64,000 nucleotides of DNA from Punica granatum (Eukaryota > Streptophyta > Magnoliopsida > Myrtales > Lythraceae): positions 13,966,230 to 14,030,229 of the forward strand of contig NC_045128.1 of assembly GCF_007655135.1 (NCBI RefSeq), read 5' to 3'. Position numbers and translations under genes: made by a program. Positions within the stretch are counted from its first letter, which is position 1, and each line of letters starts with the position of its first letter. Shown piece after piece: positions 1 through 64,000 of this stretch. The notes under the pieces were generated by a model. That model saw nothing but the letters and a program-made list of their open reading frames with translations. It was not told where the DNA came from and ran no database searches.

Positions 1-330
1 TTTAAAGTTTCCGCTGCGCATGAGCATGCTAATATCGTGGTTGTTTCTTTGTTAATCAATGCCGGTGAACTTGGGCAGCTACCTCATGCCGCTTCTGTGC
101 ATATCACTAGAAGGATTCGTTGCTTCTCTTCCGTCTTTCGCAGGTCTAGGCCAGTAAGCGCAATGAAGAGATTAACTAGGTCTCCCAAAGAGGGATATTC
201 TTTGACTTTCAGATGGATGCACCATATCAATGCACGTCCAGTCAGCCTAAGTCGGCTTCTCTTGTATAATTTGCAATATGAACTTCCTGGTAGGGTTGAT
301 ACTTGGCCATATTGAGATACTACAACCTAA
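1..330 (-). other. possible decayed non-LTR retroelement scrap
   Basis: The minus strand reads openly for about 80 codons with a pattern (W-x3-L-K-...-L-x2-L, then a KxEEKxRILLVIC-like stretch) that loosely resembles the C-terminal zinc-binding region of plant LINE reverse transcriptases, followed by frame breaks. The plus strand is also open for 92 codons from position 37, but nothing in it is recognisable. The match is weak and made by eye only. The stretch from here to the end of the kinase gene at about 1.5 kb shows no other supported gene. Confidence 0.2.
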
Positions 331-1819
331 GGCTCATCATAGGTGTTGGAAGCACAATAGGAACTGTCATGACAATAACTACGAACAGTACAAACCAGAG
401 AGACAGAAACAAACTTGGAAAAAAAGCAACAATAAAATCTACTTCCAGATCTAACTATTTCAAGATTTGATTAGATGCCAAGATCCATGAATGAGCTTGG
501 TTTACGAAGAAATCTTTTACATATCTCCAACAATCGGTGCATTTTCCGGAATTTTGAACTAATCTGGAACCAGCCTGTCCAGAAATAGGCACAAGTGGGG
601 ATTGGCCAATTCTGCGTATGCAACCATGTCCCTTATTGCCTTCATCATCTCTTCCATCTTTTGGTAGCGGTCTTACTCATTACTCTTTTTCCTCAGAAAA
701 GGAGCTCAGGTTGATGTGGACCGACCGACCCATTGGAAGGGGCACACCGTTACTGAGGGGTGTTCGGGGGAAAACTAGAGCCCTATGGTTCTTCGTTGGC
801 CTGCTCAAGACCCGACAATTCACTTCTCGCTTTCATATTGTCTCTCCATTCTACATCGAAGCTTATAAAATCTCAGGTTCGAAAAAAAAGGTGGAGAAAA
901 GTAAATGTAATGAATATCGATCATTGAAGACATTCGACGCGAAAGCAATCTTGAGAGAGAGTGTTAAATGTTAACGAGAAGAACGTAAAATAAAGACATA
1001 TTTATGTTGAAAATGCCAATAGCGCCAAAGATTTTTCCTATTGAGACATGAAACTGATCTTTTCAATTCAAATTCATGTTGTCTAAAAATTGGGCCACTG
1101 ACACACTGTCTGCATTCATTTTTAATACGCAATTACGCATTGGAATTTCTTCATAACATCCGTAGACATCATAGCTAAAGAATCAAGCATATACCCAAAA
1201 ATAATTTCTTCTAATCGTATCCCCGGAGCAGTCTCCTGCTCGATTGAGACTCCACTCTCCTCACCATCCTCGAGTCCATTCAATTACTAACCGCAACTTA
1301 AAAATCAAAATGCAAGTCAATGAAGTACTGGACGAGCACCTGTGTTCAATTCTTTTGGCAACACATAGCGCATCTTGGAAAGTTTACAGCACATAGCGAA
1401 TCACTCTCAGAGGCATCCATAGTCCGATGCACCAATCATTATGACATAATTATGAAAGGGGAAATGGAAAAAGAATAAATACAATGACTGATCTTACAAG
1501 GGTCGACAAACTAAATCTCGAAATGAATAGAGCTTTGCCTGCAAGGGAAAGAGAGAAAGCAGGGGGCCAATGCTCGATAGGGCCATAAATGCAACACTAG
1601 TTGAGTGAACATCTTTCGAGTTTTGTTCAAGAACAGCTTGTTAGATCAATCCTTCCAGAAGCAACATCTTCTAGCGCAACCAGCCTTTGAGCATTCAGAG
1701 CCTGAATTGGAAACCAACTTCTGACCCTGCTCACTTCTTTTGCGCTACCAACTCCCAATATCCCCATTATATGAGCTTAGTCCAATGATGTAGAGCAGAC
1801 TGGAGGCCCTAGGTTAAAG

Positions 1820-5667
<3,848 letters not shown>

Positions 5668-5989
5668 CGGCTGCTGGCTCAGAGCCCTGAATCCCGGTTA
5701 TTCTGATTCTAACCCGACAAGCTTGCCGACATTCGCAATAATGGCGATGGAGAAGAAGTAGGAGAATCGAGGAGAGCGTGTTCCGTGATTTCAGAGATAT
5801 GATAGGGTTTCAAGAGCAGAAATGAATGATGAAGAAAGGTGAAAGAAAAGCTTTTTTGAATTTTATTGATGGATGGATGGATGGATTGGATGATTGATTC
5901 TCCACGGCAGTTTGCTTTGAGGCAAAGGGGATAAAACTTGGCAGTATGTTAAGGAAATATACAAGTATTTTTTGGGGAAAAAAGTTAGT

Positions 5990-6870
5990 TTGGGTCCTTC
6001 ACCTTTGGAGTTAAGTTGTCACTTTCGTCCCAAACTTATTTTTTTTGTCCTCAATTTTATCTTTTTTTCCACTTTGGTCCGGGCGTTATTTTTTTCCCGT
6101 TAACGTACCCAATTTATTTTCTGCTTAAAAATAATTTTATTTTATAATTTTGAAATTAAAAAATTAAGAAAAAGGAAATGGAAGATGGGACAAGCAGAGT
6201 GAGAGGGGAAGGGGGCGGGTTATGGCCGCCGATAAATTCTCGATCCTCAAAAATCGCAGTTGAGGTTATCTCAATTGGAAGGGTTAGGCCGCTTGCCAAC
6301 AGCCAACCCCTCAACCCAAAACTCACAATTAGGGTCGTTGTCATCCTCATGGTTGCTAACAGTATGGCACGCCCCCCTCCACCCCAAACCCACCCCCACC
6401 CCCAAAAAAAGTTAGAGTTGTCGGTATCCGCACTGGTCATCAATGACCCGATTTGTGGGGTGCTAGCCAACGATGGCCCTAAGCGCCTCATCCCCTTTTC
6501 TCTCTCTTTTTTTTTTTTTTATTTTTTGGTCTTTTTTATAATTCATGAGGTGGAGTCCTCACTAGCACTAGTAGTCAGCTCACCCTCAATCGGAATCGCT
6601 GGTGGTGAAGCCATTGTCGCCCCCTTCTCACTCCCTCTCTTATGTTTTCCCTCTTCTTTCCTTTTTATATTTTCTAATATTTTTTAATTTTTGAAAAAAA
6701 TAAATAAATATAAAAAATCATTTCTAGGACGGAAAATGTTATTTTAAATAGAAAAAGTAATGTCTAAAGTAAAGTGGTGAAAAAAGAGAAACGTTGAGGA
6801 CGAGAAAGAAAAGGTTTAGAATGAGGGGGAAAAAATAAGGGTTTAGGATGAAAGTGGTAGAAACTCCTTA
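5990..6870. mobile_element. fold-back / MITE-like element upstream of CKL
   Basis: The first roughly 100 bases (GTTTGGGTCC..., GTCACTTTCGTCCCAAAC, ...TCCACTTTGGTCC) recur as an imperfect inverted copy in the last roughly 110 bases (...TTTAGGATGAAAGTGGTAG...). The middle contains a fortuitously open 169-codon frame (6178-6687, plus) of low-complexity proline/serine-rich sequence that I do not regard as a gene. The element begins about 320 bases upstream of the kinase start codon, so it may overlap its promoter. No clear target-site duplication was found. Confidence 0.5.
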
Positions 6871-6938
6871 AAAGAACAATTGTGCCTAATGGGGAAAATG
6901 CGCATAAATCCACCGAGTGCCTACTTTTTAAATACTTG

Positions 6939-6978
6939 CCCTATATATATATATATATATATTATTTATATATATATT
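6939..6978. repeat. (AT)n microsatellite
   Basis: Near-pure alternating AT of about 40 bases, slightly interrupted. Confidence 0.85.
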
Positions 6979-8829
6979 TACGTGAGATAACATGACATGA
7001 GTTATCAGTTTATTAGTTGAGACTAAATCCATTCGGACGTCAGTTTCCTCTGATCACAAGATGCTTCTTCTGGATGTCAAACTCTTGTATTACATATAAA
7101 GTCTATCTATAAAAGGTTAACTTCAGATTAAGCCACATTCTTATAGTTTTAGAAAGCATAGGTGTGATCGACCGAACTCTCTCATAGAGGCCTTAGAAGC
7201 CACCATAAAATGAACTTGCGAGGGCATCAATATTATCTAGTGGTAACATAGACTTAGTCAGATCCCAAATCACGATGTGACCATTGCTTGGTTAGACCAT
7301 GACCGTGGCTACCCCCTACCACGATAAGTGGAGCACTTGAATTATGAATTATGTCCTAATTGATTATGCTATATGTTACAGCAAGGTTTTACATCAGTTG
7401 TAGAGTGGGTTATGGGATGAGTATTTATTTTTGGCACGACAAATGGTTTGGTTGGCCTCTTATGTATGTGTGTGGCCGAGATTGTCTTTGCTTAATTACT
7501 AGATTTTAATCCTATAGATTATCTTTGCTTTTTTTGGGTAATATTGGTCTCATATGTCATGTTCCAAGGAGCTTTCTTCACCTCATAGTTAGCTGGACTA
7601 ACTATACCAAGTCAAGACTGGCAAGCTAGGGGAAGCCTTGGTTGATGAGCCAAATTGTGAATCTAAGGACCATTTATTTACATTTTTGTCTGAAATTACC
7701 AAAGGGATTGTGCTTCGAGAGCTCGATTTTTAGAGAGCACTAAGAGACGAGAAAATCTTAAATATATAATTCTACCTTACAATGGCTTAGTGAACAAGAT
7801 CACTTCGAGTAATAAAAATTATGACAATTACCCCCAATAATTAATACTCATTTCTTGGTTTGTTATAAACTAATTGATACTTTCTCGTCACATGATGAGA
7901 TAGGATTATTAAAAAATTTCTCCTAGGATAGACTGCTCCATAGAGTGGAATATTGTTAATTACTGAGAAAGGTAGGTCACAAGCGACCTAGTCTATATAT
8001 AATATAATCTAGACTACTCTCATTAGAATGTCCCAAGTAACCCTTTTCATGAACTTCCAAGTCTTGGTGAAGCGTCCCTTATAGTTTCCCATTAGCTTTT
8101 AAAATTTTTATTTTCAATTTTTCATAATAATTTTCTTTTATTTTTCACTCCTTGGGAAAACAACTTTTTGTAATAAATTCTTCCTCTTTACTGACATGTA
8201 TATTGATTAATTGTAATTAAAATCTCAATATTATGCACATCCATTTTTAATTAAGCATTATTAATCTTTTTCTATTTTCAATTTTTTGGGAGTAATCTTT
8301 TTATTATATTCTTCCTCTTTACCACTGTGTATATTAGTTAATTTCTATAGCAAATTCATTATTATGCACATTTCATTTAAAAAATAAGCATTATAGATCT
8401 CTTTTTCAATGTTTACCTGTATCACATATCATTATTTTTTACTCTTGAAATTAATAAAAAAAAACTAGAATTTTTTGTTTTTTGCTAAAGCCACCAATAA
8501 AACTATTTGAACATTTTTAAATTTAATTTATAATATATTTACTAAATTTTCTTCCCGTGAATGTTATTATTGAAAAGTTAAAAATGCAAACGCATGCGTG
8601 ACGGGCGGGTCACATGGCTAGTTATTATATAAATTTGCTTCGTCACATTATAATAGAACACCAGGACACAGTATGCGCGCGTTATCGCAGTTTGAAAATA
8701 TTTATCATCTATTTTTTTGTTTATCATAATAGTTTGTGAAATAACTAATATAAAATATAATTGAAACTAATGATAAAACTGCTTATGTGCAAAATTTATG
8801 AACTCTCATTGATATTAAATAATTGAAAT
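6979..8829. other. intergenic, no gene recognised
   Basis: AT-rich with stops in every frame. No protein homology was recognised. A short GC-rich island near 8585-8620 (cgcatgcgtgacgggcggg) stands out from its surroundings and ends in CTAGT, as other short repeat ends in this window do. Confidence 0.5.
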
Positions 8830-9401
8830 TGTAAAATTTCCACTTGATCCTACACAAACTTGAGCCCATCTGCAACCCAAAAACTTAAGCTGATAGGTTA
8901 CTGGACCCAAATCTCATATAAGCTTGTGGTTTCTTTTCTAATTTTTCCATGTGGGATAACGTATCTCAACACCCGCTCTCACGTGACAATGTGTGGTCCA
9001 ACACGTGCCACGTGCCCTTAACAATTGACCACGAGCCATATATCCTCTTCCGTGCTCGTGCAAGGAGGGACAAATATCAAATTAGCCTCGAGCTCCACAC
9101 TCGAGCCTAACTAGAGGTGCAACTTTAGCTACCTCGAAACTGGACAAGGCCATTCTTAGGCCCGATTAACATGAGGCGCACTCTTGGCTGCCTCGAAACT
9201 GAATATGGCGTGGTGTGAGCCCACATGAGCATGCAGAAGCATAACCCGCTATGATACCATATAAAATTTCCACTTGAGCCTACACAAACTTGAGCCCATC
9301 TGCAACCCAAAAGCTTAAGCTGATTGGTTACTGAACCCAAATCTCATATAAGCTTGCGGTTTCTTTTTTAATTTTTCCATGTGGGATAATGTATCTCAAC
9401 A
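8830..9401 (-). mobile_element. TRIM (miniature LTR retrotransposon), complete, TSD GAAAT
   Basis: Two 142-bp direct repeats (8830-8971 and 9260-9401) are nearly identical. On the minus strand each begins TGTTGAGATAC and ends ...ATTTTACA or ...ATTTTATA. Immediately inside the upstream LTR is a primer-binding site TGGTATCATAGC (9248-9259), one base off the usual initiator-Met-tRNA site TGGTATCAGAGC. A purine-rich tract GAGAGCGGG lies against the downstream LTR (8972-8980). The 5 bases on both flanks are GAAAT (8825-8829 and 9402-9406), a target-site duplication. The internal part is under 300 bp and codes for nothing, so the element needs proteins from an autonomous relative. Confidence 0.85.
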
Positions 9402-10054
9402 GAAATTTTCAAAAGACTGTACTAATCAAAATTGCGTATGGTATAAAAGCTAACACATACCCATGCTAATTTTAATTTGAATTTTCAATTTTTCTAATAA
9501 TTAGAAAATCGTGAAAATGCTAACTTTAAGTGGACGAACTTTACTTGCAGTATTTTAAAGCATCTCGTAGTAACAACGAAGTTAATAATCAGTTGAGAAT
9601 TAACCTCAATCAATATACTGGTATAATCTTGAGTTTCACTAAAAAAATAAACACACTTTTAACATCCCAAATAAAAAATCATATTTAAACCGGTAAGAAA
9701 TTGAAATAGACCTTTTAGCAATGTGGTGTTGTTTTAGATTAATTACCATTTGTTCCTATAAAGTAAGGTCTCAAGTGTGAATATCAGGATTGAAGAAAAT
9801 TCAAGATCGAGAGAGCTTTATCTTTGGGGGTCGACCTCGCTCGAACCAGTTTAGTCGTATCCGTTGAACTTCCGAGTATCGTGTGATGAACGCTAAAAAA
9901 GGCTTATACTTCAATTTAAAAAAATTAAAAATGCTTTTTTAGAAAATAAAGCGGGTAGGTCCCCACTTGTTTGAAATAATATTCACCATTGGGAGAACTA
10001 TATCCCTTAGTGGAATTCAATGGGAATTTTATTGATTAGTGGGTCAACATCACC

Positions 10055-10170
10055 CAAGCATAGATTAATCAGACTTGTTAAACTTCCAAATATCAGGTGG
10101 TGCACTAAGATAATTTAGCACGAACATATATAGATTAATCGGACTTGTTCAATTTCCAAATATCAGTTGG
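10055..10170. repeat. imperfect 70-bp tandem repeat, 2 copies
   Basis: The motif TAGATTAATCnGACTTGTT followed by CCAAATATCAG and TGGTGCAC starts at 10061 and again at 10131, a period of 70 bases with a few substitutions. Confidence 0.75.
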
Positions 10171-10849
10171 TGCACATGGAAGAAAAGACTTTCATTTCAG
10201 TTGATCACACCAAATATTAATCCTCCCTGCTCTCTTTGTGGGCTTTCATTTATTGTATAAAATATGACGGGAAAAGAAATCTAGAATGAAGCAGGTGGAC
10301 TCTGAAATTTCTGCCGTACATATCACAGCGTAATGCTCAAGTAAGAGGAGCATCCCTTCCCTTCCGAATTTTGCAACAAACTTGATTCCTACTGCTTCCC
10401 TTTTTTGTTTAAGACTTGAGAGCCCTCTGTTAGTTATTTCTTTTGTCCTTTATTTGTTCATGTTGGATGTAATAATATGTTTTTATTATGTTGTTGAACT
10501 CATGCATTGTACGAATTTTGTTCAAAAAATTTCATAATAAGAAATTAAGTATGAAAATAATAATTGATGTGGATTAAAGAGTTTGTGTTACATTGCAATT
10601 CTTATTCTTCGTTTTTTTTATCCTACGAATTTGAATATGGGAAATTTTATATTACAATAACAAATATTTAATTCGAGAATTATAAGTAAATATTCGTGTA
10701 CATATTTATCGTTTCAATTATTAATGAAATTTCTAATAAAATAATTTTAAAAGTTCTGTTCCTTTAAACCTTTGAACTTCTATATTCTTTTATGTATTTT
10801 TCTTATATATTAATTGTTGGCGAATTTGAATAAATTGAATTGATTTTAA

Positions 10850-11180
10850 TAATTTATGTAATGAAACTTTAATTTATCTTTTCTCTTATATTATTATTAA
10901 CCATAATAATAAATTATTATCATTAATTTCATTATGATATATTAACATATGAATTAATAAGACATTTACTATTTTGTCCATGCTTATTAGGTTGGAATCA
11001 AGTTTATGATTTTAATAAATTAATTTAATGAATCTTTAATTTCTCTTTTCTCTTATATTATTATTATTCATAATAATAAATTATTATTTTTTAATTTCAT
11101 TATAATATATTAACATATGAATTGGTAAGACAGTTATTATTTTGCTTAAATTTATTAGGTTGGTAGGTTGGAGTCAAGTT
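10850..11180. repeat. 167-bp tandem duplication, 2 diverged copies
   Basis: TTCTCTTATATTATTATTA starts at 10881 and again at 11048. Flanking blocks (GATATATTAACATATGAATT, then TTATTAGGTTGG) keep the same order and spacing in both copies. Confidence 0.75.
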
Positions 11181-13904
11181 TATATATTATATTATATAAT
11201 CATTTAATTTCAATATAATATATTAACAACGGACGGAGCAATCCCAATTGCCCCAGAGGAAGGAGCTTATGGAGAAAGCATAGGATGGAGCTCATGGAGA
11301 GGGCATAGGATGGAGATGGTGGAGGAAGTGTGCTAAGCTATTCCCGGTTGGCTAGAAAATAGGGCTCCATCAGCATTCCATCTAATTTTCAACGGAATAT
11401 TGACGGCGTGATGCACAGTAAAAAATATCTAAAAATTTATGGCATCTCGAAAAAATATTTGGATTTATGACATGACTGTGACATGCAGTGTTATTTACCA
11501 TATTATTTTTAATTATTATTAATTTATAAAAAAATAATTTTATTTCAAAATAGGTCATATCGGTATCATAAAAACTTTTGTTCCTTGTTGATTAATTCAT
11601 TGAGATCATTAGTAATTTTACGTATATTACTTTTTGAATTTTGAGAGAAACTCTCCTTTACTTTAACAGTATTTGCCATCACTAATTTGGACCTCTAGTT
11701 GTTGCTATTCTATTTTTCATTATTGCTAGTGTTCAATCCCGTGCGTTACACGGGTTTATGTTCATTTATTTATATTTTGTACGAATAATAATTATCACAT
11801 TTTGAGATATTAATTTACTTATTAGTATTAAAAATAAAAGTTCTCAACAATCAATTTTCAAAAATAATTTTCAATAGAGTTGCATGAATGCATTTGAATA
11901 GTTCAATTATAATTTTACAATCAACGTTCATTTTATGTCATGTAAATTTATAATTTCTTTAGCAATTTTACTTTGTGTTGTATATAATTATATTATTTAT
12001 ATATATTTTTATTCTTTTAATTTTCTTTTAATTATTATATAGTTATATAGTGAGTAGGAGATTTAGATACATTAATTGTATTTACTGAAAAAATTTAATT
12101 ATTACCTTTGTTCTTTAGTTTTTTGTTTCCATATTTTTTAAATTTTCTTTTAAGCATTTATTATGCACCCAACTAAATTTTAGTTTGACTTTAGGTTTTA
12201 TTTTGTCAATATTTATTCTTCCTCCTCTCTATATCCTAAAAAATAATAGTAATGTTTGCCAAGTAAGTGGAGGTGTCATTATGCATGAACTCTTAAATTT
12301 TCTTAGCAAGCAAGCAAGTGAAATATTAAATTTTCTTAGCAAGCATGACATGGCAGTAAGGAACTAGTTTATCTTTTTCTCAACATAACTTTACCTTTAT
12401 TTTGTCAACTCTCGCATATGGCCATTGTCAGAAAATAATTAATACATTTTTTTTTTAAGAAATGCACATATGATAAGGCGGTAACAGAAAATGCAATAGA
12501 AATTTTGAAGGCTCTCAGCAGCTATACAGAGAAGAAATCTACTATCGCGATTTGTTCTTTTTTTTTTTTTGTGTCTTACGATAATAGTAGTAATATACTA
12601 TTATAAGAAACATATACATATATTTGGATATAATTATAATTAAATTGCGAGGAAGTTTTCCACTATCACTTTTTCACATAGGATGTGGCCACATCTCGAG
12701 AAACTTTTTCTAAGTGGCTAGTTTTTCCTTGTCTAGAGTTAGCCGATAGAACTACAACAAACTTTTTATTACCGGAATTTCACTTTTTCTATCTACATAT
12801 AGACCATATATATCAGAAACGATAAAAATCCTTACCTCTCGAAAATTACGTGTGGAGAAAATTCATGAATTCATTTTGTGCAGCTCCAAGGAGTGAATTG
12901 TCTGGATAGATTTGGATTTCCTTTTGGTAGAAGGATCATTCTAAGAGAATGGATATTTAAAAGTAATGATTCAAAGGCGACAACAAACAAATATTTCCTC
13001 ACTAAATAAATCTATAAGTTAACTTGATAGTAACTTTTCCCTTTAATATTGTCAATCCTCCAATATTAATACCCTTCTACTTTTGTAGGTGCCCGAAAAG
13101 TTGCGCCTCAACTACTTTTTCAATTTCATATAAGCGATGACTTTTGTTGGTGTTTGTCACAGGGGAAAAACTATTGTAAACACCTGCACATGGCACGAGT
13201 AAGCTTGACAAAGCATAAAGAAAGAAGATGGGGCAATGGTAATACGTGACAACTTCCCTTTTTTATTTTTATTTTTTGAACTCAGTGCGTGTGAACTTGA
13301 CCCGATTAATTTCAAAGCTCTGCGAACCTCCAACAATGCACGAATAATCACGCCAAATACGCTCCGATTGCTCCAAGAGATTTCGAACCTGAATCGGGAA
13401 TATCCTGACCGTTCAAATTTACTATTTAGATCTCAAATTTGAAAACTGTTGAGACTACTCAAATTGCTTTACTCTAAAAACCTGATCCACACAACCGATA
13501 ACACGGGTCGTTCTATGATTGGTCCGCATCATAATACATTCTACAGGGAAAAAAAACCTCAGATCCAAAAGTTCCATCTTTTCTTTACGTGCTAAATATG
13601 GGACCACTCGACCATATGAGATATCGAAATCCACCATCGATTTATATACAGTATCCCTCTCATGAAACGAGAAAGGTCAACAGAGATTGATTGGTCCATA
13701 ACCAGTCTCTATCTCGACCAACCCAGTCCAGTCAGCATCAGCATAGGCACCAAACAACCAAATCCACATGCAGCCAAGGCAAGGGGAAGAATTAGTTGGA
13801 AGCTTGTGGCCCTGACTGATGAAAGTTAGCTTCGCTCATGAAGGGAAGGGAGGATGAGGTGGAATGCCTAGTAACACATTAAGATGACTGATCATGTGTA
13901 ATAA

Positions 13905-14626
13905 TTAGTCGATCCGGGAGCCTTTTCGATTCATCAAGTCATGGTAGTACAGAAGCACACACATGGGTTGGCCGAAGATGCAAAATATGAACCAGAAGAT
14001 CATATTCCCCACCTGCACAATCACACCAGCTATTAATATCACGCAAATTAGCATAGAGTACAATTGCAGCTTTTTAAATCATCGTGTTGGACCATTAGTA
14101 CGGGATCTTGCAATTTAAGACGTACCATGGAGCTCTGGAACTTCTTTTGTAGGTAGGTCGTGATCAAAACCAAGGGAACCTATCAAGGATAGGAAGAAAA
14201 GAGTCAGCGGTTTATTAATCCCCTGGGAAATTTTGCCGATACATCATGGTTCCCACCAAATAAATACGGGCACCGCATATTATTAAGCTCTTCATGGAGG
14301 ACAAAGGGGTGTTCGTGTATTTAGAAACCAATTTCATCTTACCTGAAACATAATTCCTATAAATGCCCATAGCTTGAACACGTGACATGGAACAGCAATA
14401 CACAGCTGCACACAAAGAACGACAGAAAGAGGTTACCCTCTGTAATCTAATATGCTATGAAAAGGACCCAACAGATGGCAAATTAGTGAAGTATTTCTTC
14501 TGTAAAACTGTTCGATAGATGATTCGACTGAAAAATTAAAGGTCAAAAGGCAAAGCATATTACTAGTTCACGTCCTTCACAACATGATAAATGCAAAAGA
14601 TCTATGAAGAAAAGGGAAGGGGAGGG

Positions 14627-14668
<42 letters not shown>

Positions 14669-17600
14669 GTGGGGAGTAAAAGGCAACCCTTTTAGTACAA
14701 TGGAGGCCTACCTCATGAAACACTGCAGACACTATAAAGGCAATAAGAACCGCAACTCCCTGAAACGAAGGCCCACAAGGAATTAGTATGTGGAAATATA
14801 AAACTTACTACTATCGCAATGCTTAATACAATTGTCATCTTCTTTTGTCCCCTCTTCTGGTGGAAGAAAGGTAATGAGATTACAGAGAGCCTATGTTCAG
14901 TACTTGGTAATTTCATATAACAACAGGTTTTCTAAGACTCAATACCATAGTCAAACAGACTCTTTGAAAACAACACAGATCAACTTCTTGCTATTGCCAC
15001 AGAATTTCTGTTTTCCCCAACCATGTGCTTAGGAAGAAGAGGAAACTTTAGTTACCCTTGGTATTCCATTCCTCAAGCAAGGAAAGTAGATATGCCGCAC
15101 CATCCACTTATGAACAGGCTGCAGAAAATAAGAACTTTGTCATTCAGTCTTCACTGCAATTTGATTGTGGTAAGGAAATCCTTTTTAGGAGTAGATTCAT
15201 CACATCATCTACCAAAATCATGCGGAAGAAGAGATATATTTATAGATTCATCACATCATCTACCAAAATCACGCGGAAGAAGAGATATATTTATCTAATG
15301 AACAGAGCAAGACCCAACCTTATCCTAGTAACTTATAACCCAAGTTCAAAAATAAGACCAGTGACACGAGCTATATTTCTTTTAAATACAGAAAAAAAAC
15401 GATTTAAGCATAATTAGCAGCAAGTAGTATAGCTCTTTCATGGATTTATGTAGTCTTATGGTTGATAAAGAGTAACACAAGAGTGACGACTAGTATATGA
15501 AGACAAGTAAAGAAACGTACCATGTTCCACATCCTCCAATACTGATGAAACGGCATGTAGTTATTGCAGAAGACGACAAGCAAAGACTGAAGTCAGCAGA
15601 TTATTACTAAAAAACAATACAACGAAGAAAGAAATAAATATAGGGCACTACCTCCTCAACTGTCTTTGCATTCCACCAGTCTTTATAGAATTCACGATCA
15701 CCAAAACAGAGAAGCTCTGCCAGTATGTTTAACCTATACTGAAGATGCTATTAATTAGAAATGTCCCTAAGGTAACATCATGACAAGCAGTATATATATT
15801 GAGGAGAATTCATCACAAATCACCTTCACAATGTAAAATTATGAGACTATGCATATTCATGCAACAAGACACAAGAAGATATTGAAAGGATTTTTTCAGA
15901 CCAGGAAGAGCAAACGCACCAGAGATGAAAGAAGCAGTAGAACATGCAGAGCCAAACGTATAAATTTGGAACAGAAAGCTTCAAAACTCTCTCAATGGCA
16001 TATAAGAAATTCCCTTTCAGGGGGTGTTGAGAATTTTGCACGATTGGATTGATATACTGCAATAAAACAAGACAAGTGAGAACCAAACAATTCCACTAGA
16101 AAAGAAATGCAATATTAAATATAGACTCAAAGATGCCCACTTGTTCAACGATAAAGCCCATAACTCCTGTGAACAATATTAACTTAATGACTTGGCGAAC
16201 TGCCCAACCTTTGCGTACACATAGTGTGCGAGGATAGGAAAGCTGCAGAAAAAGCACCAAAAGTGAGACACATACAATCAACTGGAGAAGGCACAATGAC
16301 CATTTCAAGTAAGGACAATCCTTTCCTTTATTTTAGTATAACCACAATCTAGACTATAAAACAGAAACGATGATATTATGTTCAAAATCTTTATCGCATA
16401 AAGAAAAGATTTTTCAAGACAATTTCACTAAGATGGGCCAGCTTATTAAGCTAAAACGAGTGATAGAATTGGATGGCACTAGACGATCAGACTATCCAAA
16501 TGTTATAATATCCCAAGTTTTAAAACGTAACTGCAAGAAGACCAAAAGTGTGTGACGCTTCAGGCTTCAGCAACAATAATTCTTTCTTACAAGACCACAA
16601 AGGAGGACATCATGCGTTATGTTAGAAGAAACAGATTCTTGATAAATTTATTAAAGAAGATTTAGCTGCTGAGTAATATATTACTACTTATTTCTATCCA
16701 TAAAACATTGGCAGACCCTCAGTGAAATGATTGGCAAGCTCCTTCTCTACTTGTGTTCAACTATTCAGAAAATTTAGTGCCTATAAAATATACAAAATCT
16801 GAAGATACAAAAAGATGGAACTGATAACATTCGAGATTATGCAGGATTATACACGAAAGACTCTCTCTAGCCCTATGTCTACCATACCCCAACCATGCAC
16901 CAAAGCAACATTTCATGAGCATTACCTGGTAACATAGGGTGGGTGCAACCATGAAGTATATCAAATCCTTGAAGTCCACACGGTAAGGATGCTCTACAAT
17001 TATTGGATCAGCAATGGCATCGCCCTGCACTCAGACTAGAACCATCAGGAGAAGCTAATCGGAAGAAGTAGATATTTGTCTGCTAAAGAGAAGTGAGAGG
17101 GAAAACAGTAAAAATATAAGAACAGCATGCCTGATTTGCCATCTTTTCTTGGGAATATTAGACCAAAAATTTCCAAAATTACCTTATCAAGAGACTTGGC
17201 AACTGATCTCATATCGTAATTCGTGTGCGCATATGACACCAATTTAAGCCACACAATGCAAGCGAAGAGCATTAGAGCAACACCAGATTGAACAGCAGAA
17301 TCACACCTGTATATTGATTGACACATGAAAACATCCTCAATATAACATTGGCTGGACTTCAGATTGACAAGTATTTGATACAAAATATTCTAAAACTGAC
17401 TAACCTCAGAATCACAAAAACAGGATAAAGAATGGACGCAGAAGTGATGAATATATGAGAACAAACAACAACCTGCAAAAGAACATAATGAACTCTCTTA
17501 GGCTAAGCTGATAAGAAACATGTACTTGGGAAAAGGAACAAGCTCATTCTTACATTCCATTAACTTAACAAGTGTACAACAAACATGAAAGCATAAGCCC

Positions 17601-19252
17601 CCAACAATTTGAGATAATACTTAGCTTCATAAGAACGAGGTGCCTTTATTGACTCTTTTTTCTCACATCCCATGGACAAGCTAATACATAATTCCTGATT
17701 TGGTAGCTAAAAGTACTCGGTTGTGGTTGTGAGAACAGGAAGAAACAGAGCATGTATGGTCATAGTGGATGAAAGGCAGGGTGGAAGAAACCCTCTCCTC
17801 TAATATAGAAGCAAAACCAACTCTTCAGGCACTAATTTTCTCTTTTAGAATATGTAAGAGAGCAAAGGCTCTAAAGGGTGATAGCCCAATTGTTAATGTC
17901 CATTCTTTCTCGTTATGATCCCTCTAACTAATCTATGGTGCAGACCAGAATTTGATTGAATAAATCTCTGTTTGTTCCCAGGAAATTACTGTAGACACTG
18001 AAAATAAGAAACAGATTGACAGTAACAGAAGTTCGCTGAATATAGACCATAGATTGCATAATATTAAAGTATGATTAAACAAGCTGGAAGATAATTGAAA
18101 CTTGACTCACTTACTGGTTCTGACAGACAATTTCGCTGCACCAACTTCTCAACCAGGAAAGCAGCAAGGGGGAAAATGGGAAGACTAAGGCTGCACCAAG
18201 AAGCGCAATTAAATAACTTAGGAAAGAAAGTCTCATTACAATAAATTACAGTAACTGGAACAACCAAGAACCTACCAACACATGAAGAGTGGCCAGTCTC
18301 TTAATGATCTCGAACTGAACCAAAAACCAGTCTTTATTAACCAACCATACTGCCACAGAGACAGAAAAATAAGCCCACCAAACGAAAGAAGAAACAAATA
18401 CTCTTCCTTGATGAACCCTTAATTTGCTGTAAGTAAGATGAAAAGTGACGAGCACCATATTATTTCACTATATGTGAGAATAGAGGGAAAGGATATAGTG
18501 GCAAACCTTCATTAGATTCTCGATGATAAGTCTGCTGTTTACAGCAACAAGAACAACTATACAGAGGTTGAAGAGACCCGCGTGACTCTGCCACAAAAAA
18601 TATCAAACGAGGTGATACTGATCTTCACTTATATAAAGCTGAAAAACGACACCCCATAAAAGGGAGGCACTTCCCGATCGCCATATGAAACCTCATGACT
18701 TGGCCCCAATACAAAAAAAACTAGCTAAAATCCAATAACTAAGTGACAGCTTTCTTGACGTTAAGAGAATAGTCAATCAAGAAATGATTAGTCTCCGGTG
18801 AGACTTGTGTCTCTCACGTTACTAACCTGCTTGAAGATATTACTAGAACTAAGAGGGCTCTCCTTCACTTTCCGGTGAGCTGGAGACGATGCACGGTAGG
18901 CGAACTTGACGGCATGCTCCAATCCCGATTTCTCACCGGAAACACCAATCTTCTCATCCTTAACACTACCGCCATCGCTAACAGAATTCGCGGAATCCAC
19001 AGAGCCATGGTCAGCACCGAGGCTGCGAGGATCGTTGCCGTCGTCGGAGCTAGGTGACGGTGAAGCCTCGCAGCTGCGATCGCACAAATCCTTGACCAGA
19101 TTCTCCGACTCGAACGCAGACACAGAAGCTGCAGCTGCAGGCGCGGGGGCGTGCCGTCGCCTGAGGGAGGAGGTGGGCGGATCTGAGTCGGCGCTGAGGC
19201 TGGAAGCGGAATCCGCGGCGCCTAAGCTCTCGTTGCCGTCGGAGGTCGCCAT
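13905..19252 (-). CDS. DGAT1: acyl-CoA:diacylglycerol O-acyltransferase 1 (DGAT1), 16 coding exons
   Basis: Membrane-bound O-acyltransferase of the endoplasmic reticulum that acylates diacylglycerol to triacylglycerol, the committed step of seed-oil synthesis. Coding exons, 5' to 3': 18827-19252, 18507-18587, 18276-18349, 18115-18190, 17405-17472, 17183-17306, 16926-17024, 16141-16242, 15920-16056, 15652-15733, 15521-15541, 15056-15118, 14712-14759, 14343-14405, 14126-14179, 13905-14012. They join in frame to 541 residues; sixteen exons is the number known for Arabidopsis DGAT1. Family marks seen are [55 protein letters not shown], and the catalytic-histidine segment SAVFHE. The end is [11 protein letters not shown] plus a short tail. 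The first 140 or so residues are hydrophilic and Ser/Ala-rich, as in other plant DGAT1s. An in-frame ATG 30 codons upstream (19342) exists; I prefer 19252 because MATSDGNES fits family N termini. Confidence 0.96.
14630..14666 (+). repeat. 37-base poly-G run inside a DGAT1 intron
   Basis: An uninterrupted run of 37 G on the plus strand (C on the transcript strand) in the intron 14406-14711. The donor at 14711 is 45 bases away. Flanks are also G-rich (aagggaaggggaggg). Its exact length is doubtful because such runs are error-prone in sequencing. Confidence 0.9.
15192..15294. repeat. 51-bp tandem duplication in a DGAT1 intron
   Basis: TAGATTCATCACATCATCTA through GAGATATATTTA occurs at 15192 and again at 15243, period 51, nearly identical (one clear difference, catgcgg versus cacgcgg). 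It lies inside the intron 15119-15520. Confidence 0.9.
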
Positions 19253-19540
19253 CCGGATTGTTGACGAAAAGGTTCCGGCGTGGGAGCTGAAGAGAGGAGC
19301 AGAGAGAGAGAGAGGGGTGACGTGCGGAAATGGCTCATGCAACTGACAGAGTCCGCCGCGCCGATAACAGACGGACAGACGGGGAGAGAGAGAGAGAGTG
19401 GCGAGGAAGAAGAAGAGAAGATTCTGCGAAGTGGCGGTGATTGAATGGAAAAGCTAAGCGGTCTTTTCCATTAACTAATTTTGGTCATATTAAAAAAATA
19501 AGTTAAGACTAAATAATAATGTTTTAAATTAACATTATTA

Positions 19541-19690
19541 GTTCAGGTGGGTGGCACTATTCCTTTTCAGTAATTTCGGATTTGAGTCACGAGGAAAATC
19601 TACAATTAGCGAGACCTATCACTTGTCCCTAGTGAATCGCCGGTCGAACTGGATTAATTGGGAATGGAGTATGGATCCCGAAGCGCATGC
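19541..19690 (+). repeat. possible SINE-like, tRNA-derived repeat
   Basis: Has a box-A-like GTTCAGGTGGGTGGCAC and, about 40 bases on, a box-B-like GGATTTGAGTC, followed by a body ending in an A-rich stretch (cttaaaaaatgaaat). No second copy was seen in the window, so this is tentative. Confidence 0.3.
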
Positions 19691-21534
19691 TTAAAAAATG
19701 AAATTATGTAATAATAATTAATATAATAGTCAATTTGTTTTTCTATCTGAATTTGCTTTCTTTTTTGGGGAAAATATTTTGTTTTGATCGAGTTGTATAT
19801 GTTATCTTTGCGGCTAAAAATTAAAGTAATGGGAATCTCTAATAATGATAATAAGTTCGAGCAAAAATTAATAATAATAATTATTATAATTATAATTAGC
19901 GGCTTTTATTATTATAACATATATGATTTTGGGTCCGTTTAATGGAGATAGGCGAGTGGTTGGGGTTTTCCCTCCCCAGCCACTTTCTTTTATTTTTTTA
20001 AAATTTTTAAAACTATAATATTAATATGTATTAATAATGAAGGTGTTCGAATTTCGATCGACTATTTTCCACAACTCTCATGAACACCCTAGAAGTTGAT
20101 CGAATAATTATAATCCGGCCACACGCTTCTTTTGTTGGTTTTACTGATCCAGTGTTCAAGCTTCAGTCAACTATTTATGTGTTTTTTTATATAACGAAAG
20201 CTATTCAAATTTCAACCGATTATTTTTCACAACTTCCATGAACACCGTAAAGTTCATGGGACAATTATAATTCGACCACACACTTTTTTATAATGAAGGG
20301 TTCTAAATTTCATTGATTATTCCCCACAAGTTCACGTGACATATTATAATTCGACCCATATAAGTACAAGGTGCCCGATATGAAGTATTAATCTTGTACG
20401 ATTTAGGATGTATCTAGACATTTTCGTCATCATTGTTTTTACTACTTTTCTCATATTCTTAATTAGTTCTTGAAATATTTTCTCTTCTTTTCATAAGTAT
20501 AGGGGAGAATATAGATGTGCCATACTTAATAATATAAAAACCTATTAATAAAGAATAATAATTATTTTTGACAAAAAAATAACGACTGACTTAACGTTAT
20601 AATTAAAATTATAAGGATATATGATACATCAATTAAAAAAAGTACAAATTAGGTTATACAAAAGAAAAGTAGCTCAATAAGGGGTAACTTCAAGTAATTT
20701 TTTTTTCTTATCCTATCAAAATATTTGTTCTCGGCAAATGTGGGTGTTAACAGAGAGGGACTTATTTCTTTGGACATTAATTAATTTAATAGATCATATA
20801 TGTGGTTTCTTGAGATTTAATAAGATTTTCTAAATATAATGTAGTTTATTTATTACTTTTGTTATAGTAATAGATGTCCGAAACTAATTTTGAGTACAAT
20901 ATACTTTTTGGTGTGCACTCCGGTTACATAATAAGTCATGACAAATATTGATTGAGAAAATGGCATAATAAAATAGAACATAGCTTTACAACAATTAAAA
21001 GTAAATTTTAAACAAAACATAAACAGAGATGTTGTATAGCATATATTAATCAATATATCATATTAGAAATCTAAAGTTCTTTTAAGAATTAAGGCTATTA
21101 ATATATGTTGAGATTATGGGTTATATCGAGTATCATATAAATTAAATCACATAATTATAGATCGAATAAGCCTTTACTTTCGTGACAACGCACCGGCACT
21201 TTACCCTAGAGTAACTTATATGAGAGAATAGCTACAACTTTGAAAGCAATTATCATGAGCTCATCCATGGTACCCATTGTTTATTAATTATGGAATTAAT
21301 TATAAGTCAAATTCTTTGTTTTTTTTTCCCAAATCAATGACCGTGAGTAGTACTAAGTTTTAAGGAAATTTGAGCTGCTTGGGATGGAGATTACCCATTA
21401 CCCATTTGGATAGGGATTAGGGGAGCTTCTTTAAGAAACTATCCCAATCTTTTGTAAGCTGCTGGATCGACTTTTGATGGAATATTAGTCATAGAAAGTT
21501 AATCTAAAATATTCAAACAAACAACACATCAAAA
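19691..21534. other. intergenic, no gene recognised
   Basis: AT-rich, short open frames only. Around 20040-20330 an internal motif (cgaatttcgatcgactattttccacaac...catgaacacc) recurs three times with divergence, suggesting an old local duplication. Confidence 0.45.
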
Positions 21535-21665
21535 GGGGTTGTAGCGTAGTGTCGCAGATCGCAGGTTCGATATTTAGTAGAACTACCTCTATACCTTTAT
21601 TAATTATTTAGAATTTCTCTTTCATTGTTTTAGATTTTGAGCCTCATTTGTAATCGAAAAAAATA
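21535..21665 (+). mobile_element. tRNA-derived SINE, intact copy
   Basis: Pol III-like promoter with box A TAGCGTAGTGT (21542-) and box B GGTTCGATAT, then a body (TTTAGTAGAACTAC...) ending in an A-rich tail. A second copy of the same family, cut in two by a large insertion, lies at 33245-33306 plus 51205-51300. Alignment of the two supports the family and its length of about 130 bp. Confidence 0.7.
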
Positions 21666-22030
21666 AATATTCAAACATATAAGGGATGCCTTTTCAAGGA
21701 GTCGGATCGGCTTTTACATAAATAAATGTCGAGTCTCGAATTTTTTGAGTTGAGCTTTTTTCCAACTATGAAACCTGCCCGAGAACCAAATAAAAATATA
21801 AAAAATTCGCCCTCTAACCATGAGATCTAGATGGAGAATTAACAGAGGTTCATACATATTAGCGATTATTTGAATTTAGAGCAAATATTAGACCTGTTTA
21901 TGCAATTAATTTAATTCTTTATTAAAAGGTAGTTTCATCATTGATAAAAATTCAAATATCTTATTAGAAAATTGGAGAGCAACTCGCAATAGGTAGGGAA
22001 TTTTCAATATAATTTTAGTTTTCGAATTGC

Positions 22031-22280
22031 ACATGCGAGCTAAAGTGTGACTTTATGTAAATTATTTTCGGTGTTACGCCTCATAGTTTTTAAGATATTA
22101 ATTTATTATCTAATATAACTGTATTAATTTTGTGGAGCAAATTATAGTTTTGAACATGCGAGCTAAAGTGTGACTTTATGTAAATTATTTTCGGTGTTAC
22201 GCCTCATAGTTTTTAAGATATTAATTTATTATCTAATATAACTGTATTAATTTTGTGGAGCAAATTATAGTTTTGAACAT
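22031..22280. repeat. 123-bp tandem duplication, 2 near-identical copies
   Basis: ACATGCGAGCTAAAGTGTGA starts at 22031 and again at 22154. The intervening 123 bases are repeated with no difference that I can see, so the duplication is recent. Confidence 0.92.
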
Positions 22281-23447
22281 ATATTTGAAGAAAGACCGCG
22301 TATGGCGAGAGAGATGGGACAAGAGAGGGAGAGGGAAAAAGCCATGGGAATAGTGAGTAATTGGCGGTCAAAGAAAAAGCTTATAATTACATACAAAGCA
22401 CTATAGATAATATATATATATATATATATATATTAACAATTAAATGCATTAGATTAATACCCTTGCTATGTATAGGTTTTATCAAATCTCATCTGAGATT
22501 ATTTTGTCCCTTTATTTCATATTCTCCTACACATAATTAAATTTTCCGTCACTTTCTTGTAACAAAAAGTTAATAGGTATTGTAAAAATTAATGAAAAAA
22601 TAATTTATATATTTTTTTTTATAAATGCACAAGGTTAAATTTGAGCGAAGGAGAAAATGAAAAAAATGAAAAAAAGTAGAAGGAAGTGAGGTAATTATTG
22701 CAGTGAACTTACTATCATGTTCTGATGACTTTCGTAAATTGAAATATCAAACATCAATAGTATGATATTCCGAGAATAAAAAAGTGAGATGAGTGGCTCT
22801 TTTCGATATTTATAATTATATAGGTAAATATATAAATATATCGATAAAATTCATGCAATGTACTGAATAAAATAATATAGTAGATAAACCATATATGGAA
22901 ATGTAAAAGAATCCATACTCATCACTTCGATATTCCTAGACAACTTCTTTTTTTCTTTTTCTTTATTAAGATAAGAAGTGAATAAGTAGTCATCGCTTTA
23001 TCGTTATCTAATATTCTATTCCCCATGCGCGGATGGAATATCGATACTATGCTTTAGTCGTTAGAGTGTTCTCAATTGAACATCGTTTTACTAAAAGTAG
23101 AGATCACTCCCAAAAGTTCCAGCTTAGGAAAGCTTCTCGAATAAGGAGGAGAAACTATATATACATATTCGTAGGCAGTAGCAGTTCCATGTTAAGCAAA
23201 ATAACTAAAAACCATATCATCAGTGACTTAGAAGATGATGTTCGATTCCATAAGCGTAGTGGTACCGTGCGATATATATAATTGGTATGAATCATCAAGG
23301 CAATGTATAATCAAGATAACTTAGTAATATCTTGGTCCCTCCCATTTTATAAGAGTAGTAACTTGGAGTGGCGCAAATTAGATTGGTCGCTACTTGCACA
23401 GGCCAACAAGTGAACAAGTTTGACCTGCTATCACTAATCTATCTATA

Positions 23448-24050
23448 AATATATAAAAGCAGAACACCAGAATCGTGAGAAGCATTATTTGAAAACCCTC
23501 AGCTCTTGGTAAAATGTCCCTGATTGCTCGAATTATTCTATTTGATAACCTTCAGCTCCATATAAATTGACTTTTCATTTTTAGTTAGATGAACTTATAC
23601 TATATGTTATTGGTGTTATCTTTAACAAATGTTAAAAATTTGTCTAGATTATTTGCATGTAATAATATACTTTATCGAAATACGTGATATACTTCAAATT
23701 CAATTGGTTAAAATCTCTATAAATACCCAACAAAATCCATTTTACCTATCGTCTTTCTATTAGTTATGCTTTTTTTTTCTTAGAACTTATGCATATATAA
23801 GTAGATTGTTTGCTTTATATGTTTAGAATACGTGTTTGTTTATTGTGATTATGGTTTTATTTATATAGCTGCCTTTTTTATATATATTTTTATCCATTTC
23901 GTTTATAAGTAACATGTGTTGATTCACTATTTTGTAAAAAAGAAGAAAAACTATTGCGCAATGCGTGAGAATCAACTAATATTTATAGCTCATGAACAAG
24001 TTTGACCCAAAGGTTTTCTAGTTACTAGATGCAAGGCACGTGCACATGCA
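23448..24050 (+). repeat. dispersed non-autonomous repeat, copy 1
   Basis: Shares a long diverged block with 51905-52250: ATATATAAAAG, then tatttg/tttat plus AACC-CT, then GTGAATTGAC/ATAAATTGAC, TTTTAGTTA-ATGAAC, TATTGGTGTTAT and TGTAATAATATA, in the same order and orientation. The end is marked by a CACGTG-containing motif (tagatgcaaggcacgtgcaca). No coding capacity. Confidence 0.5.
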
Positions 24051-24356
24051 CACTCTAGATTCGTCGGGCATATAAAAAAAATAACATCCATTATTGGAAT
24101 GGATATATAGGTAAGACAATTTCTTTAGTGACTAGCTCTCTATAAAAACAATAGAAGCATTCTTTCTAATCATACAATCTACTTCTAAAAATATGCAACT
24201 TTAGTACATTAATGCACATGAGATACCTTAATGCCCGGCATGTATGTATGGTGCCGAAACTGCTTAGGCTTGTACAAGTACTATAGCTGGCAGTGCTGAT
24301 ACTTCTAAATTTTGTTAACTGCTAGCCTTTTCATCCGTGACATAATGCGTTGATAA

Positions 24357-24402
24357 TGCAAATTCAAAAACAATTGGTGCAAATTCAAAAACAATTGGTG
24401 CA
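24357..24402. repeat. 21-bp direct repeat, 2 copies
   Basis: GCAAATTCAAAAACAATTGGT is present twice in tandem, just before the importin-like exon. This local slippage product may explain why the upstream exon is short. Confidence 0.85.
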
Positions 24403-24710
24403 AGATGATGCTTTGACTACTTTGGCATCAGTTGCCAATTTAGCTCAAGTATGCTTCTCCTGTGGTCTGCTAGTAGTTTTTCTTGTGGTTGCTTCGTCTA
24501 TGTAATCTATTATATCTATCCGGGTACAATCATAGATGGATTGCCTAACTGCAGGAGCACTACCCAAACTACTTTGTTGATGTCATGCAATGCCTATCAG
24601 AGATTTTGGCGAGAGCAACTGATAAGATGCCCCGTGCCAAAGTAATCAAGTGCATTAGCATTGTCGGCAACGCAGTTGGAGAGGATAATTTTAGGGGCTA
24701 TGTTAATGAG
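24395..24710 (+). pseudogene. importin-5 (karyopherin beta-3)-like gene fragment
   Basis: Two exon-like segments resemble consecutive HEAT-repeat regions of plant importin-5. The first, 24395-24448, reads LVQDDALTTLASVANLAQ (family: VQEGALTALASVADSSQ) and is followed by a GT donor. The second begins after CTGCAG at 24555 and reads EHYPNYFVDVMQ..., then ATDKMPRAKVIKCISIVGNA and VGEDNFR (family: RAKxMECISLVGMAVGxDKFR). The similarity fades after about 24710. The rest of this long (over 1,000 residue) nuclear import receptor is absent, so this is an isolated genomic fragment that keeps an intron and is therefore not a retrocopy. I infer it is non-functional. Confidence 0.75.
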
Positions 24711-25069
24711 GTAGGGAAGGAATTGGTTGTCAACTTGTTATCAGTCAATGAGGCAATGAGCCAATCCTTTCTGACAACAAGTTGTCAACCGATTATCAGT
24801 ATACGAAAAGGCAAATTATTGTTTACAATAATAACAGGAATTTGCTTAATTAGCTTGCAATTGAGCAAAGTATTAACAATGCATACTTGAGATTAGGCTA
24901 CAAATTAGTATGGAAAAATGAAGGCATGTGGCATGAATTTGTTCTCGATTTTTAAAAGTTGAATATTTTTTTGAAAATAGTTGATCAGAAGAACGTATTG
25001 CCAAGGAATCCATTACAAAGAACTACGTGATAGAGTTGTATAACTGACGCCATATGAAGGAGAAGATCA

Positions 25070-25364
25070 TGTTGAGTTATGAAGCCTGAAGTACTGTGAT
25101 TCCGGATTGAGAGCGGCGATGTAATTTTGTTCTGTTTTTCAGTTTGGCCCATTGGTGATGTAATTAGGGTTTGCTCCCTTTATAAATAGCAGCTTATATC
25201 TCTTGTAATCCTAACTAAAAAAAAAAGAGAGTAGAATACCTAGCTTGGCGGCGCCCCTAGACGTAGTCAGAATTTCTTCTCTGACGAATTGGGTAATCAA
25301 TTTCGTGTGTCCTTTTTTGCTTTTTGTTCATATTTTCTTTTATTATTGTATATTTTTCGTAACA
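25070..25364 (+). mobile_element. solo LTR, 295 bp, TSD GATCA
   Basis: Begins TGTTGAGTTATG and ends ...TTTTTCGTAACA, with identical 5-base flanks GATCA (25065-25069 and 25365-25369). Inside are a TATA box (TATAAATAG near 25180) and a polyadenylation-like tail region (CTTGTAATCC). No second LTR, primer-binding site or coding region is nearby, so the internal part was lost by LTR-LTR recombination. Orientation is taken from the TATA box. It is probably Copia-like, but this is not certain. Confidence 0.8.
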
Positions 25365-25369
25365 GATCA

Positions 25370-26429
25370 GGTAGAGGAAAAAATTATGGTATCATATTTT
25401 ACTTATGTATCGTTAACTTATGAGTCAAATGGTTGTATAAGTTATTAGTTATGCATATTATTTTGCTTTCATTTGTTATGGGAAAGCATTTTCGAACATT
25501 TAATTTAAAATTGATTAATTAAAAAGGATTTTAACGTCATATATCTCATAGTATGTCCCATTTATCAAGTATGTCCCATTTATCAAATCTATCATATAGT
25601 TTAAAAATTATTCAAAAAGACCCTTGATTTGTATATTGTTCCATATCTATCCCGGCTTCAAGTTTTTCGTCAGTTTTTAACGGTGTTACTAACGCGGCTC
25701 GTTTTACGTTTAACAACGCCTACATGAAAAATTGAGACGTCAACAAATTTGACGGAAAACTTGATGCCATGATAGATCTGGAACAACTTGCAAAACATAG
25801 GTCATTTCGGGTAATTTTTAGACCATGATATGAGGCGTTAAAACCCCTAATTAAAAAGATTAAAACGCAATCACATGTGCAACACGAAATTTAAATGACT
25901 AATTTAAAAGAAATATAGCAAGAATATCATATTTAGAGAGGACCAGCAAACAATGGCCTGTTGTCAAATCAGGGGTTCATTTCTCTTTTTTTTTTTTTAG
26001 GTGGATTGCATTTCTCTTTTCCATACTCTATCTATTTAATAGTGGAATAACATTCGAAAGAATATCTTACCTTATCCCAGTCGTCATCTTTCTTAGCACT
26101 ATCGATCCCATTATCGACTTCTACCTTTGTGCCGTCCACCCCCAGTTTCAGCTTCTTATAGCTAAATCAATTTGGTTTCACGATGCTGCAATTGCTTTCT
26201 GTATAATCTACAAACTTCTTGTAATTAACATAATTACTTGTCTTCATCAAATTCCCTTTAAAGTGAATATGTTCCACTGACCTTGCTTTTCAAACGGGAC
26301 GACTTCGTCCCCTAATTGAGCAGATCTCATTCCGCATTCCATCACAGGATTTCCCTCTTACTACTATTTGGCTACTTTTTGGAAGGCTTTTGTAGACGAA
26401 GTTGTACATAGCACACCGACCGGATTGCT
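25370..26429. other. intergenic, no gene recognised
   Basis: The first part is AT-rich without coding signal. From about 26060 to 26430 the composition is more gene-like and the minus strand has short open stretches, but I recognise no family. This segment continues at 27917 across the LTR element described next. Confidence 0.4.
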
Positions 26430-26434
26430 TTTGT

Positions 26435-27911
26435 TGTTGGGAATTGAACACCATATATATGTGGTAAAGCCCTTCAGGAGGGAAACATCCACATATAGAA
26501 TAGGGAATCCACTATACAATAATTAGGAGATTACAATTCTCAAAAATGTTTTTCAACCCAACTTCTATTACAAGCCCATATCGAGAAGTCTACAATCTCT
26601 CATTCTCTCTCGTTCATCTTCTCACTCTAAGCCTAGAGTCTCTGAGAAGACATATTAGATAATCCCAAAGATATTACACTATCACCTATCCAGGTAGTTA
26701 ACTACTCTTTCAGCTTGGCCCTAAGGGCCCTAAGGCTTAGCAGCACCGAGTCAACTCTTTAACTCGTACAAGACCCCTATACATAGACCCTCAAAAGGTA
26801 TCCCCTAATATTCTCTAGAGATATTTTATTATTGCTTCCTAAGATATTTTTCCTTTTGAGTATATTCATATATTACATGAAATCTAGAAAGCAGGAAATA
26901 TAATCTCAGTAGAATCTACGATTCTAGACATTTATCTTCGATCGGTCTCATGCTCACTCCGGGGCTTTTCGGACTTAATGCTAGACATTCGAACAATCTC
27001 CCCTTTGGCTTGCAGTAAGCCAAGCTCCGCAATGGTTTGGCACGATTCACCTATTCTGTCATAGCCCTGGGCTCCCCCTCGACCTGTCTTTCGTTAGCAT
27101 GTAGTCCCATAGAATTTGTGGCCTCCCTTCAGATTATACATATGAACAAACTCTATGTTAAGCCGAGATCTGGAGCTTCCATCCAATCTCCCCTTTTCCG
27201 CCGCCATGCGAGTTGAGGGAATTAGTGTTTCTCCTCCTAGTGTTTCGTCAAGGCCACGCTGCACCAGCAATGCCCTCCAGTTTGATCCATCAACCTTCTG
27301 AATATCTAATCTTACATCGACATCTTCAATCACTTGGAACCTATGCTCTGATACCAATTATTGGGAAAGAAAGATGCCTAAAAAAGAGATATGGAAATAA
27401 GGTAGTAAATCAAACAACAAATATACGTGGTAAAACCATTCAAAAGGGAAACATCCACGGACAAAATAAGGAATCCACTAAACGATAAATATAAGATTAC
27501 AATCCTCAAAGATGTCTCTTAGCCCGATCTCATTATAAGTCCATACTGAGAACAATTTACAATCTCTTGTTCTCCTTCATTCAGCTTCGCACTCTAACTC
27601 TAGAGTCTCTGAGAATGTATCTTTGAGAATCCCGAAGGGCCTCAAGGGCCCAGGGCTTCGCAGCACCGAGGCAACTCTTTAACTAGTACAAGACCCCTAT
27701 ATATAGACCCTCGAAAGATATCCCTAATATTCTCTAGAGATATCCTATTATCCATCCCTACAATATTTTTCCTTTTGAGTATATTCACATATTACATGAA
27801 ATCCAGAAAGCAGAAAATACAATCTCAGTAGAATTTGAGATTCTAGACTTACCGATCTAGTGCTCACACTGAGTCTTCGAGTTTTCGGGCTTAATGCAAG
27901 ACATCCCGGGA
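26435..27911 (-). mobile_element. small non-autonomous LTR retrotransposon, complete, TSD TTTGT
   Basis: Two diverged direct repeats, 26435-26995 (3' LTR, 561 bp) and 27359-27911 (5' LTR, 553 bp), enclose only 363 bp. On the minus strand a perfect initiator-Met-tRNA primer-binding site TGGTATCAGAGC (27345-27356) lies two bases inside the 5' LTR, and a polypurine tract AAAGGGGAGA abuts the TGTTCG start of the 3' LTR. The 5-base flanks TTTGT (26430-26434 and 27912-27916) match as a target-site duplication. There is no gag or pol; the 87-codon open frame starting at the primer site (27094-27357, minus) is fortuitous. Total length 1,477 bp, at the upper limit for a TRIM. Confidence 0.85.
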
Positions 27912-27916
27912 TTTGT

Positions 27917-28290
27917 ATATGGCGTTGTAGTTCTTTTGCCTGGAGTTGGATAGACAATCGTGAATACAATCTCATGGAGCTCAGGAATAATCCCCTTAGA
28001 GCGAAAGCAGTTGGGTGATAGGGTCTGCCTTTCTTGACCGGTGGAATAAAATGTTTACAGAGTCTCAACTACTCTTTTTTTGTGTGTGTGCAGAATGTAG
28101 AGTGTGAACTGCTCACGATTGGCTCATCGTAAGCGCGGGACTTGCTTAGGACTAATTAGATCTTGGGATAGTTACTTTCTTCCGTCTGTACCCGCCAAAG
28201 TCGTGTTCGGCACACACCTAATGGAAATTATGGAAAATGAAATTCACAATTCAGGAGAGGAGAAAGTAACAAAAAAAGGTTTCCTTGGGG
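27917..28290. other. gap between LTR element and NMT leader
   Basis: The first 150 bases read openly on the minus strand and would join the 26.1-26.4 kb segment if the LTR element were removed. No known family was identified. A short (TG)n run is present near 28083. Confidence 0.4.
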
Positions 28291-28299
28291 TTAAAGAAC

Positions 28300-28608
28300 C
28301 AAAATAAAAAATACGGGGAGATCCTCTACAATTCTAGCATAAAGGGAGGACTGGTTGGCAAGAAACTGCCCGCAATATAAAATCGTCTCGCAGCGGAGAT
28401 TCCCATACTCAGCCATCATCCAAAGCTGTTTGGCATTTCCACAGCCGGTTTCCTTGAAAACCCCAATCGAACGAGTCCCAAAATCTTCGAAGCCAAACGC
28501 CGCAATCACTGTCTCCGGCAGATCTGCTCCGACTCTCTGCCGGAATCTCACGCCAGCCCGAGAGAGCTCACAGCTCATACTAGTTCTTCGAGCTTCGGGG
28601 TTGGACCT
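28300..28608 (+). other. probable 5' untranslated exon of the NMT gene
   Basis: This stretch is GC-richer than its surroundings and ends at a good donor (GACCT|GTGAGT, GT at 28609). A pyrimidine-rich acceptor (CATCTTTCAG) lies near 29029 and another (ATTGATCAG) near 29090, just before the NMT start codon. I infer a leader intron of about 0.4-0.5 kb. Both strands are open here (85 codons plus, 112 codons minus), but neither translation is recognisable, so I do not call a protein. No TATA box was pinned down. Confidence 0.5.
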
Positions 28609-29103
28609 GTGAGTTGCGCATACTTCCAATCTATTGCCTTTTGGTCTGTCTGCTCAAAATTGGTTATTGGATATGTTAACATATGAACATGGAACTGAGT
28701 TAGTTGATTCTGATTGATTACTGCATGGGCATTTACTGTGCTGGGTTGGATTGCTAATGAATTGATCTAAGCGGACAGGGAACCATGTTGTCCTGACTTA
28801 CTGCTGTTCAGGTTTTGTACCCAGCGATTATCAATGTCTAACTGTGTAAAGGATTAATGGTTTTCTCTGCCACGATTTCATGTCTTGTTTTTGTATCATT
28901 GGATCGGGTTGGGTACTGTCAGTTGTAGATGAGCGAAAAGATAGCTTATGATTGATGTTTACCTTCGTGATTTGTTGGTTTTAGTTCGATTCTTTTGATC
29001 CCCTTAGCTGCATTTTCTCGCATCTTTCAGTAAATTTGTTAGTTTTTAGGGGTAAGATTTTGGATTGACTTGAATGCGTGTTGCATTGATCAGCGGTGTT
29101 GAA

Positions 29104-30408
29104 ATGGGGGATGGAAATTCACCTCCCGAGTCGCCCAAAAATAACTTGAACCAAGAGCTGGACCCTAGCTCGGTTCAGAACATCGAGAGGTCTCTGGAGA
29201 GTATAATGAGAGAGTTCAACGAGTCAGCCTCGGTGGGGAAGGTACACAAGTTCTGGGAAACCCAGCCTGTGGGCCAGTACAAGGATGTGGGGAACACGGG
29301 CCTGCCTGAAGGACCAATTGAGGCCTCGACCCCGCTCTCAGAGGTCAAGCAAGAGCCATATAACCTGCCGAGCCCCTATGAGTGGACCACATGTGACATG
29401 AACTCTGAGGAGACCTGCAATGAGGTCTACAATCTGTTGAAGAACAATTACGTTGAGGATGATGAGAACATGTTTAGGTTTAATTATTCGAAGGAGTTCC
29501 TGCAGTGGGCCTTGCACCCTCCGGGGTACTACACCAGCTGGCACATTGGGGTCCGTGCTAAAGCATCAAAGAAGCTTGTTGCGTTCATAACGGGCGTGCC
29601 GGCAAGGATCAAGGTACGTGACGATGTAGTGAAAATGGCAGAGGTTAACTTCTTATGTGTGCACAAGAAGCTTCGATCAAAGAGGCTTGCTCCGGTCATG
29701 ATCAAGGAGGTCACTAGGAGGGTCCACCTGGAGAACATCTGGCAGGCAGCTTATACTGCTGGGGTGGTCTTGCCGACCCCTATCACCACCTGTCAATACT
29801 GGCATCGATCCCTGAACCCAAAGAAGCTCATCGAGGTTGGGTTTTCCAGGCTTGGGGCTCGGATGACTATGAGCCGGACCATTAAGCTCTACAAGTTGCC
29901 CGATTCAACCGCTACCCCTGGATTCAGGGCGATGGAGCTCCGTGATGTCCCTGCAGTAACGCGACTGCTGAGGAATTATTTGGCTCGTTTTGTGGTAGCT
30001 CCTGATTTTGATGAGGACGATGTAGAGCACTGGCTCCTTCCGAGGGAGAACGTGATGGACACCTTCTTGGTTGAGAGCCCAGAGACCCACGAGGTCACAG
30101 ATATTTGCAGCTTCTACACCCTACCCTCAACGATCCTTGGGAATCAGAACCACTCAACCCTGAAGGCAGCTTATTCATACTACAACGTCTCCACAAAAAC
30201 TCCGCTGCTTCAGCTGACCAATGATGCGCTGATCATCGCAAAGCAGAAGGACTACGATGTGTTCAACGCTCTTGATGTGATGGAAAACGAGTGCTTCCTC
30301 AAGGAGCTGAAGTTTGGGCCGGGTGATGGGCAGCTTCACTATTACCTGTATAACTATCGTTTGAAACACGCCATTAAACCTTCCGAGCTGGGGCTCGTGC
30401 TTTTGTAG
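29104..30408 (+). CDS. NMT1: glycylpeptide N-tetradecanoyltransferase (N-myristoyltransferase)
   Basis: Cytosolic, ribosome-associated enzyme that transfers myristate from myristoyl-CoA to the N-terminal glycine of target proteins. The single open exon gives 434 residues, the usual size for plant NMTs. Family features in order: FWETQPV near residue 50, PLPSxYEW-type segment (NLPSPYEWTTCDMNS), the acyl-CoA-binding block EVNFLCVHKKLRSKRLAP, KEVTRRVHLENIWQAAYTAG, CQYWHRSLNPKKL, and the C-terminal GDGQLHYYLYNYR. It ends in ...LGLVLL; in this family the terminal carboxylate is the catalytic base, so the intact end matters. I chose 29104 because MGDGNSPPES matches family N termini; an in-frame ATG ten codons upstream lies at or beyond the likely leader splice acceptor. 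No lesions. Confidence 0.97.
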   Translation: MGDGNSPPESPKNNLNQELDPSSVQNIERSLESIMREFNESASVGKVHKFWETQPVGQYKDVGNTGLPEGPIEASTPLSEVKQEPYNLPSPYEWTTCDMNSEETCNEVYNLLKNNYVEDDENMFRFNYSKEFLQWALHPPGYYTSWHIGVRAKASKKLVAFITGVPARIKVRDDVVKMAEVNFLCVHKKLRSKRLAPVMIKEVTRRVHLENIWQAAYTAGVVLPTPITTCQYWHRSLNPKKLIEVGFSRLGARMTMSRTIKLYKLPDSTATPGFRAMELRDVPAVTRLLRNYLARFVVAPDFDEDDVEHWLLPRENVMDTFLVESPETHEVTDICSFYTLPSTILGNQNHSTLKAAYSYYNVSTKTPLLQLTNDALIIAKQKDYDVFNALDVMENECFLKELKFGPGDGQLHYYLYNYRLKHAIKPSELGLVLL

Positions 30409-30429
30409 TCTGGCTTGGCCGAGGTAGTA

Positions 30430-31430
30430 CAACAGGTGTTTCAGTTTTCCTTATTGAGACTATGAATGCCCCCTGTCCCATTTGAGAAATGTTGTTTCAG
30501 AACAGAAGCTATTTTGCAGGATGAACTTAAATGTTACTTTCTGCATTTCAACCATTGTTTATTTCTGGCCGGTGCACTGGAAGGCCTCAGATTTGTCAAA
30601 TTTTCTTGTTCTTCGAGCAATAACACCCATGCAAGTGATAAGAGAAGACAGGTCTGGTCATTCATCAGTGAGTGGAAATTAATTCTTGAGATAGAAAATA
30701 CCTTGTTAGATTCGGACCTTGATTTATTATATATTTTACAACTAGATGCATGTAAATATTAATATGAAATGTCCCATCTCATGATAATTAGTCGACCCTT
30801 CGTGGTTCAATGGCTGTAGAGATTGGTCTGTTGAAGCTCGTGACTCAAAGATCATGGAAGCTCGGTATGGAAAATAATTATATGTCTGACTCAAAAGATT
30901 ATTGAGGCATAATGTATATAAGTGATCATTTCATGGTTTGGAGACCATGAAAGCAAATACAATACATGGTTTAATTACAGGATTGGTGATGGGGTTCTGC
31001 ATTATGCCCATCTTTGGGATATCATAGAGAGTTTGGTTTAATTACATGATTGGTGATAGGGTTCTGCATTATGCCCATCTTTGGAATGTTATAGAATTTG
31101 GTGGGCTTGGAATGAGGCTCATTAAGAAGCACGTTATAAGGCCATTTTGACCTTAAATGAGCACAAACTCAATTATCCTCATATGAGCACATAAATGTCA
31201 TAAACTTAATCCAATCCATTATAGGCGACTGGTTTCTTTTTGTTTGTCCTAGATTACTATAAAAAGGACTAGAAACCTTGGAGGGATCAAGACATTTGGA
31301 CTGCCAGTAAGTAATCTGAGCTATTATAATTGCACATTCCTCCTCTTTTAAGTGCTACCAATTTCATCCGTGTTCTTAACCCTACTTGTGTGTAGCATTG
31401 TCCTCTCCCAATCTTCAAAAACTCAATGCT
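30430..31430. other. NMT 3' flank, no further gene recognised
   Basis: The 3' untranslated region probably ends within the first few hundred bases. A 60-70 base block (TTTAATTACA-GATTGGTGAT-GGGTTCTGCATTATGCCCAT) is repeated at about 30970 and 31036. No coding signal. Confidence 0.45.
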
Positions 31431-31433
31431 TTA

Positions 31434-31748
31434 GAGTATGTTTGGATTCACAATAATTTTCAACTCAACTCAACTCAACTTCACTTATCTTCAATTCAAC
31501 ATCACAATCATTATTTTTTTTTTATTTTTTAAATATTTTTAATCATTCAATTCAATTTTTAATATTAAATTCTCTCAACTATTCATTACTTTTTCACAAT
31601 TCAACAACACAATCATTACTTAATCATTATTTTCTCTCAATTATTTATTATTTTTTCACACTTTTTCTCATAATTCAACAATACAATCATTACAAACCAA
31701 TTAAAATCAAAACTCAACTCAACTCAACTCTCAATCCAAACTCTCATT
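31434..31748. mobile_element. MITE-like element with short terminal inverted repeats
   Basis: Begins GAGTATGTTTGGATT and ends AATCCAAACTCTC, an imperfect terminal inverted repeat. Subterminal CAACTCAACTCAACT motifs occur at both ends, and the core is AT-rich with recurrent ACAATCATTA. About 310 bp, non-coding. The target-site duplication is not clear. Confidence 0.5.
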
Positions 31749-31749
31749 T

Positions 31750-33240
31750 ATACTTTACAGGACGTATTAAGTTTCTAGGTACTACTTCTATTTTCATTTT
31801 TCTTTTCCTTCTCAATTTTTCATTTTTGAAAATTATATTTTATTCAAAGAAAGTGCTAAATTCTTTTTTTGGAAAAAAGTGAACAAACCTTGTTAGTACT
31901 GAGAATAAGCTTGAACAAAAGAAAAGAATTATTTTTTTGCCTAAGTTTCTTTTTCTTTTTTTTAAATTTTTCCTTTTTTGTATATTTTTAATTTTTTGCA
32001 AATTTTTTTATCTTTAATTTCCATGCATTTTCTTGTAAATTTCTTTATGTTTTCACTTTAATTTTAAATATTTACTTCCTTTTTTAATTTTATTTTGTCT
32101 AACTTTTTATTCTTTGAATTTTATTTTTAAAATTTTTATCATATTTTCTTTTTTTGAACTTTTCTAAATTTTTTGGTTTCAGTAATTTCTTTCTGAAGTG
32201 TTTTCATTTTTCAATTTTTTTTATTTTCTGAATTTTAATTTAATTTTATTTGTTTATATATATATTTTTTAAAATTTTTGATGAAAATTTCTTATTTCTT
32301 CTATAAATTTTTTATTTTTATTTTTCTTTTTTTGAATTTTTTTCTCTTTTTCTTCGTTAAATTTTCTAATTTTTTGTATTTATATGTGCTTTATATTAGT
32401 TTTTGAATTTGGAAATGCCACGTCAGCAATCCATTTATCACATCAGTAAACATTAACGAAAAAGCTGAAGGATGTTTAGATATGGAAAGAAAATGAAAGT
32501 AATGCATTTTTTAATTTAAAAACAGTTTAATTTCTACCAAAAAATGTTTAAATTGGATTTGAGAAAATAGACTAAAACTTTATAAATTTTGGCGTAATTA
32601 ATCCAAATAAAGAATCCAGTTAAAGACTGAGATACTTTTTTCCTCATTTTCTCTGTCGAAGAAGTTGCTGGTGTGCTTACACAAGAGGATTAGAATCTCA
32701 CTATAATCTCCGGCAATCACCTCTCTCTCCCTAGAATTTCACCACCGCTGGTGCCTAAACGATTGCCGATACACGGAGAGGGAGCATTAACTGCGTCCGG
32801 AAAGCCAAGCTCATATCGACTGCAGGTTCAATGTCTCCTCTCCTCTCTCTCTTTCTCTCTCTCTATGTACATTGTCTAGATTTCTTCTCAAACCCACTCT
32901 ACATATGGTTAGTTCTGTTCTTAATTCGAAAAGATCAGAACGAGCAAGCTCTTGAGTTTTGCTGTCTCCACCAAGAGAGATTTTGTTCTCAAGTTTTTGT
33001 CTGACTGGTGGGGATTAAGTGGGCACAACTTTAAAGGGTACGTATATTGGAGGGAGCAAAAGGAAGACCAGAAAGCTCAGGTTCGTCAAAATCGATAACT
33101 CCTGCAAAGATTTTTTCTGATGGATAAAACAATATTAAAACAAAAATTTAAGGGAATTTTCCTGGGAAATTCAAAATTCTGAAGGAATTTCTAATGAAAA
33201 ATTACCTAAAAAATTTCTAAGAGAAAATCCATTGTATAAT
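31750..33240. other. T-rich intergenic tract, no gene recognised
   Basis: 31800-32400 is a long low-complexity T/A tract. 32650-33100 is more complex with a CT-rich stretch (about 32840-32870), but no coding region could be supported. Confidence 0.45.
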
Positions 33241-33244
33241 CAAA

Positions 33245-33306
33245 AGAGAGTATAGCGTAATAGTTTATGTTCTCGCTTGTTGATCTAGAAGTTGTAGGTT
33301 TGATAC
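33245..33306 (+). mobile_element. SINE, 5' half, interrupted by the large LTR sequence
   Basis: Box A TAGCGTAATAG and box B GGTTTGATAC match the intact SINE at 21535. The sequence stops at GATAC (33302-33306), where the LTR sequence begins. Its 3' half resumes at 51205. Confidence 0.75.
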
Positions 33307-34004
33307 TGTCAGCACCCCGTTTTGGTCCACTGGCGCTCGGGGATCGTCGAAGAGGACTCAATTATCTTTCCCATTTATCAAGAAAGTCACCTCTTACTAT
33401 CGCTTGATACACTCACTGCTGCTGAAATCAGGGCATTTCCTTAATTTAATTCCAAAATTTACATTTTTCAGAAAAAATACTCTACGAGACGTATTTGGGT
33501 TTTACATGCATCAATATCCATCTTTCAAAATTCATAACAATATTCAGGACTGGAAAATATTTTTCTGCGTAAGGTTGATCCTCGAATTTTTCTGAACATA
33601 ACAGTGATCCCGGATAATTTTTCAGGTATTCAATTGAAAAAGACGAGAATTTCAAGCCTTACGTGCGTTAATTTCGATTTTCAAATTCGGGACGATACTC
33701 AGAATTGAATTTTTTTTTTGTATAACGTCGATCCTCGAATTTTTTTGAACACAACAGTGGTCCTGAAATATTTTTTGGATAGTCGATTGAAGAGATTGAA
33801 TTTCAAAAATAATTGAGCAATTACGATCAACGCGTGTCGGAGGTCGATGTGGATTTTTATCGAGATTCGATCTCCGTCAATGCAAATTGGAATTCTCATA
33901 GAGCCAATTATTTTTCAAATTTCTCGATTTCGAAGTTTTTATTCCGAAAATGTTAATGGATCCCGAGAAATTGAATTTCGCCCAAAAGGACGCTCGTACG
34001 AATA

Positions 34005-34031
34005 AATTAATATATATATATATATATATAT
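34005..34031. repeat. (AT)n microsatellite
   Basis: Alternating TA of about 27 bases within the left arm of the LTR sequence. Confidence 0.85.
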
Positions 34032-34458
34032 GGCAGAGAAGTCAGCCAAGTGGTCAACTTGGCCGACCCCTATGCATTATTCTTTTATTTGTTCTGCTGC
34101 CTTGTCTTTCTTTTGGTTTTCTTTTCATCTTCTTCTTCTTTGACCCGAGCTTGCAATCACAGGCAAGTAACCTACCCTGTCTTCTCCATCTCATCTTCAA
34201 CTTCTCCTTGTGCTGCTCCAGCTTCTGCTGCGCCCATTCCCTCATCGGCAACTATCCATTCCATCACCATCAACCTTTCTTCTCCTTCTTCTTCTTGTTT
34301 TGCAGCCCTACTTGTCCGTTGGAGGCCCATGTCTTGTGACCAGCTCCACTGAACCCCTATCTTCAGCCGCACCTGCTCCTTCTCCCTCTCTTCCTCGGCA
34401 GCTCTTGTCAAGTTGCTCTACAACTGCCAGAGCCTAGGGGATCTTTTGCGATTGCTCC

Positions 34459-36268
34459 ATGACAACCATCACTTCTCCGCCCTATCTCTTTGAAGCTTTG
34501 ATCAGCTTAGCCTTCATCTGCTCTTTCTTTCTCTCTCTCTCTCTCTTTTTGATCTGTCATGTCTAACACTCTACTTTTCTTTGTTCAGAAAAAAAAACTT
34601 ACCCTTACCCTTCCATGGCCAGAAGAACTTTCGCTCTCCCTCCAGGCCTTACTCAGCCACGAGTAAAAGAAGGAATATAGAGTGTTTCCCGTGCAGTTCA
34701 AGAAAATGTTGCAGTCGCTCTTGCCGGAGATGACATGGACCGAGCACAGCGTGAAGTAGCTCGCTAGTGGCATTGGTCGGCTTCAGCCACAGTAGGTCAA
34801 AATCTTTTTTTAAGCTCCCCATTTCGATCACCTCTCCCATGCGCACACATTGAAGGAAGGAAGGAAGGAAGGAAGGGAGAGCTTGTTGTGTTTTGCTCGT
34901 TTCTTCACTTACTAGGACGGAACAAAGGGAGGCAGGGAGGAAGAAAGAATATGGAAATCATGGGTCCATCTTCGACAACCGTTATTGCCTCTACTGCTAT
35001 TCTTTTCTTGCTTTGTTGCTCGGTGTTACAGCCATGCCACTTGCAGTTACTTCTGCCCATCGACGAAGCTCTCGTTGAAATGAAGAGACCGTTTGTATTT
35101 TTCATGCCCTTTCATGAAAGGAGTTTGGGATAGAGTGCCGAGAGCTACTGGACATAATAGAGCTATCAGAATCCGGATGAATGAAGTTGATTCGGCCACT
35201 GTCAAGTTCAATAGAAAGGGTACTCTTGTTACCGTCATTAGGATTGTTTGGCAAGCATATATTTATCTCATCTAGAAGGCAATGAATGACATGATTCACT
35301 CACAGAATGTGACCTCACTGGAAGGTATTTGGAATGCCATTTGAGAGCTTGTAAAATTAGGGAGATTCTTGGAAGCAAATCAAGTACTCAAGCAGTTGAA
35401 ACTCTGGAGGTTATAGCCAAGAAGTTGCACCATAGGTATTGATCAAAGATCAATCTGATTTCTTGCAACAGAGGCGGGGCTAGTTTCAACAACTTCGTCA
35501 AATCCATCAACATCCTCAACAATGTAACATGTACCTGCACGAATGGTGCCTCTCGTGTCACCCACATTGAGCTCAACGGTCTTAACTTGACCGGCTTTGT
35601 GCCTGAAGAAGTGAGAAAGCTTCCTTATTTGCAAGTCCTCCATTTAAGTTGCAATCACCTGAATGGAACAATTATCACCAACTTAAGCCAAATTTCACTC
35701 AACTCTTTGTTCTTCTTTGGGAATCGAATCACTTGAACAATCCCAAAGGAAATTGGAGGTATTGCCATGCTCGAAAAACTTTTATTGGACGATAACTTAC
35801 TGGGAGTGTCTCTACATAAGAACCTCGGCAATTTGAGTCGATTGAGGAGACTCCTTTTTAGAGCGAACAATTTCACCGGAAGGATCCCGAAGTCATTTTC
35901 CTGTTTGAATAGTCTAAATGATTTTTGGATAGATGGGAATTTATTGTCGGAGAAGATACCAAAATTCATTGGGAACTAGAGGAATCTTACTAGACTCGAC
36001 ATGTAAGGCACGGGAATGGAGGGGCCTATTCTTCCTTCAATTTTTCAGTTTACAAACCTGCAAAAGTCAATTTCTAATTTGAATGGGTCCAGCTTTCCTT
36101 TCCATAAGTTGCAGAATATGACTAGACTACGATACCTCTTGTTGAGCTGTTGTTGCTGCTGTCCCATCTCTCCACAAGCTCCTGAAATCGTCCGACACCT
36201 TCGTTGTTGCTTCCTAAGCTTTCCCCGAGTTGAGTTAAGTCTCGATCTCTTTCTATTGGGTTTGATCC
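34459..36268 (+). pseudogene. RLK-ectodomain array, unit 1
   Basis: Unit of about 1.81 kb. From its start it carries a CT-rich segment, a poly-A run before ACTTACCC, a GAAG-rich tract (34853-34877), a short open frame with a signal-peptide-like N terminus (MEIMGPSS..., 34951-35133), about 270 bp of filler, then receptor sequence from about 35400: LEVIAKKL, the Cys-containing pre-LRR block, and LRRs with GLNLTGFVPEEV, SLFFFGNRIT, LLLDDNLLG, ANNFTGRIPKSF and NGSSFPFHKLQNMTRLRYL. These are the consecutive LRRs of LRR-VIII receptor-like kinases. Stops interrupt it (after GNRIT, GN and LDM). No transmembrane or kinase part. Confidence 0.8.
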
Positions 36269-37698
36269 ATGACAATCGTCACTTCTCTGTCCTATCTCTC
36301 TGAAGCTCTGCTCAGCTCAACTTTCATATGCTCTCTCTCTCTCTCTCTCTCTTTCTATTTTGTCATGTCCAATACTAAGCTTCTCTTTGCTAAAAAAAAA
36401 CTCACCTCATTTCCTCCCGTGGCTGGAAGAACTCTCGCTCTCCCTCCAGGCTTTACTCAGCCACGAGGAAAGGAAAGAACAAAGAGAGGTTCCCGTGCAG
36501 TTCAAGAAAATGTTGCAATCGCTCTTGCCAGAGACGACATGGACCGGGTACAGTATGAAGTAGCTCGCCGGCGGTATTGGTTCGGCTTCAGCCACTGTGG
36601 GCCGGAATCTTCTTCTAAGTTCCCCATTTCGATCACCTCTCCCCTGCACACACATTGAATGAAGGAAGGAAATAGAACTTGTTGTGTTTTGCTTGTTCCT
36701 TCACCTACTATGACGGAACGAAGGGAGGCAATGAGGAAGAAAGAATTTGGAAATCATGGGTCCATCTTCGACAACCGTTATAGCCTTTACCGCTCTTCTT
36801 TTTTTGCTCTATTATTTGGTGTAATGACCATGCCACTCGCAGCTGCTTCTGCCCATCGACAAAGCTCTCGTTGGACTGAATAGACATCTTGTATTTCTCA
36901 TGCCCTTTCACGAAAGGAGTTGGGAGAGTGTACCGAGAGCTACTGGACAGAATAGAGCTATTGGAATCTGGATGAATGAAGTTGAATGGGCCATTGTCAA
37001 GTTCAAAAGAAAGGGCACCCATGTTACTGTCTTTAGAAATGTTTGGTAAGCATATTTGTATCTTATCTAGAAGTCAAGGAATGACATGATTCACTCGAAG
37101 AATGTGGCCTTATTGGAAGGTATTTGGATAACCATTCGAGAGCTTTTAAAATTAGGGAGACTCTTGGGAGCAAGTCAAGTACTCAAGCAATTGAAACTCT
37201 GGAGGTTATAGCGAACAATTGCCGGAAGGACCCCAAAGTCATTTTTCTATTTGAATAGTCTAAATGACTTTTGGATAGATGGGGATTCATTGTCGGAGAA
37301 AATACCAAAATTCATTGGGAACTGGAGAAATCTTACTACACTTGACATGCAAGGCACGAGAATGGAGGGGTCTATTCCTCCAATTTCCCAGCTGACAAAC
37401 TTGCAAGAATTGATGATTTCTAATTTGAGTGGGTCTAGCTCACATTTCCCCAAGTTGTAGAATATGACTGGATTACGATACCTCCTGTTGAGCTGTTGTT
37501 GCTGCTATCCTATCTCCCCACGAGCTCTTGTAGTCGTCCGATATTGTCTCTGCTGCTTTGTGAGCCTTCTAAGCTTGTCACTATGCAGCTGCCATTCTAT
37601 GGGCCTTCTCGGGCCTTTCCAGAGGCCTTGACGTCGTTGCTCCCCTTTGTTTCTCCCGAGTTGAGGTAAGTCTTGATCTTTTCTTCTGCGGCTACTCA
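36269..37698 (+). pseudogene. RLK-ectodomain array, unit 2 (internally deleted)
   Basis: Same order as unit 1, but 1.43 kb long because about 440 bp are missing: the sequence jumps at 37210-37216 from the LEVIA segment (GGTTATAGCGAA) straight into the NNFTGR repeat (AGCGAACAATT). It keeps the final LRRs (LNDFWIDGDSLSEKIPKFIG, NWRNLTTLDMQGTRMEGS, LQELMISNLSGSSS). The leader frame is disrupted (ATG of MEIMG changed to TTG, and a stop after the leader). Confidence 0.8.
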
Positions 37699-39569
37699 AT
37701 GACAACCATCACTTCTCCGCCCTATCTCTCCGAAGATCTAATCAGCTTAGCCTTCATATGTTTCCTTTCTCTCTCTTTCTCTCACGTCGGTCATGTCCAA
37801 CAATTTGCTTCTCTTTGCTTAAAAAAAAAACTCACCCCTTTCTTCCCTTGGCTGGAAAAACTCTCGCTATCCCTCCAGGCTTTATTCAGCCACAGGGAAA
37901 GGAAGGAACATAGAACGTTTCCTATGCAGTCCAAGAAAATGTTTCAATCCCTCTTGCTGGAAGCGTCATGGACTGGGCATAGCATGAAGTAGCTCACAGG
38001 CAACATTGGTTGGCTTCAGCCACTACGAGTCGAAATTTTCTTCTAAACTCCCCATTTCGATCACCTCTACCTTGCGTGTACATCGAATGAAGGAAGGAAG
38101 TGAGACCTTGTTGTGTTTTGCTTGTTCCTTCTCCATCCAAGACGAAACAAAAGGAGAGAAGGAGGAAAAAAGAATCTAGAAATCATGGGTCCATCATTGA
38201 CCACCGTTACTGTTAGTCTTTTCTTGCTCTGTTGTTTGGTGTTATCGCCATGCCACTCGCAGCTGCTTCTGCCTCTCGACGAAGCTCTCGTTGGAATGAA
38301 GAGACCATTTATATTTCTCATGCCTTTTCACAAAAGGAGTTTGAGAGAGGATGCCGAGAGCTACTAGACAGAATAGAGTCGTTGGAATCTTGATGAATGA
38401 AGTTGAATGGACCATTGTCAAGTTCAAAAGAAATGGCACTCTTGTTACAATTTTTAAGATTTTTTAGCAAGCATATTTGTATCTCATCAAGGCAATGAAT
38501 GACATGATTTACTGACAAAATATGGCCTCACTAGAAGGTATTTGGAATGCCATTCAAGAGCATGTAAAATTAGGGAGACTCTTAGGAACAAGTCAAGTAC
38601 TCAAGCAATTGAAACTCTGAAGGTTATAGCGAAGAAGTTGTACAATAGATATTGGCCAAAGATCACCCCGATTTGTTGCCATAAAGGTGGGGGTAGTTTT
38701 TACAATTTTGTCAAATCCATCAACATCCTCAACAATGTACCATGCACCTGCGCAAAGGGTGCCTGCCACGTCACCCACATTGAGCTCAACGGTCTCAACT
38801 TGACCGGCTTTGTATATGAAGAAGTGGGAAAGCTTCCTTATTTGCAAGTCCTCCATCTAAATCGCAATTACCTAAATGGAACAATTCCCTCTAAACTAAG
38901 ACAATTTTCGCACATCTCCTTGTCGCTCCTCGGGAATCGAATCACTAAAACAATCCTGAAAGAAATTGGAGATATTGCCATACTCGAAGAATTTATATTG
39001 GACGACAACTTACTTGGAGGGCCTCTACATGAGAAAATTGGCAATTTGAGTCGATTGAGGAGACTCCTTCTCGGAGCAAACAATTTCACCGGACGGATCC
39101 TAATGTCATTCTCCTATTTTAATAGTCTAAATGACTTCCTGATAGATGGGGATTCATTGTCGGGGAAGATACCAAAATTAATTGGGAACTGGAGGAATCT
39201 TATTAGACTCGACAAGCAAGGCACGAGAGTGAATGGGCCTATTCCTCCTTCAATTTTCTAGCTAACAAACCTACAAGAGTTGATGATTTCTACTTTGAGT
39301 AGGTCTAGCTCACTTTTTCCCAGATTGCAAAATATGACTAGATTACGATACCACTTGTTGAGCTGTTGTTGCAGCTGTCTGTCTCCCCACGAGCTCTTAG
39401 AGTCGTCTAACACATTCGTTGTTACTTCCTGAGCCTTCCCGAGCTTGTCACTATGTAACTGCCATTCTCCGAGCCTCCTCGGGCCTTTCTAGAGGCCTTG
39501 ACGACGTTGCTCCCCTTTGTTTCCCCCAAGTTAAGCTAAGTTTTGATCTCTTTCTTTTGCGGTTGCTCT
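37699..39569 (+). pseudogene. RLK-ectodomain array, unit 3 (best preserved)
   Basis: Full-length unit (1.87 kb). The receptor part 38542-39261 is the longest open frame of the array, 239 codons. It covers IETLKVIAKKL, the paired-Cys block (ITPICCHKGGGSF, NNVPCTCAKGACHVTHIELN) and about five LRRs ending in RVNGPIPPSIF. A TAG then replaces the CAG present in sister copies (PSISQLTNLQEL), and homology continues beyond it to NMTRLRYHLL. The leader frame (MGPSLTTV..., LLPLDEALVGMK) is intact but separated from the receptor part by about 270 bp with stops. Lacks transmembrane and kinase regions. Confidence 0.85.
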
Positions 39570-41461
39570 ATGACAACCATCACTTCCCCGCTCTACCTTT
39601 CTGAAGCCCCGATTAGCTCAGCCTTCATCTGCTCTCTCTCTCTCTCTCTTTCTCTCTCGTCTGTCATGTCCAACACTCTGCTTCTCTTTACTTTAAAAAA
39701 AAAAACTCACTCCCTTTCTTACTGTGGCTGGAAGAACTCTCGCTCTCCCTCCAGTCTTTACTTAGCCACGAGGAAAAAGAGGGACAAAGAGCGTTTCCCG
39801 TGCAATCCAAGAAAATGTTGCAATCTCTCTTGCTGGAGGCGACATGGACCAGGCACAGCGTGAAATAGCTCACCAGCGGTATTGGCTGGCTTCAGCCACA
39901 ACAAGCCAAAATTTTTTTCTAGGCTCCCCACTCTGTTCATCCCTACCCTACGCACACATCGAATGAAGGAAGGAAGGGAGAGCTTATTGTGTTTTGCTTG
40001 TTCCTTCATCTACCAGGACGAAACGAAGGGAGGGAGGGAGGGAGGGAGGAAGAAAGAATCTGAAAATTATGGGTCCATCATCGACCACCGTTATTTCTTT
40101 TGCTGCTATTCTTTTCTTGTTCCGTTGTTCGGCGTTACTGCCATGCCACTTGCAGCTACTTCTGCCCCTCGACGAAATTCTCATTGGAATGAAGAGACCG
40201 TTTGTATTTCTCATGCCATTTCACGAAAGATGTTTGGGTGAGGGTGCTGAGAGCTACTGGACCAAATATGGCTGTTGGAATATGAATGAACGAAGTGGAC
40301 TTGGCCATTGTCAAGTTCAAAAGCAAGGGCACTCTTGTTACAGTTTTTAAGATTGTTTGGCAAACTTATTTGTATCTCATATAGAAGGCAAGGAATGACG
40401 TGATTCACTTACAGAATGTGGCCTCATTGGAAGGTATTTGGAGTGCCATTCGAGAGCATGTAAAATTAGGGAGACTCTTGAGAGCAAGTTAAGTATTTTA
40501 AGTAATTGAAACTTTGCTGGTTATAGTGAAGAAATTGCACAATAGATATTGGCCAAAGATCACCTCAACTTCCTATAGCAGAGGCGGGGTTGGTTTCAAC
40601 AATTTCGTCAAATCCGTCAACATTCCCAACAATGTAACACGCACCTGAGTGAATGGTGCCTGCCAGGTCACCCACATTGAGCCTAACGGTCTAAACTTGA
40701 TCGGCTTTGTGTCTGAAGAAGGGGGAAAGTTTCCTTATTTGCAAGTCCTCCATCTAAATCGCAATTACGTGAATGAAACAATTCACACCAAACTAAGCCA
40801 ATTTTCGCTCATCTCCTTGTCGCTCCTCGGGAATCGGATCACTGGAACAATCCCTAAGGAAATTGGAGATATTGCCCGAAAAACTTATATTGGACGAAAA
40901 CTTACTCGGAGGGCCTCTACATGAGAACCTCGACAATTTGAGTCTGTGAAAAAGACTCTTTTTCGGAGCAAACAATTTCACCGGAAGGATCTCAAAGTCA
41001 TTTTCCTATTTGAATAGTCTAAATGACTTCCAAATAGATAGGGATTCATTGTCGGAGAAGATACCAAAATTTTGGGAACTGAATGAATCTTACTAGACTC
41101 AACATGCAAGGCACGGTAGTGGAGGGGCCTATTCCACATTCAATGTCCCAGTTGACTAACCTGCAAGAGTTGATGATTTTCTAATTTGAGTGGGTCCAGC
41201 TCACCTTTCCCCAAGTTGCAGAATATGACTAGACTACGATACCACTTGTTGAGCTGTTGTTGTAGTTGTCCCATCTTTCCACGAGCTTCTGGAGTCATCC
41301 AACACATTCGTTGTTGTTTCATGAGCCTTCCCAAGCTCGTCGCTATGCAACCATCATTCTCTAAGCCTTCTCGGGCCTTTCCAGGGGCCTTAACATCGTT
41401 GCTCCCTTTTGTTTCCCCCGAGTTGAGCTAAGTCTCAATCTCTTTCTTCTACGGTTGCTCC
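39570..41461 (+). pseudogene. RLK-ectodomain array, unit 4
   Basis: Full-length unit (1.89 kb) with an intact leader frame (from about 40070) and receptor homology 40520-41250. Frame breaks include a stop in the Cys block (CACCTGAGTGAATGG), a deletion near 40877 that removes part of one LRR, and a stop at GTCTGTGAAAAAG. It contains a (GGGA)n tract at about 40027-40050. Confidence 0.8.
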
Positions 41462-42745
41462 ATGACAACCATCACTTCCCCGCCTTATCTCTCTGACGCT
41501 CTGATCGGTTGAGCCTTCATCTGCTCAATCTCTTTCTCTCATCTGTCATGTCCAACACTCTGCGGCTCTTTGTTCAAAAAAAAAAAACTCACCCCTTTCT
41601 TCCTGTGGCTAGAAGCACTCTCGCTCTCGCACCAATCTTTACTCAGCCACGAGGAAATGAAGGAACATAGAGTATTTCTCGTGTAATCCAAGAAAATGTT
41701 GCAATCCCTCTTGCTAGAGGCGACATGGACCGAACATAGCGTGAATTAGCTCGTCGGCGGCATTGGCCGGGTTCAGCCACTGCAGGCGGAATCTTCTTCT
41801 AAGCTCCCCATTTTGATCACCTTTACCCGGCTCACATATCGAATAAAGGAAGGAAGGGAGAGTTTGTTGTGTTTTGCTAGTTCCTTCACCTACCAGGATG
41901 AAATGAAGGGAGGGAGGGAGGAAAAAAGTATCTGGAAATCATGGGTTCATCATCAACCACAAATATTGCCCATGCTATTCTTCTTTTCTTGCTTTGTGGT
42001 TCGGTATTACTGCCATGCCACTCGCAGCTGCTTCTGCCCCTCGACGAAGCTCTCGCTAGAATGAAGAGACCATTTGTATTTCTCATGCCTTTTCACGGAA
42101 GGAGTTTGAGAGAGGGTGCCGAGAGCAACTGGACCAATCCCAATGGAAATTGGACATACTGCCATGCACGAAGAACTTATATTGGATGACAACCTATTGG
42201 GAGGGCCTCTACATGAGAACCTCGACAATTTGGGTAGATGGATGAGACTTCTTCTCGGAGTGAACAATTTCATCGGAAGGATCCCAAAGTCGTTTTCCCA
42301 TTTGAATAGTTTAAATGACTTCCGAATAGATGGGGATTCATTGTCGGGGAAAATACCAAAATTCATTGGGAACAGGAGGAATCTTACTAGACTCGACATG
42401 CAAGGCACATGAGTGAAGGGGTTTATTCCTCCTTCAATTTCCCAGTTGACAAACTCGCAAGAGTTGACGATTTCTAATTTGTGTGGGTCTAGCTCACCTT
42501 TTCCCAAGTTGCAAAATATGACTAGATTACGATACCACTTGTTGAGCTGTTGTTGCAGCTGTCCCATTTCCCCACGGGCTCTCGGAGTCGTCTGACACAT
42601 TTGCTGCTGCTTCCCGAGCTCTTGGCTATGCAACTGCCACTCTCCAAGCCTTCTCGAGCCTTTCCAGAGGCCTTGATGTCATTGCTCCCCTTTGTTTCCC
42701 CAGAGTTGAGCTAAGTTTTCGATGTCTTTCTTTTGCGGCTGCTCC
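41462..42745 (+). pseudogene. RLK-ectodomain array, unit 5 (internally deleted)
   Basis: 1.28 kb. About 600 bp are missing between the leader segment and the middle LRRs. The junction (42128-42145) joins GAGAGCAACTGGACCAAT to CCCAATGGAAATTGG within shared ACTGG. After the junction it reads PIPMEIGHTA, LILDDNLLGGPLHENLDN, GVNNFIGRIPKSF, GDSLSGKIPKFIGNRRNL, then a stop (CATGA) and further homology to LQNMTRLRYHLL. Confidence 0.8.
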
Positions 42746-43968
42746 ATGACAACCATCACTTTCCTGCTCTACATTTTTGAAGCCCTAATCAGCTCAACCT
42801 TCATCTGCTCCCTCTCTCTCTCTCGTTTGTCTTGTCCAACACTTTTCTTCTCTTTGCTCAGAAAAAAAAAAACTCACCCCTTTCTTCCCATGGATGGAAG
42901 AACTCTCGCTCCCTCTCAAGGCTTCACTTAGCCACGTGGAAAGGAAGGAACAAAGAGTGTTTCCCATATAGTCCAAGGAAATGTTGCAATCCCTTTTGCC
43001 GAAGGCGATATGGACTGGGCACAGCGTGAAGTAGCTTGCCGGCGGCATTGACCGGCTTCAACCACTGTGAGCCGAAATAATCTTTTTAGCTCCCCATTTT
43101 GATCACCTCTATCCTATGCACACATCGAATGAAGGAAGGAATGGAGAGCTTATTGTGTCTTGCTTGTTCCTTCAGCTACCAGGACGAAACGAATAGATGA
43201 AGGGATGAAGGAAGAAAGAATATGGAGATCATGGGTCCACCATCGACCACCGTTACTTCCTCTGCTACTTTTCTTTTCTTGCTCTATTGTTCGGTGTTAC
43301 CGCTATGCCACTCGCAACTGCTTCTGCCCCTCGATGAAGCTCTCATTAGAATGAAGAGAACGTTTGTATTTCTCATGCCCTTTCACAAAAGGAGTTTGGG
43401 AGAGGGTGCCGAGAGCTACTGGACCAAATAAGGCTATTGGAATATGAATGAATGAAGTGGAATTGGCCATTGTCAAGTTCAAAAGAAAGGACACTCTTGT
43501 TATAGTTTTTAATATTGTTTGGCAAGCTTATTTGTATCTCATATAGAAGGCAAGGAATGACGTCATTCATTGACAAAATGTGGCCTCACTGGAAGTATTT
43601 GGAGTGTCATTCATGAGCATGTAAAATTAGGGAGACTCTTGAGAGCAAGTGTAGTATTTTAAGCAGTTGAAACTTTGGAGGTTATAGCGAAGAAGTTGCA
43701 CAATAGATAGTGGCCAAAGATCACCCCGACTTCCTACAGTAAAGGCGGGGCTAGTTTCAATAATTTCGTCAAATCCATCAATATCCTCAGTAATGTAACA
43801 TGCACATGCGCTAATGGTGCCTGCCACGTCAGCCACACTAAGCTCAACGGTCTCAACTTGACCAGATTTGTTCCCGAAGAAGTGGGAAAGCTTCCTTATT
43901 TGCAAGTCCTCCATCTAAATCGCAACTATCTGAATGGAACAATTCCCACCAACCTAAGTCAATTTTGC
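42746..43968 (+). pseudogene. RLK-ectodomain array, unit 6 (3' truncated, fused to unit 7)
   Basis: Starts with the usual CT-rich and leader segments (43222-43431, intact short frame) and receptor homology from about 43675 (LEVIAKKLHN, NNFVKSINILSNVTCTCANG, LNLTRFVPEEVGKLPYLQVL, HLNRNYLNGTIPTNLSQF). It then breaks off at 43964-43968, where CAATTTT of the LRR runs directly into TTTTGCTTGTTCC of the next unit's leader. Confidence 0.8.
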
Positions 43969-45415
43969 TTGTTCCTTCACCTACTGGGATGGAACGAAGG
44001 GAGGCAAGGAGGAAGAAAGATTCTGGAAATCATGGGTCCATCTTAGACCATTGTTATTGCTTATGCTGCTCTTCTTTTCTTGCTCTGCTGTTCGGTTTTA
44101 CCGCCATGCCAATCGCAGTTGCTTCTGCCCCTCGATGAAGCTCTCGTTGGAATGAAGAGACCGTTTGTATGTCTCATACCCTTTCATGAAAGGAGTTTGG
44201 GAGAGGGTGCCAAGAGCTACTAGACAAAATAGAGTTGTTGGAATCTAGATGAATGAAGTTGAATGGGCCATTGTCAAGTTCAAAAGAAAAAAGAACACTC
44301 TTGTTACTATTTTTAGGATTGTTTGGCAAGCATATTTGTATCTCATCTAGAAAGCAAGGAATGACATGATTCACTCACAGAATGTGGCCTTATTGAAAGG
44401 TATTTAGAATACTATTCAAGAGCTTGTAAAATTAGAGAGACTCTTGTGAGCAAGTCAACTACTCAAGTAGTTGATACTCTGGAGGTTATAGCGAAAAAGT
44501 TGTACCATATATATTGGCCAACGATCACCCTGACTTCCTGCAGCAGAGGCGGGCTAGTTTCAACAATTTCGTCATATCCATCAATATCCTCAACAATGTA
44601 ACATGCACCTGTGCGAATGATGTCTGCCACGTTACCCACATTGAGCTCAACGATCTCAACTTGATTAGATTTGTGCCTGAAGAAGTAGGAAAGCTTCCTC
44701 ATTTGTGAGTCCTCAATCTAAATCGCAATTACCTGAATGGAATAATTCCCACCAACCTAAGTCAAATTTCGTTCATCTTGCTGTCGCTCCTCGGGAATCG
44801 GATGACTAGAACAATCCTTAAGGAAATTGGAGATATTGGCACGCTCGAAGAACTTATATTGGACGACAACTTACTGGGAAGGCCTCTACATGAGAACCTC
44901 GACAATTTGAGTCGATCGAGGAGTCTCTTTCTCGGAGCGAACAGTTTCACCGGAAAGATCTTAAAGTCATTTTCCTGTTTGTATAGTCTAAATGACTTCC
45001 GGATGGATGGGGATTCATTGTCGGGGAAGATACCAAAATTCATTGAGAACTGAAGGAATCTTACTAGACTTAACATGCATGGCACGGGAGTGGAGGGGCC
45101 TATTCGTCCTTCAATTTCCCCATTGACAAACCTATAAGAGTTGATGATTTCTGATTTGAGTAGGTCCAGCTCACATTTCCCCAAGTTTTAGAATATGGCT
45201 AGACTATAATGTCTCTTGTTGAGCTGTTGTTACTGTTGTCTCGTCTCCCCACGTGTTCCCAGAGTCGTCTGACAATTTCACTGTTGCTTCCCGAGCCTTC
45301 CCGAGCTCGTCGCTATGCAGCCGCCATTCTTCGAGCCTTCTCGGGCCTTTCTAGAGACTTTGACGTTGTTGCTCCCCTTTATTTTCCCCGAGTTGAGCTA
45401 AGTCTCAATTTCTCT
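43969..45415 (+). pseudogene. RLK-ectodomain array, unit 7 (last)
   Basis: Begins inside the leader region because of the fusion with unit 6. The leader start codon is followed by an early stop (MGPS*). Receptor homology runs 44475-45190: NNFVISINILNNVTCTCAND, VCHVTHIELNDLNLIRFVPE, LLGNRMTRTILKEIG, DIGTLEELILDDNLLGRPLH, SGKIPKFIEN, with stops. After the common 3' segment (to about 45415) the repeat ends and unrelated LTR-arm sequence follows. Confidence 0.8.
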
Positions 45416-46379
45416 CTTTTCCTTTTATCTCTTTACCTCGGCCTACCACTATTTTGTCGTTCTTTTCCTTCCTTTTTCAGGTTTGAGTTCTCGACAACGA
45501 ACCTCTGAGCTCTCTTCGAACTTCCCATTTCTGAATGTGGTTCCCTTTGAGCTCCTCGAGCTATTGCTGCCATTGGTGCACCCATGCTCGCGTCCCTATC
45601 GTGGCCCGCTACTGTCCTTGTTGTGCCCTCGCTACTTCTGGTACTGTTGCCCTCGCCGCGCTCCTCTCATGATCCTTGCGACATTGGCTCGAGAGCAGTA
45701 TAACTCTTGAACTTAGTGGCATGCTTAGGACTCCATCTCTTGGTGATTTGGTGATTATGATGATGTTAATGATGAGTTTTGGTTGAAAAAGCATGAATCG
45801 GTTTGATAATTAAACTCGGCTTTCTTAAAATCGGCATGTTGTGATGATAATCGACTCAAGCATGAATTTGAATATGTAAAGAATCGGACTTAAAATCGGT
45901 TGTCTGAAGTGAGAACGAACTCACACGAATTAATCCCATGCTCACTCGGCCTTAAGGGATAAAATTAACCAAATACACCAAAACCAGCTTAATTAGTCAC
46001 TCGAAATTAAAATCGGCAATTTAAATATCAATGTGATTTTTTTATACTTGTGTTCGTGTGCTTTGGATGTTTGAATGCATTATTAATAAAAAATCTCACA
46101 CGAATCGGATTAATCACGTAAAGTCGGTTTAAAATCGCATTTAATTCCAGGATAGTTGGGAATTAGAGCTTTATTGAGCGGTCCACCAATGGCTGGCTCT
46201 ACAGCTTGAAACCCGCAAACCAATGCATTTGGCAAGTGCATTCAATTTAATTAACTCCAGTCATGTGGTAATCGGGACGTTTCACTCGTCCAATTAATCC
46301 ACTTGACTTTCCTAATAAATTATACGAACCAGTTAATATTCTGTAAATCGCATTGATATATCATGAACCGGTGGCCATG
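45416..46379. other. right-of-array arm of the giant LTR sequence
   Basis: Low-copy, non-coding sequence between the array and the nested solo LTR. It has a recurring AATCGG motif (45790-46150) but no gene. By position it belongs to the element that starts at 33307. Confidence 0.5.
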
Positions 46380-46502
46380 TGTCACGACCCGAAATTTCAG
46401 CAAAGTTTCCCCTATATTTCCCTCGATATCCATTATCATACAAATTATTCACATAAAACCCGCTTTCCATAAATTCCTAAATGTATAAACTAATCCAGTA
46501 AG

Positions 46503-46503
<1 letters not shown>

Positions 46504-46538
<35 letters not shown>

Positions 46539-46541
46539 TAT
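46504..46541. repeat. (CT)n(CA)n compound microsatellite
   Basis: CTCTCTCTCTCT followed by CACACACACACA, inside the nested solo LTR. Confidence 0.9.
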
Positions 46542-47203
46542 ATTCCAAGAGATTACTTCTTCTCACCCACACCACCAAACTGACTAAGCAAAAATTTCAA
46601 GTTGTAATATATTCAAATACATTATATACAAAAAGAATACCTACTAAATAACTAGGATCCTTACATAGTCCTCTGAGTTGATCCCCGATAGCAGCTAGAA
46701 GCTTATCTAGGAAAAATATATGCAGAGCGTGAGCTGCATCTCAGTGAGTACTTTATTCCAAAGTTAGATGACTTGTTATTAAATAAATATTTAATTGCAA
46801 ACAACCAAACATTCAAATAAATAATACAATCACATCCAATCCAATTGTCTGCTCACTCGCACACATATACGATATATATATACATATTATATAAAAAATA
46901 ATTTTATCCAATATAGTAACTAAATTTAAGTCCTACTAACAAATACAAATAACTATTCCAACCATTTCTCTAATATCAAATAGCACATAAACATCGAATA
47001 TCCATTCATTTAGCGTTTAATAAAAAGTCACTACACAATCACTTAATAAATCAAGTTTCAGAAACAACACGATTTTCATAGAACAACCTCAGACAATTTC
47101 AACAATCATCACATCTCCAACAATCAGACATGACAAACAATATAAAACAAAATCAATCAATAATCTCCTTGCAACAAGTTAGGTTGCTACCGTGACCCCG
47201 CCC

Positions 47204-47405
47204 GTCTCATTCAGGCCCCTTTTTTTCTATTCCGCCGAGTTCAGGAGCCATTCAGGCCCCATTTTCTATTTCGCCGGGTCCAGCGGCCGTTCGAGCCCCA
47301 TTTTCTATTTCGCCGGGTCCAGCGGCCGTTTGGACCCCATTTTCTATTCCGCTAGGTCCAGCGGCCATTCGAGCCCCTTTTGCTATTCCGTCGGGTCCAG
47401 CGGTC
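47204..47405. repeat. 39-bp GC-rich minisatellite, about 5 copies
   Basis: CCATTTTCTATTTCGCCGGG followed by TCCAGCGGCC repeats with a 39-base period (equivalent positions 47261, 47300 and 47339, with weaker copies on each side). It makes both strands open over about 115 and 66 codons; I treat these frames as artefacts of the repeat. Confidence 0.9.
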
Positions 47406-49116
47406 CCATGACTATAGTAAAACAATATCAGTATACACAAGCACAATTCCAATCACAGTACAAAAGTATCACATTATCATCACACATCTCATACACAATC
47501 AACATACACAATCACATTGCATATCTCAAGTCAAAGTGAAACATAAAAGACAATATCTTTTGAATCCTTTCACACAACATAACTAGACCGATTCCTTAAT
47601 CTAACTATCACAATATTCTTCTTAAATAATTTATATAACTATAATATATCATTTCATAAGGGAATAGAGTACTCATCGAATAGCCAAAAATATTTCATTG
47701 GGTTGATTCTTTGAGAGATGCAAAACTCAATCTCCATAACCCCGATTAATTATAAGTATAAAAATCAGATAACACACAATGCAATAGTTTAAGTATACAT
47801 ACTGGTGATATTAAATTTTTCATTCCAAAGAAAAACCAACATTAACACTTCCATACTCGATCTAGCTTAATTACCCTCTGTTCCGCCATCAATGCGAAAC
47901 AAATGAAAAAAATAAAATCATCCTTTGCCATCCATGAACTTCTTTACAGCCTATTACCTCAAATAAATCAAAGGAAAATTCTTGCTTGTAACGTCACTAA
48001 CAATTCAGACTTAACACAACAAGAACAAGGTTAATATATTCATTCAATCCATAAGTTCCTCATGCCAAACTACTCCATCTTAGTCTCAAAAGAAAAGAAT
48101 TATTTAGACTCAATCGCCCTTACAATTTATGGGTACTCAACATGCGATCTACTAATTATCTCCAATAAGAAAACTAAATCCAGTTGAAAACAATTCTTAG
48201 ACAACCAGTAAGTTTCTCCTATCAATATTACCTAACATCTCTACCTCTTCGTCACACTCCCTGCTTACTAGATTTCCCCCAAAACCTTGACCAATCTATC
48301 ACTACTAACTTCATCAATTTGGTAAATTAACTAATTCTCTCTACTTAGAGATAGTCAAAATTAAGAAACAGAGCATTTCTTGCCCCTCTAACTGACAAAG
48401 TCTCAGCAAATTTCGACTTCCAAGCATAAGAATCAACTGCAGTAACCAACTAACTCTACTACTACTTCATGCTCCATCTTTAATCCATTGAATACCTAGC
48501 GGACGACAGCTAACCCCGATTCATCAATAGCACGGCCATGACAGAACCAAACCGAAAACCCATAGCTTCCCACATCCGACATAATGGCTAACTCGCAACA
48601 AATCAAACTTTCCCCACTACAAGAAATTTGAATCATATAGAGTTCAATCAAAGTTCAGAAGACGAACAAAACAATAGATCGAGATTCACCAAGTTGATAA
48701 AGCAAAGTTCCAGTCTGTTCCTCACCTTCGGGTGAGCTCCATCCCAACTCTCGGACGAGTTTTCTATTTCTCTCTCTAACCCATCCTCTCTCTGTCTCTC
48801 TAAACTTCTCTTTCTCTCTCGCTCTCTCTCTCACCCCTCTTTGTTTCCTCTGCTTCTCCGATTTTCTCCAGCTAAAACAAGACAAGGAAAGAAAAAGAAA
48901 GAAAACCAAAAGAAATGGAATGGCTGAAAGAAACTAAAGAAAATGAATAGATGGCGGTGGAAGAAACAAGATTACTCAGGTGAAGAATGGTAAGGCCACG
49001 TGGAGCCCATGCCACCATCCCTTTTTCTTTTTTCTCATCAAAGTGCATTATATATATATATATAAGCATATGTGTATGTATGCACATTTAAAAAATATGT
49101 CGGGTCTCACACCATG

Positions 49117-51204
49117 CCTTTTTCAAAACTCACATTTTAATAATTTACCAAGATGCATGGCATGCGTAGTATGGACATCTAGGGAGGACTCGCGTGTCCT
49201 GACTCGAGTCTGGGTCTAATTTGAGGCGACTCGAGTCTGGGCCCGATTTGAGGCGGCTCAAGTCGGAACATGAGAGTTCTCCTTGTACTCCTTCCGGGCA
49301 GAGTGACTGGTTTCTTGGCTCCTTCGAGGTCCACACGACCCTGGAGGATCTAGGAAATCAGTCGACACCAGCTATTGACCTCGACGGTCTGCGTCGCACA
49401 GTCTCAATTTCACTCCACACACACACATTTTCCGATTCAAGGGCATGGCTATCTATTCGTGACTTCCCGACAACCCTAGGGTTATGGTGATCGAAACACT
49501 TCAAGCCATAGGTAAAGACGGGTAGCCCGTGTGGGCACAAGTCTTATTTGTAAAGCCCTATTTACTCGACTGGGGTGTTTTTGTCATCCTAGCATATATT
49601 CGGACGCTTAGAGAGGTGGACCGGAGACCCGAGCATGGACGGCCCGTGAAAGGTTATATGGCGCTTCATGGTGGCACCTTCATGGTGTTTCGCATTCTCA
49701 CTTTCCTAAGTTTGTGATTAGATTGGGTTTATCCTTCATAAAATATAAAACCGGACTAATCACATACTTGACATAATAAACACAGGGAAATGAGAGGGAT
49801 AAAACCCTAGGTTTGAGGATTCTGGCATAACACATCTCTATCATTAGCGATTAATCCTTCAGTGTCACAAAACATAAGAATTTAAAATGAACTCACACAC
49901 TTGAGGCTTGGCAACAGACATCATGTCTGTCAAGTCCTTTTTTAAGCAAAAGCCAAATTCTCCATGCCCTTCCCAGGGCGGCTCTAGGCCAATTCTCACC
50001 TTACACCCTTTTGTTTTTGTCTATTTAGAGTAGAAACACGATTGTTAAGCAACCTCAGTTCATAATTTGATAATCATGTAAACACGGCAATTAACACACA
50101 ACTTGTATGTCTTCATCTATTTTTATATGTTTTTATATGTTTTCTTTTATTTTTTTGCGGGTCGAGCCCGACTCTATAGGACACAATACACAAGGGATCT
50201 AACACCCCAACCATCAATCACGGGATCCAACGACCCTACAAGCCTCGAGCGCGCGCGACCCGAGTACGAAATGGGGTCTACCCTTGAGTCACTATTTCGA
50301 CCATAGTAGAATCCAAGCGGAGGATGACTCGGGTTGGGAGGTGTGAAGCGAGGTTAAACAATCACTAGGGAGCTCGACTGATCCCGCGGATATCTCGAGG
50401 ACTATTCAGTCCTCCTTGGACTCGCTGGTTCGGTCAGACTTGACCCCCGGCTCTCACGAGCCCGCGTCGCATTAATTTCAGTTTCGGTCTTTCCAACCTC
50501 ACGGTGAGCGCGAACGGAATATTGGCTGAATGCAAACTGACTAGGATCCATTTGCTATATTAGTATTTATTTTTTTAGAGTACATTGTGAGGTATTTATT
50601 CGTACATTTATTATTGTAATGATCTCGATCGGCGAGCGCAAGGTTCGAGAGTCGGAACCGATTGAGTCGGTTTACAAGTCCCTGAGCCGAGCAGGACCAC
50701 ATGAGTCACGGGCCCGATCCACACAGTGAACCAGTCATCCCGGTCTGGTTTGCCGAGATGCGAAGGCGGTGGACCGATCCCTTAACCCGAGGATCCACTC
50801 ATGTTTCGGTCTCTTAACCCGAATCAATTGCTTCCACAAATTGACGGTGTCAAATTGTGCAAGATGAGAGAAACTTAATTGAGCGGTAAATAAATTAGAA
50901 AACGGCAAACGTTAGACAAACTCGAGTACCGATAGGGTGTGCGGGAGATAGGCCCGCACGTAATAGAACTCTCGAATTCGGAACTTATAGTTCCGCAATG
51001 CCATAAGCCTTAACACACTAGGTGTATCCTTACCCCTAGACCCGGACGACTCACTGGTCTTCGATCTCCGAAGTCGTAAACAAATAGTAACGACTCCTTC
51101 TCACGTGTGTCCATCACGCGTCTCTAGGAAGGTGGATACTCCCAAATCGTGCGATTAGTGTGCACACATGCGGGTCCCGACGAGACAATATTCGAGTCCG
51201 CACA
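49117..51204. other. right arm of the giant LTR sequence
   Basis: GC-richer, non-coding sequence that ends at the GCACA terminus. It contains an (AT)-rich piece around 50100-50155 and no recognised gene. No primer-binding site or polypurine tract was identified, consistent with LTR rather than internal sequence. Confidence 0.5.
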
Positions 51205-51301
51205 GATACTTAGTGGAACTACATGTGCTCATTTATTAGTAGTTATTTATGATTTCTCTTTTATTGTGCTTGGTTTTAGGCCTCTTTTGTATAAAAAAAA
51301 T
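51205..51301 (+). mobile_element. SINE, 3' half
   Basis: Starts with the duplicated GATAC and continues TTAGTGGAACTACATG..., matching the intact SINE body at 21535 (TTTAGTAGAACTAC...), and ends in an A-rich tail (TATAAAAAAAA). Joined to 33245-33306 it restores one full SINE. Confidence 0.75.
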
Positions 51302-51900
51302 CCTTATATACATTTACAAGAGGGAAATTTTGTCTTGGAAATACGACGAAAATTGATAATTTTTTATGGATTTTCAACGGGTCCTACGAAAAATGGAGAA
51401 ATTCTTGTAGTGATGGTCAATATCACCTATTGCTTCTCTTATTCTCTTGCATCATTCCCTCTTACAATACCAATGGCCATGCATGAGCCAGCTACCATCT
51501 ATGCGCGAGGCGTCACCAAAATTTACCGGGGCAAAGAAATGATTTTTATTAATTTTTTCTCTGCTCTAGTTCTCTTAAATCAAAAGGGGTCTATACCCGG
51601 GAAAAAAAATCAAAAGGGGTAGGGTGAGAAAAATTCCAAGGCCATATTTGGTTGACCGAATTGCTGAAAGGATAAGATATGAGAAATCCTTATTATGGGT
51701 TTGGCGATGTCCGAGCTGAAGATATTATTTCAATTGCAATGTCAAAGCTACCAAGTCTCATCCATTTAATGTAAACATATTTTACCATTGAACTATGCAG
51801 AAAACTAGGGAAGAGGCTAGCTGTGGAGCTCCACACCAAACGCCGCTGCCCTTCCCTAATCTTCGTTACTGTTTGTTTGTTCTCTCTCCATTTTTTTAAT
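51302..51900. other. intergenic, no gene recognised
   Basis: Open for 157 codons in one plus frame (from 51149), but this starts inside repeat sequence and resembles no family. Confidence 0.4.
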
Positions 51901-51904
51901 CATT

Positions 51905-52250
51905 ATATAATATATAAAAGTCGAGGTGTCAAATATGAAAAATTTATTTTATAACCCTTAATTCTTAGTAAAATATCATCGGTAGCTTGAATCAATTCCT
52001 TTAATAACCCTTAGTTTCATGTGAATTGACAATTTAATTTTAGTTAAATGAACGTATATTATATTTTATTGGTGTTATATTCAACGAATATTATAAATTT
52101 ATATTGATTATTTGTATGTAATAATATATAATTACAAAATTTTATGCAAAACTAAATCTTTCCTCAATAATCAGAAAGAACTTCAAATACGTGATATTTT
52201 TCAAGTTCAATATGCTAAATTTTCTATAACTAGTAAGAAGGCACGTGTGT
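51905..52250 (+). repeat. dispersed non-autonomous repeat, copy 2
   Basis: Collinear with 23448-23745 over about 300 bases at moderate divergence. It ends CTAGTAAGAAGGCACGTGTG, similar to the CACGTG-bearing end of copy 1. Confidence 0.5.
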
Positions 52251-52439
52251 TGCATGTGAAGATCTTATTTTTTCAATGTAAACCCTAGTATCCGGAAGCT
52301 CAATTGGACTCCGACTAGTTCAGTAGAGTCGCGTCGGCCCACTAAAGTGTAAAGCTCTTTTCTGCATTCACAAGGATGACGATCTTATTTTTAAATCATA
52401 TAAATGTCAACTTAAATGGAGAGCGCGCGTGGAGCAGGG

Positions 52440-53990
52440 AAGTCTTAGCCCCCAGGGCTTGCGGCCACCGAGGGGATCTCTGATGCTACGGTGGAATCTA
52501 CTGCAGAGGAAGATGGTAATCGCAGTCGCAGCAGTAAGAGGATCAAGAATGTTGTATCGTTCAGGATAGGGTTCCCATAGATGAACCCTCGGATGAGCCC
52601 TCCGATGTTTTGCCACTGGCTGAGGCTGGGAAGCGGAAGCTGTCCTTGAAAGATACAATAATGGGCAAGCCAACGCAGGAGGTGTTGGTTACCGACAGAC
52701 CATAGGAGCCTAGAGGAGCAGAACAGGATTCGATTCCGAGCGATGGTGAGGATGATGACCCAGGTTCTGAGCTGTGTCCTGTTTTGCGATTCTCTAAGGA
52801 TCAGATACGTCGTTTCCGTGCGTCTTGGTGGAGTTCCTCGATTATCAAAGTGCTGGGATGCGGGGTGGGATATATGTATCTTCGGCGAAGGCTTCAGCAG
52901 CTGTGGAAACCAAAGGGGGAATTCAAATTGGTAGTCTTGGGTGTGATTTCTTCGTTGCCAAGTTTGAGAATATGGAAGACCGGGAATTTGTGCTCCAAGA
53001 TGGCCCTTGGACGATCCTTGGGCACTACCTCTCAATGAGAGAATGGGTTCCCCACTTTATCCCGTCGAAGGCTAAAATTGATAAGGCTACGACATGGGCT
53101 CGTATACCAGACTTCCCAATGGAATTACAATGAAGAATGTCTATGGGAAGTGAGGGACATCATAGGGAGGACGGTTAAAATTGATTACGACACCGCTGCT
53201 TTCGAGAAGGGAAACTTTGCGAGGATCTGTGTGGAAATTGATCTCGCTAAAACACTTAAAGGGCACTTCAAGCTCAGGGGCGATTCCTTCGATATTGCCT
53301 ATGAAGGGATCCAGCTTGTCTGTTTCCGATGTGGGCGGTACAGTCATAGACAGGATGAGTGTTCCGCCGCAGCTCAGGCTCCCATCTCCCCTTAGGCGGA
53401 TACTACTGAGAATAACCTGGACAAGGCTGCATCGGAGGGTATTTCTGTTCAGGCGAAGGTTTTGTGTTTGCAACCGGCTACTCATGGGCCAGTCAATGGT
53501 GGTCCGGCGGCTTCACATCTCAGCTCTGCCCACCATGGCCCTTGGATGCTAGTTAGTAAACATGGAAAGAAGGCCCGAGATTTCCGAGGTGGACAGTCAG
53601 CGGCCGAAAAGGGAGGGGCTAATGGTATCCAGGGGAAGAAATATGGATGTGGTTCTCGCTTAGCTGTATTGGAGGAAATGGGGGACGATGATGGGGGAGT
53701 TACTAATTTGGATACCGAACGACGGGTATTGGCTACAGTGGAGCTTACGAGTGCAAGTGCCGTTTTGGCGGGAGAAAGGTTTGAACGAGCAGAAATTGAA
53801 GGAAAAGTCTGTGGATCAAAGCCCATCCTTTTCTTTTTCGGCCGGTTCGCGAGGGTCCATTCAAGTACAATTAGCACGTCAACTACACGAGCAAGTGGCG
53901 TTAATGCCCATATAACGATCCGTTTAGTGACCAAGTGTCATCACATATCGAAACAAATGAAATCTAGTAGATTTGGAGCATCTAGATATT
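52440..53990 (+). pseudogene. L1-type LINE ORF1 (DUF4283 plus CCHC zinc knuckle), frameshifted
   Basis: Reading across frames gives an acidic N-terminal part (SKRIKN, RKLSLKDTIMGKP), then a DUF4283-like RNA-binding domain (RFSKDQIRRFRASWWSSSII, RRLQQLWKPKGEF, CDFFVAKFENMEDREFVLQD, GPWTILGHYLSMREWVPHF), then RDIIGRTVKIDYDTA, ARICVEIDLAKTL and the CCHC knuckle CFRCGRYSHRQDEC. A tail with GPWMLVSKHGKK is typical of plant L1 ORF1. Frame changes near 52860 and 53110 and a stop after the knuckle (53395) make it non-functional. No reverse transcriptase (ORF2) follows, so the copy is truncated or internally deleted. Confidence 0.85.
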
Positions 53991-53999
53991 CAAAATAAT

Positions 54000-55400
54000 C
54001 AAGATCCACCAAGCTCCTATGGCATACTCACATCCACAAAGACCACTTTCGTATGTGCATTCTCGAGAATCATGTTTCAGAGATCATTCTCACTAAATTG
54101 ATGGAAGAGGAAGGACTGTAGTGACAACAATTATGCTAGCTTGTAGGTCTAAAATCTACTTTAAAATTAAAAAAAAAAACTCAACTTAAATAAACAAATA
54201 AATCAAAAACTCAAAGTCCTCTGCTGCCGCTGAACATCTTTGAGTAAAGCTTTTCAAAATTCTCCCATGCAAATTGTCCCTCTCTTCCCCTTCCTTTCCC
54301 TCCATCTAAACGAAGTATAAAGGCGTGCTTGGTGTTGAATTGTGCTTGTTTCCATACAAAGAAATCGAGTCACAAAAAGGTTCATGTATTTGTTATCAAA
54401 CAATTGGTAGATCGTACATGAGTTTCAAGAGCGGCTACCTCAAATTGTCAGAAAAAAGAAAGATTTTGCATTACATCCTCTTTAATATGATACTGCACTT
54501 TAATTAAAAGTAGTAGTGAAGCAATCAGACAAGCGATTAATTAAGCAAACGATTGCAGAAATTCATAGAAACAGTCCCCAATCCTTATAAAAAGCCTTCA
54601 TTTTTTTATTATAAAAAAATTGGCTCTACTTTTATTTGCCAGCCAAACAACGATTGAAAAATTTAATTGAATTATGATACAAAACGAACAACAATGCTAA
54701 ATATTTTTAAGTGATGTGCCTAAAAATAATTTTAATTCCAAATTCTGCTAACATTTATTGATTAGTCCTTTAATATAATCATTTTAATTCCAATCCAGTT
54801 TTCACCATAAATATCCAAATCGAACTTCTCCCTGCTCCCCTTCCCCTCTCTCTCCAATTGGCTCCATCATGCCAATTTTTTATTTTTTTTACTTATAAAA
54901 ATTTGGAAATGGCTGGAAAATCGAGTAGAATTACTCAGAGGAGTATAAGAATTTCTGTGAGTAATTTTTATTACGTAATATCGCATGATTTATTAATTGT
55001 TACTTGATAATCCTATTAACTGATAGACATATAAAGTGATAGATCTTAAGCTAAAACAAGACCGCGTAATTTTCATAGGCAGTGCTTTTGACCCATCCCG
55101 TCTTACTTAACATATATTAATTTTACATCAATAGTTCGGAAGTTGTAAGATCTAAGAATTAATAATGAAGCTTATTGGATTATTATATTGATAGCTTAAA
55201 TAACCACCACAATATAGCTTCTAATTCTGAGGAAATTTTTTTTGCAGGGACTTGGAAGACAAGGAGACATTTCGTAGAGAAGAGCAGGTAGTAAACTTCC
55301 ACCATGTGTTGCCGTCACATTGGAGGAAGGAAACAAAAAGCACAGGGTGCTTGGCCCCACAAGACACCATGGTCAGAAATCAGTTGTTTCATTTCACCCG
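54000..55400. other. intergenic, no gene recognised
   Basis: AT-rich with short poly-A runs (54168-54178) and no coding signal. One GC-richer 60-codon frame (about 55250-55480) is unrecognised. Confidence 0.45.
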
Positions 55401-55418
55401 ACTAAGAGATTGTTACAT

Positions 55419-55446
55419 ATATATATATATATATACACACACACAT
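55419..55446. repeat. (AT)n(AC)n microsatellite
   Basis: Alternating AT followed by ACACACAC, at the start of a duplicated block. Confidence 0.85.
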
Positions 55447-56280
55447 TTCAAAAGTGTTGATTATGTTCATCAAGTCGAACTATAGTGCCCCAGCTAACCT
55501 CGTAATCTTGAAAGTCGTTGTACTACTAAATTTGCTTCTCTTACGATCCGAATCTACTACGTTCTCCAATTGCTATATTTAATTTGAGTTTACTGTGGTT
55601 TATTAATGTGCCCGCGATGAAGATTATAGTTTTGGCCACAATTATGACAAAATAATCAGTAAACTTATGCGATATCGTTGGAATAATGATGAGTTCAATT
55701 ATATAGAAGACCACGTGTTTCGATAAGTAATAAAATAACAATGCCTAGTTTAGAAGTTGCACACTACAATGTCCAAACCATGAAAAGTGGATGAAGCAAT
55801 TGCTCTAGAGAGGTGGAGAAGCGAAGGGGCCATATACCAATCCCTTTGCTACAGACGAAAGCAATTGCTCACCCACTTCGCGCGTGCGAGAGCTCTAGTA
55901 TATATATTTCAAAAGTATTTATTATGTTCAATAAGTCGAACTATAATGTCGCAGCTAACCTTGTAACCTCGAAGTCCTTGTACTACTAGCTAGATTTACT
56001 TATGTTTCCAGATGTCATATGTTAATGAATGTTTGGGCCACAGCTATCAGTGAAAATCTTACTCAACTGCAAATCAACAAGAAAATAATCAATAATCTAC
56101 AGTATGATCATCTGCGCGTGGTTTTGTTACACATTGTACAACCTTGAAAAAATAGATGAAATTAAGGATGACGATCGAATTATTGATCCACAAAGACAGA
56201 GAAGTATGACACAGGACAGGAAAACTCTAGCTAGAGAGGTGGAGAAGTGAAGGGACCATAAACCAATCCCTTCGCTATGT
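55440..56280. repeat. diverged tandem duplication of the GDSL-gene 3' region
   Basis: The block TTTCAAAAGTG/ATTTATTATGTTCA, AAGTCGAACTATA, GCAGCTAACC, GTACTACTA occurs at about 55446-55545 and again at 55904-55990. In each case it lies beside a GDSL C-terminal coding scrap (55800-55855; the functional-looking one is at 56231). Confidence 0.7.
55800..55856 (-). pseudogene. GDSL lipase C-terminal remnant
   Basis: The minus strand reads AKGLVYGPFASPPL and stop, nearly the same as the end of the neighbouring lipase (AKGLVYGPFTSPPL, stop at 56231-56233). Only this last stretch remains, so a second lipase copy or a duplicated 3' end once stood here. Confidence 0.7.
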
Positions 56281-58980
56281 ACCGGTATGCAGCCTCTGTC
56301 CAATGAACACCATCCCAGCTCGCAAAAGTCGATGGATCTTTACAAACGGTGGAGCCAGGCACACCGCAAAAGCTAGAGATATTGAAATTATACGGTCCAC
56401 GACCTCCACAACACGCTGTAATGCTCCCTCCAGAGAATCCTACAACATATATTGAAATTGCTTTGAGAGTGCCGTACAAATATTCATTTCTGTATCAGAT
56501 GATTAGTACAATCTCGGGCTAGCGAGTGTACATCTAAAAAATGAGACATTAATTCTCAGAGGGCTGTCATATACCTCTTCCTGATTTGCGCTGTTCACAA
56601 TATCGGCCAATTAAACGTGTTGTATGATTAAGTCATCGACCTAGATATATTTGCAACTGAAGTAATCGTCCCTTTAACATAGATAGAAGCTATATCTCTT
56701 TCTGGAAGATGGTTGAGTTTCCTTATCTTTTTTTCTGTTCTCAAGTCTGCCAACTATAAGATGTCTCTTTTATGTCGCTTAGCGGATCAATTCCTTATCA
56801 TCTGCAGTCATGTAACTCTCCCATATACTTGGCCTATCGGGTTTCAGTTATGTAACTTCAATACTTTTTTTTAAAAAATCCGGATTGTGTATTTTCTCCA
56901 TATATTTATTAGACGCGATTCTTCACATAATAGGATAGAATGCGAAGTTAGCAAAGACTGAAATGATCTCGATTTAAATTATATGATATTAAAATAATGC
57001 AAAATTAAATCTGAAACAATATTGATTCGTCAACCATTTTATACATTTTATTTAAAAAAAAATTAAATGGTCTACTAATTTCGTTTTGAGCCTTTCTCGG
57101 ACCAGGCCAATTGATATATTAGGGTCCAACGTTAATCATATGCCTTTATTAATTATGGCCATTGCAAATGTTTGCACTAATTTTAAATTTTTTTTAGAAA
57201 TACTTATCACATATATTTATTTGTAAATTTTCAATTTTTTTGTAAATTTACTGGAGTAACTTTTTTAAAAAGAAATAAGTGCCGGTCAACTTTGTGGTAG
57301 GAAGGAAGTCAACTTTATGTATATGCATATACGTACATATGTGACTTTGAATAAACTTTCGATGTAAAGCTCTAAACTATTATCAAGAGGAAAAACTTTA
57401 CCGTAGAGTTTTGGAGTGTAATAGAACCCAATTGAAGCACCGTAGTAGTCTGCATACATGATCCTTGCTTGCGGATATTTCTCTCTTAGAGTCTCCAATG
57501 CTTCAACGAGCAATTGGTTGTGATACTTCGAAAATTCGTTAAATGCGTCCACACACCCGGTTATTCGGTTATAGTCCGACTGATTAGAACTCTGAAATCT
57601 GGTCAAGTAAGCCAGTACGCAACCCGCTGGCAGATTTCCAGGAACTACCATGTTTACTGCTCCTTCTTCAATTAGGGCCTTCGTTTTCAAGGAAAACGTA
57701 TATTAAAACAAATGAAGATAAAATCATTTCAGCAGTATATCTCTGTTTAAGTCGAGATCTAAGTTGAGTTGGTAACATACTGTGGTGGCATTAATAATAG
57801 CTTCGATGATCAATGGCACAAGGGGTCGAACTTGTTCAATGGAAGCTCCGAGAAATAAGAAGGGTATGTTGTAGTCATTTCCACCAATCTCCCCCACCAG
57901 GAACAGCGACTTCTTAAAGTAGCTATCACATTCTGTGTTAACAAGAAAGCGTTAAATTTGGCGAAAATATCCATAAATTTAAAGATACAGTTCGTATTTG
58001 GTCCGGGATCAGAAGGATGCAAAGAAGCCACTCCTTGTTTAGTAGTACAGATTGAGGACTTCCACTTCTTAAACCAGCCAACTTGAACACTTAACGAATC
58101 ATTTAAAGATATTCAGAAGACAAGGCGTCAGGAATTCGTCTTTTTGTCAAGAAACCTGCCAATGGATGTTGAAGAGATCGATGCCTCTGTGCCCGGTCAT
58201 GGAAAAATCGAAAATTCATCTTTGGGAATGTCCCTATTTATAGAAATTTCGTAAGGGCATGTTCCCACATATTCGGTCCATTTTGGCTAAGGGTGGATGC
58301 GATCCAGTTCTGTTCGAAAAATAACTCCAAATCGAACTGAACAGTACTTTCAGTTCGCATTTCCTTACATATAAAATTATATTTGATTAGTTAATTTTAG
58401 ATTAGGAACCTTGCGATAAGTGGATAGATTCTTCCTTAAAATATTTCACTAGTCCTATAAATGATTGAGACTATATCCAATTCAAAAAAACTTGAACTAA
58501 TTGAACGATGACCATCATCTTATATTTTCAGGTTTTTTCTATATGATCAGAGCAACTCTCGACATTCTCACTATTTTCAGGTTTCGAGCTTGAAAATAAA
58601 ATTATCGAAAGAGGACACTGGAACATTCAAACTCATCCTATATTGCCAGTTGATGAAGGACACCTTTGCATGCTGTCCCTAATGTTGGCAAGGATATACG
58701 TAGGTAAATAAGGAGGGAAAAATTTACCGATAAAATCAACAATGAGACGTCCGTCTGAAGCGCGGCCAGTCGCATTTCCGAAGAAGGTCTCTCCATAAGG
58801 GAGGTGAGCAATCTGGGGAAGTCCTGGTGCACCGACTGCAAGATAGTTCCCAGTATCACTCAGTGAGTCGCCAAAGTTGAAGATCGACTCATATTTCGCA
58901 TAGGGACTTCTTGATGGAACCGAATCATCGGACACAGTGACAAAAGGAAACAAAAGGAACACAAACACTTGAATTTTCAT
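56231..58980 (-). pseudogene. GDSL esterase/lipase, probably disrupted in exon 2
   Basis: Secreted SGNH/GDSL hydrolase family. Segments: exon 1 58728-58980 (signal peptide from M at 58980, then [12 protein letters not shown] with the nucleophile Ser); decayed exon-2 piece about 58031-58210 (NDSLSVQVGWFKKWKSS); exon 57781-57932 (KKSLFLVGEIGGNDYN, block III Gly/Asn); exon 57402-57678 (EEGAVNMVVPGNLPAGC, YADYYGA); last exon 56231-56439 ending in the catalytic DGVHWTEAAY. Exons 1, 4 and 5 join in phase. Exon 2 lacks the usual AEAFGLP...NFAVGGATAL block, carries a one-base frameshift before NDSLSV, and has GA instead of GT at its expected donor. In a model spliced at GGCAG|GTTTC the frame stops 17 codons later. 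This could be a pseudogene or an assembly error; the family call itself is secure. Confidence 0.75.
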
Positions 58981-59029
58981 CTTCTTGTTTATTGTTCTAG
59001 CGTGGTGAGTTAGAGCTAACATCGAACTA

Positions 59030-61160
59030 GTATTTATATGATATACGGTGAGTACTCTTTGGCCCGCTCATTAGTTGACCCTGATCAAAAGGGTGTAAAA
59101 TTAAATGTGTTCCTTGGGCATTATTAATTTCTTCGAACGGTTTTTGTGGTATGTGATTACGATAATTGACAGAAGATTGTAAGATGCGAAGAGGACAACA
59201 AGAAGTACAATGCAAGAAATATAGATTTTTAAAAAAAATGCAAAGGATTAAAAAGTTACTAATGAAGTATATAGTAGCACGTTTCATATATATACATATA
59301 TAGTGTTACGGACCAGGTAGATCGATTATTACGTTCCATCTTGCAAAAAAAGCATGGAGCCAACTGGAATTAATTGGCTGTGAGAAGAAATATATAATTT
59401 ATGTGCGTACAACGTCGTCCTTTGCGTGCTCGTTTATAAGCGAAGATCAGAGAGCATATGATTATAGTTGGAGAAATTTTTCGGTGATGTTACCTCGCCA
59501 ATCGATGAGAGGAAGTATCAATCAAAATGTAACAAATAGAAGAATGGTGTTAATTATTTTCAATTGTCACAATCTTATTTGGTCTCCTCACCATGTTATT
59601 GTAAAGTATGACCATTTAAGATTGTTTCTAAAGTAAACGAGTTTGAAAAAAGTGACAGGCAACACTTGGAGTAAAGAAGTTTTACCCTTTTGGGTTCAAA
59701 TCTTTTTATTGGTACTTCTCACGCCATGTCCGTTAATTTTGCTTTTCATACAAGAAACCACTTGCTATCAGTTCGAACTTTTGGACTTGAGATTGATTTA
59801 ATGGCTTATAAGGCTAGCTGAAATTTATATGAAATAAGAGGGGTTACGCTTGCGTGCGCACATGTGAGTGCACACCATGCCAATGTTCAGGTCCAATTTC
59901 AAGGCAGCTAAAAGTACATCTCATTATTGTCAGGCTCAGCAAGTTCAATTTTGAGGTTGCGAAAAGTGCAACTCATGTTTAAGTCAGACCAGAGTGTGGA
60001 GCTCATCGTTTGTCTGATCTATCCCCACTCCCTCAAGCACACAAGAGGTTGTTGAGGGAAATCTACTAGCTTGAGTTTTTTGATTGGAAATGGGACCAAT
60101 GTCTATAAGGCTAGTGGAATTTTACAATACCTTGTAAAAGAAGGGAAAATAAAAACAAAGGAAAAGTTTGCTATTATAATTATTTCTATTCACATGAGCG
60201 GATAACATCGTATGCTCACTTGCAATCTTAATTTTGTCAAACCGACAAGCGTATATTTTTGTTCGCAAGAGGAAATATAGATTTCCTTCGGCGGATGAAG
60301 AAAAGGAGCTACTTATACATATCAGGTGGATGCATACCATACACGTTAATTTGCCAATAAAAAATAACTTATTAGAAGAATATGATGTGATGATTAATAA
60401 TCCTACTCGCACATATAATTATTTATATAGGTGCATGTGCCCACTGGCAATATTATTATTACTATTAAAGCCACAAAATATGAGCTTACTGTAATCGGTC
60501 TCCCTTGCGCCAAGTGCGACCTTCATGGCGATACCTTGTACGTAAGAATTCCTTTAAGAGTGCATGGTTATTATAATCCAAGGTCAGCTTCTGCAAAGAT
60601 AGCCACCACAAGAAAACTCTTAATTCTCCACTACTTATGAAGGCAGTAAAACTGTAAAAAATTAAAATATAAGAGGAGAGAGGAGTGAAAAGATACCGAG
60701 AATATACAGAATGATCTGCCTTTTTGTAGTTTCGATCGGTAAAACAATTAAAATAGAAATACATAATTTCATGATATCAATTAAATTCTGGAAAATCCGA
60801 AAGATATAACTAATTTAATTAATATGATAATACGATATTATTTCGAGGTATCTATTTCATAAGATAAAATATTCTAATTTTCGATCAAGGCAACCCATTT
60901 ACAGCTTGAATATACAATATCCTTATTAGAAATGGAATAGCTGTTGATTTCGGCCGGGCATTGAAGTGAACCAGTTTTATTTCAAATCTAGCCACACTGG
61001 AACAACATATCTTAGTTCAACTGGTCTTTTACTTACCGAAAGTGCTACTAATGAATATTGCATAATTTGTTTTCCTTTTCTATAGCATTTTGTAAAGTTT
61101 ATTGTAATACTGCTTGGGCTATTTAAGTAGGATTCTTCCAATGTAAAATAGAAACTAGAG
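59030..61160. other. intergenic, no gene recognised
   Basis: Short open frames on both strands but no recognisable product. The 5' flank of the lipase locus includes AT-rich runs (59285-59305). Confidence 0.45.
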
Positions 61161-61164
61161 AAAA

Positions 61165-61420
61165 CAGACCTATTTCTGCCGACCTTCTGTGGCAAGACAA
61201 CAAAAGCAGACCTATGGCGACCCTTTTTTCAAGGGTTCGGGATAGGTTAGCCTTCGGCAACCTTTTTGGCCGACATTCCTCGGAAGGTCGGCCAAAGCAC
61301 GGCCTGTGCCGACCCTTTTTTTTTTGGGGGGTCGCTCTAGACCCCAGCGACCCATACTAAATGAGTAGGCAGCAAGAATGGGTCGCAAAAAGGCCGATCA
61401 ACTTTTGAAATCCTCGTCGA
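61165..61420. repeat. cluster of short GCCGACC / GGTCGC motifs, possibly transposon subterminal repeats
   Basis: GCCGACCTTC, GGCGACCCTTTTTT, CGGCAACCTTTTT, GGCCGACATT, AAGGTCGGCC, GCCGACCCTTTTTT, GGTCGC and GCGACCC occur on both strands within 250 bases. Such clusters are typical of subterminal regions of CACTA-like DNA transposons, but no CACTA terminus was identified next to it. Confidence 0.4.
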
Positions 61421-62230
61421 TCTTTGAGTGCTAAAGAAAAGAAAAAGGCGGTCGACTGGTCGAGTTGGATTAAAAGGGCATCGTAAATGTTTTACTTCGC
61501 TAGCTATTCATTTTACTCGATTAGCTGTGGCAATTAATAAGATCAGTAGGCTGTTATCATATTTCCTGAGCCAGATGCAAAGAATCGAATGCTCTTGTTG
61601 GGTCCCAAGAGCTTAATAACCCTTGGATATTTCTTTTATTCAATGAATGTCCATTGATCACAAAACGAATACAAGGAAAAATGTTCAAAAGAGTATATTA
61701 TAGAGACTAAAATACAGCAAGTTCACCTAGACCGCTGCAAAAGAAGATAACATGCGACTAAAGTACATAAGATTTACCTAGGTACAATTGCAAAAATCCT
61801 TCCAGATGCTATAAACATTATCAACCTCTTAAAACTAAATTTTATACGGACCCCAGTGAAAACCGAGAAGCGGAGAATAGTGCAATCCATATAAAAACTG
61901 CTACGCAAAGAAGCAGAGCCAAGATAAGTCTTGAACCGGTACACAGCGCAGGAACCCTTCGCAGATCTCAACTTTAGATAATTCAATCAACCAATTCCTA
62001 AATAGCCAAATCCCTAGACATTCAAATCAAATCAACTGGGTTCCTTTGATCGGTTCAAAGTACCGGCAGCCTAACAAATCAAAAATCAGTCAGACCATCA
62101 AATCAGAGCACCTAGCTTCTTTGTTCGGTTCAAACCAGTGAATGTCGTCAGGGAGTTGAAACCTACAATAAACCAACATAAAAGGGAGAAGCCACAAAAG
62201 GTCGGAGTTACAAGCAGTTGATATGATCGA
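61421..62230. other. intergenic, no gene recognised
   Basis: No supported coding region. Confidence 0.4.
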
Positions 62231-63345
62231 TCAATCTAAGGGTGCGATCATTTGTTGTGGAGGGCGGTGATTCCATCGCGTGGGCGACGACGGGAGTTCT
62301 CAGAATAGAAGCCGTCATCTGGGGGTGGGGGAGGAGCCGAACAGTCAGATAGGTAGTATGGACTCCGTCATTGTGCTACTGGTCGGGAGCAGACTGCCTT
62401 TGAAGGGCAGGCATTGGACAGCTGAGTCGGATTTGTAGAATCGGTGAAGTTGATGTCAGTCGAATCAGTTATCCAGTCATGGCAACTCGGGTTGGGTCAT
62501 CCTGGTGGGTTCTCCATCTGTCGTCTCGTGGCAAATTGGATCAGTATAGCCGACCTGGCAAGGTGGGCGAGTCCTCCACCACAGTCGCCGACGACTCGGA
62601 ATCGACGGCTGACTCTTTCTCCGCTTCAAATCTTCTCGGAGAAGGAGAAGGCGAGACCCGACGAGGAACTTGAGACTGCTCCATCGAGAAAATACCTCTT
62701 CGCATTGCCATAAACGAAGAGGAGGAGGAGGAGTGCTGCTGCAACCTCCGGGATTTCTTCGAGCACAATCTCTGCCTCAGATCTGAGTGCGGAGACTACA
62801 GAGACAGCCACCAGCTCCGAGGACAATTGACAATAAGAGGCTAGGGAGGTTGAGTCGCCGCTTGGATCGGGATTTAAAGCACCATGGACTGCGACAAGCT
62901 AAGGCAGTGAAGCTCTGTGACTTGGGCCATGGATGAGCAACGTCACAGATCGTAGCTGCCAGCCGATGATGAAGAGCCATAGCTGACCTAACGGCCGGTC
63001 GATGATGAAGCACCACGGTGAAGCACTATGTCTCGTTGATTTCTTTGTGACAAGGTACAGCTTGATTGGAGCGTTGTGACCACACCAGCTGACTTGATGC
63101 GAAGGATCCACCGCCATGACCCGTGGGAGTGGCGTCGACGGCTTCCCATAGCTTCCGTCCATCCAAAAGAAGAGAGAAAAGGGGGAGAGGAGGAAAAAAG
63201 AGAGAGGGCCAGCAGGAAACGAAGGCAACCGGGAGATAGAGGAGGGTCCCGGCTTTCCGATCACGGTAGCAGTGGTGCACGACGAACCTGGCCGAAGCCA
63301 GACGTGTCGGCAACGGCATCTGGGTTAGGGTTTCAAGGGCAGAGG
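62231..63345. other. GC-richer stretch open on both strands, unrecognised
   Basis: Composition rises clearly over the flanks. Overlapping frames are open on both strands (plus 62444-62713 and 63076-63351; minus 62899-63264 and 63026-63412, up to 128 codons). None has a recognisable domain or an initiator context that favours one strand. It may be a 5' region of a gene beyond the window, or a repeat. The (GA)n run that follows suggests the 5'-UTR type of plant sequence on the minus strand (CTCTCTCTC...AAACCCTAACCC). Confidence 0.35.
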
Positions 63346-63348
63346 TTT

Positions 63349-63366
63349 TGAGAGAGAGAGAGAGAT
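63349..63366. repeat. (GA)n microsatellite
   Basis: GAGAGAGAGAGAGAGAGA next to the GC-richer stretch. Confidence 0.9.
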
Positions 63367-63412
63367 ATGTGGGGAAGACTAATAGATGCTTTTGATATAT
63401 GATTTTAGCCAC

Positions 63413-64000
63413 ATTGGTATTGACCTAACACTGATAATTTTGGAATTGGCAATGCAAAAAATGCATTTATCTGCCCTTGACGAGTTGTATTTTCAGTTCA
63501 GGTATGTTTTACAGTTATGGCTTTCTAGATTGTATATTTTATGTTTGTGATTGGTAATTCCGTCTTGCTATTCTTTGGGGTTAGATACATTTCCATGATT
63601 ATTACCAGTGATTCAAAATCAAATGCCTAGAAAACTACTTATACTCTGCCACTTTTGGATCATATTATGTTTCGGTAAAACCTAATCTTCTGCTTATGCA
63701 TGGTGATGGCTACTACCATTCATATCAGTTTGTTCCGATACATGAATTCTATTTCGAGACAAATTATGGAAAAAAAAACACCAATTTAGAATCTTTCTTT
63801 GATGTAGGAAGTGATGTTATTGAAAACAATAACTACAATAAGTCATAGAATACTTTAACTCCCTCGAGCTCATGGTGTGTTTCTTTTCCTTCGGTAAGCT
63901 ATAGTTGTTGTTCGAGTAATCCACAAATGAAAAGCAAGTCACACTCACTTGCACACGAAATCAAGGCTCCCAAAAATCAAGGCCCTGACCTAAAAGGAAA
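63413..64000. other. window end, no gene recognised
   Basis: AT-rich without coding signal. Confidence 0.4.

Follow-up and report, generated by a model that had tools for sequence, protein, structure and literature searches.

The 64,000-nucleotide stretch of Punica granatum contig NC_045128.1 analysed here (the window) raises the question of how a tandem array of receptor fragments came to lie within a 17.9-kb segment (33307–51204) that separates the two parts of a SINE. The account that we favour, with a probability of roughly two in three, is that the segment is a solo LTR in the SINE with another LTR nested in it, that the fragments go back to an mRNA captured by template switching and multiplied in a burst of slippage, and that LTR–LTR loss and unselected decay produced the present structure. 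The evidence is presented from the array outwards.

The array consists of seven units on the forward strand, extending from 34442 to about 45420 and separated by approximate borders. A full unit measures 1.8–1.9 kb and contains a 5′ stretch, a signal-peptide frame, about 330 bases without a known relative, and LRRs. Unit 3 (37674–39552; LRR part 38605–39351) is the most open copy, with an ORF at 38503–39261. Unit 1 spans 34442–36241 (LRR part 35392–36144) and unit 4 spans 39545–41444, with a frameshifted LRR part at about 40502–41275. Internal gaps of 449 and 588 alignment columns mark unit 2 (36242–37681; LRR remnant 37224–37499) and unit 5 (41437–42728; LRR part 42122–42592), respectively. 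Units 6 (42721–43964; LRR part about 43663–43964) and 7 (43965–45420; LRR part 44467–45200) are truncated at a common joint, the former on its 3′ side and the latter on its 5′ side.

The LRRs of the units correspond to residues 6–262 of P0121, a Punica receptor of 978 residues, with identities mostly of 56–61%. Unit 3 aligns with residues 6–256 of this receptor at 60% with no gap longer than three residues, shows 51–60% identity to the seven relatives compared, and covers the span to parts of which the other units align. Among the best 120 of 1560 protein matches, ordered by E-value, the Punica proteins P0121 and P0122 rank first and second and P0124 of Trapa natans ranks fourth, behind a protein at 33%; the signal-peptide frame also resembles P0124 by eye. 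The units therefore carry the LRR ectodomain of the LRR-malectin-kinase group. Malectin and kinase domains were sought by alignment and none was found: alignments stop around residue 262 of P0121, with a few continuing weakly to residues 275–303. Because the alignments end there and both parts are absent, the units are, as judged from sequence, fragments of receptors and not a receptor gene. The host-gene array proposed in the initial annotation is thus present, and can be specified as LRR-malectin-kinase receptor fragments devoid of intron-sized gaps. Like receptors of the LRR-VIII-2 group (At1g53430/At1g53440-like; P0121, P0122, and P0124), the units possess the first LRRs and a similar signal peptide; unlike them, they lack the malectin, transmembrane, and kinase parts, and have broken frames and no sign of selection. 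The 330-base stretch had no convincing relative in Pfam or PDB (best E 0.017 and 1.7, respectively). Relatives of the whole chimaera, sought among proteins 0.55–1.75 times the length of the query, amounted to 95 matches with a top identity of 64% over 35% of the query.

All 21 pairs of units share 81.5–85.6% identity, and internal branches account for 6.1% of the total length of the unit tree, which is nearly a star; the star is imperfect, with units 4 and 6 grouped together at 99% support. These even pair identities and short internal branches suggest that the array arose in something close to one burst, followed by independent change in each unit. Differences in the LRR part are distributed over the three codon positions as 14.1, 14.5, and 16.7%, with no 3-base periodicity (p 0.34), and of the 13 codons at which any unit has a stop, 11 are interrupted in a single unit. 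Since the codon positions differ so evenly and most stops are private, the LRR frame was probably largely open when the burst took place, and its decay since then looks neutral. Outside the LRR part, weak 3-base periodicity of unit differences was seen within the 5′ region, at 37690–38150 (p 0.005), and over half of the 330-base stretch, at 38275–38440 (p 0.003), both among ten tests without correction.

The first and last units join the LTR at a short match, TCTTTTGC / TCTTTTCC, which may be of the kind used by slippage. In the account favoured here, slippage at such matches would have expanded the captured piece to about seven units in a single burst, and the units would then have decayed without selection. 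For the tandem repeats of Tat elements, illegitimate recombination or an abnormal transfer of strands in the course of replication has been put forward, the exact mechanism being described as yet to be determined (PMC7004042). The array could instead have grown after insertion, by chromosomal unequal crossing-over that started from an ordinary solo LTR with one captured unit, a history that departs from ours only in the timing and mechanism of array growth. Chromosomal tandem growth from LTR segments has been described (PMC12628747), and the internal deletions and recombined joint of units 2, 5, and 6/7 are consistent with it. The narrow range of the 21 pair identities and the short internal branches argue against recent or graded duplication, but a single early burst after insertion would be compatible with both. 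We consider growth after insertion a substantial possibility, though one that falls short of an even chance.

A spliced source for the fragment is suggested by the LRR span, in which about 250 codons run without an intron-sized gap in units 1, 3, 4, and 7, with small frameshifts in units 4 and 7. Clades of this receptor group in poplar reach maxima of 23–26 introns, with numbers varying within clades (PMC7783096). An uninterrupted span of this length in a group that reaches such intron numbers makes capture from a spliced mRNA likely, though it is no proof. The transcribed leader of the LTR would have gained the piece before or around insertion, by template switching during reverse transcription of a receptor-kinase transcript, and the piece would have comprised the start region, the signal peptide, the roughly 330 bases without a known relative, and the first LRRs. 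Entry as genomic DNA, from an intronless pseudogene or an intron-poor gene, would be in keeping with the variable intron numbers of the group and with the position of the 330-base stretch, which by eye lies at the probable joint of exons 1 and 2 and could be unspliced. This stretch does not, however, begin with GT, so that it is not obviously a retained intron and could be an extra exon, and the other 250 or so codons contain no intron-sized insertion. A genomic source accordingly appears unlikely.

The sequence around the array falls into three pieces on the forward strand. The left arm (33307–34441) starts with TGTCAGCACCCC and contains a CT-rich leader and a TATA-like (AT)n tract near 34010–34031, which may have acted as leader and promoter. 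Comparison of the arms delimits a middle piece (45421–46379) that extends to a nested solo LTR, and the right arm (49117–51204) ends in GAGTCCGCACA. The nested LTR, to which no strand is assigned, occupies 2732 bases (46380–49111), has the ends TGTCACGACCC..GGGTCTCACA, and is flanked by CCATG at 46375–46379 and 49112–49116; it would have entered the first LTR at a later time. Within it, a 39-base unit is repeated 4.6 times (47223–47403), and the left arm includes a 154-base tandem duplication, 74% alike (33502–33806). Removal of the array and the nested LTR leaves 4182 bases, in agreement with the remainder of about 4.2 kb given previously, although the arms listed then had omitted the middle piece.

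The three pieces show no similarity to one another at E 0.1, and a search of the window for second copies of the termini gave one match for each. The arms, read through in 18 frames, contained no retroviral or polyprotein Pfam domain. Weak Pfam matches there (B3, E 0.072; AGA2, E 0.011) fell below their cut-offs and were set aside, as was a weak match in CT-rich sequence between the left arm (34350–34409) and the array (42778–42836; 73%, E 0.005). A search for the LTR start in viral contigs found none. A full-length element with two diverged LTRs was rejected on account of the single ends in the window and the lack of similarity between arms. The window thus holds neither a paired terminal repeat nor an internal coding region for this element, as expected of a solo LTR. 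Together with the TG..CA ends and the 5-base duplication described below, these single termini, dissimilar arms, and domain-free frames make a solo LTR the simplest reading of the remainder. The solo LTR proposed in the initial annotation, on the grounds that no second terminus or retroviral-type gene was visible, is in this way supported, though not proven, its identity as an LTR resting on the ends, the duplication, and the absent internal features. In our account a long-LTR retrotransposon would have inserted into the SINE, and LTR–LTR recombination would have removed its internal part and left 33307–51204 behind.

The 4.2-kb remainder falls within the 1.9–6.5 kb reported for Ogre LTRs (PMC6431247), a size that is in itself no proof of lineage. 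Ogre/Tat elements are defined by a polyprotein with an archaeal-type RNase H between RH and INT (PMC6317226); the element described here has no coding region, and size is the only feature by which the name Ogre/Tat fits it. The same structure might also be a doubly truncated full element, in which the head of a 5′ LTR, an array from the internal or 3′ untranslated region, and the tail of a 3′ LTR were brought together by two deletions. Precedents exist in the tandem arrays of the Tat lineage between pol and the 3′ LTR (PMC11963269, PMC7004042) and in genes captured inside full-length elements (PMC3726574). The two deletions would nevertheless have to be independent, no second piece of an LTR start or end was found in the window, and CT-rich, leader-like sequence flanks the array on both sides by eye; double truncation is consequently rather improbable.

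The insertion begins with TGTCAGCACC and ends with CCGCACA, and the 5 bases GATAC are read directly outside both termini on the forward strand (33302–33306 and 51205–51209). TG..CA ends with a target duplication of 4–6 bases are the mark of an LTR retrotransposon insertion, and duplications of 5 bases were found in 93.4% of plant elements surveyed (PMC6317226). Taken alone, the termini and the duplication prove little, because 15 of the 10663 TGTC..CACA pairs lying 10–25 kb apart in the window, the insertion's own pair included, also have matching 5-base flanks. The flanking SINE halves, and not the ends and duplication, carry the weight in accepting a single insertion.

Self-comparison of the window provides an unsplit reference copy of the SINE at 21528–21662 (forward strand, as are both parts of the split copy). 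The left part of the split SINE (33239–33306) ends in the first GATAC. Its head (33239–33259), which ends 47 bases to the left of the insertion, matches 17 of 21 bases of the intact SINE at 21528, the top match on both strands of the window after the intact copy itself; none of 20 base-shuffled windows, examined on one strand, contained a head match of at least 17. The SINE is broken at AGGTTTGATAC, from which the sequence runs on into the right part (51205–51300). The SINE body restarts at 51205, with 74% identity over 97 columns to 21569–21662. The target is therefore continuous across the insertion, head and body on opposite sides marking one break. By gapped score, the left flank alone is not above background (13.0, against a mean of 12.1 and a maximum of 19 for shuffled sequence), probably because the intact copy is shorter between the head and the B-box and a costly gap results. 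When joined to the right flank, the true left flank was equalled by 5 of 1985 random left flanks and by 6 of 123 flanks ending in GATA[CT]. No part of the window matched Rfam at gathering scores. These results bear out the initial annotation in treating the 17.9 kb as one LTR-type insertion with GATAC flanks that interrupts a SINE, and in joining the flanking DNA into one SINE like the copy near 21535. A chance pairing of the ends, with array and arms unrelated and TG..CA and GATAC coincidental, would agree with the comparable flanked pairs in the window and with the background gapped score of the left half, but is very improbable given that the outer SINE head and body mark the same break.

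The window contains several other repeats and features. A dispersed pair of repeats, 77% alike, lies at 23485–23669 and 51944–52128, the second copy lying close to the insertion on its right. A direct duplication, 74% alike, occupies 26447–26988 and 27413–27904, about 970 bases apart, and a 123-base unit occurs as two repeats with 99% identity at 22027–22280. An unbroken run of 37 G is located at 14630–14666, and a myristoyltransferase ORF at 29074–30408 comprises 444 codons with neither a stop nor an intron.

Gene capture and tandem arrays are each known from LTR elements, and a captured-gene array apparently lying inside an LTR is an unusual variant of both. Captured genes in plant LTR retrotransposons number 672 in rice, 1343 in sorghum, and 424 in maize (PMC3726574); as here, host gene sequence is found between the ends of an LTR element, but the genes described in that study are in full-length elements, whereas the Punica fragments, about seven in tandem, apparently lie within the LTR, and no internal region is left. 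The arrays of Ogre/Retand (Tat) elements and the satellites derived from them (PMC7004042, PMC11963269) likewise reside on an LTR element and may have arisen by abnormal strand transfer. In contrast to the 1.8–1.9 kb host-gene units in a presumed LTR, those arrays lie in the 3′ untranslated region or between pol and the 3′ LTR. Chimeras of the BARE-2 type, as outlined in a review (PMC13317346), also brought foreign sequence into an LTR region by template switching, but the donor there was another retrotransposon and here would be a host receptor transcript. Among the matches listed in a literature search, which covered titles and the openings of abstracts and reached few subscription journals, no host-gene or receptor array inside an LTR was found.

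It is conceivable, though doubtful, that this lineage carried a multi-copy receptor array in its LTR, with two arrays, some 11 kb, per full insertion under the LTR promoter, and so supplied, in mobile form, antisense or small RNA directed against a receptor family. The locus unites two habits of plant LTR elements, the uptake of host genes and the growth of tandem arrays, in a place that would be copied twice with every insertion. If intact relatives of the element exist, it would allow the capture of an mRNA within an LTR, and the growth of an array, to be dated.
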